This document shows positions 1 through 64,000 of a stretch of DNA of 64,000 nucleotides, in pieces. Source of the DNA: Musa acuminata AAA Group. Lineage: Eukaryota > Streptophyta > Magnoliopsida > Zingiberales > Musaceae. The stretch spans positions 13,016,001 through 13,080,000 of the forward strand of contig NC_088347.1 of assembly GCF_036884655.1 (NCBI RefSeq), read 5' to 3'. The notes beneath the pieces are model-generated. The model worked only from the letters and a program-made list of their open reading frames with translations, was not told the origin of the DNA and ran no database searches. Position 1 is the stretch's first letter; each line of letters starts with the position of its first letter. A program made the position numbers and the translations under genes.

Positions 1-505
1 TGTCAAAAAGAAGGGAAGACCCTTTAATTTAATTTCTAAATTATGACAAAGGTAAATAGCATCGATGAAAATTCAAGTCTTGAATGTCGAAACAATTATT
101 TTATCATGAATATTTCATCATTGCATGCATCATTATCATCATATATTTTTAAAACATATAAACTCATTATTATATGATTCCAAATCATCATTCCTATTAT
201 TTCAATTTAACAAATCATGATCATGATTTTGATAAAACTTATTAATCATAACTTCAAATTAAACATGATTTAATATACTCAAAATCGATAAATAACAATG
301 GACATCACCATGAAACACATTATTACTTCTTAACTCTGATTTCATATTTTCAATCAAAATAATTTTGTTTGTTTATCATAAAATATGTAATATTATCATT
401 TTCGAAATTACTAGCATGATCATAATTTTTGTATTTTTCTTTTTAAACATGTAATTTTCAAGAAAATTGATTCTAAACTAAAAAGAAAACTACATCATGA
501 AAGCG
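1..505 (-). other. Non-coding 3' internal region of SV-A
   Basis: This is AT-rich sequence without a usable ORF, downstream of gag on the minus strand. It is similar to the equivalent region of SV-C (about 33090 and 34640-34930), with short repeated ATCATGA-like words. In the autonomous relative SV-D the same place holds pol. I see no promoter or RNA gene here. Confidence 0.6.
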
Positions 506-1528
506 TCAAGTAATTTCAAAATAAACCAAAGGCATTTTAATTACCTCAACGTCGTAGGCTGTTAAGGCGTAGTTTGCCGCCTCACTTTTGTTGATTTTTT
601 CTTCGTCTTCGGAGGAGCTCGATTCATCCCAATTTTTGTTCTTCTTCTTGCGTTTAAAGCAAGTAGTACCATTCTTTTTGCTTTTTAATTTTTATTTCAT
701 TTGTAGTTTAAGTTCACCATCACTTGAGCTTATGCTCGAGTGGTCTTCAAATGTTCTATGTCCCAAATCCTTCCTGTTCTTTGGAAGGTTGTTTTGTTCA
801 TCATTGTCCTCATCACTTGAGTCATCGCTCAAGTGGCATTCATTTGTCCAGAGTTCCAAATCCTTCCTATTCTTTGGAAGGTGATAGTGTTCAACATGTT
901 CATCATGTGCATTGTGCACCATTTCATATGTTATCAACGAACCAATTAGTTCTTCAAGTGGTAAGTTGTTTAGGTTTTTAGCTTCTTGTATTGCAGTTAC
1001 TTTTGAATCCCACTTCTTAGAAAGAGAACGCAAAATCTTGTTTACGAGTTCAAAATTCGAAAAACATTTTCCAAGAGCTCTTAAACTATTGACGACATCC
1101 GTGAAACGGGTGTACATGTCGCCTATAGTCTCGCTTGGTTGCATTCGAAAAATCTCAAAATCATGCAATAAAAAGTTAACTTTCGAGTCTTTGACTCTAC
1201 TAGTTCCCTCGTGCATGATTTCAAGTGTTCGCCAAATGTCAAAAGCTATTTCGCACGTAGAAATCCGATTGAACTCATTTTTGTCCAAAGCGTAAAATAA
1301 GGCATTCATAGCCTTTGCGTTTAAAGAAAAATACTTCTTCTCCAAATCTGACCATTCTATCGTCGGTTTCGAGGGAAGTTGAAAACTGTTTTCAATGATA
1401 TTCCATAAATCCAAATTCGTAGAAATCAAGAAAACTCTCATTCGAGTTTTCCAATAAGTGTAGTCCAATCCGTTAAACAATGGTGGACGAAAGACCGAAA
1501 ACCCCTCATGAAAGCCATGAAGAGCCAT
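506..1528 (-). pseudogene. gag: gag of SV-A (degenerate zinc knuckle, one internal stop)
   Basis: The minus-strand ORF begins at ATG 1526-1528, about 37 bases after the PBS. Its N-terminus carries the Sirevirus Gag motif PLFNGLDYTYWKTRMRVFL, followed by the capsid-like region with SETIGDMYTRFTDVVNSL and KILRSLSKKWDSKVTAIQEA. The frame is open to a stop at 692-694. The same frame then continues without further breaks to a stop at 506-508, ending in a KMPLVYFEIT-like tail also seen in SV-C and SV-E. The CCHC zinc knuckle keeps only its first half (a CFKCKK-like stretch in SV-C); the GHxxxxC half is missing from the whole family. Gag would package element RNA in cytoplasmic particles. Full span 341 codons, shorter than the SV-B gag (531 codons). 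Confidence 0.8.
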
Positions 1529-1564
1529 TTCTCTCGGGTGTAAATCCGAAATGAGAAAAACCGG

Positions 1565-1576
1565 GCTCTGATACCA
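1565..1576 (-). promoter_or_regulatory. Primer-binding site of SV-A
   Basis: The minus strand reads TGGTATCAGAGC, complementary to the 3' end of plant initiator tRNA-Met. It lies two bases inside the LTR end, as expected for priming of minus-strand DNA synthesis. Confidence 0.9.
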
Positions 1577-1720
1577 ATTATTAGGATCGAGAGCACTAAG
1601 AGGGGGGGGGGTGAATTAGTGCAGTGGAAATCTTTCAGCGATTAAAAATGAAAGCTGCGTTCGTTCAATAAAAACGATTTCGATGTAAAAGCCGATTCTA
1701 AGATAACTTAAGATTAAGCG

Positions 1721-2092
1721 CAGTTTACGTCTTAACGCAGTTTGCGTCTGAACGCAGTTTGCGTCTAAACTCAGTTTACATCTAAACTCAGTTTACGTCT
1801 AAACGCAGTTTGCATCTAAACGCAGTTTGCGTCTAAACGCAGTTTGCGTCTAAACGCAGTTTTACGTCTAAACTCAGTTTACGTCTAAACATAGTTTGCG
1901 TCTAAACACAATTTGCGCAGTTTACGTCTAAACGTAGTTTTACGTCTAAACTCAGTTTACGTCTAAACGCAGTTTGCGTCTAAACACAGTTTGCGCAGTT
2001 TACGTCTAAACGCAGTTTTACGTCTAAACGCATTTTGCGTCTAAATGCAGTTTTTCGTCTAAACACAGTTTTACGTTTAAACGCAGTTTTAG
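1721..2092 (-). repeat. Leader tandem array in SV-A LTR
   Basis: About 18-20 imperfect copies of an 18-19-bp unit, roughly ACGCAGTTTGCGTCTAA on the plus strand, lie between the TATA box and the PBS, so they should be transcribed. Many copies contain ACGCA-AAC-TGCGT or close variants, a short inverted repeat with 5-bp arms and a 3-base loop. Confidence 0.85.
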
Positions 2093-2710
2093 AAAGATCT
2101 GAACTTAGAAACTCATTCGTAAAAGCGGAGAAGACAGTTTGCAGTTATAAATGGAATCAGAACGTAAACGTAAACTGCAGTGTAAAGATTGTACGAAAAC
2201 ACCGATTTACGTCTGAATGCAGATTCGGAAAGATCAGAACTTAGAGACTTGTCCGTAAAAGCGCAGAGGGCAGTAGCTATGTAGAAGGTTTGCAGTAATG
2301 ATAAAGTGCTCAAAGTAAAAGCAAACCAGAGATTTAGAGTGGTTCGGTCAGTCTTGACCTACTCCACTTTTGGCTTCCTCCACCGACGAGGTCACCGACG
2401 TCAACTAGAGGCCTTCCTTCAATAGGCGAAGGCCAACTGCCCTTTTACAGTTTCACTCCTTTTGACGGGATCAGGAGACAACCCTTACAGAACCTTTCTC
2501 TCCTCTCTTTACAACTCAAGACTTTGAAGAACAGAAGGAGGAGAACTTAAAGGCTTTTCAACAATTTTGAGCTCAAGAATCACAGAGAAGATCAAGATTT
2601 CGGTGTAGGTCTCTTGCCCTTTCTGTGCTGAATGGGTGGGGTATTTATAGGCCCCAACCCAGTTCAAATTTGGAGCTCAAAACGATCAAATCCCGGAATT
2701 CCGGGATCAG

Positions 2711-3000
2711 GCGGTTGCACCTCCTGACTGGAGAGGTTGCACCGCCTGGCAGAGCTCGGAGACTGAGCCCAGGCGGTTGCACCTCTCTGTCAGGGGCGGT
2801 TGCACCGCTTGAGTCTGGCTCGGAGACTGAGCCCCAGGCGGTGCCACCTCCTGACTGAGGCGGTTGCACCTCTCCTGCCAGAGCTCGAAGACCGAGCTCA
2901 GGCGGTGCTACCTCTGTCAGGGGAGGTTGCACCGCCCAGTCTCGCTCGGAGACTGAGCCCAGGCGGTGCCACCTCCAACCCTGGCGGTGCCACCTCTTTC
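2711..3000 (-). repeat. U3 GC-rich palindromic array in SV-A LTR
   Basis: Repeated GGCGGTTGCACCTC / GGCGGTGCCACCTC words separated by a GAGCTC...GACTGAGCC spacer lie just upstream of the TATA box on the minus strand. The core GGCGGT-TGC-ACCGCC is an interrupted palindrome. The same array occurs at the matching place in every Sirevirus-like LTR in the window. Confidence 0.82.
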
Positions 3001-3933
3001 ACTATTTCAGCTCACTTGGTTTGGTTCCAAACTTGGTCCAAACCAGTCCGAACTTTTGCCTAATTGGCCCCTACTTGGGTTATAGGATTAACACCTAATC
3101 CTAACCCTAATTAATGTGCTAACTATGAATTTAAAGACATTTTCTAAGCTATTACAAAGTCCGCAAGTCAAGACTTTTTCTGGCGAGCTTCCGGCAAACT
3201 TCCGGCGGTCTTCCGATGAACTCTCGGAAACCATTCTGCGGACTCCCGGCAAGCTCCTAGACTTCACGATTTGATCTTAGTGAGTTCCAACGAGCTTCTT
3301 CAGCAAGCTCCGATCTTTCTCGGCGAGCTCCGCGAACTTCCAATGAACCTTCCGGCGAGCTTCCGAAAAACCCTTCGGCAAGCTCCCAACTCATTCTCGG
3401 CTAGTTCCGGTAGCATTCCCTCCGAACGTTTGGACTTCCATCGAACTCTCGAACTCGCAACAAATCCTTCACGCTTGACTCCGACACTTAGTTTCGCTTT
3501 ATGTCTTCATTGTTATCATAGTTAATCCTACACAATTGAAATAAAACTTCGATCGAGACAATTAATCCTAAGCAATTAACCAAGTTGTCCGGCATGTCAT
3601 TGGTCCCTCGACGCTTCGTCCGATTCTTCGGTGCATCGTTCTCTCCTGCAGCCTATTGCCCAATCGGCCAGTTGACTCCGCAACTCCGATATCCTTGGCA
3701 CAATACCCGCTCTTCTTGGCCCGATGCCCGAGTCCACGGCCCGAAGCCTTCTGTCGATACGTCGACCGATCCACCGGCTCGACGTCCAATCATCTGACAT
3801 GTTCCTTCGGCACAACATGATTTTCTTGCTTTAATTGTTTCATCCTGATCGAAGCATCCTACGTCACTCAAAACGCAGATTAAATCATAAACATATATCA
3901 AGTAGTTTCATCATCAAAATACGAGATTCAACA

Positions 3934-4686
3934 TATTTGGTGTGCTAAAATTCACTAAGAAAATTCAAGCTATTATGTCTAACTGTAGTTAATATTAATT
4001 AACTTAACTTAAAAAGTGTGAATTCTCGCAAAGCATTTTAGTTTTAATAAATTCTCGCTAAACATCCTAACTTTCAAAAATTTCTTAAAATTTTCAAAAT
4101 AGTAAAAGTAACAATCCAATAACTTCTCTCTCAATTTAAAAACTACTATTTTCTCTCTCCATCTTTTTAATAAACTAATCCAAATAATTGAACCGATTCA
4201 AAAAATTTATTGAGATATATCAACTTATATATTTACAAATAATAAATAAATATATTAAATTATATTATATAATTAAATAATACTATCTAAATTTAAAACT
4301 AATTTATGTAATAATAAAGTCACGAGTAATATTATAATAATATTTACATATCTTAAAAAATATGATACAATTTTTTTAAAAATAAATTTAAAACGTCTAT
4401 ATGACAATTATTTTTTATTTTTAAGTTTTTAAAAATAGTTTATTTACTAATTTTAACCCAGAAAATATAAAAAATATATCATCATAATGTCAAAATATAT
4501 TATATTAAATAATTAATTGACAGATATCAATTTTTATTATTAAAAATAATAAATGAGTATATAAAAATATAGTAAATTATAAAATAATAAAAATAAAAAA
4601 GTATAATTAATAATTAAAAAAAAATAAATATAAAGTCAAGAATAATATAATAATAATTATATATTTTAAAAATAAAAAAATAAAGG
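3934..4686. other. AT-rich sequence, nothing recognised
   Basis: This is strongly AT-rich DNA with poly-A and poly-T runs and no convincing ORF or repeat structure. It separates the SV-A LTR from the tandem array to its right. Confidence 0.5.
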
Positions 4687-6751
4687 GTTTGGATTTTGTG
4701 AACCAAATTTTCTTATCTATTTAAAAGATCAAATGTTAAAAGCATTACATTTCATGGATAGAACATTTTTTTATTATAATTAATTTTTTTAAAAAGGAAA
4801 ATTCAAACTGTTCATATGCTAAAAATATTAGAAAATAGAAAAGTTATCATAAATGTAAATTTGTGTGTTAAAGGTTTCAAAGGTTTCATGCTGTCCTTGT
4901 ATGAAAATAACTATTTCAAACTGTTATTTTTAATTCAAAGGTTTCATGAAAATTTCACAATATTTTGACCAATCCTTATGTTAAACACACTTTTTTAATT
5001 CTACCAAATTAAAAATATGTAAATTAGAAAAAAAAAAATCCTGATAGATGTCCATCTGAATCCAATTAAAAGCTTTTCTAAAAATTTTAGAGTATTTGAT
5101 CCAGTCCTTGTATGCCATACAATATTTTTTGTTTGACCCAAAAATACTGTATTGAATATCAGGACTTTTTTTTTTTTACCAAATTTATACCATACGTTAC
5201 TCATCTATTTAGAAGCTCAAATATAAGAAAATATTATATGGATCCATCATATTTTGATTAAAAATATAATAAAAAATAAAAAAAATATAACTTTTTATAT
5301 TCCAAATAAATCAGAATATATAAAAAAACCCTCTGAATTAGAAAAAAAAAAGTGATAGATATCCATCTAGGATGAATTTAAAATTTTTACAAAAATTTTA
5401 AAGAATTTAGACCATATGTGATACATTATTTTTGGTTTAACCCAAAAAATAGTGTATCATATACCAATAATTGACTTTTCAGGACCAAATATTTAGCATA
5501 GTTTGTTCATTTATTTAAAAGCTCAAATTAAAAAAACATAGTATGAATCCATCATGTTTTGATAGAAATAAAAAATGGTAAAAATAGGAAAATCGTAAAC
5601 TATTTAGATTCTGAATAAATAAAAAAATTCAAAAATATTCTCTAAAATAGAAACAAATAGTGATAGATATCTATCTTTGTATTTCAAAGCTTTCATGAAA
5701 ATTTGGAAGTATTTGGATAGTCTTTGTATTTGATACATTGTTTTTTAATTTAAATTAAAAATAATTTATCATATATCGGGGGTTTAATTTTCTTAAAAAA
5801 AATTTTTATCATAGGTTGTCCATCTATTCAAAAGCTTAAACGTCAAAAAATATTGTGTGGATCCATTATGTTTTGGTAGAAATGAAAAAAATAAAGAGAA
5901 AAATATCAAAACAACAAATTATTTAGATTCTAAATAAATAAAAAACCCTAAATTAGAATATTGATGATAGATGTCCATCTGCGTCGAATTTAAAGCATTT
6001 ATAAAAATTATAAAGTAATTGAACTGATGATACACTATTTTTGGTTTGACTCAAAAAATAGTGTACTATATACTAGGAGTTGACTTTTCTGATCCAAATT
6101 TTTATCATAGGTTATTCCTCTATTTACAAACTCAAATGTTAAAAAATATTATATGGATACATGTTTGATGAAATAAAAAAAATAGAAAAACCGTATACTA
6201 TTTAGATCCTAAATAAATAAATAAAATATTTAAAAAAATTAAATTAAAAAAGGGTGAAAGATGTCTGATGCAATGCAATATTTTTCAAATAAAAATAGAG
6301 AATTTAGACCAGTACTTGTATGTGATACATCATTTTTGGTTTGGACCCAAAAATAATATTTCAGATATTAGGGCTTAATTTTTTAAATAAAATGTTTACT
6401 ATATGTTGTCCATCTATGCAAAAGCTCAAATGTCAAAAAATATTCAATGAATCCATCGTATTTTCATGGAAATGGAAAAAACATAGAGCAAATATGAAAC
6501 CACACAGGGGTCTAATTTAGAAAATCTCTAAATTAGAAAATAAGTGATAGATATCCATCTGGGTCTAATTCAAAGCTTTTATGAAAATTTGGTAGCATTT
6601 GGAGTAGTCTTTATATGCAATACATTATTTTTTAGTTTGACATCAAAAATTGTGTATCGTATACCACGAGTTCAGTTTTTTGGATCAAATTTTTACTATT
6701 AATTGTGTTTCTATTTAGAAGCTTAAATGTGTAAAAATATTATATGGATCA
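4687..6751. repeat. Degenerate tandem array of about 300-bp units (satellite-like)
   Basis: Ordered landmarks recur about every 290-310 bases. One is GATAGATRTCCATCT (near 5042, 5353, 5659, 5966 and 6545, with a damaged copy near 6255). Another is ACCAAAT(T)TTTA..CAT followed by CTATTTA(G/A)AAGCTCAAAT (near 5178, 5483, 5801, 6091, 6385 and 6682). Between them lies a TTTGG(T)TTGACCCAAAAA word. About seven diverged units are visible; the leftmost is the weakest. The array is cut at 6751 by the LTR of CHR-M. Whether it is a true satellite or part of an old element cannot be decided here. Confidence 0.72.
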
Positions 6752-7351
6752 TGTAACACCCTATTTGTAGTTCCATCTATACCTTATATGCATGACTAAA
6801 GTAAGACATCTTTTTTTTTTTATTACTATTAATTGGAGTATAGTAGAAAATAGATAATCATAAATTTAAAATATATTAATTACTAAATAAAATGATAGAG
6901 TTTCTCTTATATTTAGTATTTTTGACATCTATATACATTTATATGATCTAACCAAAGAAAAATACAAATATAATAGGTCCAAAATTTAAACATACAAAAT
7001 CTTTATAGGTCGTCATCCAAATCTACATTGGCATGAGCTTGCATGTGCTCACTTTTCTATCCATTTACTTGAGCAAGATACTAATATTCTAACTTACAAA
7101 ATATAATCTATAGTGAATAATCATTCAGTAATTATAAGTTTTTATAGCTTTCTTTAAGTGAGCATGCATCATGTATACCATATTTCAAAATCATTGTCAT
7201 TAGATAATTAATAGTAAATATCTTATCATATGACTTCTTTTGTAAGTATAATTATATAATATTAGAAAATAAAGAACTAAAATTCTATGTTGAAATATTC
7301 AAAATGCCTATATGCACATGTAAAAAACACAACAGATTCATAGACTTCTAC

Positions 7352-7623
7352 TCCACAAAATCATAACATATACATGTACTCACGTACCACCCGTTATCAT
7401 AATATATATGTACACTCTCACACTGCATATAATAAAATGTACGTACACTCTCACACTAAACATCATAATATATACTTGTATTCCCATAGTATACGTCATA
7501 ATATATACACGCACTTCTACATCACATATCATAATACATACGGACACTCCCATATTATATGTCATAATATATATATGCACTCCTACACTATATGTCATAA
7601 TGTATACGTGCATCACATGTCAT
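7352..7623. repeat. Minisatellite of about 36-bp units
   Basis: Seven or so copies of a unit resembling CATAATATATACRTGCACTC plus CYACACTATATGT lie here. The array is interrupted at 7624 by SV-B and its pattern resumes at 16034 (ATCATAATATACC, then a CTCACAC word), which confirms the SV-B insertion point. The repeat creates long open frames on both strands that are not credible genes. Confidence 0.8.
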
Positions 7624-9507
7624 TGTTAGGATCGAGAGCACTAAGAGGGGGGGGGTGAATTAGTGCAGCGGAAATCTTACAGCGATTAAAACCGAAAGGT
7701 GCGTTCGTTCGATAAAATCTATTATGATGCAAAAGCCGATTCACAGTTTGTATTTAAGCGCAGTTTGCGTCTAAGCGCAGATTGCGTCTAAGAGTAGTTT
7801 GTGTCTAAACTCAGTTTACGTCTAAATACAGTTTGCGTCTAAATGCAGTTTTACGTCTAAACTCAGTTTTACGTCTAAACGCAGTTTTACGTCTAAACGC
7901 AGTTTTGCGTTTGAACGCAGTTTTACGTCTAAACGCAGTTTTACGTCTAAACTCAGTTTTACGTCTAAACGCAGTTTTACGTCTAAACGTAGTTTTACGT
8001 CTAAACGCAGTTTTGCGTCTGAACGCAGTTTTACGTCTAAACTCAATTTTGCGTCTAAACGCAGTTTTACGTCTAAATGCAGATTCTGAACTTTGAAAAG
8101 CGTTTTGTGAATGCGCAGAAAGCAGTTTGCAGTTATAAATGGAATCAATACGTAAGCGTAAACTGCAATGTAAAGATCGTACGAAAACACCGATTTACGT
8201 CTTAATGCAGATTTGGAAAGATCTGAACTTAGAGAATCGTTTGTAAAAGCGCAGAGGGCAGTAGCTATGTAGGAGGTTTGCAGTAATGATAAAATGCTCA
8301 AAATAAACGCAAACCAGAGATTTAGAGTGGTTCGGTCAGTCTTGACCTACTCCACTTTTGGCTTCCTCCACCGATTAGGTCATCGATGTCAACTAGAGGC
8401 CTTCCTTCAATAGGCGAAGACCAACTGCCCTTTTACAGTTTCTCTCCTTTTGACAGGCTCAGGAGACAACCCTTACAGATCCTTTCTCTCCTCTCTTTAC
8501 AACTCAAGACTTGAAGAACAGAAAGAGGAGAACTTTTAGACTTTACACAATTTTGAGCTCTTAGAATCACAGAAAAGATCAGGAATTCGGTGTGGATCTG
8601 TATCTTTTCAGTGCTGAATGGGTGGGGTATTTATAGGCCCCAACCTAGTTCAAATTTGGAGCTCAAAACGATCAAATCCCGGAATTCCGGGATCAGGTGG
8701 TTGCACCTCTTGATTGGAGAGGTTGCACCGCCTGGCAGAGCTCGAAGACTGAGCCTCTGGGCGGTGCCACCTCTGTCAGAGGCGATTGCACCTCTCTGCT
8801 AGAGCTCGAAGACCGAGCTCAGGCGGTTGCACCGCCTGACTGGAGAGGTTGCATCGCCCAGTCTCGCTCGAAGACTGAGCCCTGGGCGGTTGCACCTCTT
8901 GGCTGGGGCTGTTGCACCGCCCAGTCTCGCTGGGAGACATAGCCTGGGCGGTGCTACCTCCCTGCCTGGGCGATTGCACCTCCCACTGCAACCTGGGTCC
9001 GAATGGGTTGAACCATTCGACCCAATTTGAGTTCTTCAGGGGCCCAATTGCCCTAGGATTAAGCAAATGGGATCACCTCCCATTTTTAACTTAATCAAAG
9101 TGCTAACTACGATTATTTCCTAAGACATATTCTGCAGCTTGCTTTGGTGTGTCACTCGCTTCTTCCGGCGAGTTTCCGGCGAACTTCCGTCGATCATCCG
9201 ATGAACCCTCGATGATACTCCTGCGGACTTCCGGCAAACTCCTGGACTGCGACGATCCACTTGGCAAGTTTCGACGAGCTCCTTTGGCAAGCTTCTGGAC
9301 TTCTCGGATTTGTTCCCGCAGAACCTCCGACGACTGTCCGAACTTCCGTCGAGCTCTCGAACTCCCAACGTGATCATTGTCATGACTCCGGCGCAACTCC
9401 TGCTGCATGTCTTACTTTCATCGTAGTTAATCCTGTACACTTATCTCAACACATAGATTAGATAACAAATGACAATTGACTTCATCATCAAAATCCGAGA
9501 TTCAACA
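7624..9507 (-). repeat. 3' LTR of SV-B
   Basis: This 1884-bp LTR is bounded by TG...CA. It has a TATA box at 8628-8635 (minus strand TATAAATA), a U3 palindromic array at about 8693-8995, a leader tandem array at about 7746-8085 and a 9-base homopolymer near 7646 (G on the plus strand). It is the same subfamily as the SV-D LTRs, as shown by the outer U3 ending in TCATCATCAAAATCCGAGAT. Confidence 0.9.
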
Positions 9508-9522
9508 ATCTCCCCCTTTTTT
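9508..9522 (-). promoter_or_regulatory. Polypurine tract of SV-B
   Basis: The minus strand reads AAAAAAGGGGGAGAT directly against the 3' LTR. This is the plus-strand DNA primer site and has the same core as in SV-D. Confidence 0.88.
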
Positions 9523-10582
9523 ATGATGACAATCAATTGATAATGGAGTTAACCTTAACTCCCCCTATCTACATGCCATAGTTGAGATAAGTCAACCTTG
9601 AATTCATGATCTTAGAATTCAAGTGACATATTGATAAGTTAGATCAGTTAAACTTATCAATATTCCTATCATGATACCCATCATGATGTATCTCTTCAAG
9701 GATGATGTCAAGGCTTGACATACATCATCAAGTTTGTATGATTGTGTTTGTAACTATTCATCATGTAGTTGAACATTATCATTAAAGCTGTGAAGCACTA
9801 TTACATGATGCACACATTTCAAATTTTCTAGCAAGTTTTGCATTATTTTTTTTATTTTACATGGTAAGATATCAACTTAAGGCATAATGCAAACTATAGC
9901 ACACGTTCATATATCTCTTGGTGATGCAAGGATGGCATAATCATAACATTGTTTATAGCATCACTCAAGTATTTTGCAAGTATGACATAGACATGATCAT
10001 GGCAGTGTTTATCAATTCATATGTTTCTCCCCCTTTGTCATCAACAAAAAGCATGGTAATTGTGATACCAGGAAAATAATATCAACAAGCTTATAGAGGA
10101 ATTTTACATAGATTGCTTTGAAAGCTTCTTCCCCTTTTTGTTATAATTGTTATAATCCATTGTGCACGCAAAGATATTACAAGATGGAACACATACACAG
10201 GAACCACTTTATTTCAGAAACTTATTTTTTTTTATGAAAGTGTACGAGAAAATCTGTTTTATAGCATTCGAATAATGAGATGCATTCGAACAAGATTATG
10301 TTACAGATTTTCAAAAATAATCATAGAAATATGGCAATCAAGTGATTTGATCATTCAATATAGTCCGAAAAATAATTTTAACAAGTTTATCTATTCGGAC
10401 ACATCAACATTCCTAATTCGGACATATCACATATCCAAAAAAAGAAATGATACGATTAAAGTTCGAGATAACCTTTACCACAAGGCACAAGACAAATGTT
10501 TACCACGATAGATGTTTACAACCAGCATATCAGAAGTGAGTAACATAAGAAGTTTACAACAACAACAAATGTTCATACAAGT
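9523..10582 (-). other. Non-coding region between ORF2 and 3' LTR of SV-B
   Basis: No credible ORF. The reverse complement of 9523-10045 is similar to 30190-30720 of SV-D, including a second polypurine-like tract (AAAGGGGGAGAAAC on the minus strand near 10024-10037). This is the usual Sirevirus 3' internal region with more than one PPT-like tract. The part from 10050 to 10580 is AT-rich and unmatched in SV-D. Confidence 0.7.
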
Positions 10583-11701
10583 TCATTCATGAGGTGGAAA
10601 ATTAAAGTGCCTAAATAAGGAGTCAAATTGACTGTGAATTTGCTGCAGCTCAGATAAGATTTAATCTTGTTGTTGTTCAATCCGTTCTTGTCTCTGTTCG
10701 AATCGGTCCATCCTAATCCCAATTTCTTCGACGGATGTATGAGTTTGCTCAACTGGATGTGTTTCCTCAAAGGGACAGATCGGAGGAGATTGGGTATTCC
10801 TAAATATTGGTGTTTCCGGCTCAGGTTCAGGTTCTGGGTGAGGTTGAGGAGGATCAGTTCTTCTAGGCATTCTAACCCAGTTACCATTTCTATAGTGACA
10901 TTTTAGTCGGTGAAGTAGATTTTTGTTTATTATGCTGAATCTATCTACTTTCATTATTTCGTCTTCTGGTGGTATTTGAATGTCATAAGCTTTCATTATT
11001 CTAGTTATTATACCACCATATGGGAGCATCATATCTTTCTTAGATAATTCTAACATGTTTTGTTGGATAAGATAGCCAAGACAAATGTCATGTCCTTTCA
11101 TGATTAAGTACATAGTTCCTAATTCTAATTGACTCACTTCATCATGATGGTATTGTTTAGGAAGAATTATACTAGTCATGATATGATGAAGTATCTTAGT
11201 GTTAAAAGGTAGTAGATGTTCACAACTTTTAGGAACAAATGCTATGTTAGGATTGGCAAAGATTGTTCCTAAGGCTCCAACATAGGATGTTCCAATAGTT
11301 TCATCATCCCATGACCCTCTAAAGTAAAGTCCTATGCTTTTCATGGGAATGCCTATCATATCACAAATAAATCTATCAGTGATTGAGATGTGTTGTCCTA
11401 AAAGATAGGTGGACATCCTTTCTTCATCATCTATTTGTAAGTTATTGTAAAACAATCTTACTAGCCTAGGATAGATGGGTTCGTTAATATGCAAGATTGG
11501 AAGTAGATCTAGGTTTGCAAACCATTGGATAGTCTCTACATCTCTTAGTTCATTCAGATTTACGTATTTTCCCTTATTGATGCTTCTTAGTTCGAAAGAG
11601 AGAAATTTTTCAGCATGGATTTTTGAATCAAAAAGGGTAAAATCAAACTCTTCTACTAATCTCCTCTTTCCCTTGTTCGTTGAGGATCTTCTAGATCCCA
11701 T
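10583..11701 (-). pseudogene. ORF2 of SV-B: 'putative plant transposon protein' type, near-intact
   Basis: The ATG is at 11699-11701 (the GTG just upstream is not a plausible plant start). The frame is open for 346 codons to a stop at 10661-10663, then continues in the same frame to 10583, giving 372 codons. Residues about 20-250 form a globular region with FLSFELRSINKGKYVNLNEL, LVRLFYNNLQIDDEERMSTY, ITDRFICDMIGIP and LPYGGIITRIMKAYDI, which I recognise as the plant-specific family named 'putative plant transposon protein' (Pfam PF20167 as I recall). Residues about 275-320 are Pro/Glu-rich. The C-terminus is a Gln/Glu-rich coiled coil (MDRFEQRQERIEQQQD) whose heptads continue past the stop. 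I see no signal peptide or membrane segment, so an envelope role is not supported. It may be a Gag-like or accessory protein; function unknown. Confidence 0.75.
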
Positions 11702-12474
11702 CACTACTACTGTTTAAAGGGATAAATCTGAGCAAGAGTAAATGAAGAACAAAACAGAGTTCAAGAGGTTCTTAGAGAATACCTTAGTGGAATCTTCAAA
11801 AGAGGGAAGGATTCTTGATGAGAGGTATTTGGGAAGCTAAACGGGGTGAGATGGGGATGGAGGAGGCTTGGAGGAGTAGAGAAGGAAAGGGAAGTGAGTT
11901 GGGGTCGGTTTCACCGTCGGCCCTAGCGTGGGTTAAAAAGGCAGAGTTGCGGGCGGTTGCACCTCTGGCTGGAGAGGTGCAACCGCTGGCAACTCGTGAT
12001 GGCTGGAGGTGCCACCGCCAGCTGGAGAGGTGCCACCGCCTGCAGGCAGTGAACACTTTGTGATTTGATCAGAGAGGTTTTGTCTTGAGGAGAGTTTTCG
12101 TTAATGTTTCTTACGTGATTACGTATGCGTTTTTATTTCAAGGCAAAAACACTTGTACGATCGTGCATACTCCTAATGTCGTACGTATGTTTGTGATGGT
12201 TCATTCAGGTTGGTAACCCTTTCAAGTTCATGACATACTTAGTTTCTTCATAATATAAGGTTTGATTTGAAGATGATGAATGGGTAATTTTGACGGATTC
12301 GAAGATCAAGGGGATGTGTGAATCATATGTTTATAATTTTGAAAATTCACATTAGGTTGTATCCAAATTGCATTTGTGATTCCACTCATTATTTAAGCGT
12401 TGCGAGTTCCTCCTAAAGTTATAACTGTCGAGAATCAAGGAGCAGAACATTAATTCTTGCTCCGTCCTAAAGTT
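11702..12474 (-). promoter_or_regulatory. Candidate separate promoter/leader of ORF2
   Basis: Between gag and ORF2 lies sequence absent from SV-D. At about 11950-12052 it holds three or four copies of the same palindromic words as the LTR U3 (GGCGGTTGCACCTC, GGTGCCACCGCC). On the minus strand this is followed by a pyrimidine-rich stretch (11840-11910, CCTTCTCTACTCCTCC-like) resembling a plant core-promoter Y patch or 5' UTR, then ORF2. A possible mini-intron (GTATTC...CTTGCTCAG, about 58 nt) sits just before the ATG but is short for plants. The part from 12061 to 12474 has no recognisable origin. Promoter function is an inference. Confidence 0.4.
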
Positions 12475-14067
12475 TTAATGTTTTTGTAGGAAGGGATGAT
12501 TTTTAGGTATCCATTTGCTTTTGGGTGCCTCACTAATAGATTTAGATTTTCTATCATGTTGCATAGAATTCGTCATGGTTCCTTTAGGAACCCAAATCAA
12601 TTTGTTTGGACTAATTTTCTTGAATGGACAATAATGTGTCTTGTATCCAATTTTGCAACAAAAGTTACATTTTGCTTGGTGTTGAACATGTAAGATGGGG
12701 CCTTTTATAAAGGTGGTTGGATTTAGGTGAGGACTTCTCACAAATCCAATTCCACTTCTTTTTGGAACGTGACCCTTGTTTGCAAGGATCATGTTCAATG
12801 ACTTGCTACCAACCTCGAATTTCTTCAAGGTGTCCTTAAGTAGCGAGTTTTCTTTTTGGAGAGTTTCTAGATCATGACATTTGATACTTGAATTTAAACT
12901 ATCATGATATTCAATTTTTAACTTATCAAAATCACAAGTAAGACTATCATGCTCCTTTTTCAGCAATTTGTATTTTCTATTGATAATCTTGCATTCATCA
13001 AATAAGTCATGGAAGGCATTTAATAATTCATCGAAAGATAAATCAGCATCTAATAAATTCGTTACCTCCTCTCCAATGGCCATTAAGGCGTAATGAGCAA
13101 CTTGCTCGGTGTTAGACTCCTCTTCTTCAGATGCGCTCGAGTCATCCCATGTTGCTTGAAGAGCCTTCTTCTTTGATGTTCTCTTTTTGACTTGGGGACA
13201 ATCACTCTTGTAGTGTTCCGGCTTTTTGCATTCATAGCAGATCACTTGGTCCTTCTTGGGTTCAAGTTTAATTTTTGCATCATTCTTAAACTTGTTTTTT
13301 TTAAAGAACTTTTTAAACTTTCTTGTCAGAAGTGCCAAGTCATCGTCACAGTCCTCATCACTTGAGTTTTCTCTCAAGTGGCATTCAGAAGTTTTAAGTG
13401 CCATATCCTTCATGTTCTTTGGAAGGATGTCTTCTTGCTCTTCATGAGCTTTGCAAGTCATCTCGTAGGTCATTAATGACCCAATTAGTTCTTCAAGAGG
13501 GAAGTTGTTTAGATCTTTTGCCTCTTGAATAGCAGTGACTTTAGGATCCCAACTCTTAGGAAGGGATCTTAGGATCTTATTTACCAGCTCAAAATCCGAA
13601 AAACTTTTTCCGAGTCCTTTTAGACCGTTGACAATATCCGTGAAACGGGTAAACATGTCGCCAATAGTCTCACTCGGTTTCATCCGAAAAAGTTCGAAAG
13701 AGTGTAACAAAAGATTGATTTTTGACTCTTTCACTCTACTTGTGCCTTCATAAGTCACTTCGAGTGTGTGCCAAATATCAAATGCAGTTTCACAAATCGA
13801 AACACGATTAAACTCGTTTTTATCAAGTGCACAAAATAAGGCATTCATAGCCTTTGCATTAAGAGCGAAAGCCTTCTTCTCCGAATCGTTCCAATCGATC
13901 ATTGGAAGAGAAGACTTTGAAAAACCATTCTCGACAAGATTCTAGAGTTCAACGTCCATAGAAATAAGAAAGATCCTCATTCGGGTCTTCCAATAGGTGT
14001 AGTCTGTCCCATTAAACATGGGTGGACGTGTAATGGAATGGCCCTCTTGGTTTCCGGCGTAAGCCAT
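12475..14067 (-). pseudogene. gag: gag of SV-B (single nonsense codon)
   Basis: The frame from ATG 14065-14067 to the stop at 12475 spans 531 codons. It is broken only by a TAG at 13942-13944 at the position of the conserved Trp in the LWNLVENGF motif, so the uninterrupted part is 475 codons. Features in order: the N-terminal YTYWKTRMRI motif, the UBN2-like capsid region (SETIGDMFTRFTDIVNGLKG, KILRSLPKSWDPKVTAIQEA), a complete CCHC knuckle (CYECKKPEHYKSDC), an acidic serine-rich stretch (DDSSASEEEESNTEQ), a coiled coil and a second Cys/His cluster (CNFCCKIGYKTHYCPF). The C-terminus ends at NHPFLQKH, exactly where the SV-D product would run into protease. Gag therefore terminates on its own in this family. 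Confidence 0.9.
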
Positions 14068-14103
14068 CTCTCTTGGGTTTTAATCCGTTTGAGAGTTAAC
14101 CTT

Positions 14104-14115
14104 GCTCTGATACCA
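14104..14115 (-). promoter_or_regulatory. Primer-binding site of SV-B
   Basis: TGGTATCAGAGC on the minus strand, two bases inside the 5' LTR, complementary to initiator tRNA-Met. Confidence 0.9.
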
Positions 14116-14117
14116 AT

Positions 14118-16033
14118 TGTTAGGATCGAGAGCACTAAGAGGGGGGGGGGGGGGGGTGAATTAGTGCAACGGAAATCTTACAGCGATTAAAACCGAAAGG
14201 TGCGTTCGTTCGATAAAATCTATTATAATGCAAAGGCCGATTCACAGTTTGTATTTAAGCGCAGTTTGCGTCTAAGCGCAGATTGCGTCTAAGAGCAGTT
14301 TGCGTCTAAACTCAGTTTACATCTAAACGCAGTTTAAGTCTAAACGTAGTTTTACGTCTAAACTCAGTTTTACGTCTAAACGCAGTTTTACGTCTAAACG
14401 CAGTTTTACGTCTAAACGCAGTTTTGCGTCTGAACGCAGTTTTACGTCTAAACGCAGTTTTATGTCTAAATTCAGTTTTACGTCTAAACGCAGTTTTACG
14501 TCTAAACACAGTTTTACATCTAAACGCAGTTTTGCATCTGAACGCAGTTTTACGTCTGAACGCAGTTTTACGTCTAAACGTAGTTTTGCGTCTAAACGTA
14601 GTTTTACGTCTAAACGCAGATTCTGAACTTTGAAAAGCGTTTTGTGAATGCGCAGAAAGCAGTTTGCAGTTATAAATGGAATCAATACGTAAGCGTAAAC
14701 TGCAATGTAAAGATCGTACGAAAACACCGATTTACGTCTTAATGCAGATTCGGAAAGATCTGAACTTAGAGAATCGTTCGTAAAAGCGCAGAGGGCAGTA
14801 GCTATGTAGGAGGTTTGCAGTAATGATAAAATGCTCAAAATAAACGCAAACCAGAGATTTAGAGTGGTTCGGTCAGTCTTGACCTACTCCACTTTTGGCT
14901 TCCTCCACCGATGTCAACTAGAGGCCTTCCTTCAATAGGCGAAGACCAACTGCCCTTTTACAGTTTCTCTCCTTTTGACAGGCTTAGGAGACAACCCTTA
15001 CAGATCCTTTCTCTCCTCTCTTTACAACTCAGGACTTGAAGAACAGAAAGAGGAGAACTTTTAGACTTTACACAATTTTGAGCTCTTAGAATCACAGAAA
15101 AGATCAGGAATTCGGTGTGGATCTGTATCTTTTCAGTGCTGAATGGGTGGGGTATTTTATAGGCCCGAACCCAGTTCAAATTTGGAGCTCAAAACGATCA
15201 AATCCCGGAATTTCGGGATCAGGCGGTTGCACCTCTTGACTGGAGAGGTTGCACTGCCTGGCAGAGCTCGAAGACTGAGCCTCTGGGCGGTGCCACCTCT
15301 GTTAGAGGCGGTTGCACCTCTCTGCCAGAGCTCGAAGACCGAGCTCAGGCGGTTGCACCGCCTGACTGGAGAGGTTGCACCGCCCAGTCTCGCTCGAAGA
15401 CTGAGCCCTGGGCGGTTGCACCTCTTGGCTGGGGCGATTGCACCGCCCAGTCTCGCTAGGAGACATAGCCTGGGCAGTGCTACCTCCCTGCCTGGGCGGT
15501 TGCACCTCCTACAGCAACCTGGGTCCGAATGGGTTGAACCATTCGACCCAATTTGAGTTCTTTAGGGGCCCAATTGCCCCAGGATTAAGCTAATGGGATC
15601 ACCTCCCATTTCGAACTTAATCAAAGTGCTAACTACAATTATTTCCTAAGACATATTCTGCAACTTGCTTTGGTGCGTCACTCGCTTCTTCCGGCGAGTT
15701 TCCGGCGAACTTCCGTCGATCATCCGATGAACCCTCGGTGGTATTCCTGCGGACTTCCGGCAAACTCCTGGACTGCGACGATCCACTTGGCAAGTTCCGA
15801 CGAGCTCCTTTGGTAAGCTTCTGGACTTCTCGGATTTGTTCCCGCAGAACCTCCGACGACTGTCCGAACTTCCGTCGAGGTCTCGAACTCCCAATGTGAT
15901 CATTGTCATGACTCCGGCGCAACTCCTGCTACATGTCTTACTTTCATCGTAGTTAATCCTGCACACTAATCTCAACACATAGATTAGACAACAAATGACA
16001 ATTGACTTCATCATCAAAATCCGAGATTCAACA
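14118..16033 (-). repeat. 5' LTR of SV-B
   Basis: This 1916-bp LTR is highly similar to 7624-9507. Differences include a homopolymer of 16 G (near 14141-14156) against 9 in the 3' LTR, a short deletion near 14910 in the sequence before the 'rule' of the first leader exon-like part, different leader-array copy number (about 14240-14620), and a TATA region reading TATTTTATA on the plus strand (about 15152-15160) instead of TATTTATA. The U3 palindromic array is at about 15220-15515. Confidence 0.9.
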
Positions 16034-16038
16034 ATCAT

Positions 16039-17804
16039 AATATACCTATATACTCACACACCATACATCACATTGAAGGACATCATATATGCATGCATAT
16101 AAATTCACATTTAGCTTATGATAATCATATAATTCGAAACACGTTTGAAAATGTATTATGCATACGATTATTTATATGACTACTATTTTATAGTGAAACT
16201 TATACTTACCTGATTGAACTAAAAAATAGAGATTTCATTGAAAGATCATATTTCTTAATGATCAAGTATACTAAGGAGTAATACACTTGTCAAATTATGA
16301 GCATAGGGTCATGAAATATCTTAATTAAGTATCATACCTCTTAAATTAATAATTTATAATAATTCATTGTAATAATCCATAAAAAAATTTAATATATCTC
16401 TCATAAAATAAACTATACTTAACCTAAAAAATTATCTAAATTCCAATATCAAATGTTTCAATAATTCACTCTATAATCAAATAAACTAGCTAGTATCAAT
16501 AAAACCGTCACACAATTTCAAAAAAAAAATTACTTCAATATTCTAGCAAATCAAATGATCTTAAATTGTTATAAAATTTTATAAAAACCTAGGAGACATA
16601 TAAAACTAAATAGATACCAAATTTTAGCTTAAAATAGAATCATTTATAGGATAAATTATCCTCCTAATTTAACTATCAATACCTATTCTATTCTTTTGAA
16701 ACTAGGTTGAGACTATCTAAACTTATATATCTCATATCTTGGTGTGTAGAGGTGATATTGACTTAATTCTAAATCTCACAGAATTTTAGGAGAACTTTTT
16801 AAAATATATTAAAAGAATAGAGCCTAATCATATCCAAGGTTAATTTAGTTTAAATAAATTTTATCTCAGAAAATAAGAGATTATAAGTATCTAAGATCGG
16901 GACAATTACAACTATACGTAGCAATCTCATATTAAGATCATATTAGAGGTTTTAAAACTATAAGAAAATCATACAAAATATATTCAAAAATTATATATTA
17001 ATTAAAAATTTATGTTACTCAAAATAGTAAAAATTATTTGTCTATAATCTATAAAATTATAACCCTAGGTATAATAAAGGAAGAATTAGGTTTTTCCTAG
17101 TCTCTATAAGAAAAGCTAAGAGAATGGTTAAAGCATATGAGAATCTGTCATGGGTTATTAGGTTAGTAAAGAGGATAAAGCCAAAATATAATAAAGGTAT
17201 TTAAAAGGTTACCTTGAGGTCTATGGTTCAATCCTATTAGGCTTCATTTAATTTTTTTAAATATAATTCTAATACTTTAGCAACTTCAATTGAGTTTAAT
17301 TTGGTTTGATAACTATGATATTTTTAGTCTAAACTCACCCTTTAATCTCACTCTTGTATCTTAATATTTTTATTATAACACTCTCCTTTGATTTACATCT
17401 TCATTTAATTTTTTATTACTCCTTTTATGCCTAAGTAGCTTATTATCCTCTATATACATAAGGTTTAAAACTTAAAACTTCCTTATGTTAATTATAGTCA
17501 AACTCATTCGAGCCTTGAAATTCACTTAAGGCCAATTAAAATTTCACCATCACTCCTAATTACTATATGCATGTTTATTACCATAACTTAGCCTTATATT
17601 CAAGTCCGCTAACACACTTTGGCTTGTTGCACTATACTTAACATAAATATTAATGCTTATGCATACTCAACAAATATTTTGTAGAGTATTGAAAATGATA
17701 TTTTTGGAAAGCATATAATTTAATCTTAAAAGCTAAAAATATAAGCATATCATTTATTATATTTATGAAACATAGACATTGTAAATCATATCACTAAGTA
17801 AGGG

Positions 17805-17879
<75 letters not shown>

Positions 17880-17935
17880 GTGCTTTTATTGGCATGTTAG
17901 TTATAGTTCAAAGTATGTGAAACTCGGGTGCTATA
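16039..17935 (-). other. Right part of CHR-M LTR, AT-rich, no gene
   Basis: A short continuation of the 36-bp minisatellite (16034-16090) is followed by about 1.8 kb of AT-rich DNA without a credible ORF, ending in an AT microsatellite and the inferred LTR end at 17935. I see no RNA gene. Confidence 0.5.
17807..17875. repeat. (AT)n microsatellite
   Basis: About 34 uninterrupted AT dinucleotides lie within the CHR-M LTR. Confidence 0.97.
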
Positions 17936-17948
17936 ATCCTCCCCTCAT

Positions 17949-18537
17949 AATAAAAATTTTATCCTTCAAATTTCTTACCTGAATAGCTTTGGATATTTCT
18001 CTCGTATCTCTTCTTCCCTTTCTTAAGTTTCATCCTCCATTGTATAATTCCTCGATAGCACTTTGACCAAAGTAATATTTTTATTATAAAATTTCTTCTC
18101 CTTTCGATCAATAATCGGTATAGCCTGTTCTTTGTATATCAGTTTTCATCCAATTTTATTAGTTGTTTTTCTAGAACATGATAAGAATATGAAATATACT
18201 TTCACAATATTAATACATAGAATACATTATGCACCTTTACTAATGTAACAGGTAAAGCTAGTCCATAGGCCACATCACCAATTTTATCAACAATTTCATA
18301 TGGTCTTACATATCGAGGACCTAACTTGTTTTTCTTTCCAAACCTTATAACTCCTTTCATTGGTACCACCTTTAAAAATAATTTATCACCTATTTCAAAT
18401 TTCAATGGTTTCTCCTCCTATTATCAACATAACATTTTTGCCTACTTTATGTTATCTTCATTGCTTGAATTTTTTCTACTATTTCTATCATTTCTCTCAC
18501 TAAATCTAGCTCCAAATATTTTCTTTTACCCATCTCA
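17949..18537 (-). pseudogene. pol: End of chromovirus pol (integrase C-terminus) of CHR-M
   Basis: The minus strand encodes MKFEIGDKLFLKVVPMKGV, then RFGKKNKLGPRYVRPYEI and GDVAYGLALPVTLVKVHNVF (18202-18405), the conserved C-terminal integrase segment of Ty3/gypsy chromoviruses. Upstream (18410-18530) a frameshifted stretch resembles the preceding helix (LVRE...EKIQA). Downstream (17950-18190) remnants resemble the chromodomain-proximal tail before the polypurine tract. Several frameshifts and stops are present. LTR-N has replaced everything upstream of 18538. Confidence 0.78.
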
Positions 18538-19120
18538 TGTTAGGACCAAGTCGGCACTAAGAGAGGGGGGGGGGGTGCGGGGGTCGAATTAGTGCTATCA
18601 TAAATTCGATGTCAATTCAGAAAACTTTATTTCGATTAAACCTATATCAGAAATACGTTTAACATAAAAAGATATAAAGTGGATTGTGCAGCTAAATCAG
18701 TAAACAATATAAAGAGAAAGCAAAATAGAAATGGCAAAGAAGAGATGACACCAGATTTATAGTGATTCGTTTGTCGTTACCTACGTCCACTCTCGATTCC
18801 TCCTCCGTTGAGGCCATTGACATCTACCAATGGTCTTTCTTCAATGGGCGTAGACCAACTACCATTTTATAATACTTTTCTCCTTTTTATAAATTTAGGA
18901 TATAACATTTATAACTCACTCAACCCTCCCTTAAATTGAAATCAAACTTAGAGAAGAGGAGGGGATTTCTCACAAGATTAGGGTTTTGGGCAAAATTATA
19001 TTTTTTTTCCTATGAATTTGGAAATTTTAAATTTGTCTTTTTGTCTAAATTACCAAAATACCCCTCAATATTAAAAAAATTCTCTACATGTCCCCAATTT
19101 AAAAAAATATTAATTAATTA
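18538..19120 (-). repeat. LTR-N: truncated Sirevirus-like LTR
   Basis: It starts TGTTAGGACCAAGTCGGCAC with a G-run, like the SV-E LTR (TGTTAGGAATGAGTCGGCAC), and follows its leader (the CTCCTCCGTTGAGGCC and TTCAATGGGCGTAGACCAAC words) for about 580 bases. It then decays into an AT-rich stretch with no TATA box, U3 array or opposite LTR end. The right boundary, near the TTA microsatellite, is approximate. It was inserted into CHR-M pol. Confidence 0.7.
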
Positions 19121-19123
19121 AAA

Positions 19124-19124
<1 letters not shown>

Positions 19125-19161
<37 letters not shown>
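19125..19161. repeat. (TTA)n microsatellite
   Basis: About twelve TTA triplets lie at the junction between LTR-N and COP-H. Confidence 0.95.
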
Positions 19162-19853
19162 CTAATAGTGCAACATGATGATGATATGTACATGTGATGT
19201 ATGATATGTGGACGGATGATCATGGACCGTGTGATGTGTGTACTTGTAATTATTATTATTGGGGCCTACGAGTCTCCATTTTATTTCTCATTTATTATCG
19301 GGCCTATATGCCTATGATTAAGTTATAATCACACGAGGAGATACGACGGGAGTGTGGAAGCAATAGCAAGACCTACGAAACGGACGATCGCGATGCATGG
19401 AGATACGTCGAGATGCTGATGGAACTGGCAAGGACGAGATGGATAAACACAGGGCATAGAGATGCACTGGCTTGATGTGTGTGATTAGGCTCACTGGCTT
19501 GGGCCTGATCACATTAGCCTGTGGTCCATGATCATATGGTGTGATTGCTCATATGATGTGTAATTGCATATACACCTACTAGATATGTATATATATTTGC
19601 ATACGATGTAGATATATATTAAATATATATATGTGTGACATGTCATATTAGTAGACTAAATCAAAAAAATCTTCTCTCTCGACAATATTAAGTCGGTAAA
19701 CATGAGGCAATTATATTGACCCACGTGGCTTTCCATCATTATATGTAGGGACCGATTCTCGATGTAGGTTGAGTTGGTGGAGTCTCTCGAGGCTCACCTA
19801 TATCATGATTCGCTATCTTGCCTATGACATAGAGATGTCACTGGTGACCTGAG
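19162..19853 (+). other. 5' LTR/leader part of COP-H
   Basis: Non-coding. It includes the TGGAGTCTCTCGAGG word near 19777, related to the three TCGAG-TCC-CTCGA palindromes on the far side of SV-E. No PBS is visible. Confidence 0.5.
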
Positions 19854-20522
19854 TGTTAGGAATGAGTCGGCACTAAGACGGGGGGTGAATTAGTGCAGCG
19901 GTAAAAATTATGTTGGTTAGAAAAACCTTCGTACGATAAAATCTGATTTCGACGAAAACCATTTCGGAAAGATATTTAAATTGAAAGCATACAGAAGTAT
20001 AGTTGATGTAAAGCAAAGAAGGTAGTTTTCAGTTAAGATAAATGGCAAAATAGAAATGCAAACCGATTTATAGTGGTTCGGTCATCATGACCTACATCCA
20101 CTCCTCTGATTCCTCTTCCGTTGAGGCCATCGGCATCCACTATCGATCTTCCTTTAATAGGCAAAGATCAACCTCCTTCTTACATCCCTCTTCTCTTTTT
20201 ATCGGGTTTAGGAGACAACCCTTACAAGCACTCACTCCTCTCTTAAACTATTCTAACACTTAAACTAGAAGAGGAGGATTCTCACAAGAGATTATAACAA
20301 CGTTTTTCCCTCTTTAAATTCTCTGTGCTTATGAAAGTTAACCAGGGATGAGAGGGGTATTTATGGGCATCAAATTGATTGAAACATGGAGCCTAAAAAG
20401 GTCTTATCCCAGGTTTTCTAGGTATTGGCGGTACCACCGGATTTGTAGTCGGGCGGTACCACCACCGAACAGGGGCGGTACCACTACTGGCAGCATTACT
20501 ACTGGTGGAACCACCACCCAGC

Positions 20523-22670
20523 TGTTAGGATCAAGAGCATTAAGAGGAGGGGGGGGGGGGGGGGGGGTGAATTAGTGCAGCGGAAAACTTTCTACGATTA
20601 AAATCGAAAGCTGCGTAAAAACGATTTCGATGTAAAATCTGATCCTAAGACTACTTTAGCTTAAGATTAAGCGAGATGACGTTAAAGTAGATCTACAGAG
20701 GCAGTTTGCAGTTTATGATAAAAATCAGAATGCAAGCGCAAACTGAAATGCGACGTTCGTACGATAAAACCGGTTTACGTCTAAACGTCAACTTTGAAGA
20801 TACTGAACTTTGAGATATGTTTTGTAAATGTGCAGAAGGCAGTTTGCAGTTATAATTGGAGTCAAAACGTAAACGTAAACTGAAATGTAATGATCGTACG
20901 AAAACATCGATTTACGTCTAAACACAGATTCGGAAAGTTCTGAACTTAGAAACTTGTTCGTAAAAGAGCAGAAGGCAATAGCTATTTAGGAGGTTTGCAG
21001 TAATGATAAAATGCTCAAAGTAAATGCAAACTGAGATTTAGAGTGGTTCGGTCAGTCTTAACCTACTCCACTTTTGGCTTCCTCCACCGACGAGGTCACC
21101 GACGTCAACTAGAGGCCTTCCTTCAATAGACGAAGGCCAATTGCCATTTTACAGTTTCACTCCTTTTGACGGGCTCAGGAGACAACCCTTACAGAACTTT
21201 TCTCTCCTCTCTTTACAACTCAAAACTTTGAAGAATAGAACGAGGAGAACTTTTGGCCTTTACAACAATTTTGAGCTCTAAGAATCACAGAAAAGATCAA
21301 GATTTTGGTGTATATCTATGCCTTTTCAGTGCTGAATGGATGGGGTATTTATAGGCCCCAACCCAATTCAAATTTGGAGCTCAAAACTATCAAATCCTGG
21401 AATTCCGGGATCAAGCGGTTGCACCTCCTGACTGGAGCGGTTACACCGCTTGGCAGAGCTCGAAGATTGTGCCCAGGCGGTTGCACCTATCTGTCAGGAG
21501 CGGTTGCACTGCCTTAGTCTAGCTCGGAGACTGAGCCCAAGCGGTTGCACCTCCTGACTGAGGCGGTTGCACCGCCGGCCAGAGCTCGAAGACCGAGCTC
21601 AGGCGGTGCTACCTCTTTGTCAAGGGAGGTTACACCGCCTAGTCTCGCTCGGAGACTGAGCCCAGGCGATGCCACCTCCTGGCTGGGGCGGTTGCACCGC
21701 CCAGTCTCCTTGGGAGACTTAGCCCAGGCGCTGTTACCTCCTGGCTTGGGCGGTTGCACCTCCTAGTCTCCCTGGGAGACTTAGCCCAGGCGGTGCTACC
21801 TCCTGGCTTGGGCGGTTGCACCTCCCACAGCAATCAGGGTCCGAATGGGTAGCTTCATTTGGCCCAATTTTGGTTTTTCAGGGGCCCAATTGCCCTAAGA
21901 TTAAGCTAATGGGATCACCTCCCATTTCCAACTTAATCAATGTGCTAACTACGATTAATCCTAAGGCAATCTCTACAGCTTGCTCCGGTGCGTCAATCGC
22001 TTCTTCCGGTGAACTTCCGTCGATCATCCGATGAACCCTCGGTGATACTCCTATGGACCTCCGGCAAACTCCTGGACTTGCGACGATCCACTTGGCGAGT
22101 TCCGATGAGCTTCGCTTGGCAAGCTCCTGGACTTCTCGGATCTATTCCCGCAGAACCTCCGACGACTGTCCGAACTTCCGTCGAACTCTCGAACTCCCAA
22201 CGTAATCATTGACTTGACTCCGGCGTAACTCCCGCTGCTTGTCTGACTTTCATCGTAGTTAATCCTGCACACTTAAAACAAAACTTCGATCGAGACAATT
22301 AATCCTAAGCAAGTAACCAAGTTGTTCGACATGTCATTGGTCCCTCGACGCTTCGTCCGATTCTTCGGCGCATCGTCCTCTCCTGCAGCCTATTGCCCAA
22401 TCAGCTAGTTGACTCCGCAACTCCGATATCCTTGGCACAATACCCGCTCTTCTTGGCCCGATGCCCGAGTCCATGGCCCGAAGCCTTCTGTCGATACGTC
22501 GACCGATCCACCGGCCCGACGTCCAATCTTCTGACATGTTCCTTCGGCACAACATGATTTTCCTGCTTTAATTGTCTCATCCTGATCGAAGCATCCTGCG
22601 TCACACAAAACGCAGATTAAATCATAAACATATATCAAGTAGTTTCTTCATCAAAATACGAGATTCAACA
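20523..22670 (-). repeat. 3' LTR of SV-C
   Basis: 2148 bp with TG...CA ends. The homopolymer near 20550-20567 has about 19 G on the plus strand, against 8 in the 5' LTR. The TATA box lies near 21346-21353 and the U3 palindromic array at about 21410-21830. Unlike SV-A, SV-B, SV-D and sLTR-K it lacks the 18-bp leader array, keeping only isolated CAGTTTGCAG words. Confidence 0.9.
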
Positions 22671-22685
22671 ATCTCCCCATTTTTT
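22671..22685 (-). promoter_or_regulatory. Polypurine tract of SV-C
   Basis: The minus strand reads AAAAAATGGGGAGAT against the LTR, with one T interrupting the purine run. Confidence 0.82.
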
Positions 22686-23305
22686 ATGATGACAACCACT
22701 TGATGACGGAGTTAAACTTAACTCCCGGAGTTTAAACAAACTCCCCCTATCAATATGCCATTTGATAGAACCTTGAATTCAAACTGAATTCAAGTCATTG
22801 CAATATTCATCATGAATACTTGCAACACGTCTTCATGAACTTATGCATAAACTTATGTATAACATCATACTTCTCCCCCTTTGTCATCAACAAAAAGGAG
22901 AAGTACCACAATCAAGCGTTTGTGATATTGGTTCAACTTATTGCATGAAAAACATAATATCAAGTTTTATCATCATGCAAGTTTTGAAACTAGAAAATTT
23001 AGCAAATGTTACATCATGCTTAGAACATTCAAGCTATCAAGTTTTAGATATGCGAGTTTTACAGCATACAAGATAGCACTTTTAGAACATGCAAGCTAGC
23101 AATGTTACAACATTTTAGAACTTGCAAGCTAGCAATTTAGAGATGTTCAAGAAGGCAACTCTTGCTTCTTGAAGTATAAGTTTTGCTACATGTGCAAGTT
23201 AACTTTTTGCTTCTGCAAGATATCATTCCTTGGTGATGTTCAATATAGCAAGTTCTACATCATGCAAGCTAGTGAATCTTATAACATTTTAGAACATGCA
23301 TAATC
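22686..23305 (-). other. Non-coding 3' internal region of SV-C (left part)
   Basis: No credible ORF. It contains an internal polypurine-like tract (minus strand AAAGGGGGAGAAG near 22869-22881) and scattered GCAAGCTAGCAA words (about 23086, 23123 and 23263). The last five bases, TAATC (23301-23305), are the target duplication of SV-D. Confidence 0.65.
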
Positions 23306-23825
23306 TGTTGAATCTCGGATTTTGATGATGAAGTCAATTGTCATTTGTTATCTAATCTATGTGTTGAGATAAGTGTGCAGGATTAACTACGATGAGAGTA
23401 AGACAAGCAGCAGGTGTTGCGCCGGAGTCAAGATCATGATCACGTTGGGAGTTCGAGAGTTCGACGGAAGTTCGGACGGTCGTCGGAGGTTCAGCGAGAA
23501 CAGATCCGAGAAGTCCAGAAGCTTGCCAAGCGAAGCTCGTCGGAACTCGCCAAGTGGATCGTCGCAAAGTCCAAGAGTATGCCGGATGTCCGCAGAAGGA
23601 TCACCGAGGGTTTATCGGATGATCGACGGAAGTTCGCCGGAAACTCGCCGGAAGAAGCGATTGACGCATCGGAGCAAAGCTGCAGAAGTTGTCTTAGAGT
23701 TAATCGTAGTTAGCACGATGATTAAGCTTGAAAATGGGAGGTGATCCCATTAGCTTAATCTTGGGGCAATTGGGCCCCTGAAAAGATTCAAATTGGGCCG
23801 AATGGAGCGAACCATTCGGACCCTG

Positions 23826-24315
23826 ATTGCACCAGGCGGTGCAACCGCCCCAGCCAAGAGGTGCAACCGCCCAGAGCTCAGTCTTCGAGCTAGACTGGGC
23901 GGTGCAACCTCCTCTGTCAAGAGGTAGCACCGCCAGAGCTCAAGTTTCGAGCTCTGCCAGGCGGTGCAACCACCAAGCTCAGTCTTCGAGCTCTGGCAGA
24001 GAGGTGCATCAGCCTGAGCTCAGTCTCGAGCTCTGCCAGGTGATGCAACCACCGAGCTTAGTCTTCGAGCTCTGGCAGAGAGGTGCATCAGCCTGAGCTC
24101 AGTTTCGAGCTCTGCCAGGTGATGCAACCACCGAGCTCAGACTTCGAGCTCTGCCAGGCGGTGCAACCACCGAGCTCAGTCTTCGAGCTCTGCCAGGTGA
24201 TGCAACCATCGAGCTCAGTCTTCGAGCTCTGGCAGAGAGGAGCAATCGCCTGAGCTCAGTCGTCGAGCTCTGCCAGGCGGTGCCACCTCTCCAGTCAAGA
24301 GGTGCAACCGCCTGA
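23826..24315 (+). repeat. U3 palindromic array of SV-D 5' LTR
   Basis: GGCGGTGCAACCGCC-like words alternate with GAGCTCAGTCTTCGAGCTC spacers in units of about 35-40 bp. GGCGGT-GCA-ACCGCC is a perfect inverted repeat around 3 bases. In the 3' LTR (31257-31795) the array is about 50 bp longer through one duplicated block near 31285-31340. Confidence 0.85.
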
Positions 24316-24381
24316 TCCCAGAATTCTGGGATTTGATCGATTTGATCGTTTTGAGCTCCAAATTCGAACTGGGTTGGGGCC

Positions 24382-24389
24382 TATAAATA
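24382..24389 (+). promoter_or_regulatory. TATA box of SV-D 5' LTR
   Basis: TATAAATA in the context GGGGCCTATAAATACCCC, conserved in all Sirevirus-like LTRs of the window. Transcription should start about 30 bases downstream, near the CAGCACTGAAAAG word. Confidence 0.8.
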
Positions 24390-24904
24390 CCCCACCCATT
24401 CAGCACTGAAAAGATACAGATCCACACCGAATTCTTGATCTTTTCAGTGATTCTAAGAGCTCAAATTTGTGTAAAGTCCTAAAGTTCTCCTCCTTCTGTT
24501 CTTCAAGTCTTGAGTTGTAAAGAGAGGAGAGAAAGGATCTGTAAAGGTTGTCTCCTGAGCCTGTCAAAAGGAGAGAAACTGTAAAAGGGCAGTTAGCCTT
24601 CGCCCATTGAAGGAAGGCAGCTAGTTGACGTCGGTGACCTCGTCGGAGGAGGAAGCCAAAAGTGGAGTAGGTCAAGACTGACCGAACCACTCTAAATCTC
24701 TGGTTTGCTTTTACCTTGAGCACTTTATCATTACTGCAAACCTCCTACATTGCTACTGCCCTCTGCGCCTTTAAGAACGAGTTTCTAAGCTCTGATCTTT
24801 CAGAATCTGCATTCAAACGTAAATCGTGTTTTCATACGATCTTCACACTACAGTTTAAGCTTACATTCGGATTCCATTTATAACTGCAAATTGCTTTCTA
24901 CGTA

Positions 24905-25145
24905 AAACGCTTTTCAAGATTCAAAACTGCTTTTAGACGCAAAACTACATTTAGACGTAAAATTACATTTAGACGTAAAACTGCGTTTAGACGCAAAACT
25001 GTGTTTAGACGTAAAACTGCGTTTGGACGTAAAACTGCGTTTGGACGTAAAACTGCGTTTGGACGTAAAACTGCGTTTGGACGCAAACTGAGTTTAGACG
25101 CAAACTGCGCTTAGACGCAAACTGCGCTTAGACGCAAATTGCACT
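24905..25145 (+). repeat. Leader tandem array of SV-D 5' LTR
   Basis: About 12 copies of a 16-19-bp unit (TTTAGACGTAAAACTGCG) lie between the start site and the PBS, so in the RNA leader. Copies of the form ACGCA-AAC-TGCGT are short hairpins. The 3' LTR equivalent (about 32413-32610) has fewer copies. Confidence 0.85.
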
Positions 25146-25270
25146 GTGATTATGCTTTTATATCGAAATCGTTTTTTATCGGACGAACGCAGCTTTCGTT
25201 TTTAAATCGCTGAAAGATTTCCGCTGCACTAATTCACCCCCCCCCTCTTAGTGCTCTCGATCCTAACAAT

Positions 25271-25282
25271 TGGTATCAGAGC
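25271..25282 (+). promoter_or_regulatory. Primer-binding site of SV-D
   Basis: TGGTATCAGAGC, two bases after the LTR, complementary to the initiator tRNA-Met 3' end. Confidence 0.95.
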
Positions 25283-25318
25283 CCGGTTAACTCTCAAAAG
25301 GATTAAAACCCAAGAGAG

Positions 25319-26883
25319 ATGGCTTACGCCGGAAACCAAGAGGGCCATTCTATTACACGTCCACCCATGTTTAATGGGACGGACTACACCTACTGGAAGA
25401 CCCGAATGAGGATCTTTCTTATTTCTATGGATTTTGAATTATGGAATCTTGTCGAGAATGGTTTTTCAAAGTCTTCTCTTCCAATGATCGATTGGAATGA
25501 GTTGGAAAAGAAGGCTTTCGCTCTTAATGCAAAGGCTATGAATGCCTTATTTTGCGCACTTGATAAAAACGAGTTTAATCGTGTTTCAACTTGCGAAACT
25601 GCATTTGATATTTGGCACACACTTGAAGTGACCCACGAGGGCACAAGTAGAGTGAAAGAGTCAAAAATCAATCTGTTGCTGCATTCTTTTGAACTTTTCC
25701 GAATGAAACTATTGGCGACATATTTACCCGTTTCACGGATGTCGTCAACAGTCTAAAAGGACTTGGAAAAAGTTTTTCGGATTTTGAACTCGTAAATAAA
25801 ATACTAAGATCCCTTCCTAAAAGTTGGGATCCTAAAGTCACTGCCATTCAAGAGGCAAAAGATCTGCGCAACTTCCCTCTTGAAGAACTAATCGGGTCAT
25901 TAATGACCTACGAAATGACTTGCAAAGCTCATGAAGAGCAAGAAGACATCCTTCCAAAGAACAGGAAGGATATGGCACTTAAAACTTCTGAATGCCACTT
26001 GAGAGAAAACTCAAGTGATGAGGACTGTGATGATGACTTGGCACTTTTGACAAGAAAGTTTAAGAAATTCTTCAAAAGAAACAAGTTTAAAAACGATGTG
26101 AAAAATAAACTTGAACCCAAGAAGGACCAAGTGATCTGCTACGAATGTAAAAAGCTGGGACACTACAAGAATGATTGTCCCCAAGTCAAAAGAAGAACAT
26201 CAAAGAAGAAGGCTCTTCAAGCAACATGGGATGACTCAAGCGCATCTGAAGAAGAGGAGTCCAACACTGAGCAAGTTGCTCATTACGCCTTAATGGCCAT
26301 CGGAGAGGAGGTAACGGATTTATTAGATGCTGATTTATCTTTCGAGGAATTATCAAATGCCTTCCATGATTTATTTGATGAATGCAAAGTTATAAATAGA
26401 AAATACAAGTTGCTAAAAAAGGTACATGATAATCTTACTTGTGAGTTTGATAAGTTAAAAGTCGAACATCATGATAGTTTAAATTCATGTATCAAATGTC
26501 ATGATTTAGAAACTATGCAAAAAGAAAACCTGCTACTCAAGGACACCTTGAAGAAATTCGAGGTTGGTAGCAAGTCATTAAACATGATCCTTACAAACAA
26601 GGGTCATGCTCCCAAAAGAAGTGGGGTTGGATTTGTGAGGAGTCCTCACCAAAATCCAACTACCTTTGTAAAAGGCCCCATCTTACATGTTAGAAGCAAA
26701 TGCAACTTTTGTTGCAAGTTTGGACACAAGACACATTGTTGTCCATTCAAGAAAATAAGTCCAAACAAATTAATTTGGGTTCCTAAAGGAACCATGACAA
26801 ATTCTATGCAACATGATAAAAAATGTAGATCTATTTGTGAGGAACCCAAAAGCAAATGGGTACCTAAACATCATCCTTTCTTG
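25319..26883 (+). pseudogene. gag: gag of SV-D (10-bp deletion frameshift)
   Basis: ATG at 25319, 36 bases past the PBS. The first 130 codons carry RPPMFNGTDYTYWKTRMRIF and ETAFDIWHTLEVTHEGTSRV. At about 25708 ten bases present in the SV-B gag are missing, moving the frame; the rest continues from about 25710 in the frame of pol. The second part has KILRSLPKSWDPKVTAIQEA, a complete CCHC knuckle (CYECKKLGHYKNDC, 26137-26178), an acidic serine stretch, a coiled coil and the second Cys/His cluster (CNFCCKFGHKTHCCPF). Gag forms the particle and binds RNA. With the frameshift only a truncated Gag of about 145 residues could be made. Confidence 0.92.
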
Positions 26884-29800
26884 TAGAAAACTAAACCATC
26901 GCAAGCTAGGAGCAAGAGATGGTACCTTGACAGTGGATGCTCAAGGCATATGACCGGAGATTCATCCCAATTCTCTAAGCTCTCTAGCATAAACGAAGGA
27001 TATGTCACCTTCGGAGACAACAACAAGGGTAAAATCATTGGCAAAGGAACCATAGGTAACAAATCCAACTTTTCTATTGAAGATGTTTTGCTAGTTGATG
27101 GTCTAAAACATAACCTCCTAAGCATTAGTCAACTATGTGATAAAGGATATATCATCAAATTTGAATCTAATGCTTGCGTCATTGAAAAACCTCACAAAAA
27201 CATATCTATGATTGTATTAAAACAAAATAACGTATACACTATTGACATCGATGATTTATGTAATGAAACATGTTTTTCTGCTTTAAATGAGAATGCTTGG
27301 ATATGGCACAGAAGATTAGGTCATGCTAGCATGAAGCTAATCACTCAAATATCATCCAAAGAACTTGTAAGAGGAATTCCTCATATCAAGTTCATCAAAG
27401 ATAATGTATGTGATGCCTGCCAATTAGGTAAACAAATTAAGAGTAGCTTCAAATCTAAAAATCAAGTAAGCACCTCTAGGCCCTTACAATTGATCCATAT
27501 GGACTTGTTCGGACCCATCTCCACATCAAGCCTAGGAGGTAGCAAATACGCTTTCGTCATCATAGATGACTATAGCAGATACACATGGACTTACTTTTTA
27601 AAACAGAAAAGTGAATGCCTTAGATCTTTTACCAAGTTTTGCAAACTCGTTCAGAATGAGAAAGGTTCTATGATTTCGTCAATTAGAAGTGATCATGGTG
27701 GTGAATTTCAAAACCATGATTTCCAAGAATTTTGTGAACTCAATGGATACAACCATAATTTCTCTACTCCTAGAAACCCTCAACAAAATGGAGTTGTAGA
27801 AAGAAAAAATCGAAATTTACAAGAAATGGCAAGAACCATGTTAAATGAACATAACCTACCCAAATATTTTTGGGCCGAAGCCGTAAATACTGCATGCTAT
27901 ATCTTAAATAGAGTTCTAGTGAGACCTCTACTAACCAAAACTCCCTATGAGTTATGGAACAATAAAAAACCCAACGTTTCATATTTTAAAGTCTTTGGGT
28001 GTAAGTGTTTTATCCTGAATGAAAAAGACAACTTAGGAAAATTTGATGCTAAATCCGATGAAGGAATCTTTCTTGGTTATTCTACAGTTTCTAAAGCCTT
28101 TCGTATCTTTAATAAAAGAACTCTAATTATTGAAGAATCCATTCATGTTGTTTTCAATGAGACTTCTGAACTCACGAAAAATGATCTTGACGATGATGTT
28201 AATTTTGATTCTTTAAATTTAAACGAGACCCCGTCTCCAACTAGCAACTTGGATGCATCCACTTCTCAGATTTCCTTACCCAAGGATTGGAAGTATATAG
28301 ATGCTCATCCTAAGGAGCTAATCTTAGGAGACACATCAAAGGGAGTTCAAACACGATCTTCTCTTAAAACCTTTTGTGCAAATACCGCCTTTCTCTCCCA
28401 AATTGAACCCAAATGTGTTGATGAAGCCATGAAAGATAATTCATGGATTATCGCAATGCAAGATGAATTAAATCAATTTGAAAGAAATGGAGTGTGGAAG
28501 CTTGTTCCTAGGCCAAATGACCATCTAGTTATTGGTACTAAATGGGTCTTCAGAAACAAGCAAAATGAAAATGGTATCGTGGTTAGAAACAAGGCTAGAT
28601 TAGTGGCCAAAGGTTTCAACTAAGAAGAAGGTATCGATTACGAAGAAACCTTCGCTCCTGTGGCACGATTGGAAGCCATAAGGATGCTCCTTGCCTACGC
28701 TAGCAGTAATAATTTTAAGTTGTTTCAAATGGATGTTAAAAGCGCCTTTCTTAATGGCTTTATTTCCGAAGAAGTCTATGTTGAACAACCTCCTGGATTT
28801 GAAAATAATAGTCTCCCTAATCATGTGTTTAGATTAACTAAAGCTCTCTATGGTTTAAAACAAGCTCCTAGGGCTTGGTATGAGAGACTTAGTTCTTTTC
28901 TTATTGAAAATAATTTCATAAAAGGCAAGGTTGATACTACATTATTCATCAAGAACTTTGAAAACAATTTTCTCATTGTTCAAATTTATGTTGATGATAT
29001 TATCTTTGGTTCTACAAATGAATCTCTTTGTGAATCCTTTGCGAAAATTATGAGTCATGAATTCGAAATGAGTCTAATGGGAGAGTTAACATACTTCTTA
29101 GGCCTACAAATCAAACAACTAAGCAATGACATCTTTATTAGTCAAACCAAATATGCTGTGAGTTTGCTGAAGAAGTTCAAAATGAATAATTCAAAAGCCA
29201 TTGACACTCCTATGAGCACCTCCACTAAGCTAGAAATTGATGAGAATGGAGAAAGCTTCGATCAAAAAACCTATAGGGGTATGATAGGAAGTTTACTTTA
29301 CCTCACTGCCACCAGACCAGACATCATGTTCAATGTAGGACTTTGTGCTAGATTTCAATCAGACCCTAAGATATCTCATCTCAAAGCAGTCAAAAGAATA
29401 CTCAGATATCTTAATGGAACTACCAATCTAGGATTATGGTACCCAAAATCAGAAAATTTTGAATTAACAGCTTATGCTGATGCGGACTTCGCTGGCTGTA
29501 GACTAGACAGAAAAAGCACATCAGGATCATGTCAATTTTTAGGACATACCCTTGTATCCTAGTCATCTAAGAAACAAAACTCGGTTGCTCTATCAACAAC
29601 CGAAGCTGAATACATTGCAGCAAGTGCATGCTGTGCACAAGTTGTATGGATGAAAAACACTTTAGAAGATTACAAAGTGAATCTTAAAGATATTCCCATT
29701 AAATGTGATAACACGAGTGCAATATGCTTAACTAAAAATCCTATACAACACTCAAGAACAAAACACATTGATATTAGACATCACTTTATACGAGATCATG

Positions 29801-29937
29801 TCTCTAATCATGATGTAACCATAGAGTTTATTGATACCAAACATCAACTAGCTGATATCTTCACAAAACCCCTATGTGAAGAACAATTTGATTACATAAG
29901 AAGAGAATTGGGAATGTTGATGTGTTCGAATACTTAA
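26884..29937 (+). pseudogene. pol: pol of SV-D: protease, integrase, reverse transcriptase, RNase H
   Basis: One frame, continuous with the second part of gag, broken by TAG 26884-26886, TAA 28621-28623 and TAG 29560-29562. Aspartic protease: YLDSGCSRHMTG, catalytic Asp at 26929. GAG-pre-integrase: HRRLGHASMKLI...CDACQLGK (about 27306-27435), a zinc-binding HHCC type. Integrase core: D 27502, D 27691, E 27799 (D-D35-E spacing). Reverse transcriptase: about 28480-29165, with [12 protein letters not shown] and the active site YVDD at 28987-28998. RNase [20 protein letters not shown] and STTEAEYIAASA, ending at 29937. All three stops fit a C-to-T change on one strand (Gln codons at the first two, a Trp codon at the third, by comparison with family consensus). 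No domain is missing; no envelope-like ORF follows. Confidence 0.95.
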
Positions 29938-30722
29938 AAAAATTATTATTCGGATGTTATTACTATTACATGCATTGACATCGCATGTTGCAAATTATGT
30001 GACAAATATTTTTAACCAAATGCATGTAAGAAGTTCATTTTTTGGTTTGTATGCTAAAAATGGGATTTTCCTGTACAATCTTATGAAAACTTTTTGAAAA
30101 ATGACATTCCTCCTTCAAGCAACAAACAATAAAGAGATATTCAAAGTATTATATGTGTCATGACTTCCTTTATGTGCTTGATAATGTTATCATGCGTTTT
30201 GTTGATGACAAAGGGGGAGAAACATATGAATTGATAAACACTATGTCATATCTGAACTGCCATAATCATGTCTATGTCATAGTTGCAAATACTTGAGTGA
30301 TGCTATAAACAATGTTATAGTTATGCCATCCTTGCATCACCAAGAGATATGTGAACATGTGCTATAGTTTGCATCATGTCTTGATTTGATATTCTATATT
30401 GTGAAGAAAATGCAAACTTGCTAGAAAATCTCAAATGTGTGCATCATGTAAAAAGTCCTTCGTAGCTTTATATGATTACATGATGAATAGTTACAAACAC
30501 TATCATACAAACTTGATGATGTATGTCATGCCTTGACATCATTCTTGAAGAGATACATCATGATGGGCATCATGATGGGAGCATTGATAAGTTTAACTGA
30601 TCTAACTTATCAATACGTCACTTGAATTCTTTGGTCTTGAATTCAAGGTTGACTTATCTCAACTATGGCATATAGATAGGGGGAGTTAAGGACAACTCCT
30701 TTATCAATTGATTGTCATCATC
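29938..30722 (+). other. Non-coding 3' internal region of SV-D
   Basis: About 0.8 kb without an ORF. It contains an internal polypurine-like tract at about 30209-30221 (GACAAAGGGGGAGAAAC) about 0.5 kb before the true PPT, and shares this stretch with SV-B. Some Sireviruses carry an envelope-like ORF here; SV-D does not. Confidence 0.75.
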
Positions 30723-30736
30723 AAAAAGGGGGAGAT
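30723..30736 (+). promoter_or_regulatory. Polypurine tract of SV-D
   Basis: AAAAAGGGGGAGAT directly before the 3' LTR. Confidence 0.93.
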
Positions 30737-32733
30737 TGTTGAATCTCGGATTTTGATGATGAAGTCAATTGTCATTTGTTATCTAATCTATGTGTTGAGA
30801 TAAGTGTGCAGGATTAACTACGATGAGAGTAAGACAAGCAGCAGGTGTTGCGCCGGAGTCAAGATCATGATCACGTTGGGAGTTCGAGAGTTCGACGGAA
30901 GTTCGGACGGTCGTCGGAGGTTCAGCGAGAACAGATCCGAGAAGTCCAGAAGCTTGCCAAGCGAAGCTCGTCGGAACTCGCCAAGTGGATCGTCGCAAAG
31001 TCCAGGAGTATGCCGGATGTCTGCAGAAGGATCACCGAGGGTTTATCGGATGATCGACGGAAGTTCGCCGGAAACTCGCCGGAAGAAGCGATTGACGCAT
31101 CGGAGCAAAGCTGCAGAAGTTGTCTTAGAGTTAATCGTAGTTAGCACGATGATTAAGCTTGAAAATGGGAGGTGATCCCATTAGCTTAATCTTGGGGCAA
31201 TTGGGCCCATGAAAAGATTCAAATTGGGCCGAATGGAGCGAACCATTCGGACCCTGATTGCACCAGGCGGTGCAACCGCCCCAGCCAGGAGGTGCAACCG
31301 CCAGGGATGCGAGGCTGGGCGGTGCAACCGCCCCAGCCAAGAGGTACAACCGCCCAGAGCTCAGTCTTCGAGCTAGACTGGGCGGTGCAACCTCCTTTGT
31401 CAAGAGGTAGCACCGCTAGAGCTCAAGTTTCGAGCTCTGCCAGGCGGTGCAACCACCAAGCTCAGTCTTCGAGCTCTGGCAGAGAGGTGCATCAGCCTGA
31501 GCTCAGTCTCGAGCTCTGCCAGGTGATGCAACCACCGAGCTCAGTCTTCGAGCTCTGGCAGAGAGGTGCATCAGCCTGAGCTCAGTTTCGAGCTCTGCCA
31601 GGTGATGCAACCACCGAGCTCAGACTTCGAGCTCTGCCAGGCGGTGCAACCACCGAGCTCAGTCTTCGAGCTCTGCCAAGTGATGCAACCATTGAGCTCA
31701 GTCTTCGAGCTCTGGCAGAGAGGAGCAATCGCCTGAGCTCAGTCGTCGAGCTCTGCCAGGCGGTGCCACCTCTCCAGTCAAGAGGTGCAACCGCCTGATC
31801 CCAGAATTCTGGGATTTGATCGATTTGATCGTTTTGAGCTCCAAATTCGAACTGGGTTGGGGCCTATAAATACCCCACCCATTCAGCACTGAAAAGATAC
31901 AGATCCACACCGAATTCTTGATCTTTTCAGTGATTCTAAGAGCTCAAATTTGTGTAAAGTCCTAAAGTTCTCCTCCTTCTGTTCTTCAAGTCTTGAGTTG
32001 TAAAGAGAGGAGAGAAAGGATCTGTAAAGGTTGTCTCCTGAGCCTGTCAAAAGGAGAGAAACTGTAAAAGGGCAGTTAGCCTTCGCCCATTGAAGGAAGG
32101 CAGCTAGTTGACGTCGGTGACCTCGTCGGAGGAGGAAGCCAAAAGTGGAGTAGGTCAAGACTGACCGAACCACTCTAAATCTCTGGTTTGCTTTTACCTT
32201 GAGCACTTTATCATTACTGCAAACCTCCTACATTGCTACTGCCCTCTGCGCCTTTACGAACGAGTTTCTAAGCTCTGATCTTTCAGAATCTGCATTCAAA
32301 CGTAAATCGTGTTTTCATACGATCTTCACACTGCAGTTTAAGCTTACATTCGGATTCCATTTATAACTGCAAATTGCTTTCTACGTAAAACACTTTTCAA
32401 GATTCAAAACTGCTTTTAGACGCAAAACTACATTTAGACGTAAAATTACATTTAGACGTAAAACTGCGTTTAGACGCAAAACTGCGTTTGGACGTAAAAC
32501 TGCGTTTGGACGTAAAACTGCGTTTGGACGTAAAACTGAGTTTAGACGCAAACTGCGCTTAGACGCAAACTGTGCTTAGACGCAAACTGCGCTTAGACGC
32601 AAACTGCACTGTGATTCTGCTTTTATATCGAAATCGTTTTTTATCGGACGAACGCAGCTTTCGTTTTTAAATCGCTGAAAGATTTCCGCTGCACTAATTC
32701 ACCCCCCCCCTCTTAGTGCTCTCGATCCTAACA
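30737..32733 (+). repeat. 3' LTR of SV-D
   Basis: 1997 bp, nearly identical to 23306-25268. TATA box at 31865-31872. It is longer because of an extra block of about 50 bp in the U3 array, partly offset by fewer leader repeats. The C-run is 9, as in the 5' LTR. Confidence 0.95.
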
Positions 32734-32738
32734 TAATC

Positions 32739-34933
32739 ACCAAAGCATCATAAATTTTAATGATGTGCAAAATTACAAATTTTGCATGTTTGCATTTGTG
32801 CATCTTGAGATTTGTAAGATAGCACTTCTTGGTGATGTTCAAGATAGCAAGCTCTTTCTTCTCTTTTGAGAAGTGTCATTTTTGCTTTCTTTGCAAAGTG
32901 CAAGCTAGCAAAATGCCAAACTAGCAAGAGATAATGTTTTACATGAGGCAAGCAAACGATTTAGCAAGTGTTACATTTGCATCTTCTCTTTAGAGGAGTG
33001 TAATTTTTGCTTTCATCTTGAATTGTGTAAGCTAGCTAGTTTGCTTCTTTTCATGATGTCCACATTAGAAATTCTTGCTCCCCCTTTGTCATTGTCAAAA
33101 AGAAGGGAAGACCCTTTTTTCAATTTTCAGATTATGACAAAGGTAAGTATCAATTTTATTTGTGCATCATTATATATTCAAATTAAAGCATACACAATTT
33201 GGAAAGCCTTATTTTTCATGCACGATACCGAAAAATAAATCAATCATCATTAATGGGTATATCATACATGATACTCAAACATTAAAATTTTTAAGCATTT
33301 ATCAAATTACATCCTACCATACATGATCGAAACTTCTTATTTGTATATATCAAAACAAATTAATGAATATTTCATGTATTCTTCTCTTCACATAAAGAAT
33401 ATTAAGAAGAATTATTAGGTGATGAGATAAATATTTCATGAATACAAGGAATTGCATAAAAATCATATCATAAGTGTTTCATGTATTCATATTATCACAT
33501 GAAGCATACAAGACAACAATGCAAAGAAATCATATCATGAAGAATATCAATGTGAAAATTCAGCAAAGATCACATGATACAATCGCAAAGCATGATATAA
33601 TTATGCGATATATCATGAGATGATAATTTATCATATCAATGAAAGATATCAATGAGGATCAATTCGTGAATACCAAAGATATGATTCATGGTTCATTACA
33701 ATTCTTCTTAACAAGTTCACGATCAAGATTCATATAATTCTTAATAAAGCAAATTGATGTACAATCATCATACAAGACATACAAGGCAAAGAAATCTTAT
33801 TATTTCTATATTATGAAATATATGATATCAAGGCTCATGATTCATTTGAAAAGATATAGTACAAAGAGCAACTTGAAACATTCTTATCAAGATCATATTT
33901 TAAAATTATTCCAAGTTTCAAGATATCAATATGACACTTCATTGAATTCTAAGAAATCAAAAGACAAGTTGCATTTCATTTGAAGAACTCCTTTTTGATA
34001 AATGTAGGGAGCATAATGGACGATCTTGATTTATAAAGAGCTTCATGTTATAATTATCAAGATCATGATTTTAATAATTATTCTCTTTAGTAAAGAATCA
34101 CAAAAGCACTTTATTTTTTCATAAGAAATCTCATTGTATTATGATTTATAAATTCTTTTTCTGCACATGAATCATAGGAGATATGTATGTGAAAACAAAT
34201 CTTTGCAAGCAAAAACACTATCATTCATATTTCAAGATGGAATTTATAAGTAGGAATCATTTCATCAAATCCATTTTAGAAAAATATTTTTCATAAGTGT
34301 ATGAGAAAATCCGATTGTTAGGATACCAATTGTTAAGTGAATCCGAAAATGAAATTAACACTTTCATGCATTCGGACAAGATTTTGCTATAGATTTTCAA
34401 GTTCAATCATGAAGATAAAACATGCTCATGATCATAAAAAATTATGTATCCAAAACATATAATTTCCAACATGTTATAGTGTAAAATCATCATGGCAATT
34501 AAGTGATTTGAACATTGAATCAAGAAAGTCCGAAAAATAATCTTAACACGTTCATGCATTCGAGTACATTTTTGCCATAGTTTTTCAAATATACTCATGA
34601 AAATAACACATGCTTATCATCAGCTTAAAATCTCATGCATAAAATTGTTAATCAAAATATTTAATTTCATCATTATGCATTTCTTCAAATCAAACATGAT
34701 TTTTAATCAAAATCGAGAAATAACAATGGAAATCAACGTAATACACATTATTACTTCTTAACCATGATTTCATATTTTCACTCAAGATCATTTTATTTGT
34801 TTATCATAAAATATGCAATATCATCATTTTCGAAATTACTATCATGATCATAATTTTTGTATTTTTATTTTTAAACATGTAATTTTCAAGAAAATTGATT
34901 CTAAACTAAAAAGAAAACTACATCATGAAAGCA
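32739..34933 (-). other. Non-coding 3' internal region of SV-C (right part)
   Basis: About 2.2 kb of AT-rich DNA without a convincing ORF, between gag of SV-C and the SV-D insertion. It contains another polypurine-like tract (minus strand near 33078-33090), GCAAGCTAGC words (about 32889 and 33026) and many ATCATG/AAGATAT words. It is similar to SV-A 1-505. Confidence 0.65.
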
Positions 34934-35960
34934 TCAAGTAATTTCAAAATAAACCAAAGGCATTTTAATTACCTCAACGTCGTAGGCTGTTAAGGCGTAG
35001 TTTGCCGCCTTGCTTTTGTTGATTTTTTCTTCGTCTTCGGAGGAGCTCGATTCATCCTAATTTTTGTTCTTCTTCTTGCATTTAAAGCAAGTAGTTCCAT
35101 TCTTTTTTCTTTTTAATTTTCGTTTGATTTGTAGTTTAAGTTCACCATCACTTGAGCTTATGCTCGAGTGGTCTTCAAATGTTCTATGTTCCAAATCCTT
35201 CTTGTTCTTTGGAAGGTTGTTTTGTTCATCATTGTTCTCATCACTTGAGTCATCGCTCAAGTGGCATTCATTTGTCCAGAGTTCCAAATCCTTCCTGTTC
35301 TTTGGAAGGTGATTGTGTTCAACATGTTCATCATGTGCATTGTGCACCATTTCATATGTCATCAACGAACCAATTAGTTCTTCAAGTGGTAAGTTGTTTA
35401 GGTTTTTAGCTTCTTGTATTGCAGTTACTTTTGAATCCCACTTCTTAGAAAGAGAACGCAAAATCTTGTTTACGAGTTCAAAATCCGAAAAACATTTTCC
35501 AAGAGCTCTTAAACTATTGACGACATCCGTGAAACGGGTGTACATGTCGCCTATAGTCTCGCTTGGTTGGTTGCATTCGAAAAAGCTCAAAATTATGCAA
35601 TAAAAAGTTAACTTTCGAGTCTTTGACTCTACTAGTTCTCTCGTGCGTGATTTCAAGTGTTCGCCAAATGTCAAAGGCCGTTTCGCACGTAGAAATCCGA
35701 TTGAACTCATTTTTGTTCAAAGCGCAAAATAAGGCATTCATAGCCTTTGCGTTTAAAGAAAAATACTTCTTCTCCAAATCCGACCATTCGTTCATCGGTT
35801 TAGAGGGAAGTTGAAAACCGTTTTCAATGATATTCCATAAATCTAAATTCGTAGAAATCAAGAAAACTCTCATTCGAGTTTTCCAATAAGTGTAGTCCAA
35901 TCCGTTAAACAACGGTGGACGAAAGACCGAAAAGCCCTCTTGAAAGCCATGAAGAGCCAT
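34934..35960 (-). pseudogene. gag: gag of SV-C (4-bp insertion, one stop)
   Basis: ATG at 35958-35960. Same protein as SV-A gag: PPLFNGLDYTYWKTRMRVF, SETIGDMYTRFTDVVNSL, and the half zinc knuckle CFKCKKKNKN. A duplicated 4-bp word (TTGG, near 35567-35574) absent from SV-A shifts the frame. A stop at 35057-35059 sits where SV-A has a Trp codon. The frame then reaches the family stop at 34934. Total length is 1027 bases, 4 more than SV-A. The missing GHxxxxC half of the knuckle means RNA binding would differ from normal Gag. Confidence 0.85.
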
Positions 35961-35996
35961 TTCTCACGGGTGTAAATCTGAAATGAGAAAAACCGG

Positions 35997-36008
35997 GCTC
36001 TGATACCA
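35997..36008 (-). promoter_or_regulatory. Primer-binding site of SV-C
   Basis: TGGTATCAGAGC on the minus strand, two bases inside the 5' LTR. Confidence 0.92.
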
Positions 36009-36010
36009 AT

Positions 36011-38133
36011 TGTTAGGATCAAGAGCACTAAGAGGGGGGGGTGAATTAGTGCAGCGGAAAACTTTCTACGATTAAAATCGAAAGCTGCGTAAAAACGATT
36101 TCGATGTAAAATCCGATCCTAAGACTACTTTAGCTTAAGATTAAGCGAGATGACGTTAAAGTAGATCTACAGAGGTAGTTTGCAGTTTATGATAAAAATC
36201 AGAATGCAAGCGCAAACTAAAATGCGACGTTCGTACAATAAAACCGGTTTACGTCTAAACATCAACTTTGAAGATACTGAACTTTGAGATATGTTTTGTA
36301 AATGCGCAGAAGGCAGTTTGCAGTTATAATTGGAGTCAAAACGTAAATGTAAACTGAAATGTAATGATCATACGAAAATGCCGATTTACGTCTAAACGCA
36401 GATTCGAAAAGTTCTGAACTTAGAAACTCGTTCGTAAAAGCGCAGAAGGCAGTAGCTATTTAGGAGGTTTACAGTAATGATAAAATGCTCAAAGTAAATG
36501 CAAACCAAGATTTAGAGTGGTTCGGTCAGTCTTGACCTACTCCACTTTTGGCTTCCTCCACCGACGAGGTCACCGACGTCAACTAGAGGCCTTCCTTCAA
36601 TAGGCGAAGGCCAACTGCCCTTTTACATTTTCACTCCTTTTGACGGGCTCAGGAGACAACCCTTACAGAACTTTTCTCTCCTCTCTTTACAACTCAAAAC
36701 TTTGAAGAACAGAAAGAGGAGAACTTTTGGCCTTTACAACAATTTTGATCTCTAAGAATCACAGAAAAGATCAAGATTTCAGTGTATATCTATGCCTTTT
36801 CAGTGCTGAATGGGTGGGGTATTTATAGGCCCCAACCTAGTTCAAATTTGGAGCTCAAAACTATCAAATCCCGGAATTCCAGGATCAGGCGGTTGCACCG
36901 CCTGGCAGAGCTCGAAGACTGAGCCTAGGCAGTTACACCTCTTTGTCAGGGGCGGTTGCACAGCCTCAGTCTGGCTCGGAGACTGAGCCCAGGCGATTGC
37001 ACCTCCTGACTGAGGCGGTTGCACTGCTTGCTAGAGCTCGAAGACCGAGCTCAGGCGGTGCTACCTCTCTGTCAGGGGAGGTTGCACCGCCCAGTCTCGC
37101 TCGGAGACTGAGCCCGGGCGGTGCCACCTCTTGGCTGGGGTGGTTGCACCGCCCAGTCTCCCTGGGAGACTTAGCCCAGGCGGTGCTACCTCCTGGCCTG
37201 GGCGGTTGCATCTCCCAGTCTCCCGGGGAGACTTAGCCCAGGCGGTGCTGCCTCCTGGCTTGGGCGGTTGCACCTCCCACAGCAATCAAGGTCCGAATGG
37301 GTAGCTCCATTCGACCCAATTTTGGATTTTCAGGGGCCCAATTGCCCCAAGATTAAGCTAATGGGATCACCTCCCATTTCCAACTTAATCAATGTGCTAA
37401 CTACGATTAATCCTAAGACAATCTCTACAGTTTGCTCTGGTGCGTCAATCGCTTCTTCCGGCGAGTTTCCGGCGAACTTCCGTCGATCATCCAATGAACC
37501 CTCGGTGATACTCCTGCGGACTTCCGGCAAACTCCTGGACTTGCAACAATCCACTTGGCGAGTTCCGACGAGCTTCGCTTGGCAAGCTCCTGGACTTCTC
37601 GGATCTGTTCCCGCATAACCTCCGTCGACTGTCCGAACTTCCGTCGAACTCTCGAACTCCCAACGTGATCATTGACTTGACTCCGGCGCAACTCCCGCTG
37701 ATTGTCTAACTTTCATCGGAGTTAATCCTTTATACTTAAAATAAAACTTTGATCGAGACAATTAATCCTAAGCAATTAACCAAGTTGTCCGACATGTCAT
37801 TGGTCCCTCGACGCTTCGTCTGATTCTTCGGCGCATCGTCCTCTCCTGCAGCCTATTGCCCAATCGGCCAGTTGACTCCGCAACTCTGATATCCTTGGCA
37901 CAATACCCGCTCTTCTTGGCCCGATGCCCGAGTCCATGGCCCGAAGCCTTCTGTCGATACGTCGACCGATCCACCGGCCTGACGTCCAATCTTCTGACAT
38001 GTTCCTTCGACACAACATGATTTTCCTGCTTTAATTGTCTCATCCTGATCGAAGCATCCTGCGTCACTCAAAACGTAGATTAAATCATAAACATATATCA
38101 AGTAGTTTCATCATCAAAATACGAGATTCAACA
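36011..38133 (-). repeat. 5' LTR of SV-C
   Basis: 2123 bp, closely similar to 20523-22670. TATA box near 36820-36827, U3 palindromic array about 36885-37290, homopolymer of 8. No 18-bp leader array. TG...CA ends and adjacent CCAGC. Confidence 0.92.
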
Positions 38134-38472
38134 CCAGCCTGGGCAATACCACTACCCAAATTTCCTAAGGTGCTATTCCCTATGTGGTGCCATCGTCGGC
38201 CAGGGTTTCAGGACCCTGGTTGGGTCTTGAATCCGGCCCAAACCAGCCCAACTTTGAGCCTAGTTGGCCCCTAACAGAGTTGATGAGATTACCTGCCAAT
38301 CCCAACTCCAATTATTGTTGAATCTCATATTTTGATAATGAAACCAATTGATAATTATGTTTGTATTTTAATCGATGTATTGATAGACACGGGATGCTTC
38401 GATCAGGATGAGACAATTAAAGCAGGAAAAATCATGTTGGGTCAGAGGAACATATCAGAAGAATGGACGTCA

Positions 38473-38891
38473 TGTCACGGATTTAGCTGGTTTTGCCTAA
38501 GTCGTGCGGCACCCTTGCATTTCCGTCCGCAAAGGTCAGCCTCCCCGAAGCCTCCCATGGTCCCTTAGGTCCCACAAAAGAGAGAACAAGACAGATAAAA
38601 GGCCTTACTCGGGATCCACAAGCAAACATCTCCGAAAATGGTCCATTACAAGCTCTGAACAGTTACACAACAAAGGGTAAAATGGTCCATTACAGACCAA
38701 AAATCTATCACACGTGTCCACATGACACAACCTTTATTTACAAGCCTAAAGCAGCCACCAACCCAACTAAAATGGGACTATCAAGCCTTCGGCCGTCCCC
38801 CTACATGCTGTACAAAGCATGAACATACCAAAAGACACGGACATACATAAGCATTACATCAAACACCCTATTTAGAAGTTTGTCCGTGACA
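38473..38891 (-). repeat. 3' LTR of LARD-G
   Basis: 419 bp. It differs from the 5' LTR mainly by absence of about 25 bases (compare 38625-38655 with 42740-42790) and scattered substitutions. Confidence 0.9.
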
Positions 38892-38909
38892 TTCTCCCCC
38901 ACTTATTCC

Positions 38910-41900
38910 TTCGATGTCCTCATCGAAGCCTTTGTCGACACTGCAACTCCTTGCCTCTGCTGAGTCTTCAATCTTCTGCTCCAGCTGCAATGCGTCCCTT
39001 GGCTCCCAACTGCTCTCCACTGTTGTTTTCGAGTAGTCGAACCTTTTGATCCGCCATGCTGCTTCAACTCACCAATGACTCTGACTCCGGTGTGGGGTTG
39101 GCTGAGTTGTGTTGATCCTTGTTGATTCCTGCGGATCCTTCAAATGAAGGAAAAGACCATCCTTACTGTGCCAGTCTCTCAAATGCCTCATGCTGCTTGA
39201 ACTGGGTGGATGCTTGTTGGAGCTTTTAACGAGCATCGTCTCACAAACTTCTGAAGATTTGGGTCCTTCCTCCACAAAATTTGCTCATTGACTCTTCTTT
39301 CACTTAGTTGTCACATCCAAATAGGTTCGCATCACTTCCACTTTCGATTGGCATTTCGTTGGGAAATGAAGCGGACAATCTACTCTCAGTAACACTGATC
39401 ACCATTGGTGAGGATTTGACAACTATTGTCTTCCATTATCTTCGAAGGGTCTTTGAACTTTTGCAGAGCTCCTCTGCTGGATAGATAAGAGAATTGAGGT
39501 ACTCGGTTTCGCCCATTCTCTTAAGAGTTGAGAAGGCAAAGGTTACTTGACTTCGCCCGCCTCCTCGAGGTTGTACTCCATGCATCGAGCTGGTTACTGG
39601 CCTTCGCCTGCTCTTTGCTCACACTTCTGAAGCACTTGAAGTGTTTGCACTCCTTGCGTTGAGTTAGCTACTGTGATTCACCTTCTCAATGCCATTGAAC
39701 TTCTGGAATGTAGGAAGTTTTCACCCCAACTTGGAGTAGTTCTCTCATAGGTTTGGTCGCTTCTGGGATTGTACTGTCTTCTCCATCAACCCTGCCGCCT
39801 ACTCCCCTGAGTAGTGAAGGTACAACACCACGTATTGCCTGCTTCGTTCCTTGGTTATGCACTCCTGCATGACCCGAAGTCCTTCACTTTCGGCTATTTT
39901 GATGAGAAGCACATTGACACTGGTCTTACAAAGTTCTTCGGCCTCTGCCCTTCAGCCTTGTCTCGGTACTTAGAGATTGCCTCTGCGTTCTCCACCTCCT
40001 CGGCCCCTTTCACGACCAAGCGCTCTCCCTCCATGAGAGCAAGGGATCAATGACTTTCACAGAAGTCCCGCCTCTGCGGTACCATGGCGCTGCCATGCCC
40101 ATGGCGCTGCCATGCCCATGGCCCTACTATCCGTCGCCTCGCATTTGTATCCCTTTTCTTCACGATCAGTAGAAATGTCTCCGTGGCACTCCTCTGAGTC
40201 CACCTCCATTCTAACTGATGCTTGATTTTGGGTAGCTAAGTCCCTCTGGACTCGTCGTCGCTTCCTCGCCCCTTTCGACCCCCTGCTTCAACACCTCTGT
40301 GTTCTCCAAGCAGTCCGTCTGGTCGATGGAGAGACAGACTGCAACTCCCATGCATAGCCTCTGCCATCACGTTGTAGAGTTTGCACCGATTTTGTTCTCC
40401 TTAGCTTCCTTGGTAGCAACCCTCACTTACTCGACCTTGTCCTCTAACTTGTCAGGCTCCCTTAAGCGAATATGAGCTCTGGAGCAGTCCAACTCTCCAA
40501 CTGCTTCGATCATACCGCTGTATGATCAAGTCCCTCCCATGGGACTCACTGGTACTTGCATTCGAACTTTTCCCTTGGTGGAACACAGCCCCCATATGCT
40601 GATGACCAAGGCTTTCATCCGATGCAAAATTTGATGCACGCACGGAAGACCCGCCTCTGCGGTACCATGGCCTTCACTCATTGAATCCATAGCCCTTCTT
40701 GTCGTCGTGTTGTTCACCGAAGTGGAGCTTCCAGAAGCTCCCGATCATACCTCCGTATGATCTAGTCCCTCACGGGGCTAAGTCGTGTGTATCGCATTGC
40801 CACGAACTGTCCCACCACGATACGCTGCACCATGTCGCCTCCTGGTGACTTCTCCATTGCATTCTGATCCTTGTGGAAAAACTCGAATTGTGAACCCTCC
40901 ATGTGTGGCCTCTACCAATACATCGCAGGGTCTCCTCTACCTTCGATTTTGTTCGCTCCTTTGGCAATCGACCTTCATCCACCCACTCTTGGGTCACACC
41001 TAGATGAAGTACCGCTCTAGGACAGTCCGTCGCCTAGTAGCTCCCGAAGTCCACCGACTTCACTGTAATTTGTGCACCATTGTCTGGATCCTGGGCCTCT
41101 GCCCCTACCAGCACAATCTTCGCTGCGCACTGCTTCCTTCATGGCAACTTGAATGACAACGCTGTGGCATATTCTTCAAGAGTACCCGCCTCTGCGTCCT
41201 CTTGCCCTGTGCTAAGGCCTTCTGAACTCAACTTCGCCTCCGCAAATTGAGTCGCCTTAGTTCCTCCATCAAATGCTCCTCCGAGATAAGGTGCATGTGC
41301 CCCGAAGCTCCCTTCGTCTTTGGCACCATGCAAGATGAGTCCGCTCCGACAGAATGAAGGACCCATGGAACAACATGATCTTACTCTTGCCTCTGCAAGA
41401 GTTCATGTCCTTGACCTCTGTCTAAGGAAAGCACTGTGCCTCTGCTCCATGTTCCAACTTCTATGCTGGCTCCCTTCAAGCGGCTTGAGTACTTCGCCAA
41501 GTTACCCCCAAGTTGCTCCACTCCTCGTTTTGCATTGAGTTGATGGTGGCCCTCTCGCCCACCATTCCACGGGTCAGCCCTCCCTTGAGTCTGATCTCCG
41601 TATCGACTCCAAGTGTGCCTTCATTTGTGTTGCCTTGGGTCACTCCCCCACTTGATCTCGCAATGCATCCACCAATGCATTCTCTCAAGCGAGATCATGC
41701 GACGACTCCTCACCGCTTGCTCAGTCCATTGAGCTTCGTGGAGTTGTTGTTTGTTGAGGTACTCCTCCTCAACTTATAAGGTCTGTCCCACATGATTCTC
41801 CCTTTGGAGAGCCTGGACTTATCCCTCCTGGATAACTGTCCCGTTGGAGCAACATCTCTCTTCGTTTTGGAGACCACCATCCCCTTGGACTACTCCGATC

Positions 41901-42566
41901 TGCTGAACAAACTGTGCATTGTTCTGCCTCCTGCAAACACACTTGCTAGATTGCGACTCCACGTCAATACAGCCCCCGCTGCACCCCTCAAGGCCTAGCA
42001 ACATGCTGAACTAGTTGCAACCTTCAGCCTCCTACGGACGTATCCTTCACATGCCGAAGAGAAAGTTTCAATGCTCCATGGCGGCGAGTTTCGGTCGCCT
42101 TGGGATGGCCACGAACATTCCGTCGTCCGCATAAAAGCCCATGTATGAGTAAAAATTCTTCAAGCTAGCAATTCCCCTCACCTCTGTGAACTTTGCATAA
42201 CTCGTTTGGTCGTTGAGCAACTCATTCCACCTTGCATGGTCTCATCCTTTACCAAGCGCCTCGCTTGCCTTGAGCACCATCAAGTATAGTTGTCAACGTT
42301 GAGCCATAGCTCAAACTCAGCCATCCCAACCTTTGTGCGCTTCACATTCTTCCAAACTTGTCTGTTCTCGTGGTGCCTCTTGCGCGAAGGGTTGGCCATT
42401 CCTCTGAATGCCAATCTTAGATGCCCGCTCCTCCGAGCGACTTCTTTTCCCTACATCTCCATGCCCGTTTTCCCCCAAACGGTCACGCGTGTGCTGGCTG
42501 CCCTCAACGCAGCCCCGCTAGGTCCCCCACGTTTGCATGCTAAGTGTTTCTATGAGTGCTTGTCCC
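38910..42566 (-). other. Interior of LARD-G
   Basis: No gag or pol motif was found on either strand; ORFs are all under 120 codons and unlike known proteins. Decayed internal repetition is visible. CCGCCTCTGCGGTACCATGGC occurs near 40066 and again near 40653. A GATCATACCNCNGTATGATC palindrome followed by AGTCCCTC occurs near 40508 and 40745. A GATTTTGTTC...CTCCTT word occurs near 40388 and 40947. A short GGCGCTGCCATGCCCAT tandem lies near 40085-40125. Confidence 0.6.
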
Positions 42567-42578
42567 GCTCTGATACCA
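42567..42578 (-). promoter_or_regulatory. Primer-binding site of LARD-G
   Basis: TGGTATCAGAGC on the minus strand, two bases from the 5' LTR; initiator tRNA-Met type. Confidence 0.92.
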
Positions 42579-42580
42579 TC

Positions 42581-43023
42581 TGTCACGGACTTAGCTGGTT
42601 TTGCCTAAGTCGTGCGGCACCCTTGCGTGTCCGTCCGTAAAGGTCAGCCTCCCCGAAGCCTCCCATGGTCCCTTAGGTCCCACAAAATTGAGAACAAGAC
42701 AGAGAAAAGGCCTCACTCGGGATCCACAAGCAAACATCTCCGAAAAACACTTTATAGACAATGCAAATTACAAACAGACTTTACAAGCTCTGAACAGTTG
42801 CACAACAAAGAGTAAAATGGTCCATTACAGACCGAAAATCTATCACACGTGTCCACATGACACAACCTTTATTTACAAGCCTAAAGCGGCCACCGACCCA
42901 AAAATGGGACTATCAAGCCTTCGGCCGTCCCCCTACATGCTGTACAAAGCATGAACATACCAAAAGACACGGACACACATAAGCATTACATCAAGCACCC
43001 TGTTTAGAAGTTTGTCCGTGACA
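42581..43023 (-). repeat. 5' LTR of LARD-G
   Basis: 443 bp, same ends as the 3' LTR (TGTCACGGACTTAGCTGG...GTTTGTCCGTGACA). Confidence 0.9.
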
Positions 43024-45237
43024 GTTAGGCCGGTGGATCGGTCGACGTATCGACAGAAGGCTTCGGGCCATGGATTCGGGCATCGGGCCAAGAAGAGTGG
43101 GTATTGTGCTAAGGATATCGGAGTTGCGGAGTCAACTGGCCGATTGGGCAATAGGTCGTAGGAGAGGATGATATGTCGAGAAATCGGATGAAGTGTCGAG
43201 GGACCAATGACATGTCGGACAACTTGATTAATGCTTAGTATTAATTGTTTAGATCGAAGTTTGTTTTACATGTGCAGGATTAACTATGATGGAAGTAAGA
43301 TATGCAACAGGAGTTGCGCCGGAGTCAAGACCATGATCACGTTGGGGGTTCGAGAGTTCGACGGAAGTCCGGACGGTCGTCGGAGGTTCTGCGGGAATAA
43401 ATCCGAGAAGTCCAGGAGCTTGCCAAAGAAGCTCGTCGAAACTCATCAAGTGGATCGTCGCAAGTCCAAGAGTTTGCTGGAAGTCCGCAGGAGCATCGCC
43501 GAAGGTTCGTCGAATGTTCGCCGGAAGCTCGCTGGAAGAAGCGATTGACGCACCGGAGCAAGTTACAGTAAATGTCTTAAGAAATATCATAGTTATCATG
43601 TAGATTAAGTTAGAAATGGGAGGTAATCCCATTAACTTAATCTGGGGGCAATTTGGCCCTTGACAGACCCCAATTGGGCCAAATGGATCAGCCCATTCAA
43701 ACCCAGATTTCCTGGTCGGCGGTGGCACCGCCTAGGAGCTCAATCTCCCAGGAAAACTGGGCGGTGCAACCGCCCAGGTCAAGTGGTGGTACCGCCTGGG
43801 CTTAGTCTCCGAGCGAGATTGGGCTGTAGTACCGCCCCTGTCAAGCGGTGGTACCGCTTGAGCTCGGTCTCCGAGCGGTAGTACCGCCCAGTCATGGTGG
43901 TAGTACCGCTAGGATCTCGAAAATCCAGGAGATGACATTTTTGAGCTTCAAATTCATGCCAGTTTGGGGCCTATATAAACCCCATCCTTTCCTACATGAA
44001 AGGGCACTGAAAAGCACTGAAAGCTTGATCTTATTATGTGATTTTAGAGCTCAAAAGTGTTGTAAAGGCCAATAGTTCTTCTCCCTCTTTTCTTCCAAGT
44101 TTTGATCATTCAAGAGAGGAGTAAAGATTCTATAAGGGTTGTCTCCTAAACTCATCAAAAGGATTGAAACTGTAAAAGGGTGGTTGACCTTCGCCTATTG
44201 AAGGAAGGCCTCTAGTGGATGTCGGTGATCTCATCGGAGGAGAAAACCAAAAGTGGATATAGGTCAAGATTGACCGAACCCTCTAAATCTCAGTTTGCAT
44301 TTACATTATATTCTCTATCTTAACTGCAAACTATCTCCATAGCTTTACTTTAATTGTACTTCACCTAATCTTAAGTTAAAGTACTTTCCGAATCGGCATT
44401 CTTACCAAAATAGTTTTTATCTTACGAATGCAGTTTTAATCGTCGAAAGTTTTTCACTATACTAATTAACCCCCCCCCCCCTTTTAGTACTCTTGATCAT
44501 AACAATTATATGCTAACTACGATTTCTAAGACATAATCTGAGTAAGATAAGTCCGGTTTCTTCCAGTGAGCTTTTGATGATCTTCCGGTAAACTTCTGAC
44601 GATCTCTCGGTAATGTTCCTACGGTCTCCCGGCAAGCTCCTGGACTTCACGATGATCTTCTTGGCGAGTTTCGACGAGCTTGTTTGGCAAACTCTTGGAC
44701 TTCTCAGTTGGTTCTAGCAAAACTTCTGATGAACATTTGGACTTCCAACGAACTATTGAACTCCCAACGAAATCATGTTCTTGACTCCGGGACTTCATTT
44801 TGCTTTATGCCTTGCTATCATAGTTAATCCTGCACACATAAAAAAACATTTTGATCTAGACAATTATTACTAAACATGAATCATGTCGTCCGGCATGTCA
44901 TTAGTCCATCGACGCTTCATCCGATTCTTCGGGGCATTGTCCTCTCTTGCGGCCTATTGCTCAATCGGTCAGTTGACCTCATAACTCCGATATCCTTGGC
45001 ACAATATCCGCTCTTCTTGGCCCGATGCTTGAATCCATGGCCCGAAGCCTTCTGTCGATACTTCGACCGATCCTCCGGCCCGACGTCCAATCTTTTGACA
45101 TGTTTTCCTTTGGCCCAATATGATTCTTCCTACTTTAATTGTCTCTCCCTGATCGAAGCATCTTGCGTCACTCAAAATGCAGATTAAATCATAAACACTT
45201 ATTAATTGGTTTCATCATCAAAATCTGAGATTCAATA

Positions 45238-47606
45238 ATCTCCCCCTTTTTGATGATGATATCCAATTGATGGTGAAGTTAACTTTAACTCTCGGAATTT
45301 AAACAAATTCCCCCTATCAATATACCATATTGATAGAACCTTGAATTCAAGTCATTATAAATTTCATCATGAATATTTGCAACGCGTGATCATGCATAAC
45401 ATGATCATACTTCTCTCCCTTTGTTATCAACAAAAAGGAGAAGTTCCAATTATTAAGTATTTTAGACATACTGTCAGACATTGCATTTATCATCATACAA
45501 TTTGTAAGCTTGAAAATTTAGCAAGTGGTACATCATACAAGTTATCAAGTTTTAGATATGCAAGGTAGTAAGATAGCAAGTTTATACAAGCTAGAAAAAA
45601 TTTAGAAAGCAAATGCAAGATAGCTTTCTTATGGAAGTGAGTAAGCTAGTGATTCTTGCTTTCTATTGCAATGTGCAAGTTACAAGCTTTACTTCTTGAG
45701 ATTGGTAAGATAATGATATTCAAGATAACAAGCTCTTTCTTCTCTTTTGAGAAGTGCTATTTTTGCTTCATTTGCAAAGTGCAAGCTAGCAAAATTTTGT
45801 ATTATTTTACAATAATCAAGTTAGCAATTTGGCAAGTGTTATTTCTCTTTGAAGTATGAAGGTTAGCAAGTTTTTGAAAAATAATGTAAGATAACAAGCT
45901 AGCAATATACAATGTTTTATATGAAGCAAGTTACATGAAGTACGTTTGTATCTTCTCTTTAGATGTGCAAGCAAGCAAGCAAGTTTTTGCATCTTCTCCC
46001 CCTTTGTCATTGTCAAAAAGATGGGAAGAATATAATTTTTTTTTTTCCTTTACAATAATTTTTAAATCATGACAAAGGATTAATAATAAAAAAATCAAGT
46101 TATAAATGTCAACATATTTTTTCATCATGAATATTTTATCATTACATGCATCAGTATCATAAGTTGAAGTATTGCAGGCATAATATCAAATCATCATTCA
46201 TAATTACAATAATATTTCAATCATTATTTTAATATGTTTGTACATCATTATGGTTTCAATTTAAAGCATGCACAATTTCAAAACTTTGCATATGGTATCC
46301 TTACTTCATGCATAACATCAATAAATCAATCATGATATTCATGCATTCATGATACATCATTTTGGCAACAAATCATAGCATTTCAAATCATGATGGTATC
46401 TAAATGTCAAATTATATTACATCCTATCATGCATGATCATAACTTCTTATTTGTTTGCATAAATTCATAAGTATTTCATGCATAATTTCATATCATCATA
46501 TGAAAAATATCAAAAGAATTTTGGTGATGAGATATACAAATCATGAAGACAAATTGTGAATATCAAGAGACATATTATGATTCTTTTTTGATAACACAAA
46601 TAGCGAAAAGAAAGAATCATAGTAGACAATCTTGATTTATAAAAAGAATTTTCAAGTTATAATTCCGAAAAATCAAGAGAAATCATGATTCATTTTAATA
46701 AATCTCCTCTTAAATAAATAACGAAAATAATTCTTAGGAAATCATGATATAAATAAAATTCATTCAATCTTGTAGGAGAACAAGATTATGAATCATAAAA
46801 ATTGTAATTCCGAAAAATCATGATTTATCTAAAAAATTCTCCTCTTTAAATATTCGAAAAGTGATCTTAGGAGATCAAATAATAAAAAATATTCAAATGA
46901 AATTTTAAGTCATGAATTTTGAAAAAGATATTCTCTTTAGTAAATCGTAAAAGGAAACATAGGAGAAAAAGATTTCAATTCATGCATAAGAACTCTTATG
47001 AATCATATTAAAAATTTTCTCAAAATGCAAGAGAATAAAGAGTAAGAAATCTTGATTCATAAAAGATTTCAAGCTATAAATCTCGAGAAATCAAGATCAT
47101 GATTTCGATAAAACCCATTAAATTCAAACCATCATAATCAATTTCACGGTTTACAAAATTCATAACATAAATAGATTCATGATTTTAAATCCAATAATAT
47201 ATTTTTCTTTTTATCTGTTACATTTGAAGTGATCGATTTCATAGAAGCATGTTAAAGTTTTTTTCGTACGAAAACTATACATCATAGTTTAAAATTGAAA
47301 GAGCAAATATCATAATAGAAATCATCAAGATCAATAAACCATAAATTACCCAAAACTAATCATAACTTCAAATCATCATGCATAATTTCAAAAAATAAAT
47401 TTATTAGGCATGATATCATCAAACATGATTTCATAAGGCATTTTTAATCAAAATCATTTTGTTTATCATAAACATGTAATTTTCATGATTATTTTCAAAA
47501 TTACTAGAATGGTAAGCATGATTCCTAATTTTTTGTATTTTCATTATTAAACATATAATTTAAAAAAAAAATAATTCTAAATTAAAAAAATAACTTATGA
47601 AAAGCA
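45238..47606 (-). other. PPT and non-coding 3' internal region of SV-E
   Basis: The PPT is at 45238-45252 (minus strand CAAAAAGGGGGAGAT). The following 2.3 kb is AT-rich with no credible ORF. It holds internal polypurine-like tracts on the minus strand near 45411-45423 and 45996-46008 and several GCAAGCTAGC words (about 45780 and 45895). It resembles the matching region of SV-C, so the two families share this arrangement. Confidence 0.7.
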
Positions 47607-48550
47607 TTATGTAATTTTGAAATAAATTAAGGGCATTTTGATTACCTCATCGTCGAAAGCCGTTAAGGCATAGTTTGTAACCTCGCCTTTGTTGATTTTC
47701 TCCTCGTCTTCAGAGGAGCTCGATTCATCCAAAGTCACCTTCTTCTTCTTGCGTTCATAGTAAGTAGTTGCATTCTTTTTATTCTTTAATTTTTGTTTCA
47801 TGAACTTTTTAAATTTCATAGTGAGAAGTTCAATTTCACCATCACTTGAGCTTATGCTCGAGTGATTTTCAATTGTTCTAAGTCCGAAATCCTTCATGTT
47901 CTTTAGAAGGTTGTTCTCGAGTTGTTTTTTTACCATATTGTTCATTTCATAGGTCATTAAAGATCCAATTAGTTTTTCCAGTGGAAGATTGTTTAGGTTT
48001 TTAGCCTCTTGTATGGCAGTTACTTTTGAATCCCAATCTTTAGAAAGTGAATGTAAAATTTTGTTTACAAGTTCAAATCCGAAAAACTTTTACTAAGTGA
48101 TTTTAAAACATTGATGACATCCGTAAAACGGGTGTATATGTCTCCAATGGTTTCGCTTGGTTTCATATGAAATAATTCAAAATCATGCATCAAAAGATTA
48201 ATCTTTGAAACTTTTACTCTACTAATGCCTTCGTGGGTGGTTTTAAGAATGTGTCAAATGTCGAATGCCATTTCACACATAGAAACACGATTAAACTTAG
48301 TTTTGTCTAAAGCGCAAAATAGAGCGTTCATAGCTCTAGCATTTAAAGAAAATGTCTTCTTCTCCAAATCATTCCAATGGTTCATTGGAAGAGAAGATAT
48401 TCAAAAACCACTTTCAATAATGTTCCATAAGTTCAAATCCAAAGAAAGCAATAAAACTCTCATTCAAGTTTTCTAATATGTGTAGTCCATCCCATTGAAA
48501 AAGGGAGGACGAATGAGAGACTGACCCTCTTGAAAGCTAAAAAGATCCAT
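47607..48550 (-). pseudogene. gag: gag of SV-E (multiple stops and frameshifts)
   Basis: ATG at 48548-48550. Remnants include PPFFNGMDYTY followed by a stop where the Trp codon should be (near 48477), a capsid region with ETIGDIYTRF-like sequence (48120-48160), a 1-bp deletion near 48080, and the C-terminal stretch 47607-47957 (LDESSSSEDEEKINKGE, ending KMPLIYFKIT). The zinc knuckle is reduced to TYYERKKKK. It is the most decayed of the four Sirevirus gags, in keeping with SV-E being the outermost and oldest of the nest. Confidence 0.8.
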
Positions 48551-48585
48551 TTCTCTTAGGTGTTAAGCCAAATGAGAAATACGAG

Positions 48586-48597
48586 GCTCTAATACCA
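48586..48597 (-). promoter_or_regulatory. Primer-binding site of SV-E (one change)
   Basis: The minus strand reads TGGTATTAGAGC; the canonical site has C at the seventh base. It is consistent with later decay by a C-to-T change. Confidence 0.8.
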
Positions 48598-48599
48598 AC

Positions 48600-50239
48600 T
48601 ATTAGGAATGAGTCGACACTAAGAGAGAGGGTGAATTAGTGCAGCGGTAAAAATTACGTCGATTAGAAAAACCTTTGTACGATAAAATCTGATTTCGACA
48701 AAAACTGTTTCAGAAAGATCTTTAAATTGAAAGCATACGGAAGTGCAGTTGATGTAAAGCAAGGAAGACAGTTTGTAGTTAAGATAAATGAGAAAACAGA
48801 AATGCAAACTGATTTATAGTGGTTCAGTCATCGTGACCTACATCCACTCGCCGATTCCTCTTCTATCGAGGCCACCGGCATCCACTATTGATCTTCCTTT
48901 AATAGGCGAAGATCAACCTCCTTCTTGCACCCCTCTTCTCCTTTTATCAGGTTTAGGAGACAACCCTTACAAGCACTCACTCCTCTCTCAAACTATTCTA
49001 ACACTTAAACTAGAAGAGGAGGATTCTCACAAGAGATTATAACAGCGTTTTTCCCTCTTTAAATTCTCTGTGCTTGTGTAAGTTAACTAGGGATGAGAGG
49101 GGTATTTATAGGTTTCAAGTTGATTCAAACTTAAAGCTTAAAAAGGTCTCATCCTAGGTTTCCTGGGTACTGGCGGTACCACTGCCGTTCTTGGGCGGTA
49201 CTACCGACGTAGGATCTGCAGTTGGACGGTACCACCGTCGAACAGGGGTGGTACCACTGTTGGTAGCATTGCTGTCGGTGGTACCACCGTCTAGCCTAGG
49301 TGGTACCACTGTTGGCAGCATTGTTGTCGGTGATACCATTGCCCAACCTTGGCAGTACCACCACCCAGATTTCTTAGGGTGCTATTCCCCAAGCGGTGCC
49401 ACCGCTGGCAAGGGTTTCAGCACCTTGGTTGGGCCTTGAATCCGGCCCAAACCAGCATAACTTTGGGCCCATTTGGCTCCTAACAGAGTTGATAGGATTA
49501 CCTCCCAATCCCAACTCCAATTATGTACTAACTATGATTCCTAAGACATAATCTAAGCAAGATAAATCTGATTTCTTCCGGCGATCTTCCGGTGAACTTC
49601 CGATGATCTCTCGATAATGTTCCAATGGTTTCCCAGCATGCTCCTAGACTTCACGATGATCTTCTTAGCGAGTTCCAATGACCTTCTTTGGCAAGCTCCG
49701 GGACTTCTCGGTTGGTTCTGGTAGAACTTCCGACGAACGTCTGGACTTCGGCGAACTCTCGAACTCCCAACGATATCGCGTTCTTCACTCTGAGACTTTA
49801 TTTTACTTTATGCCTTGCTATCATAGTTAATCCTGCACACATAAAAGCACACTTTGATCTAGATAATTATTACTAAGCATGAATCATGTCGTCCGGCATG
49901 TCATTGGTCCATCAACGCTTCGTCCGATTCTTCGACACATCGTCCTCTCTTGTGGCCTATTGCCCAATCGGCTAATTGACCTCGCAACTCCAATATCTTT
50001 GGCGCAATATCCGCTCTTCTTGGCCTGATGCCCGAATCCATGGCCTGAAGCCTTCTATCGATATGTTGACCGATCCTCCGGCCCGACGTCCAATCTTCCG
50101 ACATGTTTTTCTCCACCCAACATGATTATTCATACTTTAATTGTCTCTCCCTGATCGAAGCATCCTGTGTCACTCATAACGTAGATTAAATCATAAATAC
50201 TTATTAATTAGTTTCAACATCAAAATCTGAGATTCAACA
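48600..50239 (-). repeat. 5' LTR of SV-E
   Basis: 1640 bp. It starts TATTAGGAATGAGTCGACAC (canonical TG mutated) and ends at GATTCAACA. It holds a GGTGGTACCACC / GGCGGTACCACC array (about 49170-49410) beside a TATTTATAGG box near 49102-49111. No 18-bp leader array and no long G-run (only GAGAGAGGG near 48622). Confidence 0.88.
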
Positions 50240-50244
50240 CTGAG

Positions 50245-50656
50245 GACATAGTATGCTTGGTCGAGTCCCTCGATGGTATAGTATCGAATCAGACTCATCT
50301 TGTAACGATGGTGTTAACTTAACTGGACATCATGGTTGGTCGAGTCCCTCGAGACCTAGGTAGTTCGGAGGCCGAACAGGACAGGAATCATAAGGAGTTG
50401 TGATCAGTAAGAGTTGCCAACCTTTTGGGATTAGTGTGATTGGTCGAGTCGCTCGAGGTTACATTAAGATGCTGATTGGATCCCGATCCCCACTATTAGT
50501 CTTCCGGAGACTTTCGTTTCACGTGCTGAGGGTGTCACGTGACTCGCTAGTAAAATAGTGGGAGTAGATTAAGATAGAAGTCCATATCTTATTTGTTTAT
50601 TTTTGTAAAATGTACATGTTATTTATTTCTGTTGCATCTTTACTTTCAGAAAAAAA
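50245..50656 (+). promoter_or_regulatory. COP-H leader with three TCGAG-TCC-CTCGA palindromes
   Basis: Perfect or near-perfect copies of TTGGTCGAGTCCCTCGA occur at about 50257-50273, 50336-50352 and 50440-50456 (the last with TCG in the loop). Each is an inverted repeat with 5-bp arms and a 3-base loop. A degraded fourth copy is left of SV-E near 19777. The segment ends in a pyrimidine-rich tract and CAG just before gag. Confidence 0.6.
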
Positions 50657-51568
50657 ATATCACTTTCAAATCCTTTATATAGCATACTTGATGTTAACCG
50701 CTACATTGGTTCGAATTATATGGATTGGCTTCGCAACTTGAGAATTGTTCTCACGATAGAGAAAATCATGTACATCTTTGATACAATGATACGTACGCCC
50801 GAGGAAGGGGTAAGCGAGGATGAGATCGCTCGCTATGTGAAGTACATAGATGACTCCACTCTTGATCAGTGTTACATGTTGGGCTCTATGACTCTTGAGT
50901 TACAGAGACAACATGAAAAGATGGATGCCAGATCCATTGACCTACTTGTCTGTAAACTGTTTGAGGAACACAAAAGGACTCAGCGATATGAGATATCCAA
51001 GAGCCTCTTCCGTATTATGATGACTGAGGGGACACCAGTTCAAAACCATGTCCTAAAAATGATTGAGTGGATAGAGACACTCACAGGTCTAGGAATGGTC
51101 CTAGAGTATAACTTATGTGTGGATCTTATGCTTCAGTCCCTACTAGATTTCTTTTCACAGTTCATAATGAATTTTAATATGAACAAAGTTGAGGTGACTT
51201 TCCCTGAGCTCCTCAATATATTGAGGGAGGCAGATAGCACTATCAAGAAAGAGAAAGCAGTTCTCTATACTGGTGAGATCAGAAAGAAAAGGAAAGCAGA
51301 AAAGTCCCTTAAGAAGGGCAAGGGCAAGGGCAAACCAAGTAAAGTAAATGTTGCTAAGAAAGACCCAGCAATGGACAAAGGCCAATGTTTCTACTATGGC
51401 AAAGATGGGCACTGGAAGAGGAGCTATAAAGAGTACCTTGTAGAGAGGGCGAAATATAAGCTTAGAGAAGCTTCAGGTACATTCATGGTCAGTCTCTATT
51501 TGTCAGACTCTTATGATAACATATGGGTATTGGATATCGGTAGAGCTTATCATATTTGTAATTTGTTG
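50657..51568 (+). pseudogene. gag: gag of COP-H
   Basis: The frame opens at 50657, where the expected ATG reads ATA; the first in-frame ATG is 50720. Motifs: [43 protein letters not shown] and a basic stretch [18 protein letters not shown] zinc knuckle follows, [18 protein letters not shown], in which the second and last Cys are replaced (Tyr, Tyr), so it is non-functional. The frame then runs into protease: [13 protein letters not shown], with DIG in place of DTG or DSG. A stop occurs at 51569-51571. It is a UBN2-type copia Gag unlike the Sirevirus Gags. Confidence 0.85.
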
Positions 51569-52550
51569 TAGGTTTTGGTAAGAGCTAGGAGATTGGCGAG
51601 AGGCGAGATGGATCTCAAGATGGGTAATGGAGTAAAAGTTGTTGTAGTAGCTATTGGCGAGGTTTCCCTACATCTACCTGGTGGAGCTATTATTGCATTG
51701 GATGCATGCTATTTTGTTCCTTCTATTATCAAAAATATTATTCCCATTTCATGTTTGACAATTAGTGGATATAAATTAGTGTTTGAGAACAATGGTTGTT
51801 CAATATTATTAGATGATGAGATCATCACCAGAGGAACATTGCATAATGGTTTATTTATGCTAGACACTACTCTACATATCATGAATGTAAGTGTGTATAA
51901 TACGAGATGAGATGAACAGTGAATACATGTGGCATTGTAGGCTAGGTCACATCCATGAGAGAAGGATCCAAAAGTTGCTAAAGGATGGATATTTAGATCC
52001 ATTCGACTATGGATTATATACAACTTGCGAGCCTTGCCTTCGTGAAAAACAGACTAATTCTCCATTTAGTGGAACCGGAGAGAGAGCGACTGAGCTGCTA
52101 GAACTCATACATAGTGATATATGTGGACTCATGTTAACTAATGCCATTGGTGGTTACTCCTACTTCATTACTTTTACTGATTTCTCAAGGTATAGATATA
52201 TGTACTTATGAAGTACAAGTCCGAGACCTTTGAGAAATTCAAAGAATATAAGAATGAAGTGAAGAACTAGATTGGAAAGAGTATCAAGACTCTTCGATTA
52301 GATCGAGGAGGTGAGTACTTGAGTATAGAGTTCACCTAGTTCCTCAAGGACCATAATATTATATCCCAATGGACACCTCCTTATACACCTTAGCTCAATG
52401 GTGTATCTGAAAAGAGGAATCGTACACTGTTAGACATGGTACAGTCCATGATGAGTTTCGCTGACCTACCTATCTTATTTTGGGGTGACACCCTAGAGAC
52501 CGCAGTTTACCTTTTGAATAGAGTTTTAACTAAGTCGGTAGTATCTACAC
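51569..52550 (+). pseudogene. pol: Start of pol of COP-H (protease end, integrase), cut by LTR-J
   Basis: After the stop the same frame gives MDLKMGNGVKVVVVAIGEVSL, then YFVPSIIKNIIPISCLTISGY (51575-51900). A frameshift near 51895 leads to the GAG-pre-integrase domain (MWHCRLGHIHERRIQKLL...CEPCLREK, 51930-52065) and the integrase core (ELIHSDICG; TLRLDRGGEYLS; LNGVSEKRNRTLLDMV). Stops near 52268, 52338 and 52392 break the core. The sequence ends at 52550 within the integrase, so RT and RNase H are not in the window. Confidence 0.85.
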
Positions 52551-55500
52551 TGTTAGGATCAAGAGCACTAAGGGGGGGAGGGGGGTGGGGGGGGTGAATT
52601 AGTGCAGCGGAAAACTTTTGACGATTTAAAACGATGTTCGTACGATAAAGATGATTTTGGTAAGAAAGCCAATTCGGAAATCACTTTAACTTGTGATCAA
52701 GCGAGATGTAGTTAAAGTAAAGATATAGAGATAGTTTGTAGTTAAGATAGAGAATAGAATGTAATTGCAAACCGAAATACGAAGTTCATATGATAAAAGT
52801 GATTTCGGTATGAAAGCCGATTCGGAGGTTTCTTTAACTTAGATTAGGCGAAGTGCAGTTAAAGTAAAGCTATGGAGGCAGTTTACAATTAAGATAGAGA
52901 ATAGAAAGTAAATGCAAACCGAGATTTAGAGTGGTTCGGTCAATCTTGACCTACATCCACTTTTGGCTTCCTCCTCCGATGAGGTTACTGACGTCTACTA
53001 GAGGCCTTCCTTCAATAGGTGAAGGCCAACCACTCTTTTATAGTTTTACTCCTTTTGACGGGCTTAGGAGACAACCCTTACAGAATTTTTCTCTTCTCTT
53101 GAAAGCTCAAAACTTGGAACAAAAGAGGGAGGAGAACTTCTAGCATTTAAAACACTTTTAAGTGTTGAATCTCGTATTTTGATGATGAAACTACTTGATA
53201 TATGTTTATGATTTAATATGCGTTTTGAGTGACGTAGGATGCTTCGATCAGGATGAGACAATTAAAGCAGGAAAATCATGTTGTGCCGAAGGAACATGTC
53301 AGAAGATTGGACGTCGGGCCGGTGGATCGGTCGACGTATCGACAAAAGGCTTCGGGCCATGGACTCGGGCATCGGGCCAAGAAGAGCGGGTATTGTGCCA
53401 AGGATATCGGAGTTGCGGAGTCAATTGGACGATTGGGCAATAGGCTGCAGGAGAGGACGATGCGCCGAAGAATCGGACGAAGCGTCGAGGGACCAATGAC
53501 ATGCCGGACAACTTGGTTAATTGCTTAGGATTAATTGTCTCGATCGAAGTTTTGTTGTGCAGGATTAACTATGATAACAATGAAGACATAAAGCGAAATA
53601 AAGTGTCGGAGTCAAGCGTGAAGGATTTGTTGCGAGTTCGAGAGTTCGACGGAAGTCCGAAGGTTCGTCGGGAATGCTACCGGAACTAGCCGAGAATGAG
53701 TTGGGAGCTTGCCGAAGGGTTTTTCGGAAGCTCCTTGGAAGGTTCGTTGGAAGTTCGCGGAGCTCGCCGAGAAAGATCGGAGCTTGCCGAAGAAGCTCGT
53801 TGGAACTCGCTAAGATCAAATCGTGAAGTCTAGGAGCTTGCCGGGAGTCCGCAGAATGGTTTCCGAGAGTTCATCGGAAGACTGCCGGAAGTTTGCCGAA
53901 AGCTCGCCAGAAGAAGTCTTGACTTGCGGACTTTGTAATAGCTTAGAAAATGTCTTTAAATTCATAGTTAGCACGTTAATTAGGGTTAGGATTAGGTGTT
54001 AATCCTATAACCCAAGTAGGGGCCAATTTGGCCCAAGTTCGGACTGGTTTGGACCAAGTTTGGAGCCAAACCAAGTGAGCTGGAATAGTGAAAGAGGTGG
54101 CACCGCCAGGGTTGGAGGTAGCACCGCCCAGGCTATGTCTCCCAGCGAGACTGGGCGGTGCAACCGCCCCAGCCAAGAGGTGCAACCGCCCAGGGCTCAG
54201 TCTTCGAGCGAGACTGGGCGGTGCAACCTCCTCTGTCAAGAGGTAGCACCGCCAAAGCTCAAGTTTCGAGCTCTGCCAAGCGGTGCAACCTCTCCAGTCA
54301 AGAGGTGCAACCGCCTGATCCCGGAATTCCGGGATTTGATGGTTCTAAGCTCCAAATTTGAACTGGGTTGGGGCCTATAAATACCCCACCCATTCAGCAC
54401 AGCAAGAGCAAGATATAGACACCGAAATCTTGATTCTTTCTGTGATTCTAAGAGCTCAAAATTGTTGTAAAGCCTTTAAGTCTCCTCCTTCTGTTCTTTA
54501 AGCTTTTGAATTGTAAAGTGAGGAGAGAAAGGTTCTGTAAGGGTTGTCTCCTGAGCCCATCAAAAGGAGTGAAACTGTAAAAGGGCAGTTGGCCTTCGCC
54601 CATTGAAGGAAGGCAGCTAGTTGACATCGGTGACCTCGTCGGAGGAGGAAGCCAAAAGTGGAGTAGGTCAAGACTGACCGAACCACTCTAAATCTCTGGT
54701 TTGCTTTTATTTCGAGTACCTTATCATTACTGCAAACCTCCTACATAACTACTGCTCTCTGCGCCTTTACGAACAAGTTCTAAGTGCTGATCTTTTCGAA
54801 TCTGTATTCAAACGTAAATCTGTGTTTTTCGTACGATCAGCTTACGTTTGTGTTTTGATTCTGCAAAACTGTCTTCTGTGCTTTTATGAACTAGCTTCTA
54901 AGTTTAGATCCCTTTGAAACTGTTTTAGACGCAAACTACGTTTAGACGTAAAACTGCGTTTAGACGTAAAACTGCGTTTAGACGCAAACTACGTTTAGAC
55001 GTAAAACTGCGTTTAAACGTAAACTGCGCAAACTGTGTTTAAATATAAAACTGTGTTTTAGACGTAAACTTCTTTTAAACGTAAAACTACGTTTAGACGT
55101 AAAACTGGGTTTAGACGCAAACTGCGTTTAGACGTAAAACTGCGTTTAGACGTAAACTGAGTTTAGACGCAAAACTGTGTTTAGACGCAAACTGCGCAAA
55201 CTGTCTTTAGACATAAAACTGTGTTTTAGACGTAAACTTCTTTTAGACGCAAACTGCGTTTAGACGTAAAACTGCGTTTAGACGTAAACTGAGTTCAGAC
55301 GCAAAACTGCGTTCAGACGTAAAACTATGTTTAGACGCAAAACTGCATTTAGATGCAAACTGTATTTAGACGCAAACTGAGTTTAGACGTAAACTATGCT
55401 TAGACGTAAACTGCGCTTAATCTTAAGTAATCTTAGAATCGGCTTTTACATCAAAATCATTTTTATCGGACGAACACAGCTTTCGTTTTTAAATCGCTGA

Positions 55501-55622
55501 AAGATTTCCGCTGCACTAATTCACCCCCCCCTCTTAGTGCTCTTGATCCTAACATTAAGCTCTAAAATTCACAGAGTAAGATTGGATTTTCGATGCCCTT
55601 TCGTGCAGGAAAGGGTGGGGTT
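52551..55622 (-). repeat. LTR-J: partial Sirevirus-like LTR hit by sLTR-K and CHR-L
   Basis: Pieces 52551-53162 and 55560-55622. It starts TGTTAGGATCAAGAGCACTAA with a broken G-run and follows the leader of the sLTR-F subfamily (TTTGGCTTCCTCCTCCGA, then TTCAATAGGTGAAGGCC) as far as the AGGAAAGGGTGGGG segment next to the expected TATA box. There CHR-L is inserted. Flanking bases TACAC (52546-52550) would be one target-duplication copy. Its U3 lies beyond CHR-L, outside the window. Confidence 0.82.
53163..55554 (+). repeat. sLTR-K: solo LTR of the SV-A/SV-C subfamily
   Basis: 2392 bp, TGTTGAATCTCGTATTTTGA...CTCTTGATCCTAACA, with perfect TTAAG duplications (53158-53162 and 55555-55559) and no internal region. 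U3 palindromic array about 54095-54320, TATAAATA at 54376-54383, leader tandem array about 54928-55430 (the longest in the window, roughly 26 units), C-run of 7 near 55524. Confidence 0.92.
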
Positions 55623-58378
55623 TGTAACATCCCCCATTTTTGAAAATTTAGTAAAAGGTTTGTTTGTAAAAATAAGGATTATTTAATGATTATTTTATAT
55701 TAAATAATATTATATTAAAATTTTATGGCTATGGACCTAAGAGTAAATATTAGAAGTTTGATATAACTTATGAAAGATTCAGATTTAAGTTAAAAAAAAA
55801 AAAAAATAGTGGACAAGTGTCACTAGCTAACCTAAGGGTGCCACTTATGTTTACTCTAAAGATGACACCTAGCTCCTTTCATGCATGCATGACACCTTGT
55901 AACTTTTGCATTAGCCAAAACCTAAATAACTTTTGCATTAGTTGCAGCCAACGTGAGTTTGAGAAAAGAAGAAGAAGAAGAAGAGGAAGAAGAAGAAGAA
56001 GGAGAAGAAGAAGAAGAAGAAGAAGAAGAAGAGCTTGAGGTTTTTCATCAATTTTCTCACATTTGGGATTCAAATAATTTTAAGATAAGTGTTCTAACCC
56101 CATCCTACAGTAACCTTAATCTCTGTTTCCATTTTTATTCTGCAAAATTTTAAAGATTTCAACTGAGAACCAAACCTTCTTTCGTTTAGATATAAAGATA
56201 TGAATCTGTAATTTTTCGGTAATCTGACCTCTATGCAATATTTCGATCATAACATTTTGTAGTAAACTTTGATTTAGACAAAACCTATTCCATTTGAAAG
56301 TAGACAAAAATATATTTATTTTTACACTAATATCGAATGATTTGGAGTTTAAATGCCTACTAAGACTTCTGTTTAAATTAACCCTACAGATTCTGTAAAC
56401 CAGGGACTGAAATTTCTGACATCTTGTTGCTTAACTGCTTATAACTTTCTGATGTGAACTCAGATTTATTCAAAGTATGATTTATTCGAAGCTAGACACA
56501 AAATTATTTTGTATATATTGATTTGAAATTTTTAGAGTACAATTGCTAACTGAAACATCTGCTTTCATCGACCCCATGGATTCAGTAAAACAGAGCTAAT
56601 ATTTTCAGACCTTTCGCTACAAAATTATCTGGAACTCCTTGTTGTAAATTCCAATTCTTGAAAAACTTAATTTGCCTAAAACTAGATTGACAAAGCTTTC
56701 TAATGACACATATTTTGTATAAATTGGAGCATAATTGGTGATCCAAATATTCATAAAATATTCCTATCAAATTCTGCCAGAATCAAGCTTTGGTTGATTT
56801 CGGCTTTCCTTGTTTCTTCTCTTTGGAAATCGATTTCAGCAAAAACTCTTACTTCAGTTAATATTTACATTATTACCTTAAATTCCTGTATACTTTTGTC
56901 CTTTATTTGTTTGCACCTCTGCAGCTTTCATCTAAAGTTCATGTTTGCATCGTAATGATTCGGCCCATTGTTCCGCATTTGCTTTCGATATGTGCCTCTT
57001 CCAGTTTCATTTGTTTGGACATTGAATTCATCTAACTTTCTTAATTCAATTGAGCTATATGTGATTTCTTGAAATCCTTATATGCTCTTGCTTTTGTTTC
57101 CTTTCAAATCTAAATACATTTGTGAAAGATTATGTTTGTATCGTTTTGACTCGAAAGGCATATGTACATTTCGTTGTTCCACATGTGCTTCCAATATATG
57201 CTAATTTCATTATTCATACTGTCCCTTTGTACTCTGGTGTTTGTGGGATAAATATGAACCTTTGCCAGAAATGGTAAAGAGAGTTATGCTTAGAGCCCGC
57301 GATGCTCTGCCGGCCCCCTATGATTTCACTCAGACGTGGGTGGATGGAGCTCCCAGACATGGGAGACTTTTGTTTGGTGGTCATTCAGAAATGGATGGAC
57401 CATATTATGTTATGATCCCACTTCACCTTCTATGTGTTTGATATGATATCCAAAGCTTTGGCTATGTTTCTATGCATGCTTTGGATAAGAATGAAATGAA
57501 TGCATCGTCATGTGACATTGGAGCTTCTATTCATGTTTTGTTCTTGGATATGTTTCCAAAATATTATAAGTCTTTGTTATACCTTGAAAAACTACCATAT
57601 GTCATCGATATGCTCCGTATGCCAATGATATGCTCCAATTACCTTTCCTCGATTGTATGAACAAAACGTGCTTCGAACAATACGACATTGTAATTATGCA
57701 TTCTAACAAAACATGTTACTATTTCATCTTGTATCTTTGCTTTGTATTTGGATACCTTATTTGGTTGAAATCTGTCCTCTTTGCTATGTATATGTTAGTC
57801 ATTTGCTGAGCTTTATATGCTCACTCCGTTGCTATATAAATTTTTTAGGATAGCTTATTGCTCGCTAAAATATGTAAATTGGGTTGAGGCAGTGGAAGGC
57901 TAAAAGATTTTGGGGCAAATATTTTGTACTTGATAGGTTGATGTTATATAAGTTCTTTTTGGGTGTAATGATATATCAATGACAAATCTAGATTGATGTA
58001 TCTTGTAAATATTTGAAAAGTACCTCTTACGTCAGGATTTTGGAAATGTTAAGTTTAAATTATGTACTGATATAAACATGTAATACATATTGATTTTGTG
58101 ATTGCATTAATTACCGCGCTTATGGATTTATGATATAGTTATGGTTTAGTTAAGTTGCTTTTGAATTTTAAAGAATCATCTAGTGACATGATGTATGATT
58201 ATAAACTACACAGGTTTTGTGAATTGTGGATTGTAGAGGTGAATGACTTGAATATTTTTCTTAGTGACCTCAAATGCATGATTGAATCCTGGATTGTTTG
58301 TTGAATTATAATTTTATCAATCTTGAGTTAGGTTCACACCTCCTGAATGGAAATTAAATTCGGTGGGGGGTCGTGACA
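55623..58378 (+). repeat. 5' LTR of CHR-L
   Basis: 2756 bp, TGTAACATCCCCC...GGTCGTGACA. It includes a GAA microsatellite (55965-56034) and a 66-codon ORF at 57241-57441 that is also open in the 3' LTR. It differs from the 3' LTR by scattered substitutions and an indel of about 25 bases near 55925 (compare 61920-61955). Confidence 0.9.
55965..56034 (+). repeat. (GAA)n microsatellite in CHR-L 5' LTR
   Basis: GAA/GAG triplets; the counterpart in the 3' LTR is at 61983-62041. It yields Glu-rich frames that are not genes. Confidence 0.95.
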
Positions 58379-58381
58379 GAG

Positions 58382-58393
58382 TGGTATCAGAGC
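58382..58393 (+). promoter_or_regulatory. Primer-binding site of CHR-L
   Basis: TGGTATCAGAGC three bases after the LTR; initiator tRNA-Met type. Confidence 0.92.
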
Positions 58394-58504
58394 ATGGTTT
58401 GAGGATCACTGAAATATTTGATATGTTGACATGCAAAATATATTGAGGTCTAGTGAACTATAGTGATTGGTGAAAGTTTTCTTTGATGCATTTTAGGAAT
58501 CTAG

Positions 58505-59330
58505 GATGATGAGGACATTTAGTCCTCCTACTTCATCTGCTTTTGATTAATTAAGTGCGATAAAAGGGTTGATCGAGGATATTAAATTAGAGTGGCGCAG
58601 TAGAAGCTTGGTGAACCTAATACATTTGTAGCGAAAAAATGGATGATGTGATTGGAGAAGATATTTGATGTACGAAATTGTTCTGATGATCAAAAGAATT
58701 TCTAGAGATCAAGGACAAGAATAGCAAGGACAAGTTTACAAAAAAAAAAAAAGGGATTAGCAATGAATCAGAATATGATAACAAGTGGGTCAAGACATCA
58801 TCGATTTAAAAAGGGAAGTCACCACAAAAGATTCAATCCTATGTACGATGTCAGTTAAATTATGAAATAAGTTTGTATTTGTAGGTGACTGAAGCCTAGT
58901 TTGCTTGTGGAAATTTGGATCATAAAATAAAAGACTGCCCTTTGGACAAGAAGAAAGAATCACTGCCTCATAAATCATCAGCCCATGTCAGAGTGTATGT
59001 TATCACGAAATATGATTCTAAAGCTTTTGAATTAGTGGTCGAGGTACTATTCATGTTTCTGAAAGAATGCAAAGATTTGTTTGACCATGTGTCTCATCAA
59101 TGATTTGATTTGTAATATTTTGCTTATCACATGAGCATTCAACCTGAACCACTAGATTATATGCTATATGTAAATACGGCTATTGGGGATTGTTTGATAA
59201 CAAACTCGATCTGGTCATCTTGTTTGATTTCTGTTAGAGAACATAAACTTCATGCTGATTTGGTTCTCCTAGATATTTGGAGTTTTGATATTATACTAAG
59301 TATGGATTGACTATCTTCCAATCATACCAG
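58505..59330 (+). pseudogene. gag: gag and protease remnants of CHR-L
   Basis: A heavily decayed stretch: an MMRTFSPP start-like word at 58505, a short AKKWM..LEKIFDV capsid-like word near 58630, and a zinc-knuckle remnant (FACGNLDHKIKDCPL, about 58900-58940) whose first Cys codon is a stop. Protease-like sequence follows (LHADLVLLDIWSFDIILSMD, about 59247-59310). Most of gag is deleted: the gap from PBS to knuckle is only about 0.5 kb, where a full gag needs about 1 kb. Confidence 0.65.
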
Positions 59331-59399
59331 TATAGATTGTTATACAAAATGATCACTTTTTGCATACTAGATCATCCCATCTTTTATTTTGAGAGTATT

Positions 59400-61578
59400 G
59401 AGCATGATTTACCTCCTTGCCCGATGTGTTTCCATTTGACTTGCCTGGTTTACCTCCAGATAGAAATGGTGAATTTACTATTGATTTGGTTCCTGGGACA
59501 ACCCCAATATCTAAGCTTCCTTACGGAATGGCACCACTTGAGCTAGAGAAATTGAAAAAGAAACTACAAGAACTATTAGATAAGGGTTTCATTCGACTTA
59601 GTGTTTCACCATGGGGTGCTTCGGTGCTATTAGTTAAGAAGAAGGATGGAATATTAAGGCTTTGTATTGATTATAGACAATTGAATTAGGTGACCATAAA
59701 AGAAAAAAAAAACAAGTATCCCCTACCCATAATTAATGATTTGTTTGATCAATTGTAGGGTGCACAAGTATTCTCCAAGATTGATTTAAGGTCAGGTTAC
59801 TATCAGTTGAAGATCATGAAGGAAGATATTCCAAAAATAACTTTTAGAACTCGATATGGTTACTATGAATTCTTAGTGATGTCTTTTGGTTTAACTAATG
59901 CCCCTGCAACTTTTATGGAACTGATGAATAGGATATTTCAGCAATTCTTGGACAATTGTGTGATTGTATTCATTGATGACATATTAGTATATTCAAGGAG
60001 TAATCAGGAGCATGAGGAACATTTGAGAAATATATTGTCCATACTAAGAGAAAAGAAGTTGTATGCAAAGTTCAGCAAATGTGAATTTTGGTTGAATGAA
60101 ATTGCTTTCTTAGGCCATGTGATTTCAGGGAAGGGTATATCTGTTGATCCAAAGAAAGTGGAAGCTGTGGTTAAGTGGGAAGTACCAACAAACCTGATAG
60201 AAGTTCGAAGCTGATTGGGCATGGCAGGTAATTACAGGAGATTTCTCGAGGGATTTTCTCGAATCGCTCAACCTCTCACCAAACTCACTCAAAAGAATGT
60301 GAAATTTGTATGGGATGATGATTGTGAGCAAAGTTTTCAAGAGTTCAAAAGGAGATTGACTAGTGCCCCTATTCTTACTATTCCAAGTGGTGATGAGGGA
60401 TTTAAGGTTTATATTGATGCCTCAAGAAAGGGCCTTGGTTGTGTTTTGATGAAAGAAGGGAAAATGATTGCTTATGCTTCTAGATAACTAAGGAGTTATG
60501 AACTGAATTATCCGACTCATGATTTGGAATTGGCAGCAATTGTTTTTGCTCTAAAGATTTGGAGGCATTACTTGTATGGGCGAACATTTGAAATCTTTAC
60601 TGATCATAAGAGTTTAAAGTATATTTTTACTCAAAAAGAGTTAAACATGAGGAGCGGTGATGGATAGAACTTCTAAAGAATTATGATTATACCATTCGTT
60701 ATCACATGGGTAAAGCTAATGTTGTAGCAGATGCCCTTAGTAGAAAATCTACAAGTTTTATGACGACTTTGGTTGTGAAGCAATGGAAATTATTAGAAGA
60801 GAATTATGATTTGAATGTTATAAGAAAAGGGCAAGACTCAATGATATTAATGGCATCCATCCAAGTACAATCTGATCTTATTCAACAAATTAAAGAAGGA
60901 CAACTATGAGATCGACACTTGATCTGCTTAACGAATGAAGTAGAAAAGGGATTGAAACTGAATTTTTGAGTTTCAGAGGATGGCCGATTGAGATTTGGGG
61001 ATAAAATATATGTTCCAAATGACTCAGATATCAAAAATCAAATCCTGAGAGAAGGTCATAATTCAAAGTACACCATGCATCCTAGTGGAACTAAGATATA
61101 TAGAGATCTCCAAAGTCATTATTGGTGGGAAGGCATGAAGAAGGAGATTGCAATATATGTTTCAAAGTGTTTGACTTGTCAGCAAATCAAAGCAGAACAC
61201 CAAAAACCTGGAGGTTTGTTGCAACCTTTAGATATTCCTGAATGGAAATGAGAATGTATTACTATGGACTTTATTTCAGGACTACCCCGAACTTCTAGAA
61301 AGTATAATGCTATTTGGGTTATCATTGATAGGTTAACGAAAACTGCACATTTCCTATCGATCAATATGATTTATTCTCTTGATAGGCTTGCAGATTTATA
61401 TATCAATGAAATAGTAAGACTTCATGGTGTTCCAAAAGAGATAATCTCTGACAGAGACTTCAGATTTCTATCTATATTTTGGAGAAGGTTATATGAATCT
61501 ATTGGCACTAAAGTCAAGTTACACTTAAGGAGAAATGATGAAAGCTTATCCTCATCTTTTCATCGAATGAGGTAGGAT
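59400..61578 (+). pseudogene. pol: pol of CHR-L: RT, RNase H, truncated integrase
   Basis: Reverse transcriptase: [20 protein letters not shown], then [13 protein letters not shown] and CIDYRQLN (to 59689), [14 protein letters not shown] and [12 protein letters not shown] (about 59966-60000). RNase H: PILTIPSGDEGFKVYIDAS (about 60370-60425) through [16 protein letters not shown] and the KANVVADALSRKS word (60710-60750). Integrase: the H2C2 zinc region (HNSKYTMHPSGTKIY...CLTCQQIK, 61057-61190) and a core with MDFISGLPRTS and ISDRDFRF, holding the first two acidic residues. The third (Glu), the C-terminal domain and any chromodomain are gone, and the frame stops 27 bases before the PPT. In-frame stops near 59687, 59756, 60212, 60485 and 61249 add to the damage. 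Confidence 0.88.
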
Positions 61579-61604
61579 AAATTTCGAGGACTAAATTTTT
61601 CTTT

Positions 61605-61617
61605 AAGGAGGGGAGAG
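61605..61617 (+). promoter_or_regulatory. Polypurine tract of CHR-L
   Basis: AAGGAGGGGAGAG directly before TGTAACATCC of the 3' LTR. Confidence 0.92.
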
Positions 61618-64000
61618 TGTAACATCCCCCATTTTTGAAAATTTAGTAAAAGGTTTGTTTGTAAATATAAGGATTATTTAATGGTTATTTTATAGTAAAT
61701 GATATTATATTAAAAGTTTATGGCTAGGGACCTAAGAGTAAATATTAGAAGTTTGATATAATTTATGAGAGATTCAGATTTAAGTTAAAAAAAAAAAAAT
61801 AGTGGACAAGTGTCACTAGCTAACCTAAGGGTGCCACTTATGTTTACTCTAAAGATGACACCTAGCTCCTTTCATGCATGCATGACACCTTGTAACTTTT
61901 GCATTAGTCAAAACCCAAATAATTAGATGAAAGGATAAAAAAAAACAAACCTGAAGAGTTGCAGCCAACGTGAGTTTGAGAAAAGAAGAAGAAGAAGAAG
62001 AAGAAGAAGAAGAAGGAGAAGAAGAAGAAGAAGAAGAAGAGCTTGAGGTTTTTCATCAATTTTCTCACATTTGGGATTCAAATAATTTTAAGGCAAGTGT
62101 TCTAACCCCATCCCACAGTAACCTTAATCTCTATTTCCATTTTTATTCTGTAAAATTTGAAAGATTTCAACTGAGAACCGAACCTTCTTTCGTTTTGATA
62201 TAAAGATATGAATCTGTAATTTTTTGGTAATCTGACCTCTATGCATTATTCGGTCATAACATTTTGTAGTAAACTCTGATTTAGACAAAACTATTCCATT
62301 TGAAAGTAGACAAAAATATCTTTATTTTGACACTAATATTGAATGATTTGGAGTTTAAATGCCTACTAAGACTTCTGTTTAAATTAACCCTACAAATTAT
62401 GTAAACCAGGGACTGAAATTTCTGACCTCTTGTTGCTTAACTGCTTATAACTTTCTGATGTGAACTCAGATTTATTCAAAGTATGATTTATTCGAAGCTA
62501 GACACAAAATTATTTCTGTATATATTGATTTGAAATTTTTGGAGTACAACTGCTAACTGAAACATCTGCTTTCATCGACCCCATGGATTCAGTAAAACAG
62601 AGCTAGTATTTTCAGACCTTTCGTTACGAAATTATCTGGAACTCCTTGTTTTAAATTCTAATTCTTGTAAAACTTAATTTGCCTAAAACTAGATTGACAA
62701 AGCTTTCTAATGACATATATTTTGAATAAATTAGAGCATAATTGGTGATCCAAATAGTTCATAAAATGTTCCTATCAAATTCTGCCAAAATCAAGCTTTG
62801 GTTGATTTCGGCTTTCCTTGTTTCTTCTCTTTGGAAATCGATTTCGGCAAAAACTCCTACTTCAGTTAAGCTTTACATTATTACCTTAAATTCCTGTATA
62901 CTTTTGTCCTTTATTTGTTTGCACATCTGCAGCTTTCATCTAAAGTTCATGTTTGCATCGTAATGATTCGGCCCATTGTTCCGCATTTGCTTTCGATATG
63001 TGCCTCTTCCAGTTTCATTTTGGACATTGAATTCATCTAACTTTCTTAATTCAATTGAGCTATATGTGATTTTTTGAAATCCTTGTATGCTCTTGCTTTT
63101 GTTTCCTTTCAAATCTAAATACATTTGTGAAAGATTATGTTTGTATCGTATTAACTCGAAATGCATATGTACATTTCGTTTTTCCACATGTGCTTCCAAT
63201 ATATGCTAATTTCATTATTCATACTGTCCCTTTGTACTCTGGTGTTTGTGGGATAAATGTGAACCTTTGCCAAAAATGGTAAAGGGAGTTATGCTTAGAG
63301 CCCGCGATGCTCTGTCGGCCCCCTATGACTTCACTCAGACGTGGGTGGATGGAGCTCCCAGACGTGGGAGACTTATGTTTGGTGGTCATTCAGAAATGGA
63401 TGGACAATATTATGTTATGATCTCACTTCACCTTCTATGTGTTTGATATGATATCCAAAGCTTTGGCTATGTTTCTATGTAAGCTTTGGATAAGAATGAA
63501 ATGAATGCATCGTCATGTGACATTGGAGCTTCTATTCATGTTTTGTTCTTTGATATGTTTCCAAAATATTATAAGTCTTTGTTATACCTTGAAAAACTAC
63601 CATATGTCATCGATATGCTCCTTATGCCAATGATATGCTCCAATTACCTTTCCTCGATTGTATGAACAAAACGTGCTTCGAACGATACGACATTGTAATT
63701 CTGCATTCTAACAAAACATGTTACTGTTTCATCTTGTATCTTTGCTTTGTATTTGGATACCTTATTTGGTTGAAATCTGTCCTCTTTGCTATGGATATGT
63801 TAGTCATTTGCTGAGCTTTATATGTTCACTCCGTTGCTATATAAATTTTTCAGGATAGCTTATTGCTCGCTAAAATATGTAAATTGGGTTGAGGTAGTGG
63901 AAGGCTAGAAGATTTTGGGGCAAATATTTTGTACTTGATAGGTTGATGTTGTATAAGTTCTTTTTGGGTGTAATGATATATCAATGACAAATCTAGATTG
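61618..64000 (+). repeat. 3' LTR of CHR-L (truncated by the window)
   Basis: Matches the first 2.4 kb of the 5' LTR in order. Contains the GAA repeat (61983-62041) and the 66-codon ORF (63246-63446). By comparison with the 5' LTR about 0.37 kb is missing beyond the window edge. Confidence 0.92.

What the first reader, a model, noticed from the sequence alone, without database searches (positions are those of the whole stretch)
7624..16033. A pol-less Sirevirus that carries gag plus a near-intact plant-specific ORF
SV-B has complete LTRs, PBS, PPT, a gag broken by one nonsense codon, and ORF2 broken by one nonsense codon close to its end, but no trace of pol. Similarity to SV-D gag-pol ends at the first codons of protease. 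Two almost intact ORFs in an element without enzymes suggest that both proteins were under selection until recently, with a helper supplying pol. If other copies share this structure, it is a two-gene non-autonomous retrotransposon family. This is the best candidate in the window for an undescribed system.
Basis: partly seen in the sequence, partly recalled or inferred. Interest (0 to 1): 0.78.

Follow-up and report, generated by a model that had tools for sequence, protein, structure and literature searches.

The report
Banana retrotransposons lacking their own polymerase
In banana DNA, a jumping element without copying enzymes carries a capsid gene and one puzzling extra gene; many young relatives share this layout, so it probably spreads by borrowing enzymes from a closely related complete element.

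Summary
It is not a one-off. In the host assembly (banana, 1.53 Gb), 30 of 30 fetched copies of the closest ORF2 family have gag, spacer and ORF2 in a row. Five followed outward are complete elements with young LTRs (K2P 0.003-0.011); 4 of 5 keep both frames open. Of 20 copies drawn by spacer alone, 19 carry ORF2 and 13 of 18 full-length ones are open; per site, variants shared by copies are mostly silent (N/S 0.23), singletons near neutral (0.88; p=0.0003). A smaller 3'UTR-drawn sample had 0 of 4 open. ORF2 (PF20167) is a Sirevirus 3' extra ORF: a sister banana family is gag-pol-ORF2, and Citrus gene models show that order. The likely helper, SV-D-type elements with pol but no ORF2, shares a 97-98% identical 3'UTR and the LTR start. 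The family looks recombinant, ORF2 standing in pol's place. Pol-less gag+env families under purifying selection are known in Athila (Ty3/gypsy), so this is a new variant of a known kind. Mobility and ORF2 function are inferred.

The parts
14118..16033 (-). 5' LTR (1916 nt); RM boxes upstream of a TATAAA and an 18-bp minisatellite
14101..14117 (-). Intervening ATTGG plus PBS TATCAGAGC
   Evidence: matches the Sirevirus junction described in PMC2829016
12475..14067 (-). gag (PF14223 + CCHC); one nonsense codon at codon 42 (13942-13944); stop TAA at 12475-12477
11702..12474 (-). Spacer between gag and ORF2, about 73-81% identical to the young family's spacers and 96% to the nearest sibling's
11938..12044 (-). 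RM-box cluster (GGTGCAACC / GGTTGCACC units; 5 of 79 hits in the window lie here, the other 74 within LTR intervals), followed by a TATA-like CTTTTTAACC and a C/T-rich leader (read by eye)
10586..11701 (-). ORF2, PF20167 domain plus proline-rich linker plus C-terminal predicted helix; nonsense codon at codon 347 (10661-10663)
10386..10419 (-). Remnant of the pol 3' end (about 11 codons), downstream of ORF2
9508..10385 (-). 3' untranslated region with three GGGGGAG tracts; the last one, at 9510-9516, is the PPT
7624..9507 (-). 3' LTR (1884 nt)
23306..32733 (+). SV-D, gag-pol Sirevirus without ORF2 (helper-type element; this copy has broken frames)

Best explanation
SV-B is an older, broken member of a high-copy, non-autonomous Sirevirus family in banana. 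SHOWN: the family members examined carry LTRs, PBS, PPT, gag and ORF2 but no pol apart from remnants; 4 of 5 copies followed outward keep both frames open; ORF2 lineages have diverged with dN/dS about 0.21; closely related pol-bearing elements without ORF2 share the 3'UTR and the LTR start. INFERRED: the RNA is packaged in Gag particles and is copied and integrated by Pol supplied in trans by SV-D-type elements; the family arose by recombination that put a spacer-plus-ORF2 module, descended from the 3' end of a gag-pol-ORF2 Sirevirus, in place of pol on an SV-D-type backbone; ORF2 is expressed from an internal promoter at the RM boxes; and ORF2 acts together with its own RNA or Gag, which is why it is kept while pol is not.
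For: Family: gag end, spacer and ORF2 in a row in 30 of 30 loci, no hit to the two SV-D pol stretches used. 5 of 5 copies followed outward have LTRs of 2.07-2.33 kb, K2P 0.0028-0.0107, exact 5-bp TSD in 4, and gag open to codon 527 in 4. 19 of 110 rows form arrays with steps of 7.15-7.29 kb (one step double), close to one LTR plus the pol-less interior (arithmetic). Selection: spacer-drawn copies, 13 of 18 full-length ORF2 open; shared variants 57 nonsyn/66 syn against singletons 37/11 (plus 4 stops), Fisher p 0.0003; dN/dS 0.214 between subtypes; gag dN/dS 0.109 among 4 copies. Origin: pol directly upstream of RM boxes and ORF2 in 9 of 10 sister loci, two followed to gag and LTR; in Citrus, PF20167 is the most C-terminal Pfam match in 8 of 8 gene models scanned, above the curated cut-off in 5. 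Helper: 63 of 127 SV-D-type rows have an open frame >=1011 codons; 5 of 6 loci (one is SV-D itself) share the 3'UTR at 96.8-97.7% and the LTR start 38/38; 13 of 18 loci drawn by the family's 3'UTR (98-99% identical) carry pol. Recombination: pol tail downstream of ORF2 in 28 of 30 loci; a second 5' junction about 47 codons into pol in 3 of 5 copies; SV-D gag groups with the family copy L024 (support 0.94, six sequences).
Against: In a sample drawn by 3'UTR, only 5 of 18 loci carry ORF2 and 0 of the 4 full-length ones is open. Within ORF2 subtype t1 the ratio is higher (dN/dS 0.37; variants 0.48, singletons 0.56), as expected for dead copies, but shared variants there are only 6 and 6. The shared class is dominated by differences between two subtypes, and copies are not independent. 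No transcript, protein or new-insertion data were available. The TATA-like motif is weak and no splice or promoter evidence was obtained. The supply of Pol in trans was not observed.
Confidence: 0.82

Rival explanations
1. ORF2 and gag are passengers: pol-less copies amplify purely through cis signals, and the open frames are merely young.
For: Singletons are near neutral (N/S 0.88); 0 of 4 full-length ORF2 in the 3'UTR sample are open; LTR divergences are low.
Against: Subtypes t1/t2 (dS 0.34) and SV-B versus the young copies (dS 0.25) both show dN/dS about 0.21 in ORF2, and gag dN/dS against SV-B is 0.12, so the divergence built up under constraint. A pol-bearing history on some of these branches could explain part of this.
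Confidence: 0.12
2. SV-B simply lost pol from a gag-pol-ORF2 ancestor by one internal deletion.
For: Sister elements have gag-pol-RM-ORF2, and in SV-B the gag/spacer junction lies at the gag stop.
Against: A pol tail lies downstream of ORF2 in 28 of 30 loci and is close to SV-D (dS 0.08, 21 loci); a single deletion cannot move it there.
Confidence: 0.08
3. ORF2 was inserted between gag and pol (gag-ORF2-pol) and pol was deleted later, leaving its tail.
For: Explains the order gag-ORF2-pol tail with one insertion and one deletion; copies with about 47 leading pol codons before ORF2 exist.
Against: No gag-ORF2-pol element was seen in the loci examined (a small part of the genome); two different 5' junctions are simpler by recombination.
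Confidence: 0.2

Closest known systems
Non-autonomous Athila gag+env families of Arabidopsis (Marco and Marin 2008, PMC2410132; abstract and passages seen)
   Same: LTRs plus two ORFs, gag and a 3' ORF, no pol; purifying selection; recombinant origin
   Different: Ty3/gypsy rather than Ty1/copia; activity there is described as very low, here many copies are young; a pol tail kept behind the second ORF was not mentioned in the passages I saw
TR-GAG elements (passages in PMC8704663)
   Same: Pol-less, gag-bearing, presumed or shown to move with help
   Different: TR-GAGs have a single gag ORF; here a second ORF is kept
Sireviruses with an envelope-like gene / SIRE eORF-3'F (PMC2829016; PMC6317226; abstract and passages)
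   Same: Cis motifs, RM boxes upstream of the 3' ORF, 3' extra ORF
   Different: Those have pol upstream of the ORF; ORF2 has no transmembrane segment by hydropathy
Athila 3' aORF with PF20167 in sunflower (PMC11728184, abstract and passages)
   Same: Same Pfam domain in a 3' extra ORF
   Different: Ty3/gypsy element; Sireviruses were not mentioned in the passages seen

Membership tests
Sirevirus (SIRE) | LTR/PBS junction CA-ATTGG-TATCAGAGC | tested here: met
   SV-B...CCTAACA-ATTGG-TATCAGAGC; same junction in 5 of 5 copies followed
Sirevirus (SIRE) | Multiple PPT copies before the 3' LTR | tested here: met
   Three GGGGGAG tracts in SV-B; two or three in 6 of the 7 copies printed, one in L002
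Sirevirus (SIRE) | C-rich integrase signal near the LTR end | tested here: met
   C-run about 20 nt before the LTR end, read by eye
Sirevirus (SIRE) | RM boxes upstream of the LTR TATA box and of the 3' ORF | tested here: met
   LTR RM hits before TATAAA; 3-5 RM hits in 30 of 30 spacers, none in the first 700 nt (gag end) nor from ORF2 to locus position 3900
Sirevirus (SIRE) | RT phylogeny | not testable with these tools
   The element has no RT
TR-GAG | Single gag ORF only | tested here: not met
   ORF2 present in 19 of 20 spacer-drawn copies
Envelope-like protein | Transmembrane segment | tested here: not met
   Maximum 19-residue hydropathy 1.09-1.25 in four ORF2 proteins; simple hydropathy only
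PF20167 (Transposase_32) proteins | Pfam score above the curated cut-off | tested here: met
   57.4 bits, cut-off 45
SIRE eORF-3'F | Forward ORF downstream of pol | tested here: inconclusive
   True of the sister family in 9 of 10 loci; in this family ORF2 lies upstream of the pol tail (28 of 30 loci)
Non-autonomous gag+env element | LTRs, gag, second ORF, no pol | tested here: met

The most novel reading that the evidence does not exclude
A split, two-part retrotransposon: SV-D-type elements supply Pol but have no ORF2, the SV-B-type family supplies ORF2 and Gag but has no Pol, and both share almost the same cis ends and mostly the same set of contigs. They may complement each other rather than one merely exploiting the other.
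Probability: 0.15. Interest if true: 0.85.

Novelty: new variant of a known kind. Interest (0 to 1): 0.6.

Why it matters
What the extra 3' genes of Sireviruses do has long been unclear (PMC2829016, PMC6317226; passages). Here nature has removed pol and kept gag plus that gene in a large, recent family, next to sister families with pol and ORF2 and with pol alone. This separates ORF2 from pol: in these elements it cannot be expressed by readthrough from pol, and its conservation must serve something other than supplying enzymes. It also gives a crop genome in which a presumed helper and its dependants can be counted and compared.

Tried and rejected
Structure of ORF2: two AlphaFold2 runs gave mean pLDDT 48.6 and 59.4; Foldseek found nothing at E<=0.001 in PDB or the viral library; a profile search of PDB sequences gave one hit, at E 0.38. 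Viral contigs gave no relative. The idea that SV-B is a plain pol deletion was dropped once the pol tail was seen downstream of ORF2. The context of the P0004 subfamily was never obtained. The pN/pS of 0.13 is from copies picked by protein score and is biased low; it was replaced by the spacer-drawn sample. In one search the second half of the script failed and was redone. In one search no start of the sister family's gag was found, so that comparison was not made; dS between ORF2 types 1 and 5 is saturated there.

Papers: PMC11728184, PMC8704663, PMC6696364, PMC7264820, PMC2956553, PMC3599292, PMC6317226, PMC2829016 and PMC2410132 were seen as abstract and/or passages, none as a whole text; all other papers only as search listings. 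Ten paper searches listed, by title and start of abstract, no pol-less gag+ORF Sirevirus; the library is open-access only. Substitution rates used for ages are recalled.
Full report
1. Observation. SV-B lies on the minus strand at 7624-16033. The LTRs are 93.8% identical; K2P is 0.0375, or 0.029 without the minisatellite, about 1.1 to 3.2 My with recalled rates. The flanking 5-mers agree in 4 of 5 letters. gag has one nonsense codon (codon 42) and matches PF14223 plus a zinc knuckle. ORF2 has one nonsense codon, codon 347 of 372, and matches PF20167 at 57 bits. tblastn with the two open SV-D pol stretches finds nothing in the interior, but the last 34 nt of pol survive at 10419-10386, downstream of ORF2 (score 26; best of 500 shuffles 19). 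Similarity to SV-D ends at the gag stop.

2. A family, not a one-off. The window lies at G000:C21:13016001-13080000 of a 1.53-Gb assembly; the named protein hits of ORF2 are Musa. A search with the intact relative P0001 gave 10,650 first-look candidates, of which the best 110 were scored; 103 of 110 list no internal stop (my count). In all 30 loci fetched, gag end, spacer and ORF2 follow one another (in L013 and L026 about 70 and 250 nt between gag and spacer do not align), and no hit to the two SV-D pol stretches was found. Five of these were followed outward: 5 of 5 have both LTRs, K2P 0.0028-0.0107; TSDs are exact in 4 and 4 of 5 letters in L029; gag is open to codon 527 in 4 and broken in L003. 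gag ends in TAA at the same place in 26 of 26 copies where the end motif was found. Nineteen of the 110 rows lie in arrays with steps of 7.15-7.29 kb (one step double), close to one LTR plus the pol-less interior (arithmetic). SV-B's nearest sibling by spacer, 440 kb away, has the same gag-spacer-ORF2 order at 96-99% identity, with a different stop in ORF2.

3. Selection. Copies found by ORF2 protein score are biased toward open frames, so I drew two samples by non-coding DNA. By spacer (1,572 candidates, 40 scored, 20 fetched): ORF2 in 19, full length in 18, open in 13. Variants shared by two or more copies are 57 nonsynonymous to 66 synonymous (per-site ratio 0.23); singletons 37 to 11 (0.88), plus 4 stops; Fisher p 0.0003. 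The shared class is dominated by differences between two ORF2 subtypes, and copies are related, so p is indicative. These subtypes, found behind the same spacer, differ at dN 0.072, dS 0.336 (ratio 0.21). Within subtype t1 the ratio is 0.37 (shared variants only 6 and 6); within t2 there are too few changes. By 3'UTR (2,540 candidates, 40 scored, 18 fetched): 13 carry pol and no ORF2 in the stretch held; 5 carry ORF2, 4 of them full length and none of these 4 open. SV-B against the young copies: ORF2 dN 0.055, dS 0.254. gag among four copies: dN/dS 0.109 (the broken L003 was left out). My reading: lineages that kept spreading were constrained, while single copies decay.

4. What ORF2 is. A second banana family (P0005; 10,382 candidates, 112 scored, 26 of which list internal stops by my count) carries ORF2 directly downstream of pol in 9 of 10 loci; the tenth, L043, is truncated in the spacer. 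Two followed upstream have a gag 97% identical to P0013, then a stop, then pol stretches open for 685 and 690 codons to the end of the piece held, and LTRs at K2P 0.016 and 0.011 over the part held; the gag frame of each of these two copies is itself interrupted once. In Citrus, 34 proteins (the query included) match the ORF2 region of P0108; in 8 of 8 scanned, PF20167 is the most C-terminal Pfam match, above the curated cut-off in 5, with RT listed in 7 and gag in 7; these are gene models, which may join neighbours. ORF2 is thus a 3' extra ORF of Sireviruses; 74% of SIRE elements in one survey have such an ORF, in many unrelated forms (PMC6317226). RM boxes sit before ORF2 in 30 of 30 spacers and were not found in the gag end or from ORF2 to position 3900 of the loci, as described upstream of envelope-like genes in PMC2829016. 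ORF2 shows no transmembrane segment by hydropathy, so I do not call it an envelope.

5. Origin and helper. In 28 of 30 loci a pol C-terminal stretch lies downstream of ORF2; it is close to SV-D (dN 0.028, dS 0.080, 21 loci). The gag end is also closer to SV-D (dS 0.14) than to SV-B (0.27), and in a small gag tree SV-D groups with the family copy L024 (support 0.94, six sequences). Three of the 5 ORF2 copies in the 3'UTR sample join about 47 codons into pol instead of at the gag stop. This fits repeated recombination between an SV-D-type backbone and a spacer-ORF2 module. SV-D-type elements: 51,590 first-look candidates for RT, 127 scored, 63 with an open frame of at least 1011 codons; of six loci (one is SV-D itself) none shows ORF2 in the 3.9 kb held, and five share the family's 3'UTR at 96.8-97.7% and the first 38 letters of the LTR. 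They are the natural helper. That Pol is supplied in trans is inferred.

6. Comparison. The general arrangement, pol-less elements with gag plus a 3' ORF under purifying selection and of recombinant origin, was described for Athila in Arabidopsis (PMC2410132, abstract and passages). PF20167 itself was noted in an Athila 3' ORF (PMC11728184, passages). My ten paper searches listed no such case in Sireviruses or banana. Hence: new variant of a known kind. What stands out is the size and youth of the family, the substitution of pol by ORF2 with the pol tail behind it, and three natural element classes side by side.

Noticed in passing
G000 contigs: Among the scored rows, the pol-less ORF2 family (P0001 type) sits almost only on C5, C7, C19-C21, C25-C27 and C29, the gag-pol-ORF2 family (P0005 type) almost only on other contigs: it looks like two subgenomes of a hybrid banana, each with its own ORF2 family.
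   Followed up: partly
window 19854-37766 and 44511-49866: Two further Sireviruses (around gag 35226-36013 and 47571-48598) gave no ORF2 hit and almost no pol hit (one 25-residue match at E 0.009 in the second); the first is interrupted by SV-D.
   Followed up: partly
G000 C5, C19, C26, C29; C984 and C985: ORF2 copies in arrays with steps of 7.15-7.29 kb, as if sharing LTRs, and spacer matches 6.8 kb apart on C984/C985.
   Followed up: partly
L082, L083, L084, L086, L087: Copies with a 99% identical spacer but an ORF2 of another subtype (88% identical), suggesting exchange between ORF2 subtypes.
   Followed up: partly
window 7361-7630: A 33-bp AT-rich tandem repeat abuts the SV-B insertion.
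   Followed up: no
P0059: A protein named as Klebsiella pneumoniae looks like a plant Sirevirus gag, probably contamination of that record.
   Followed up: no
SV-D 26880-26890; L042 and L050 upstream pieces (L051, L052): gag and pol of the pol-bearing elements are in the same frame, separated by a stop codon, suggesting stop readthrough.
   Followed up: partly
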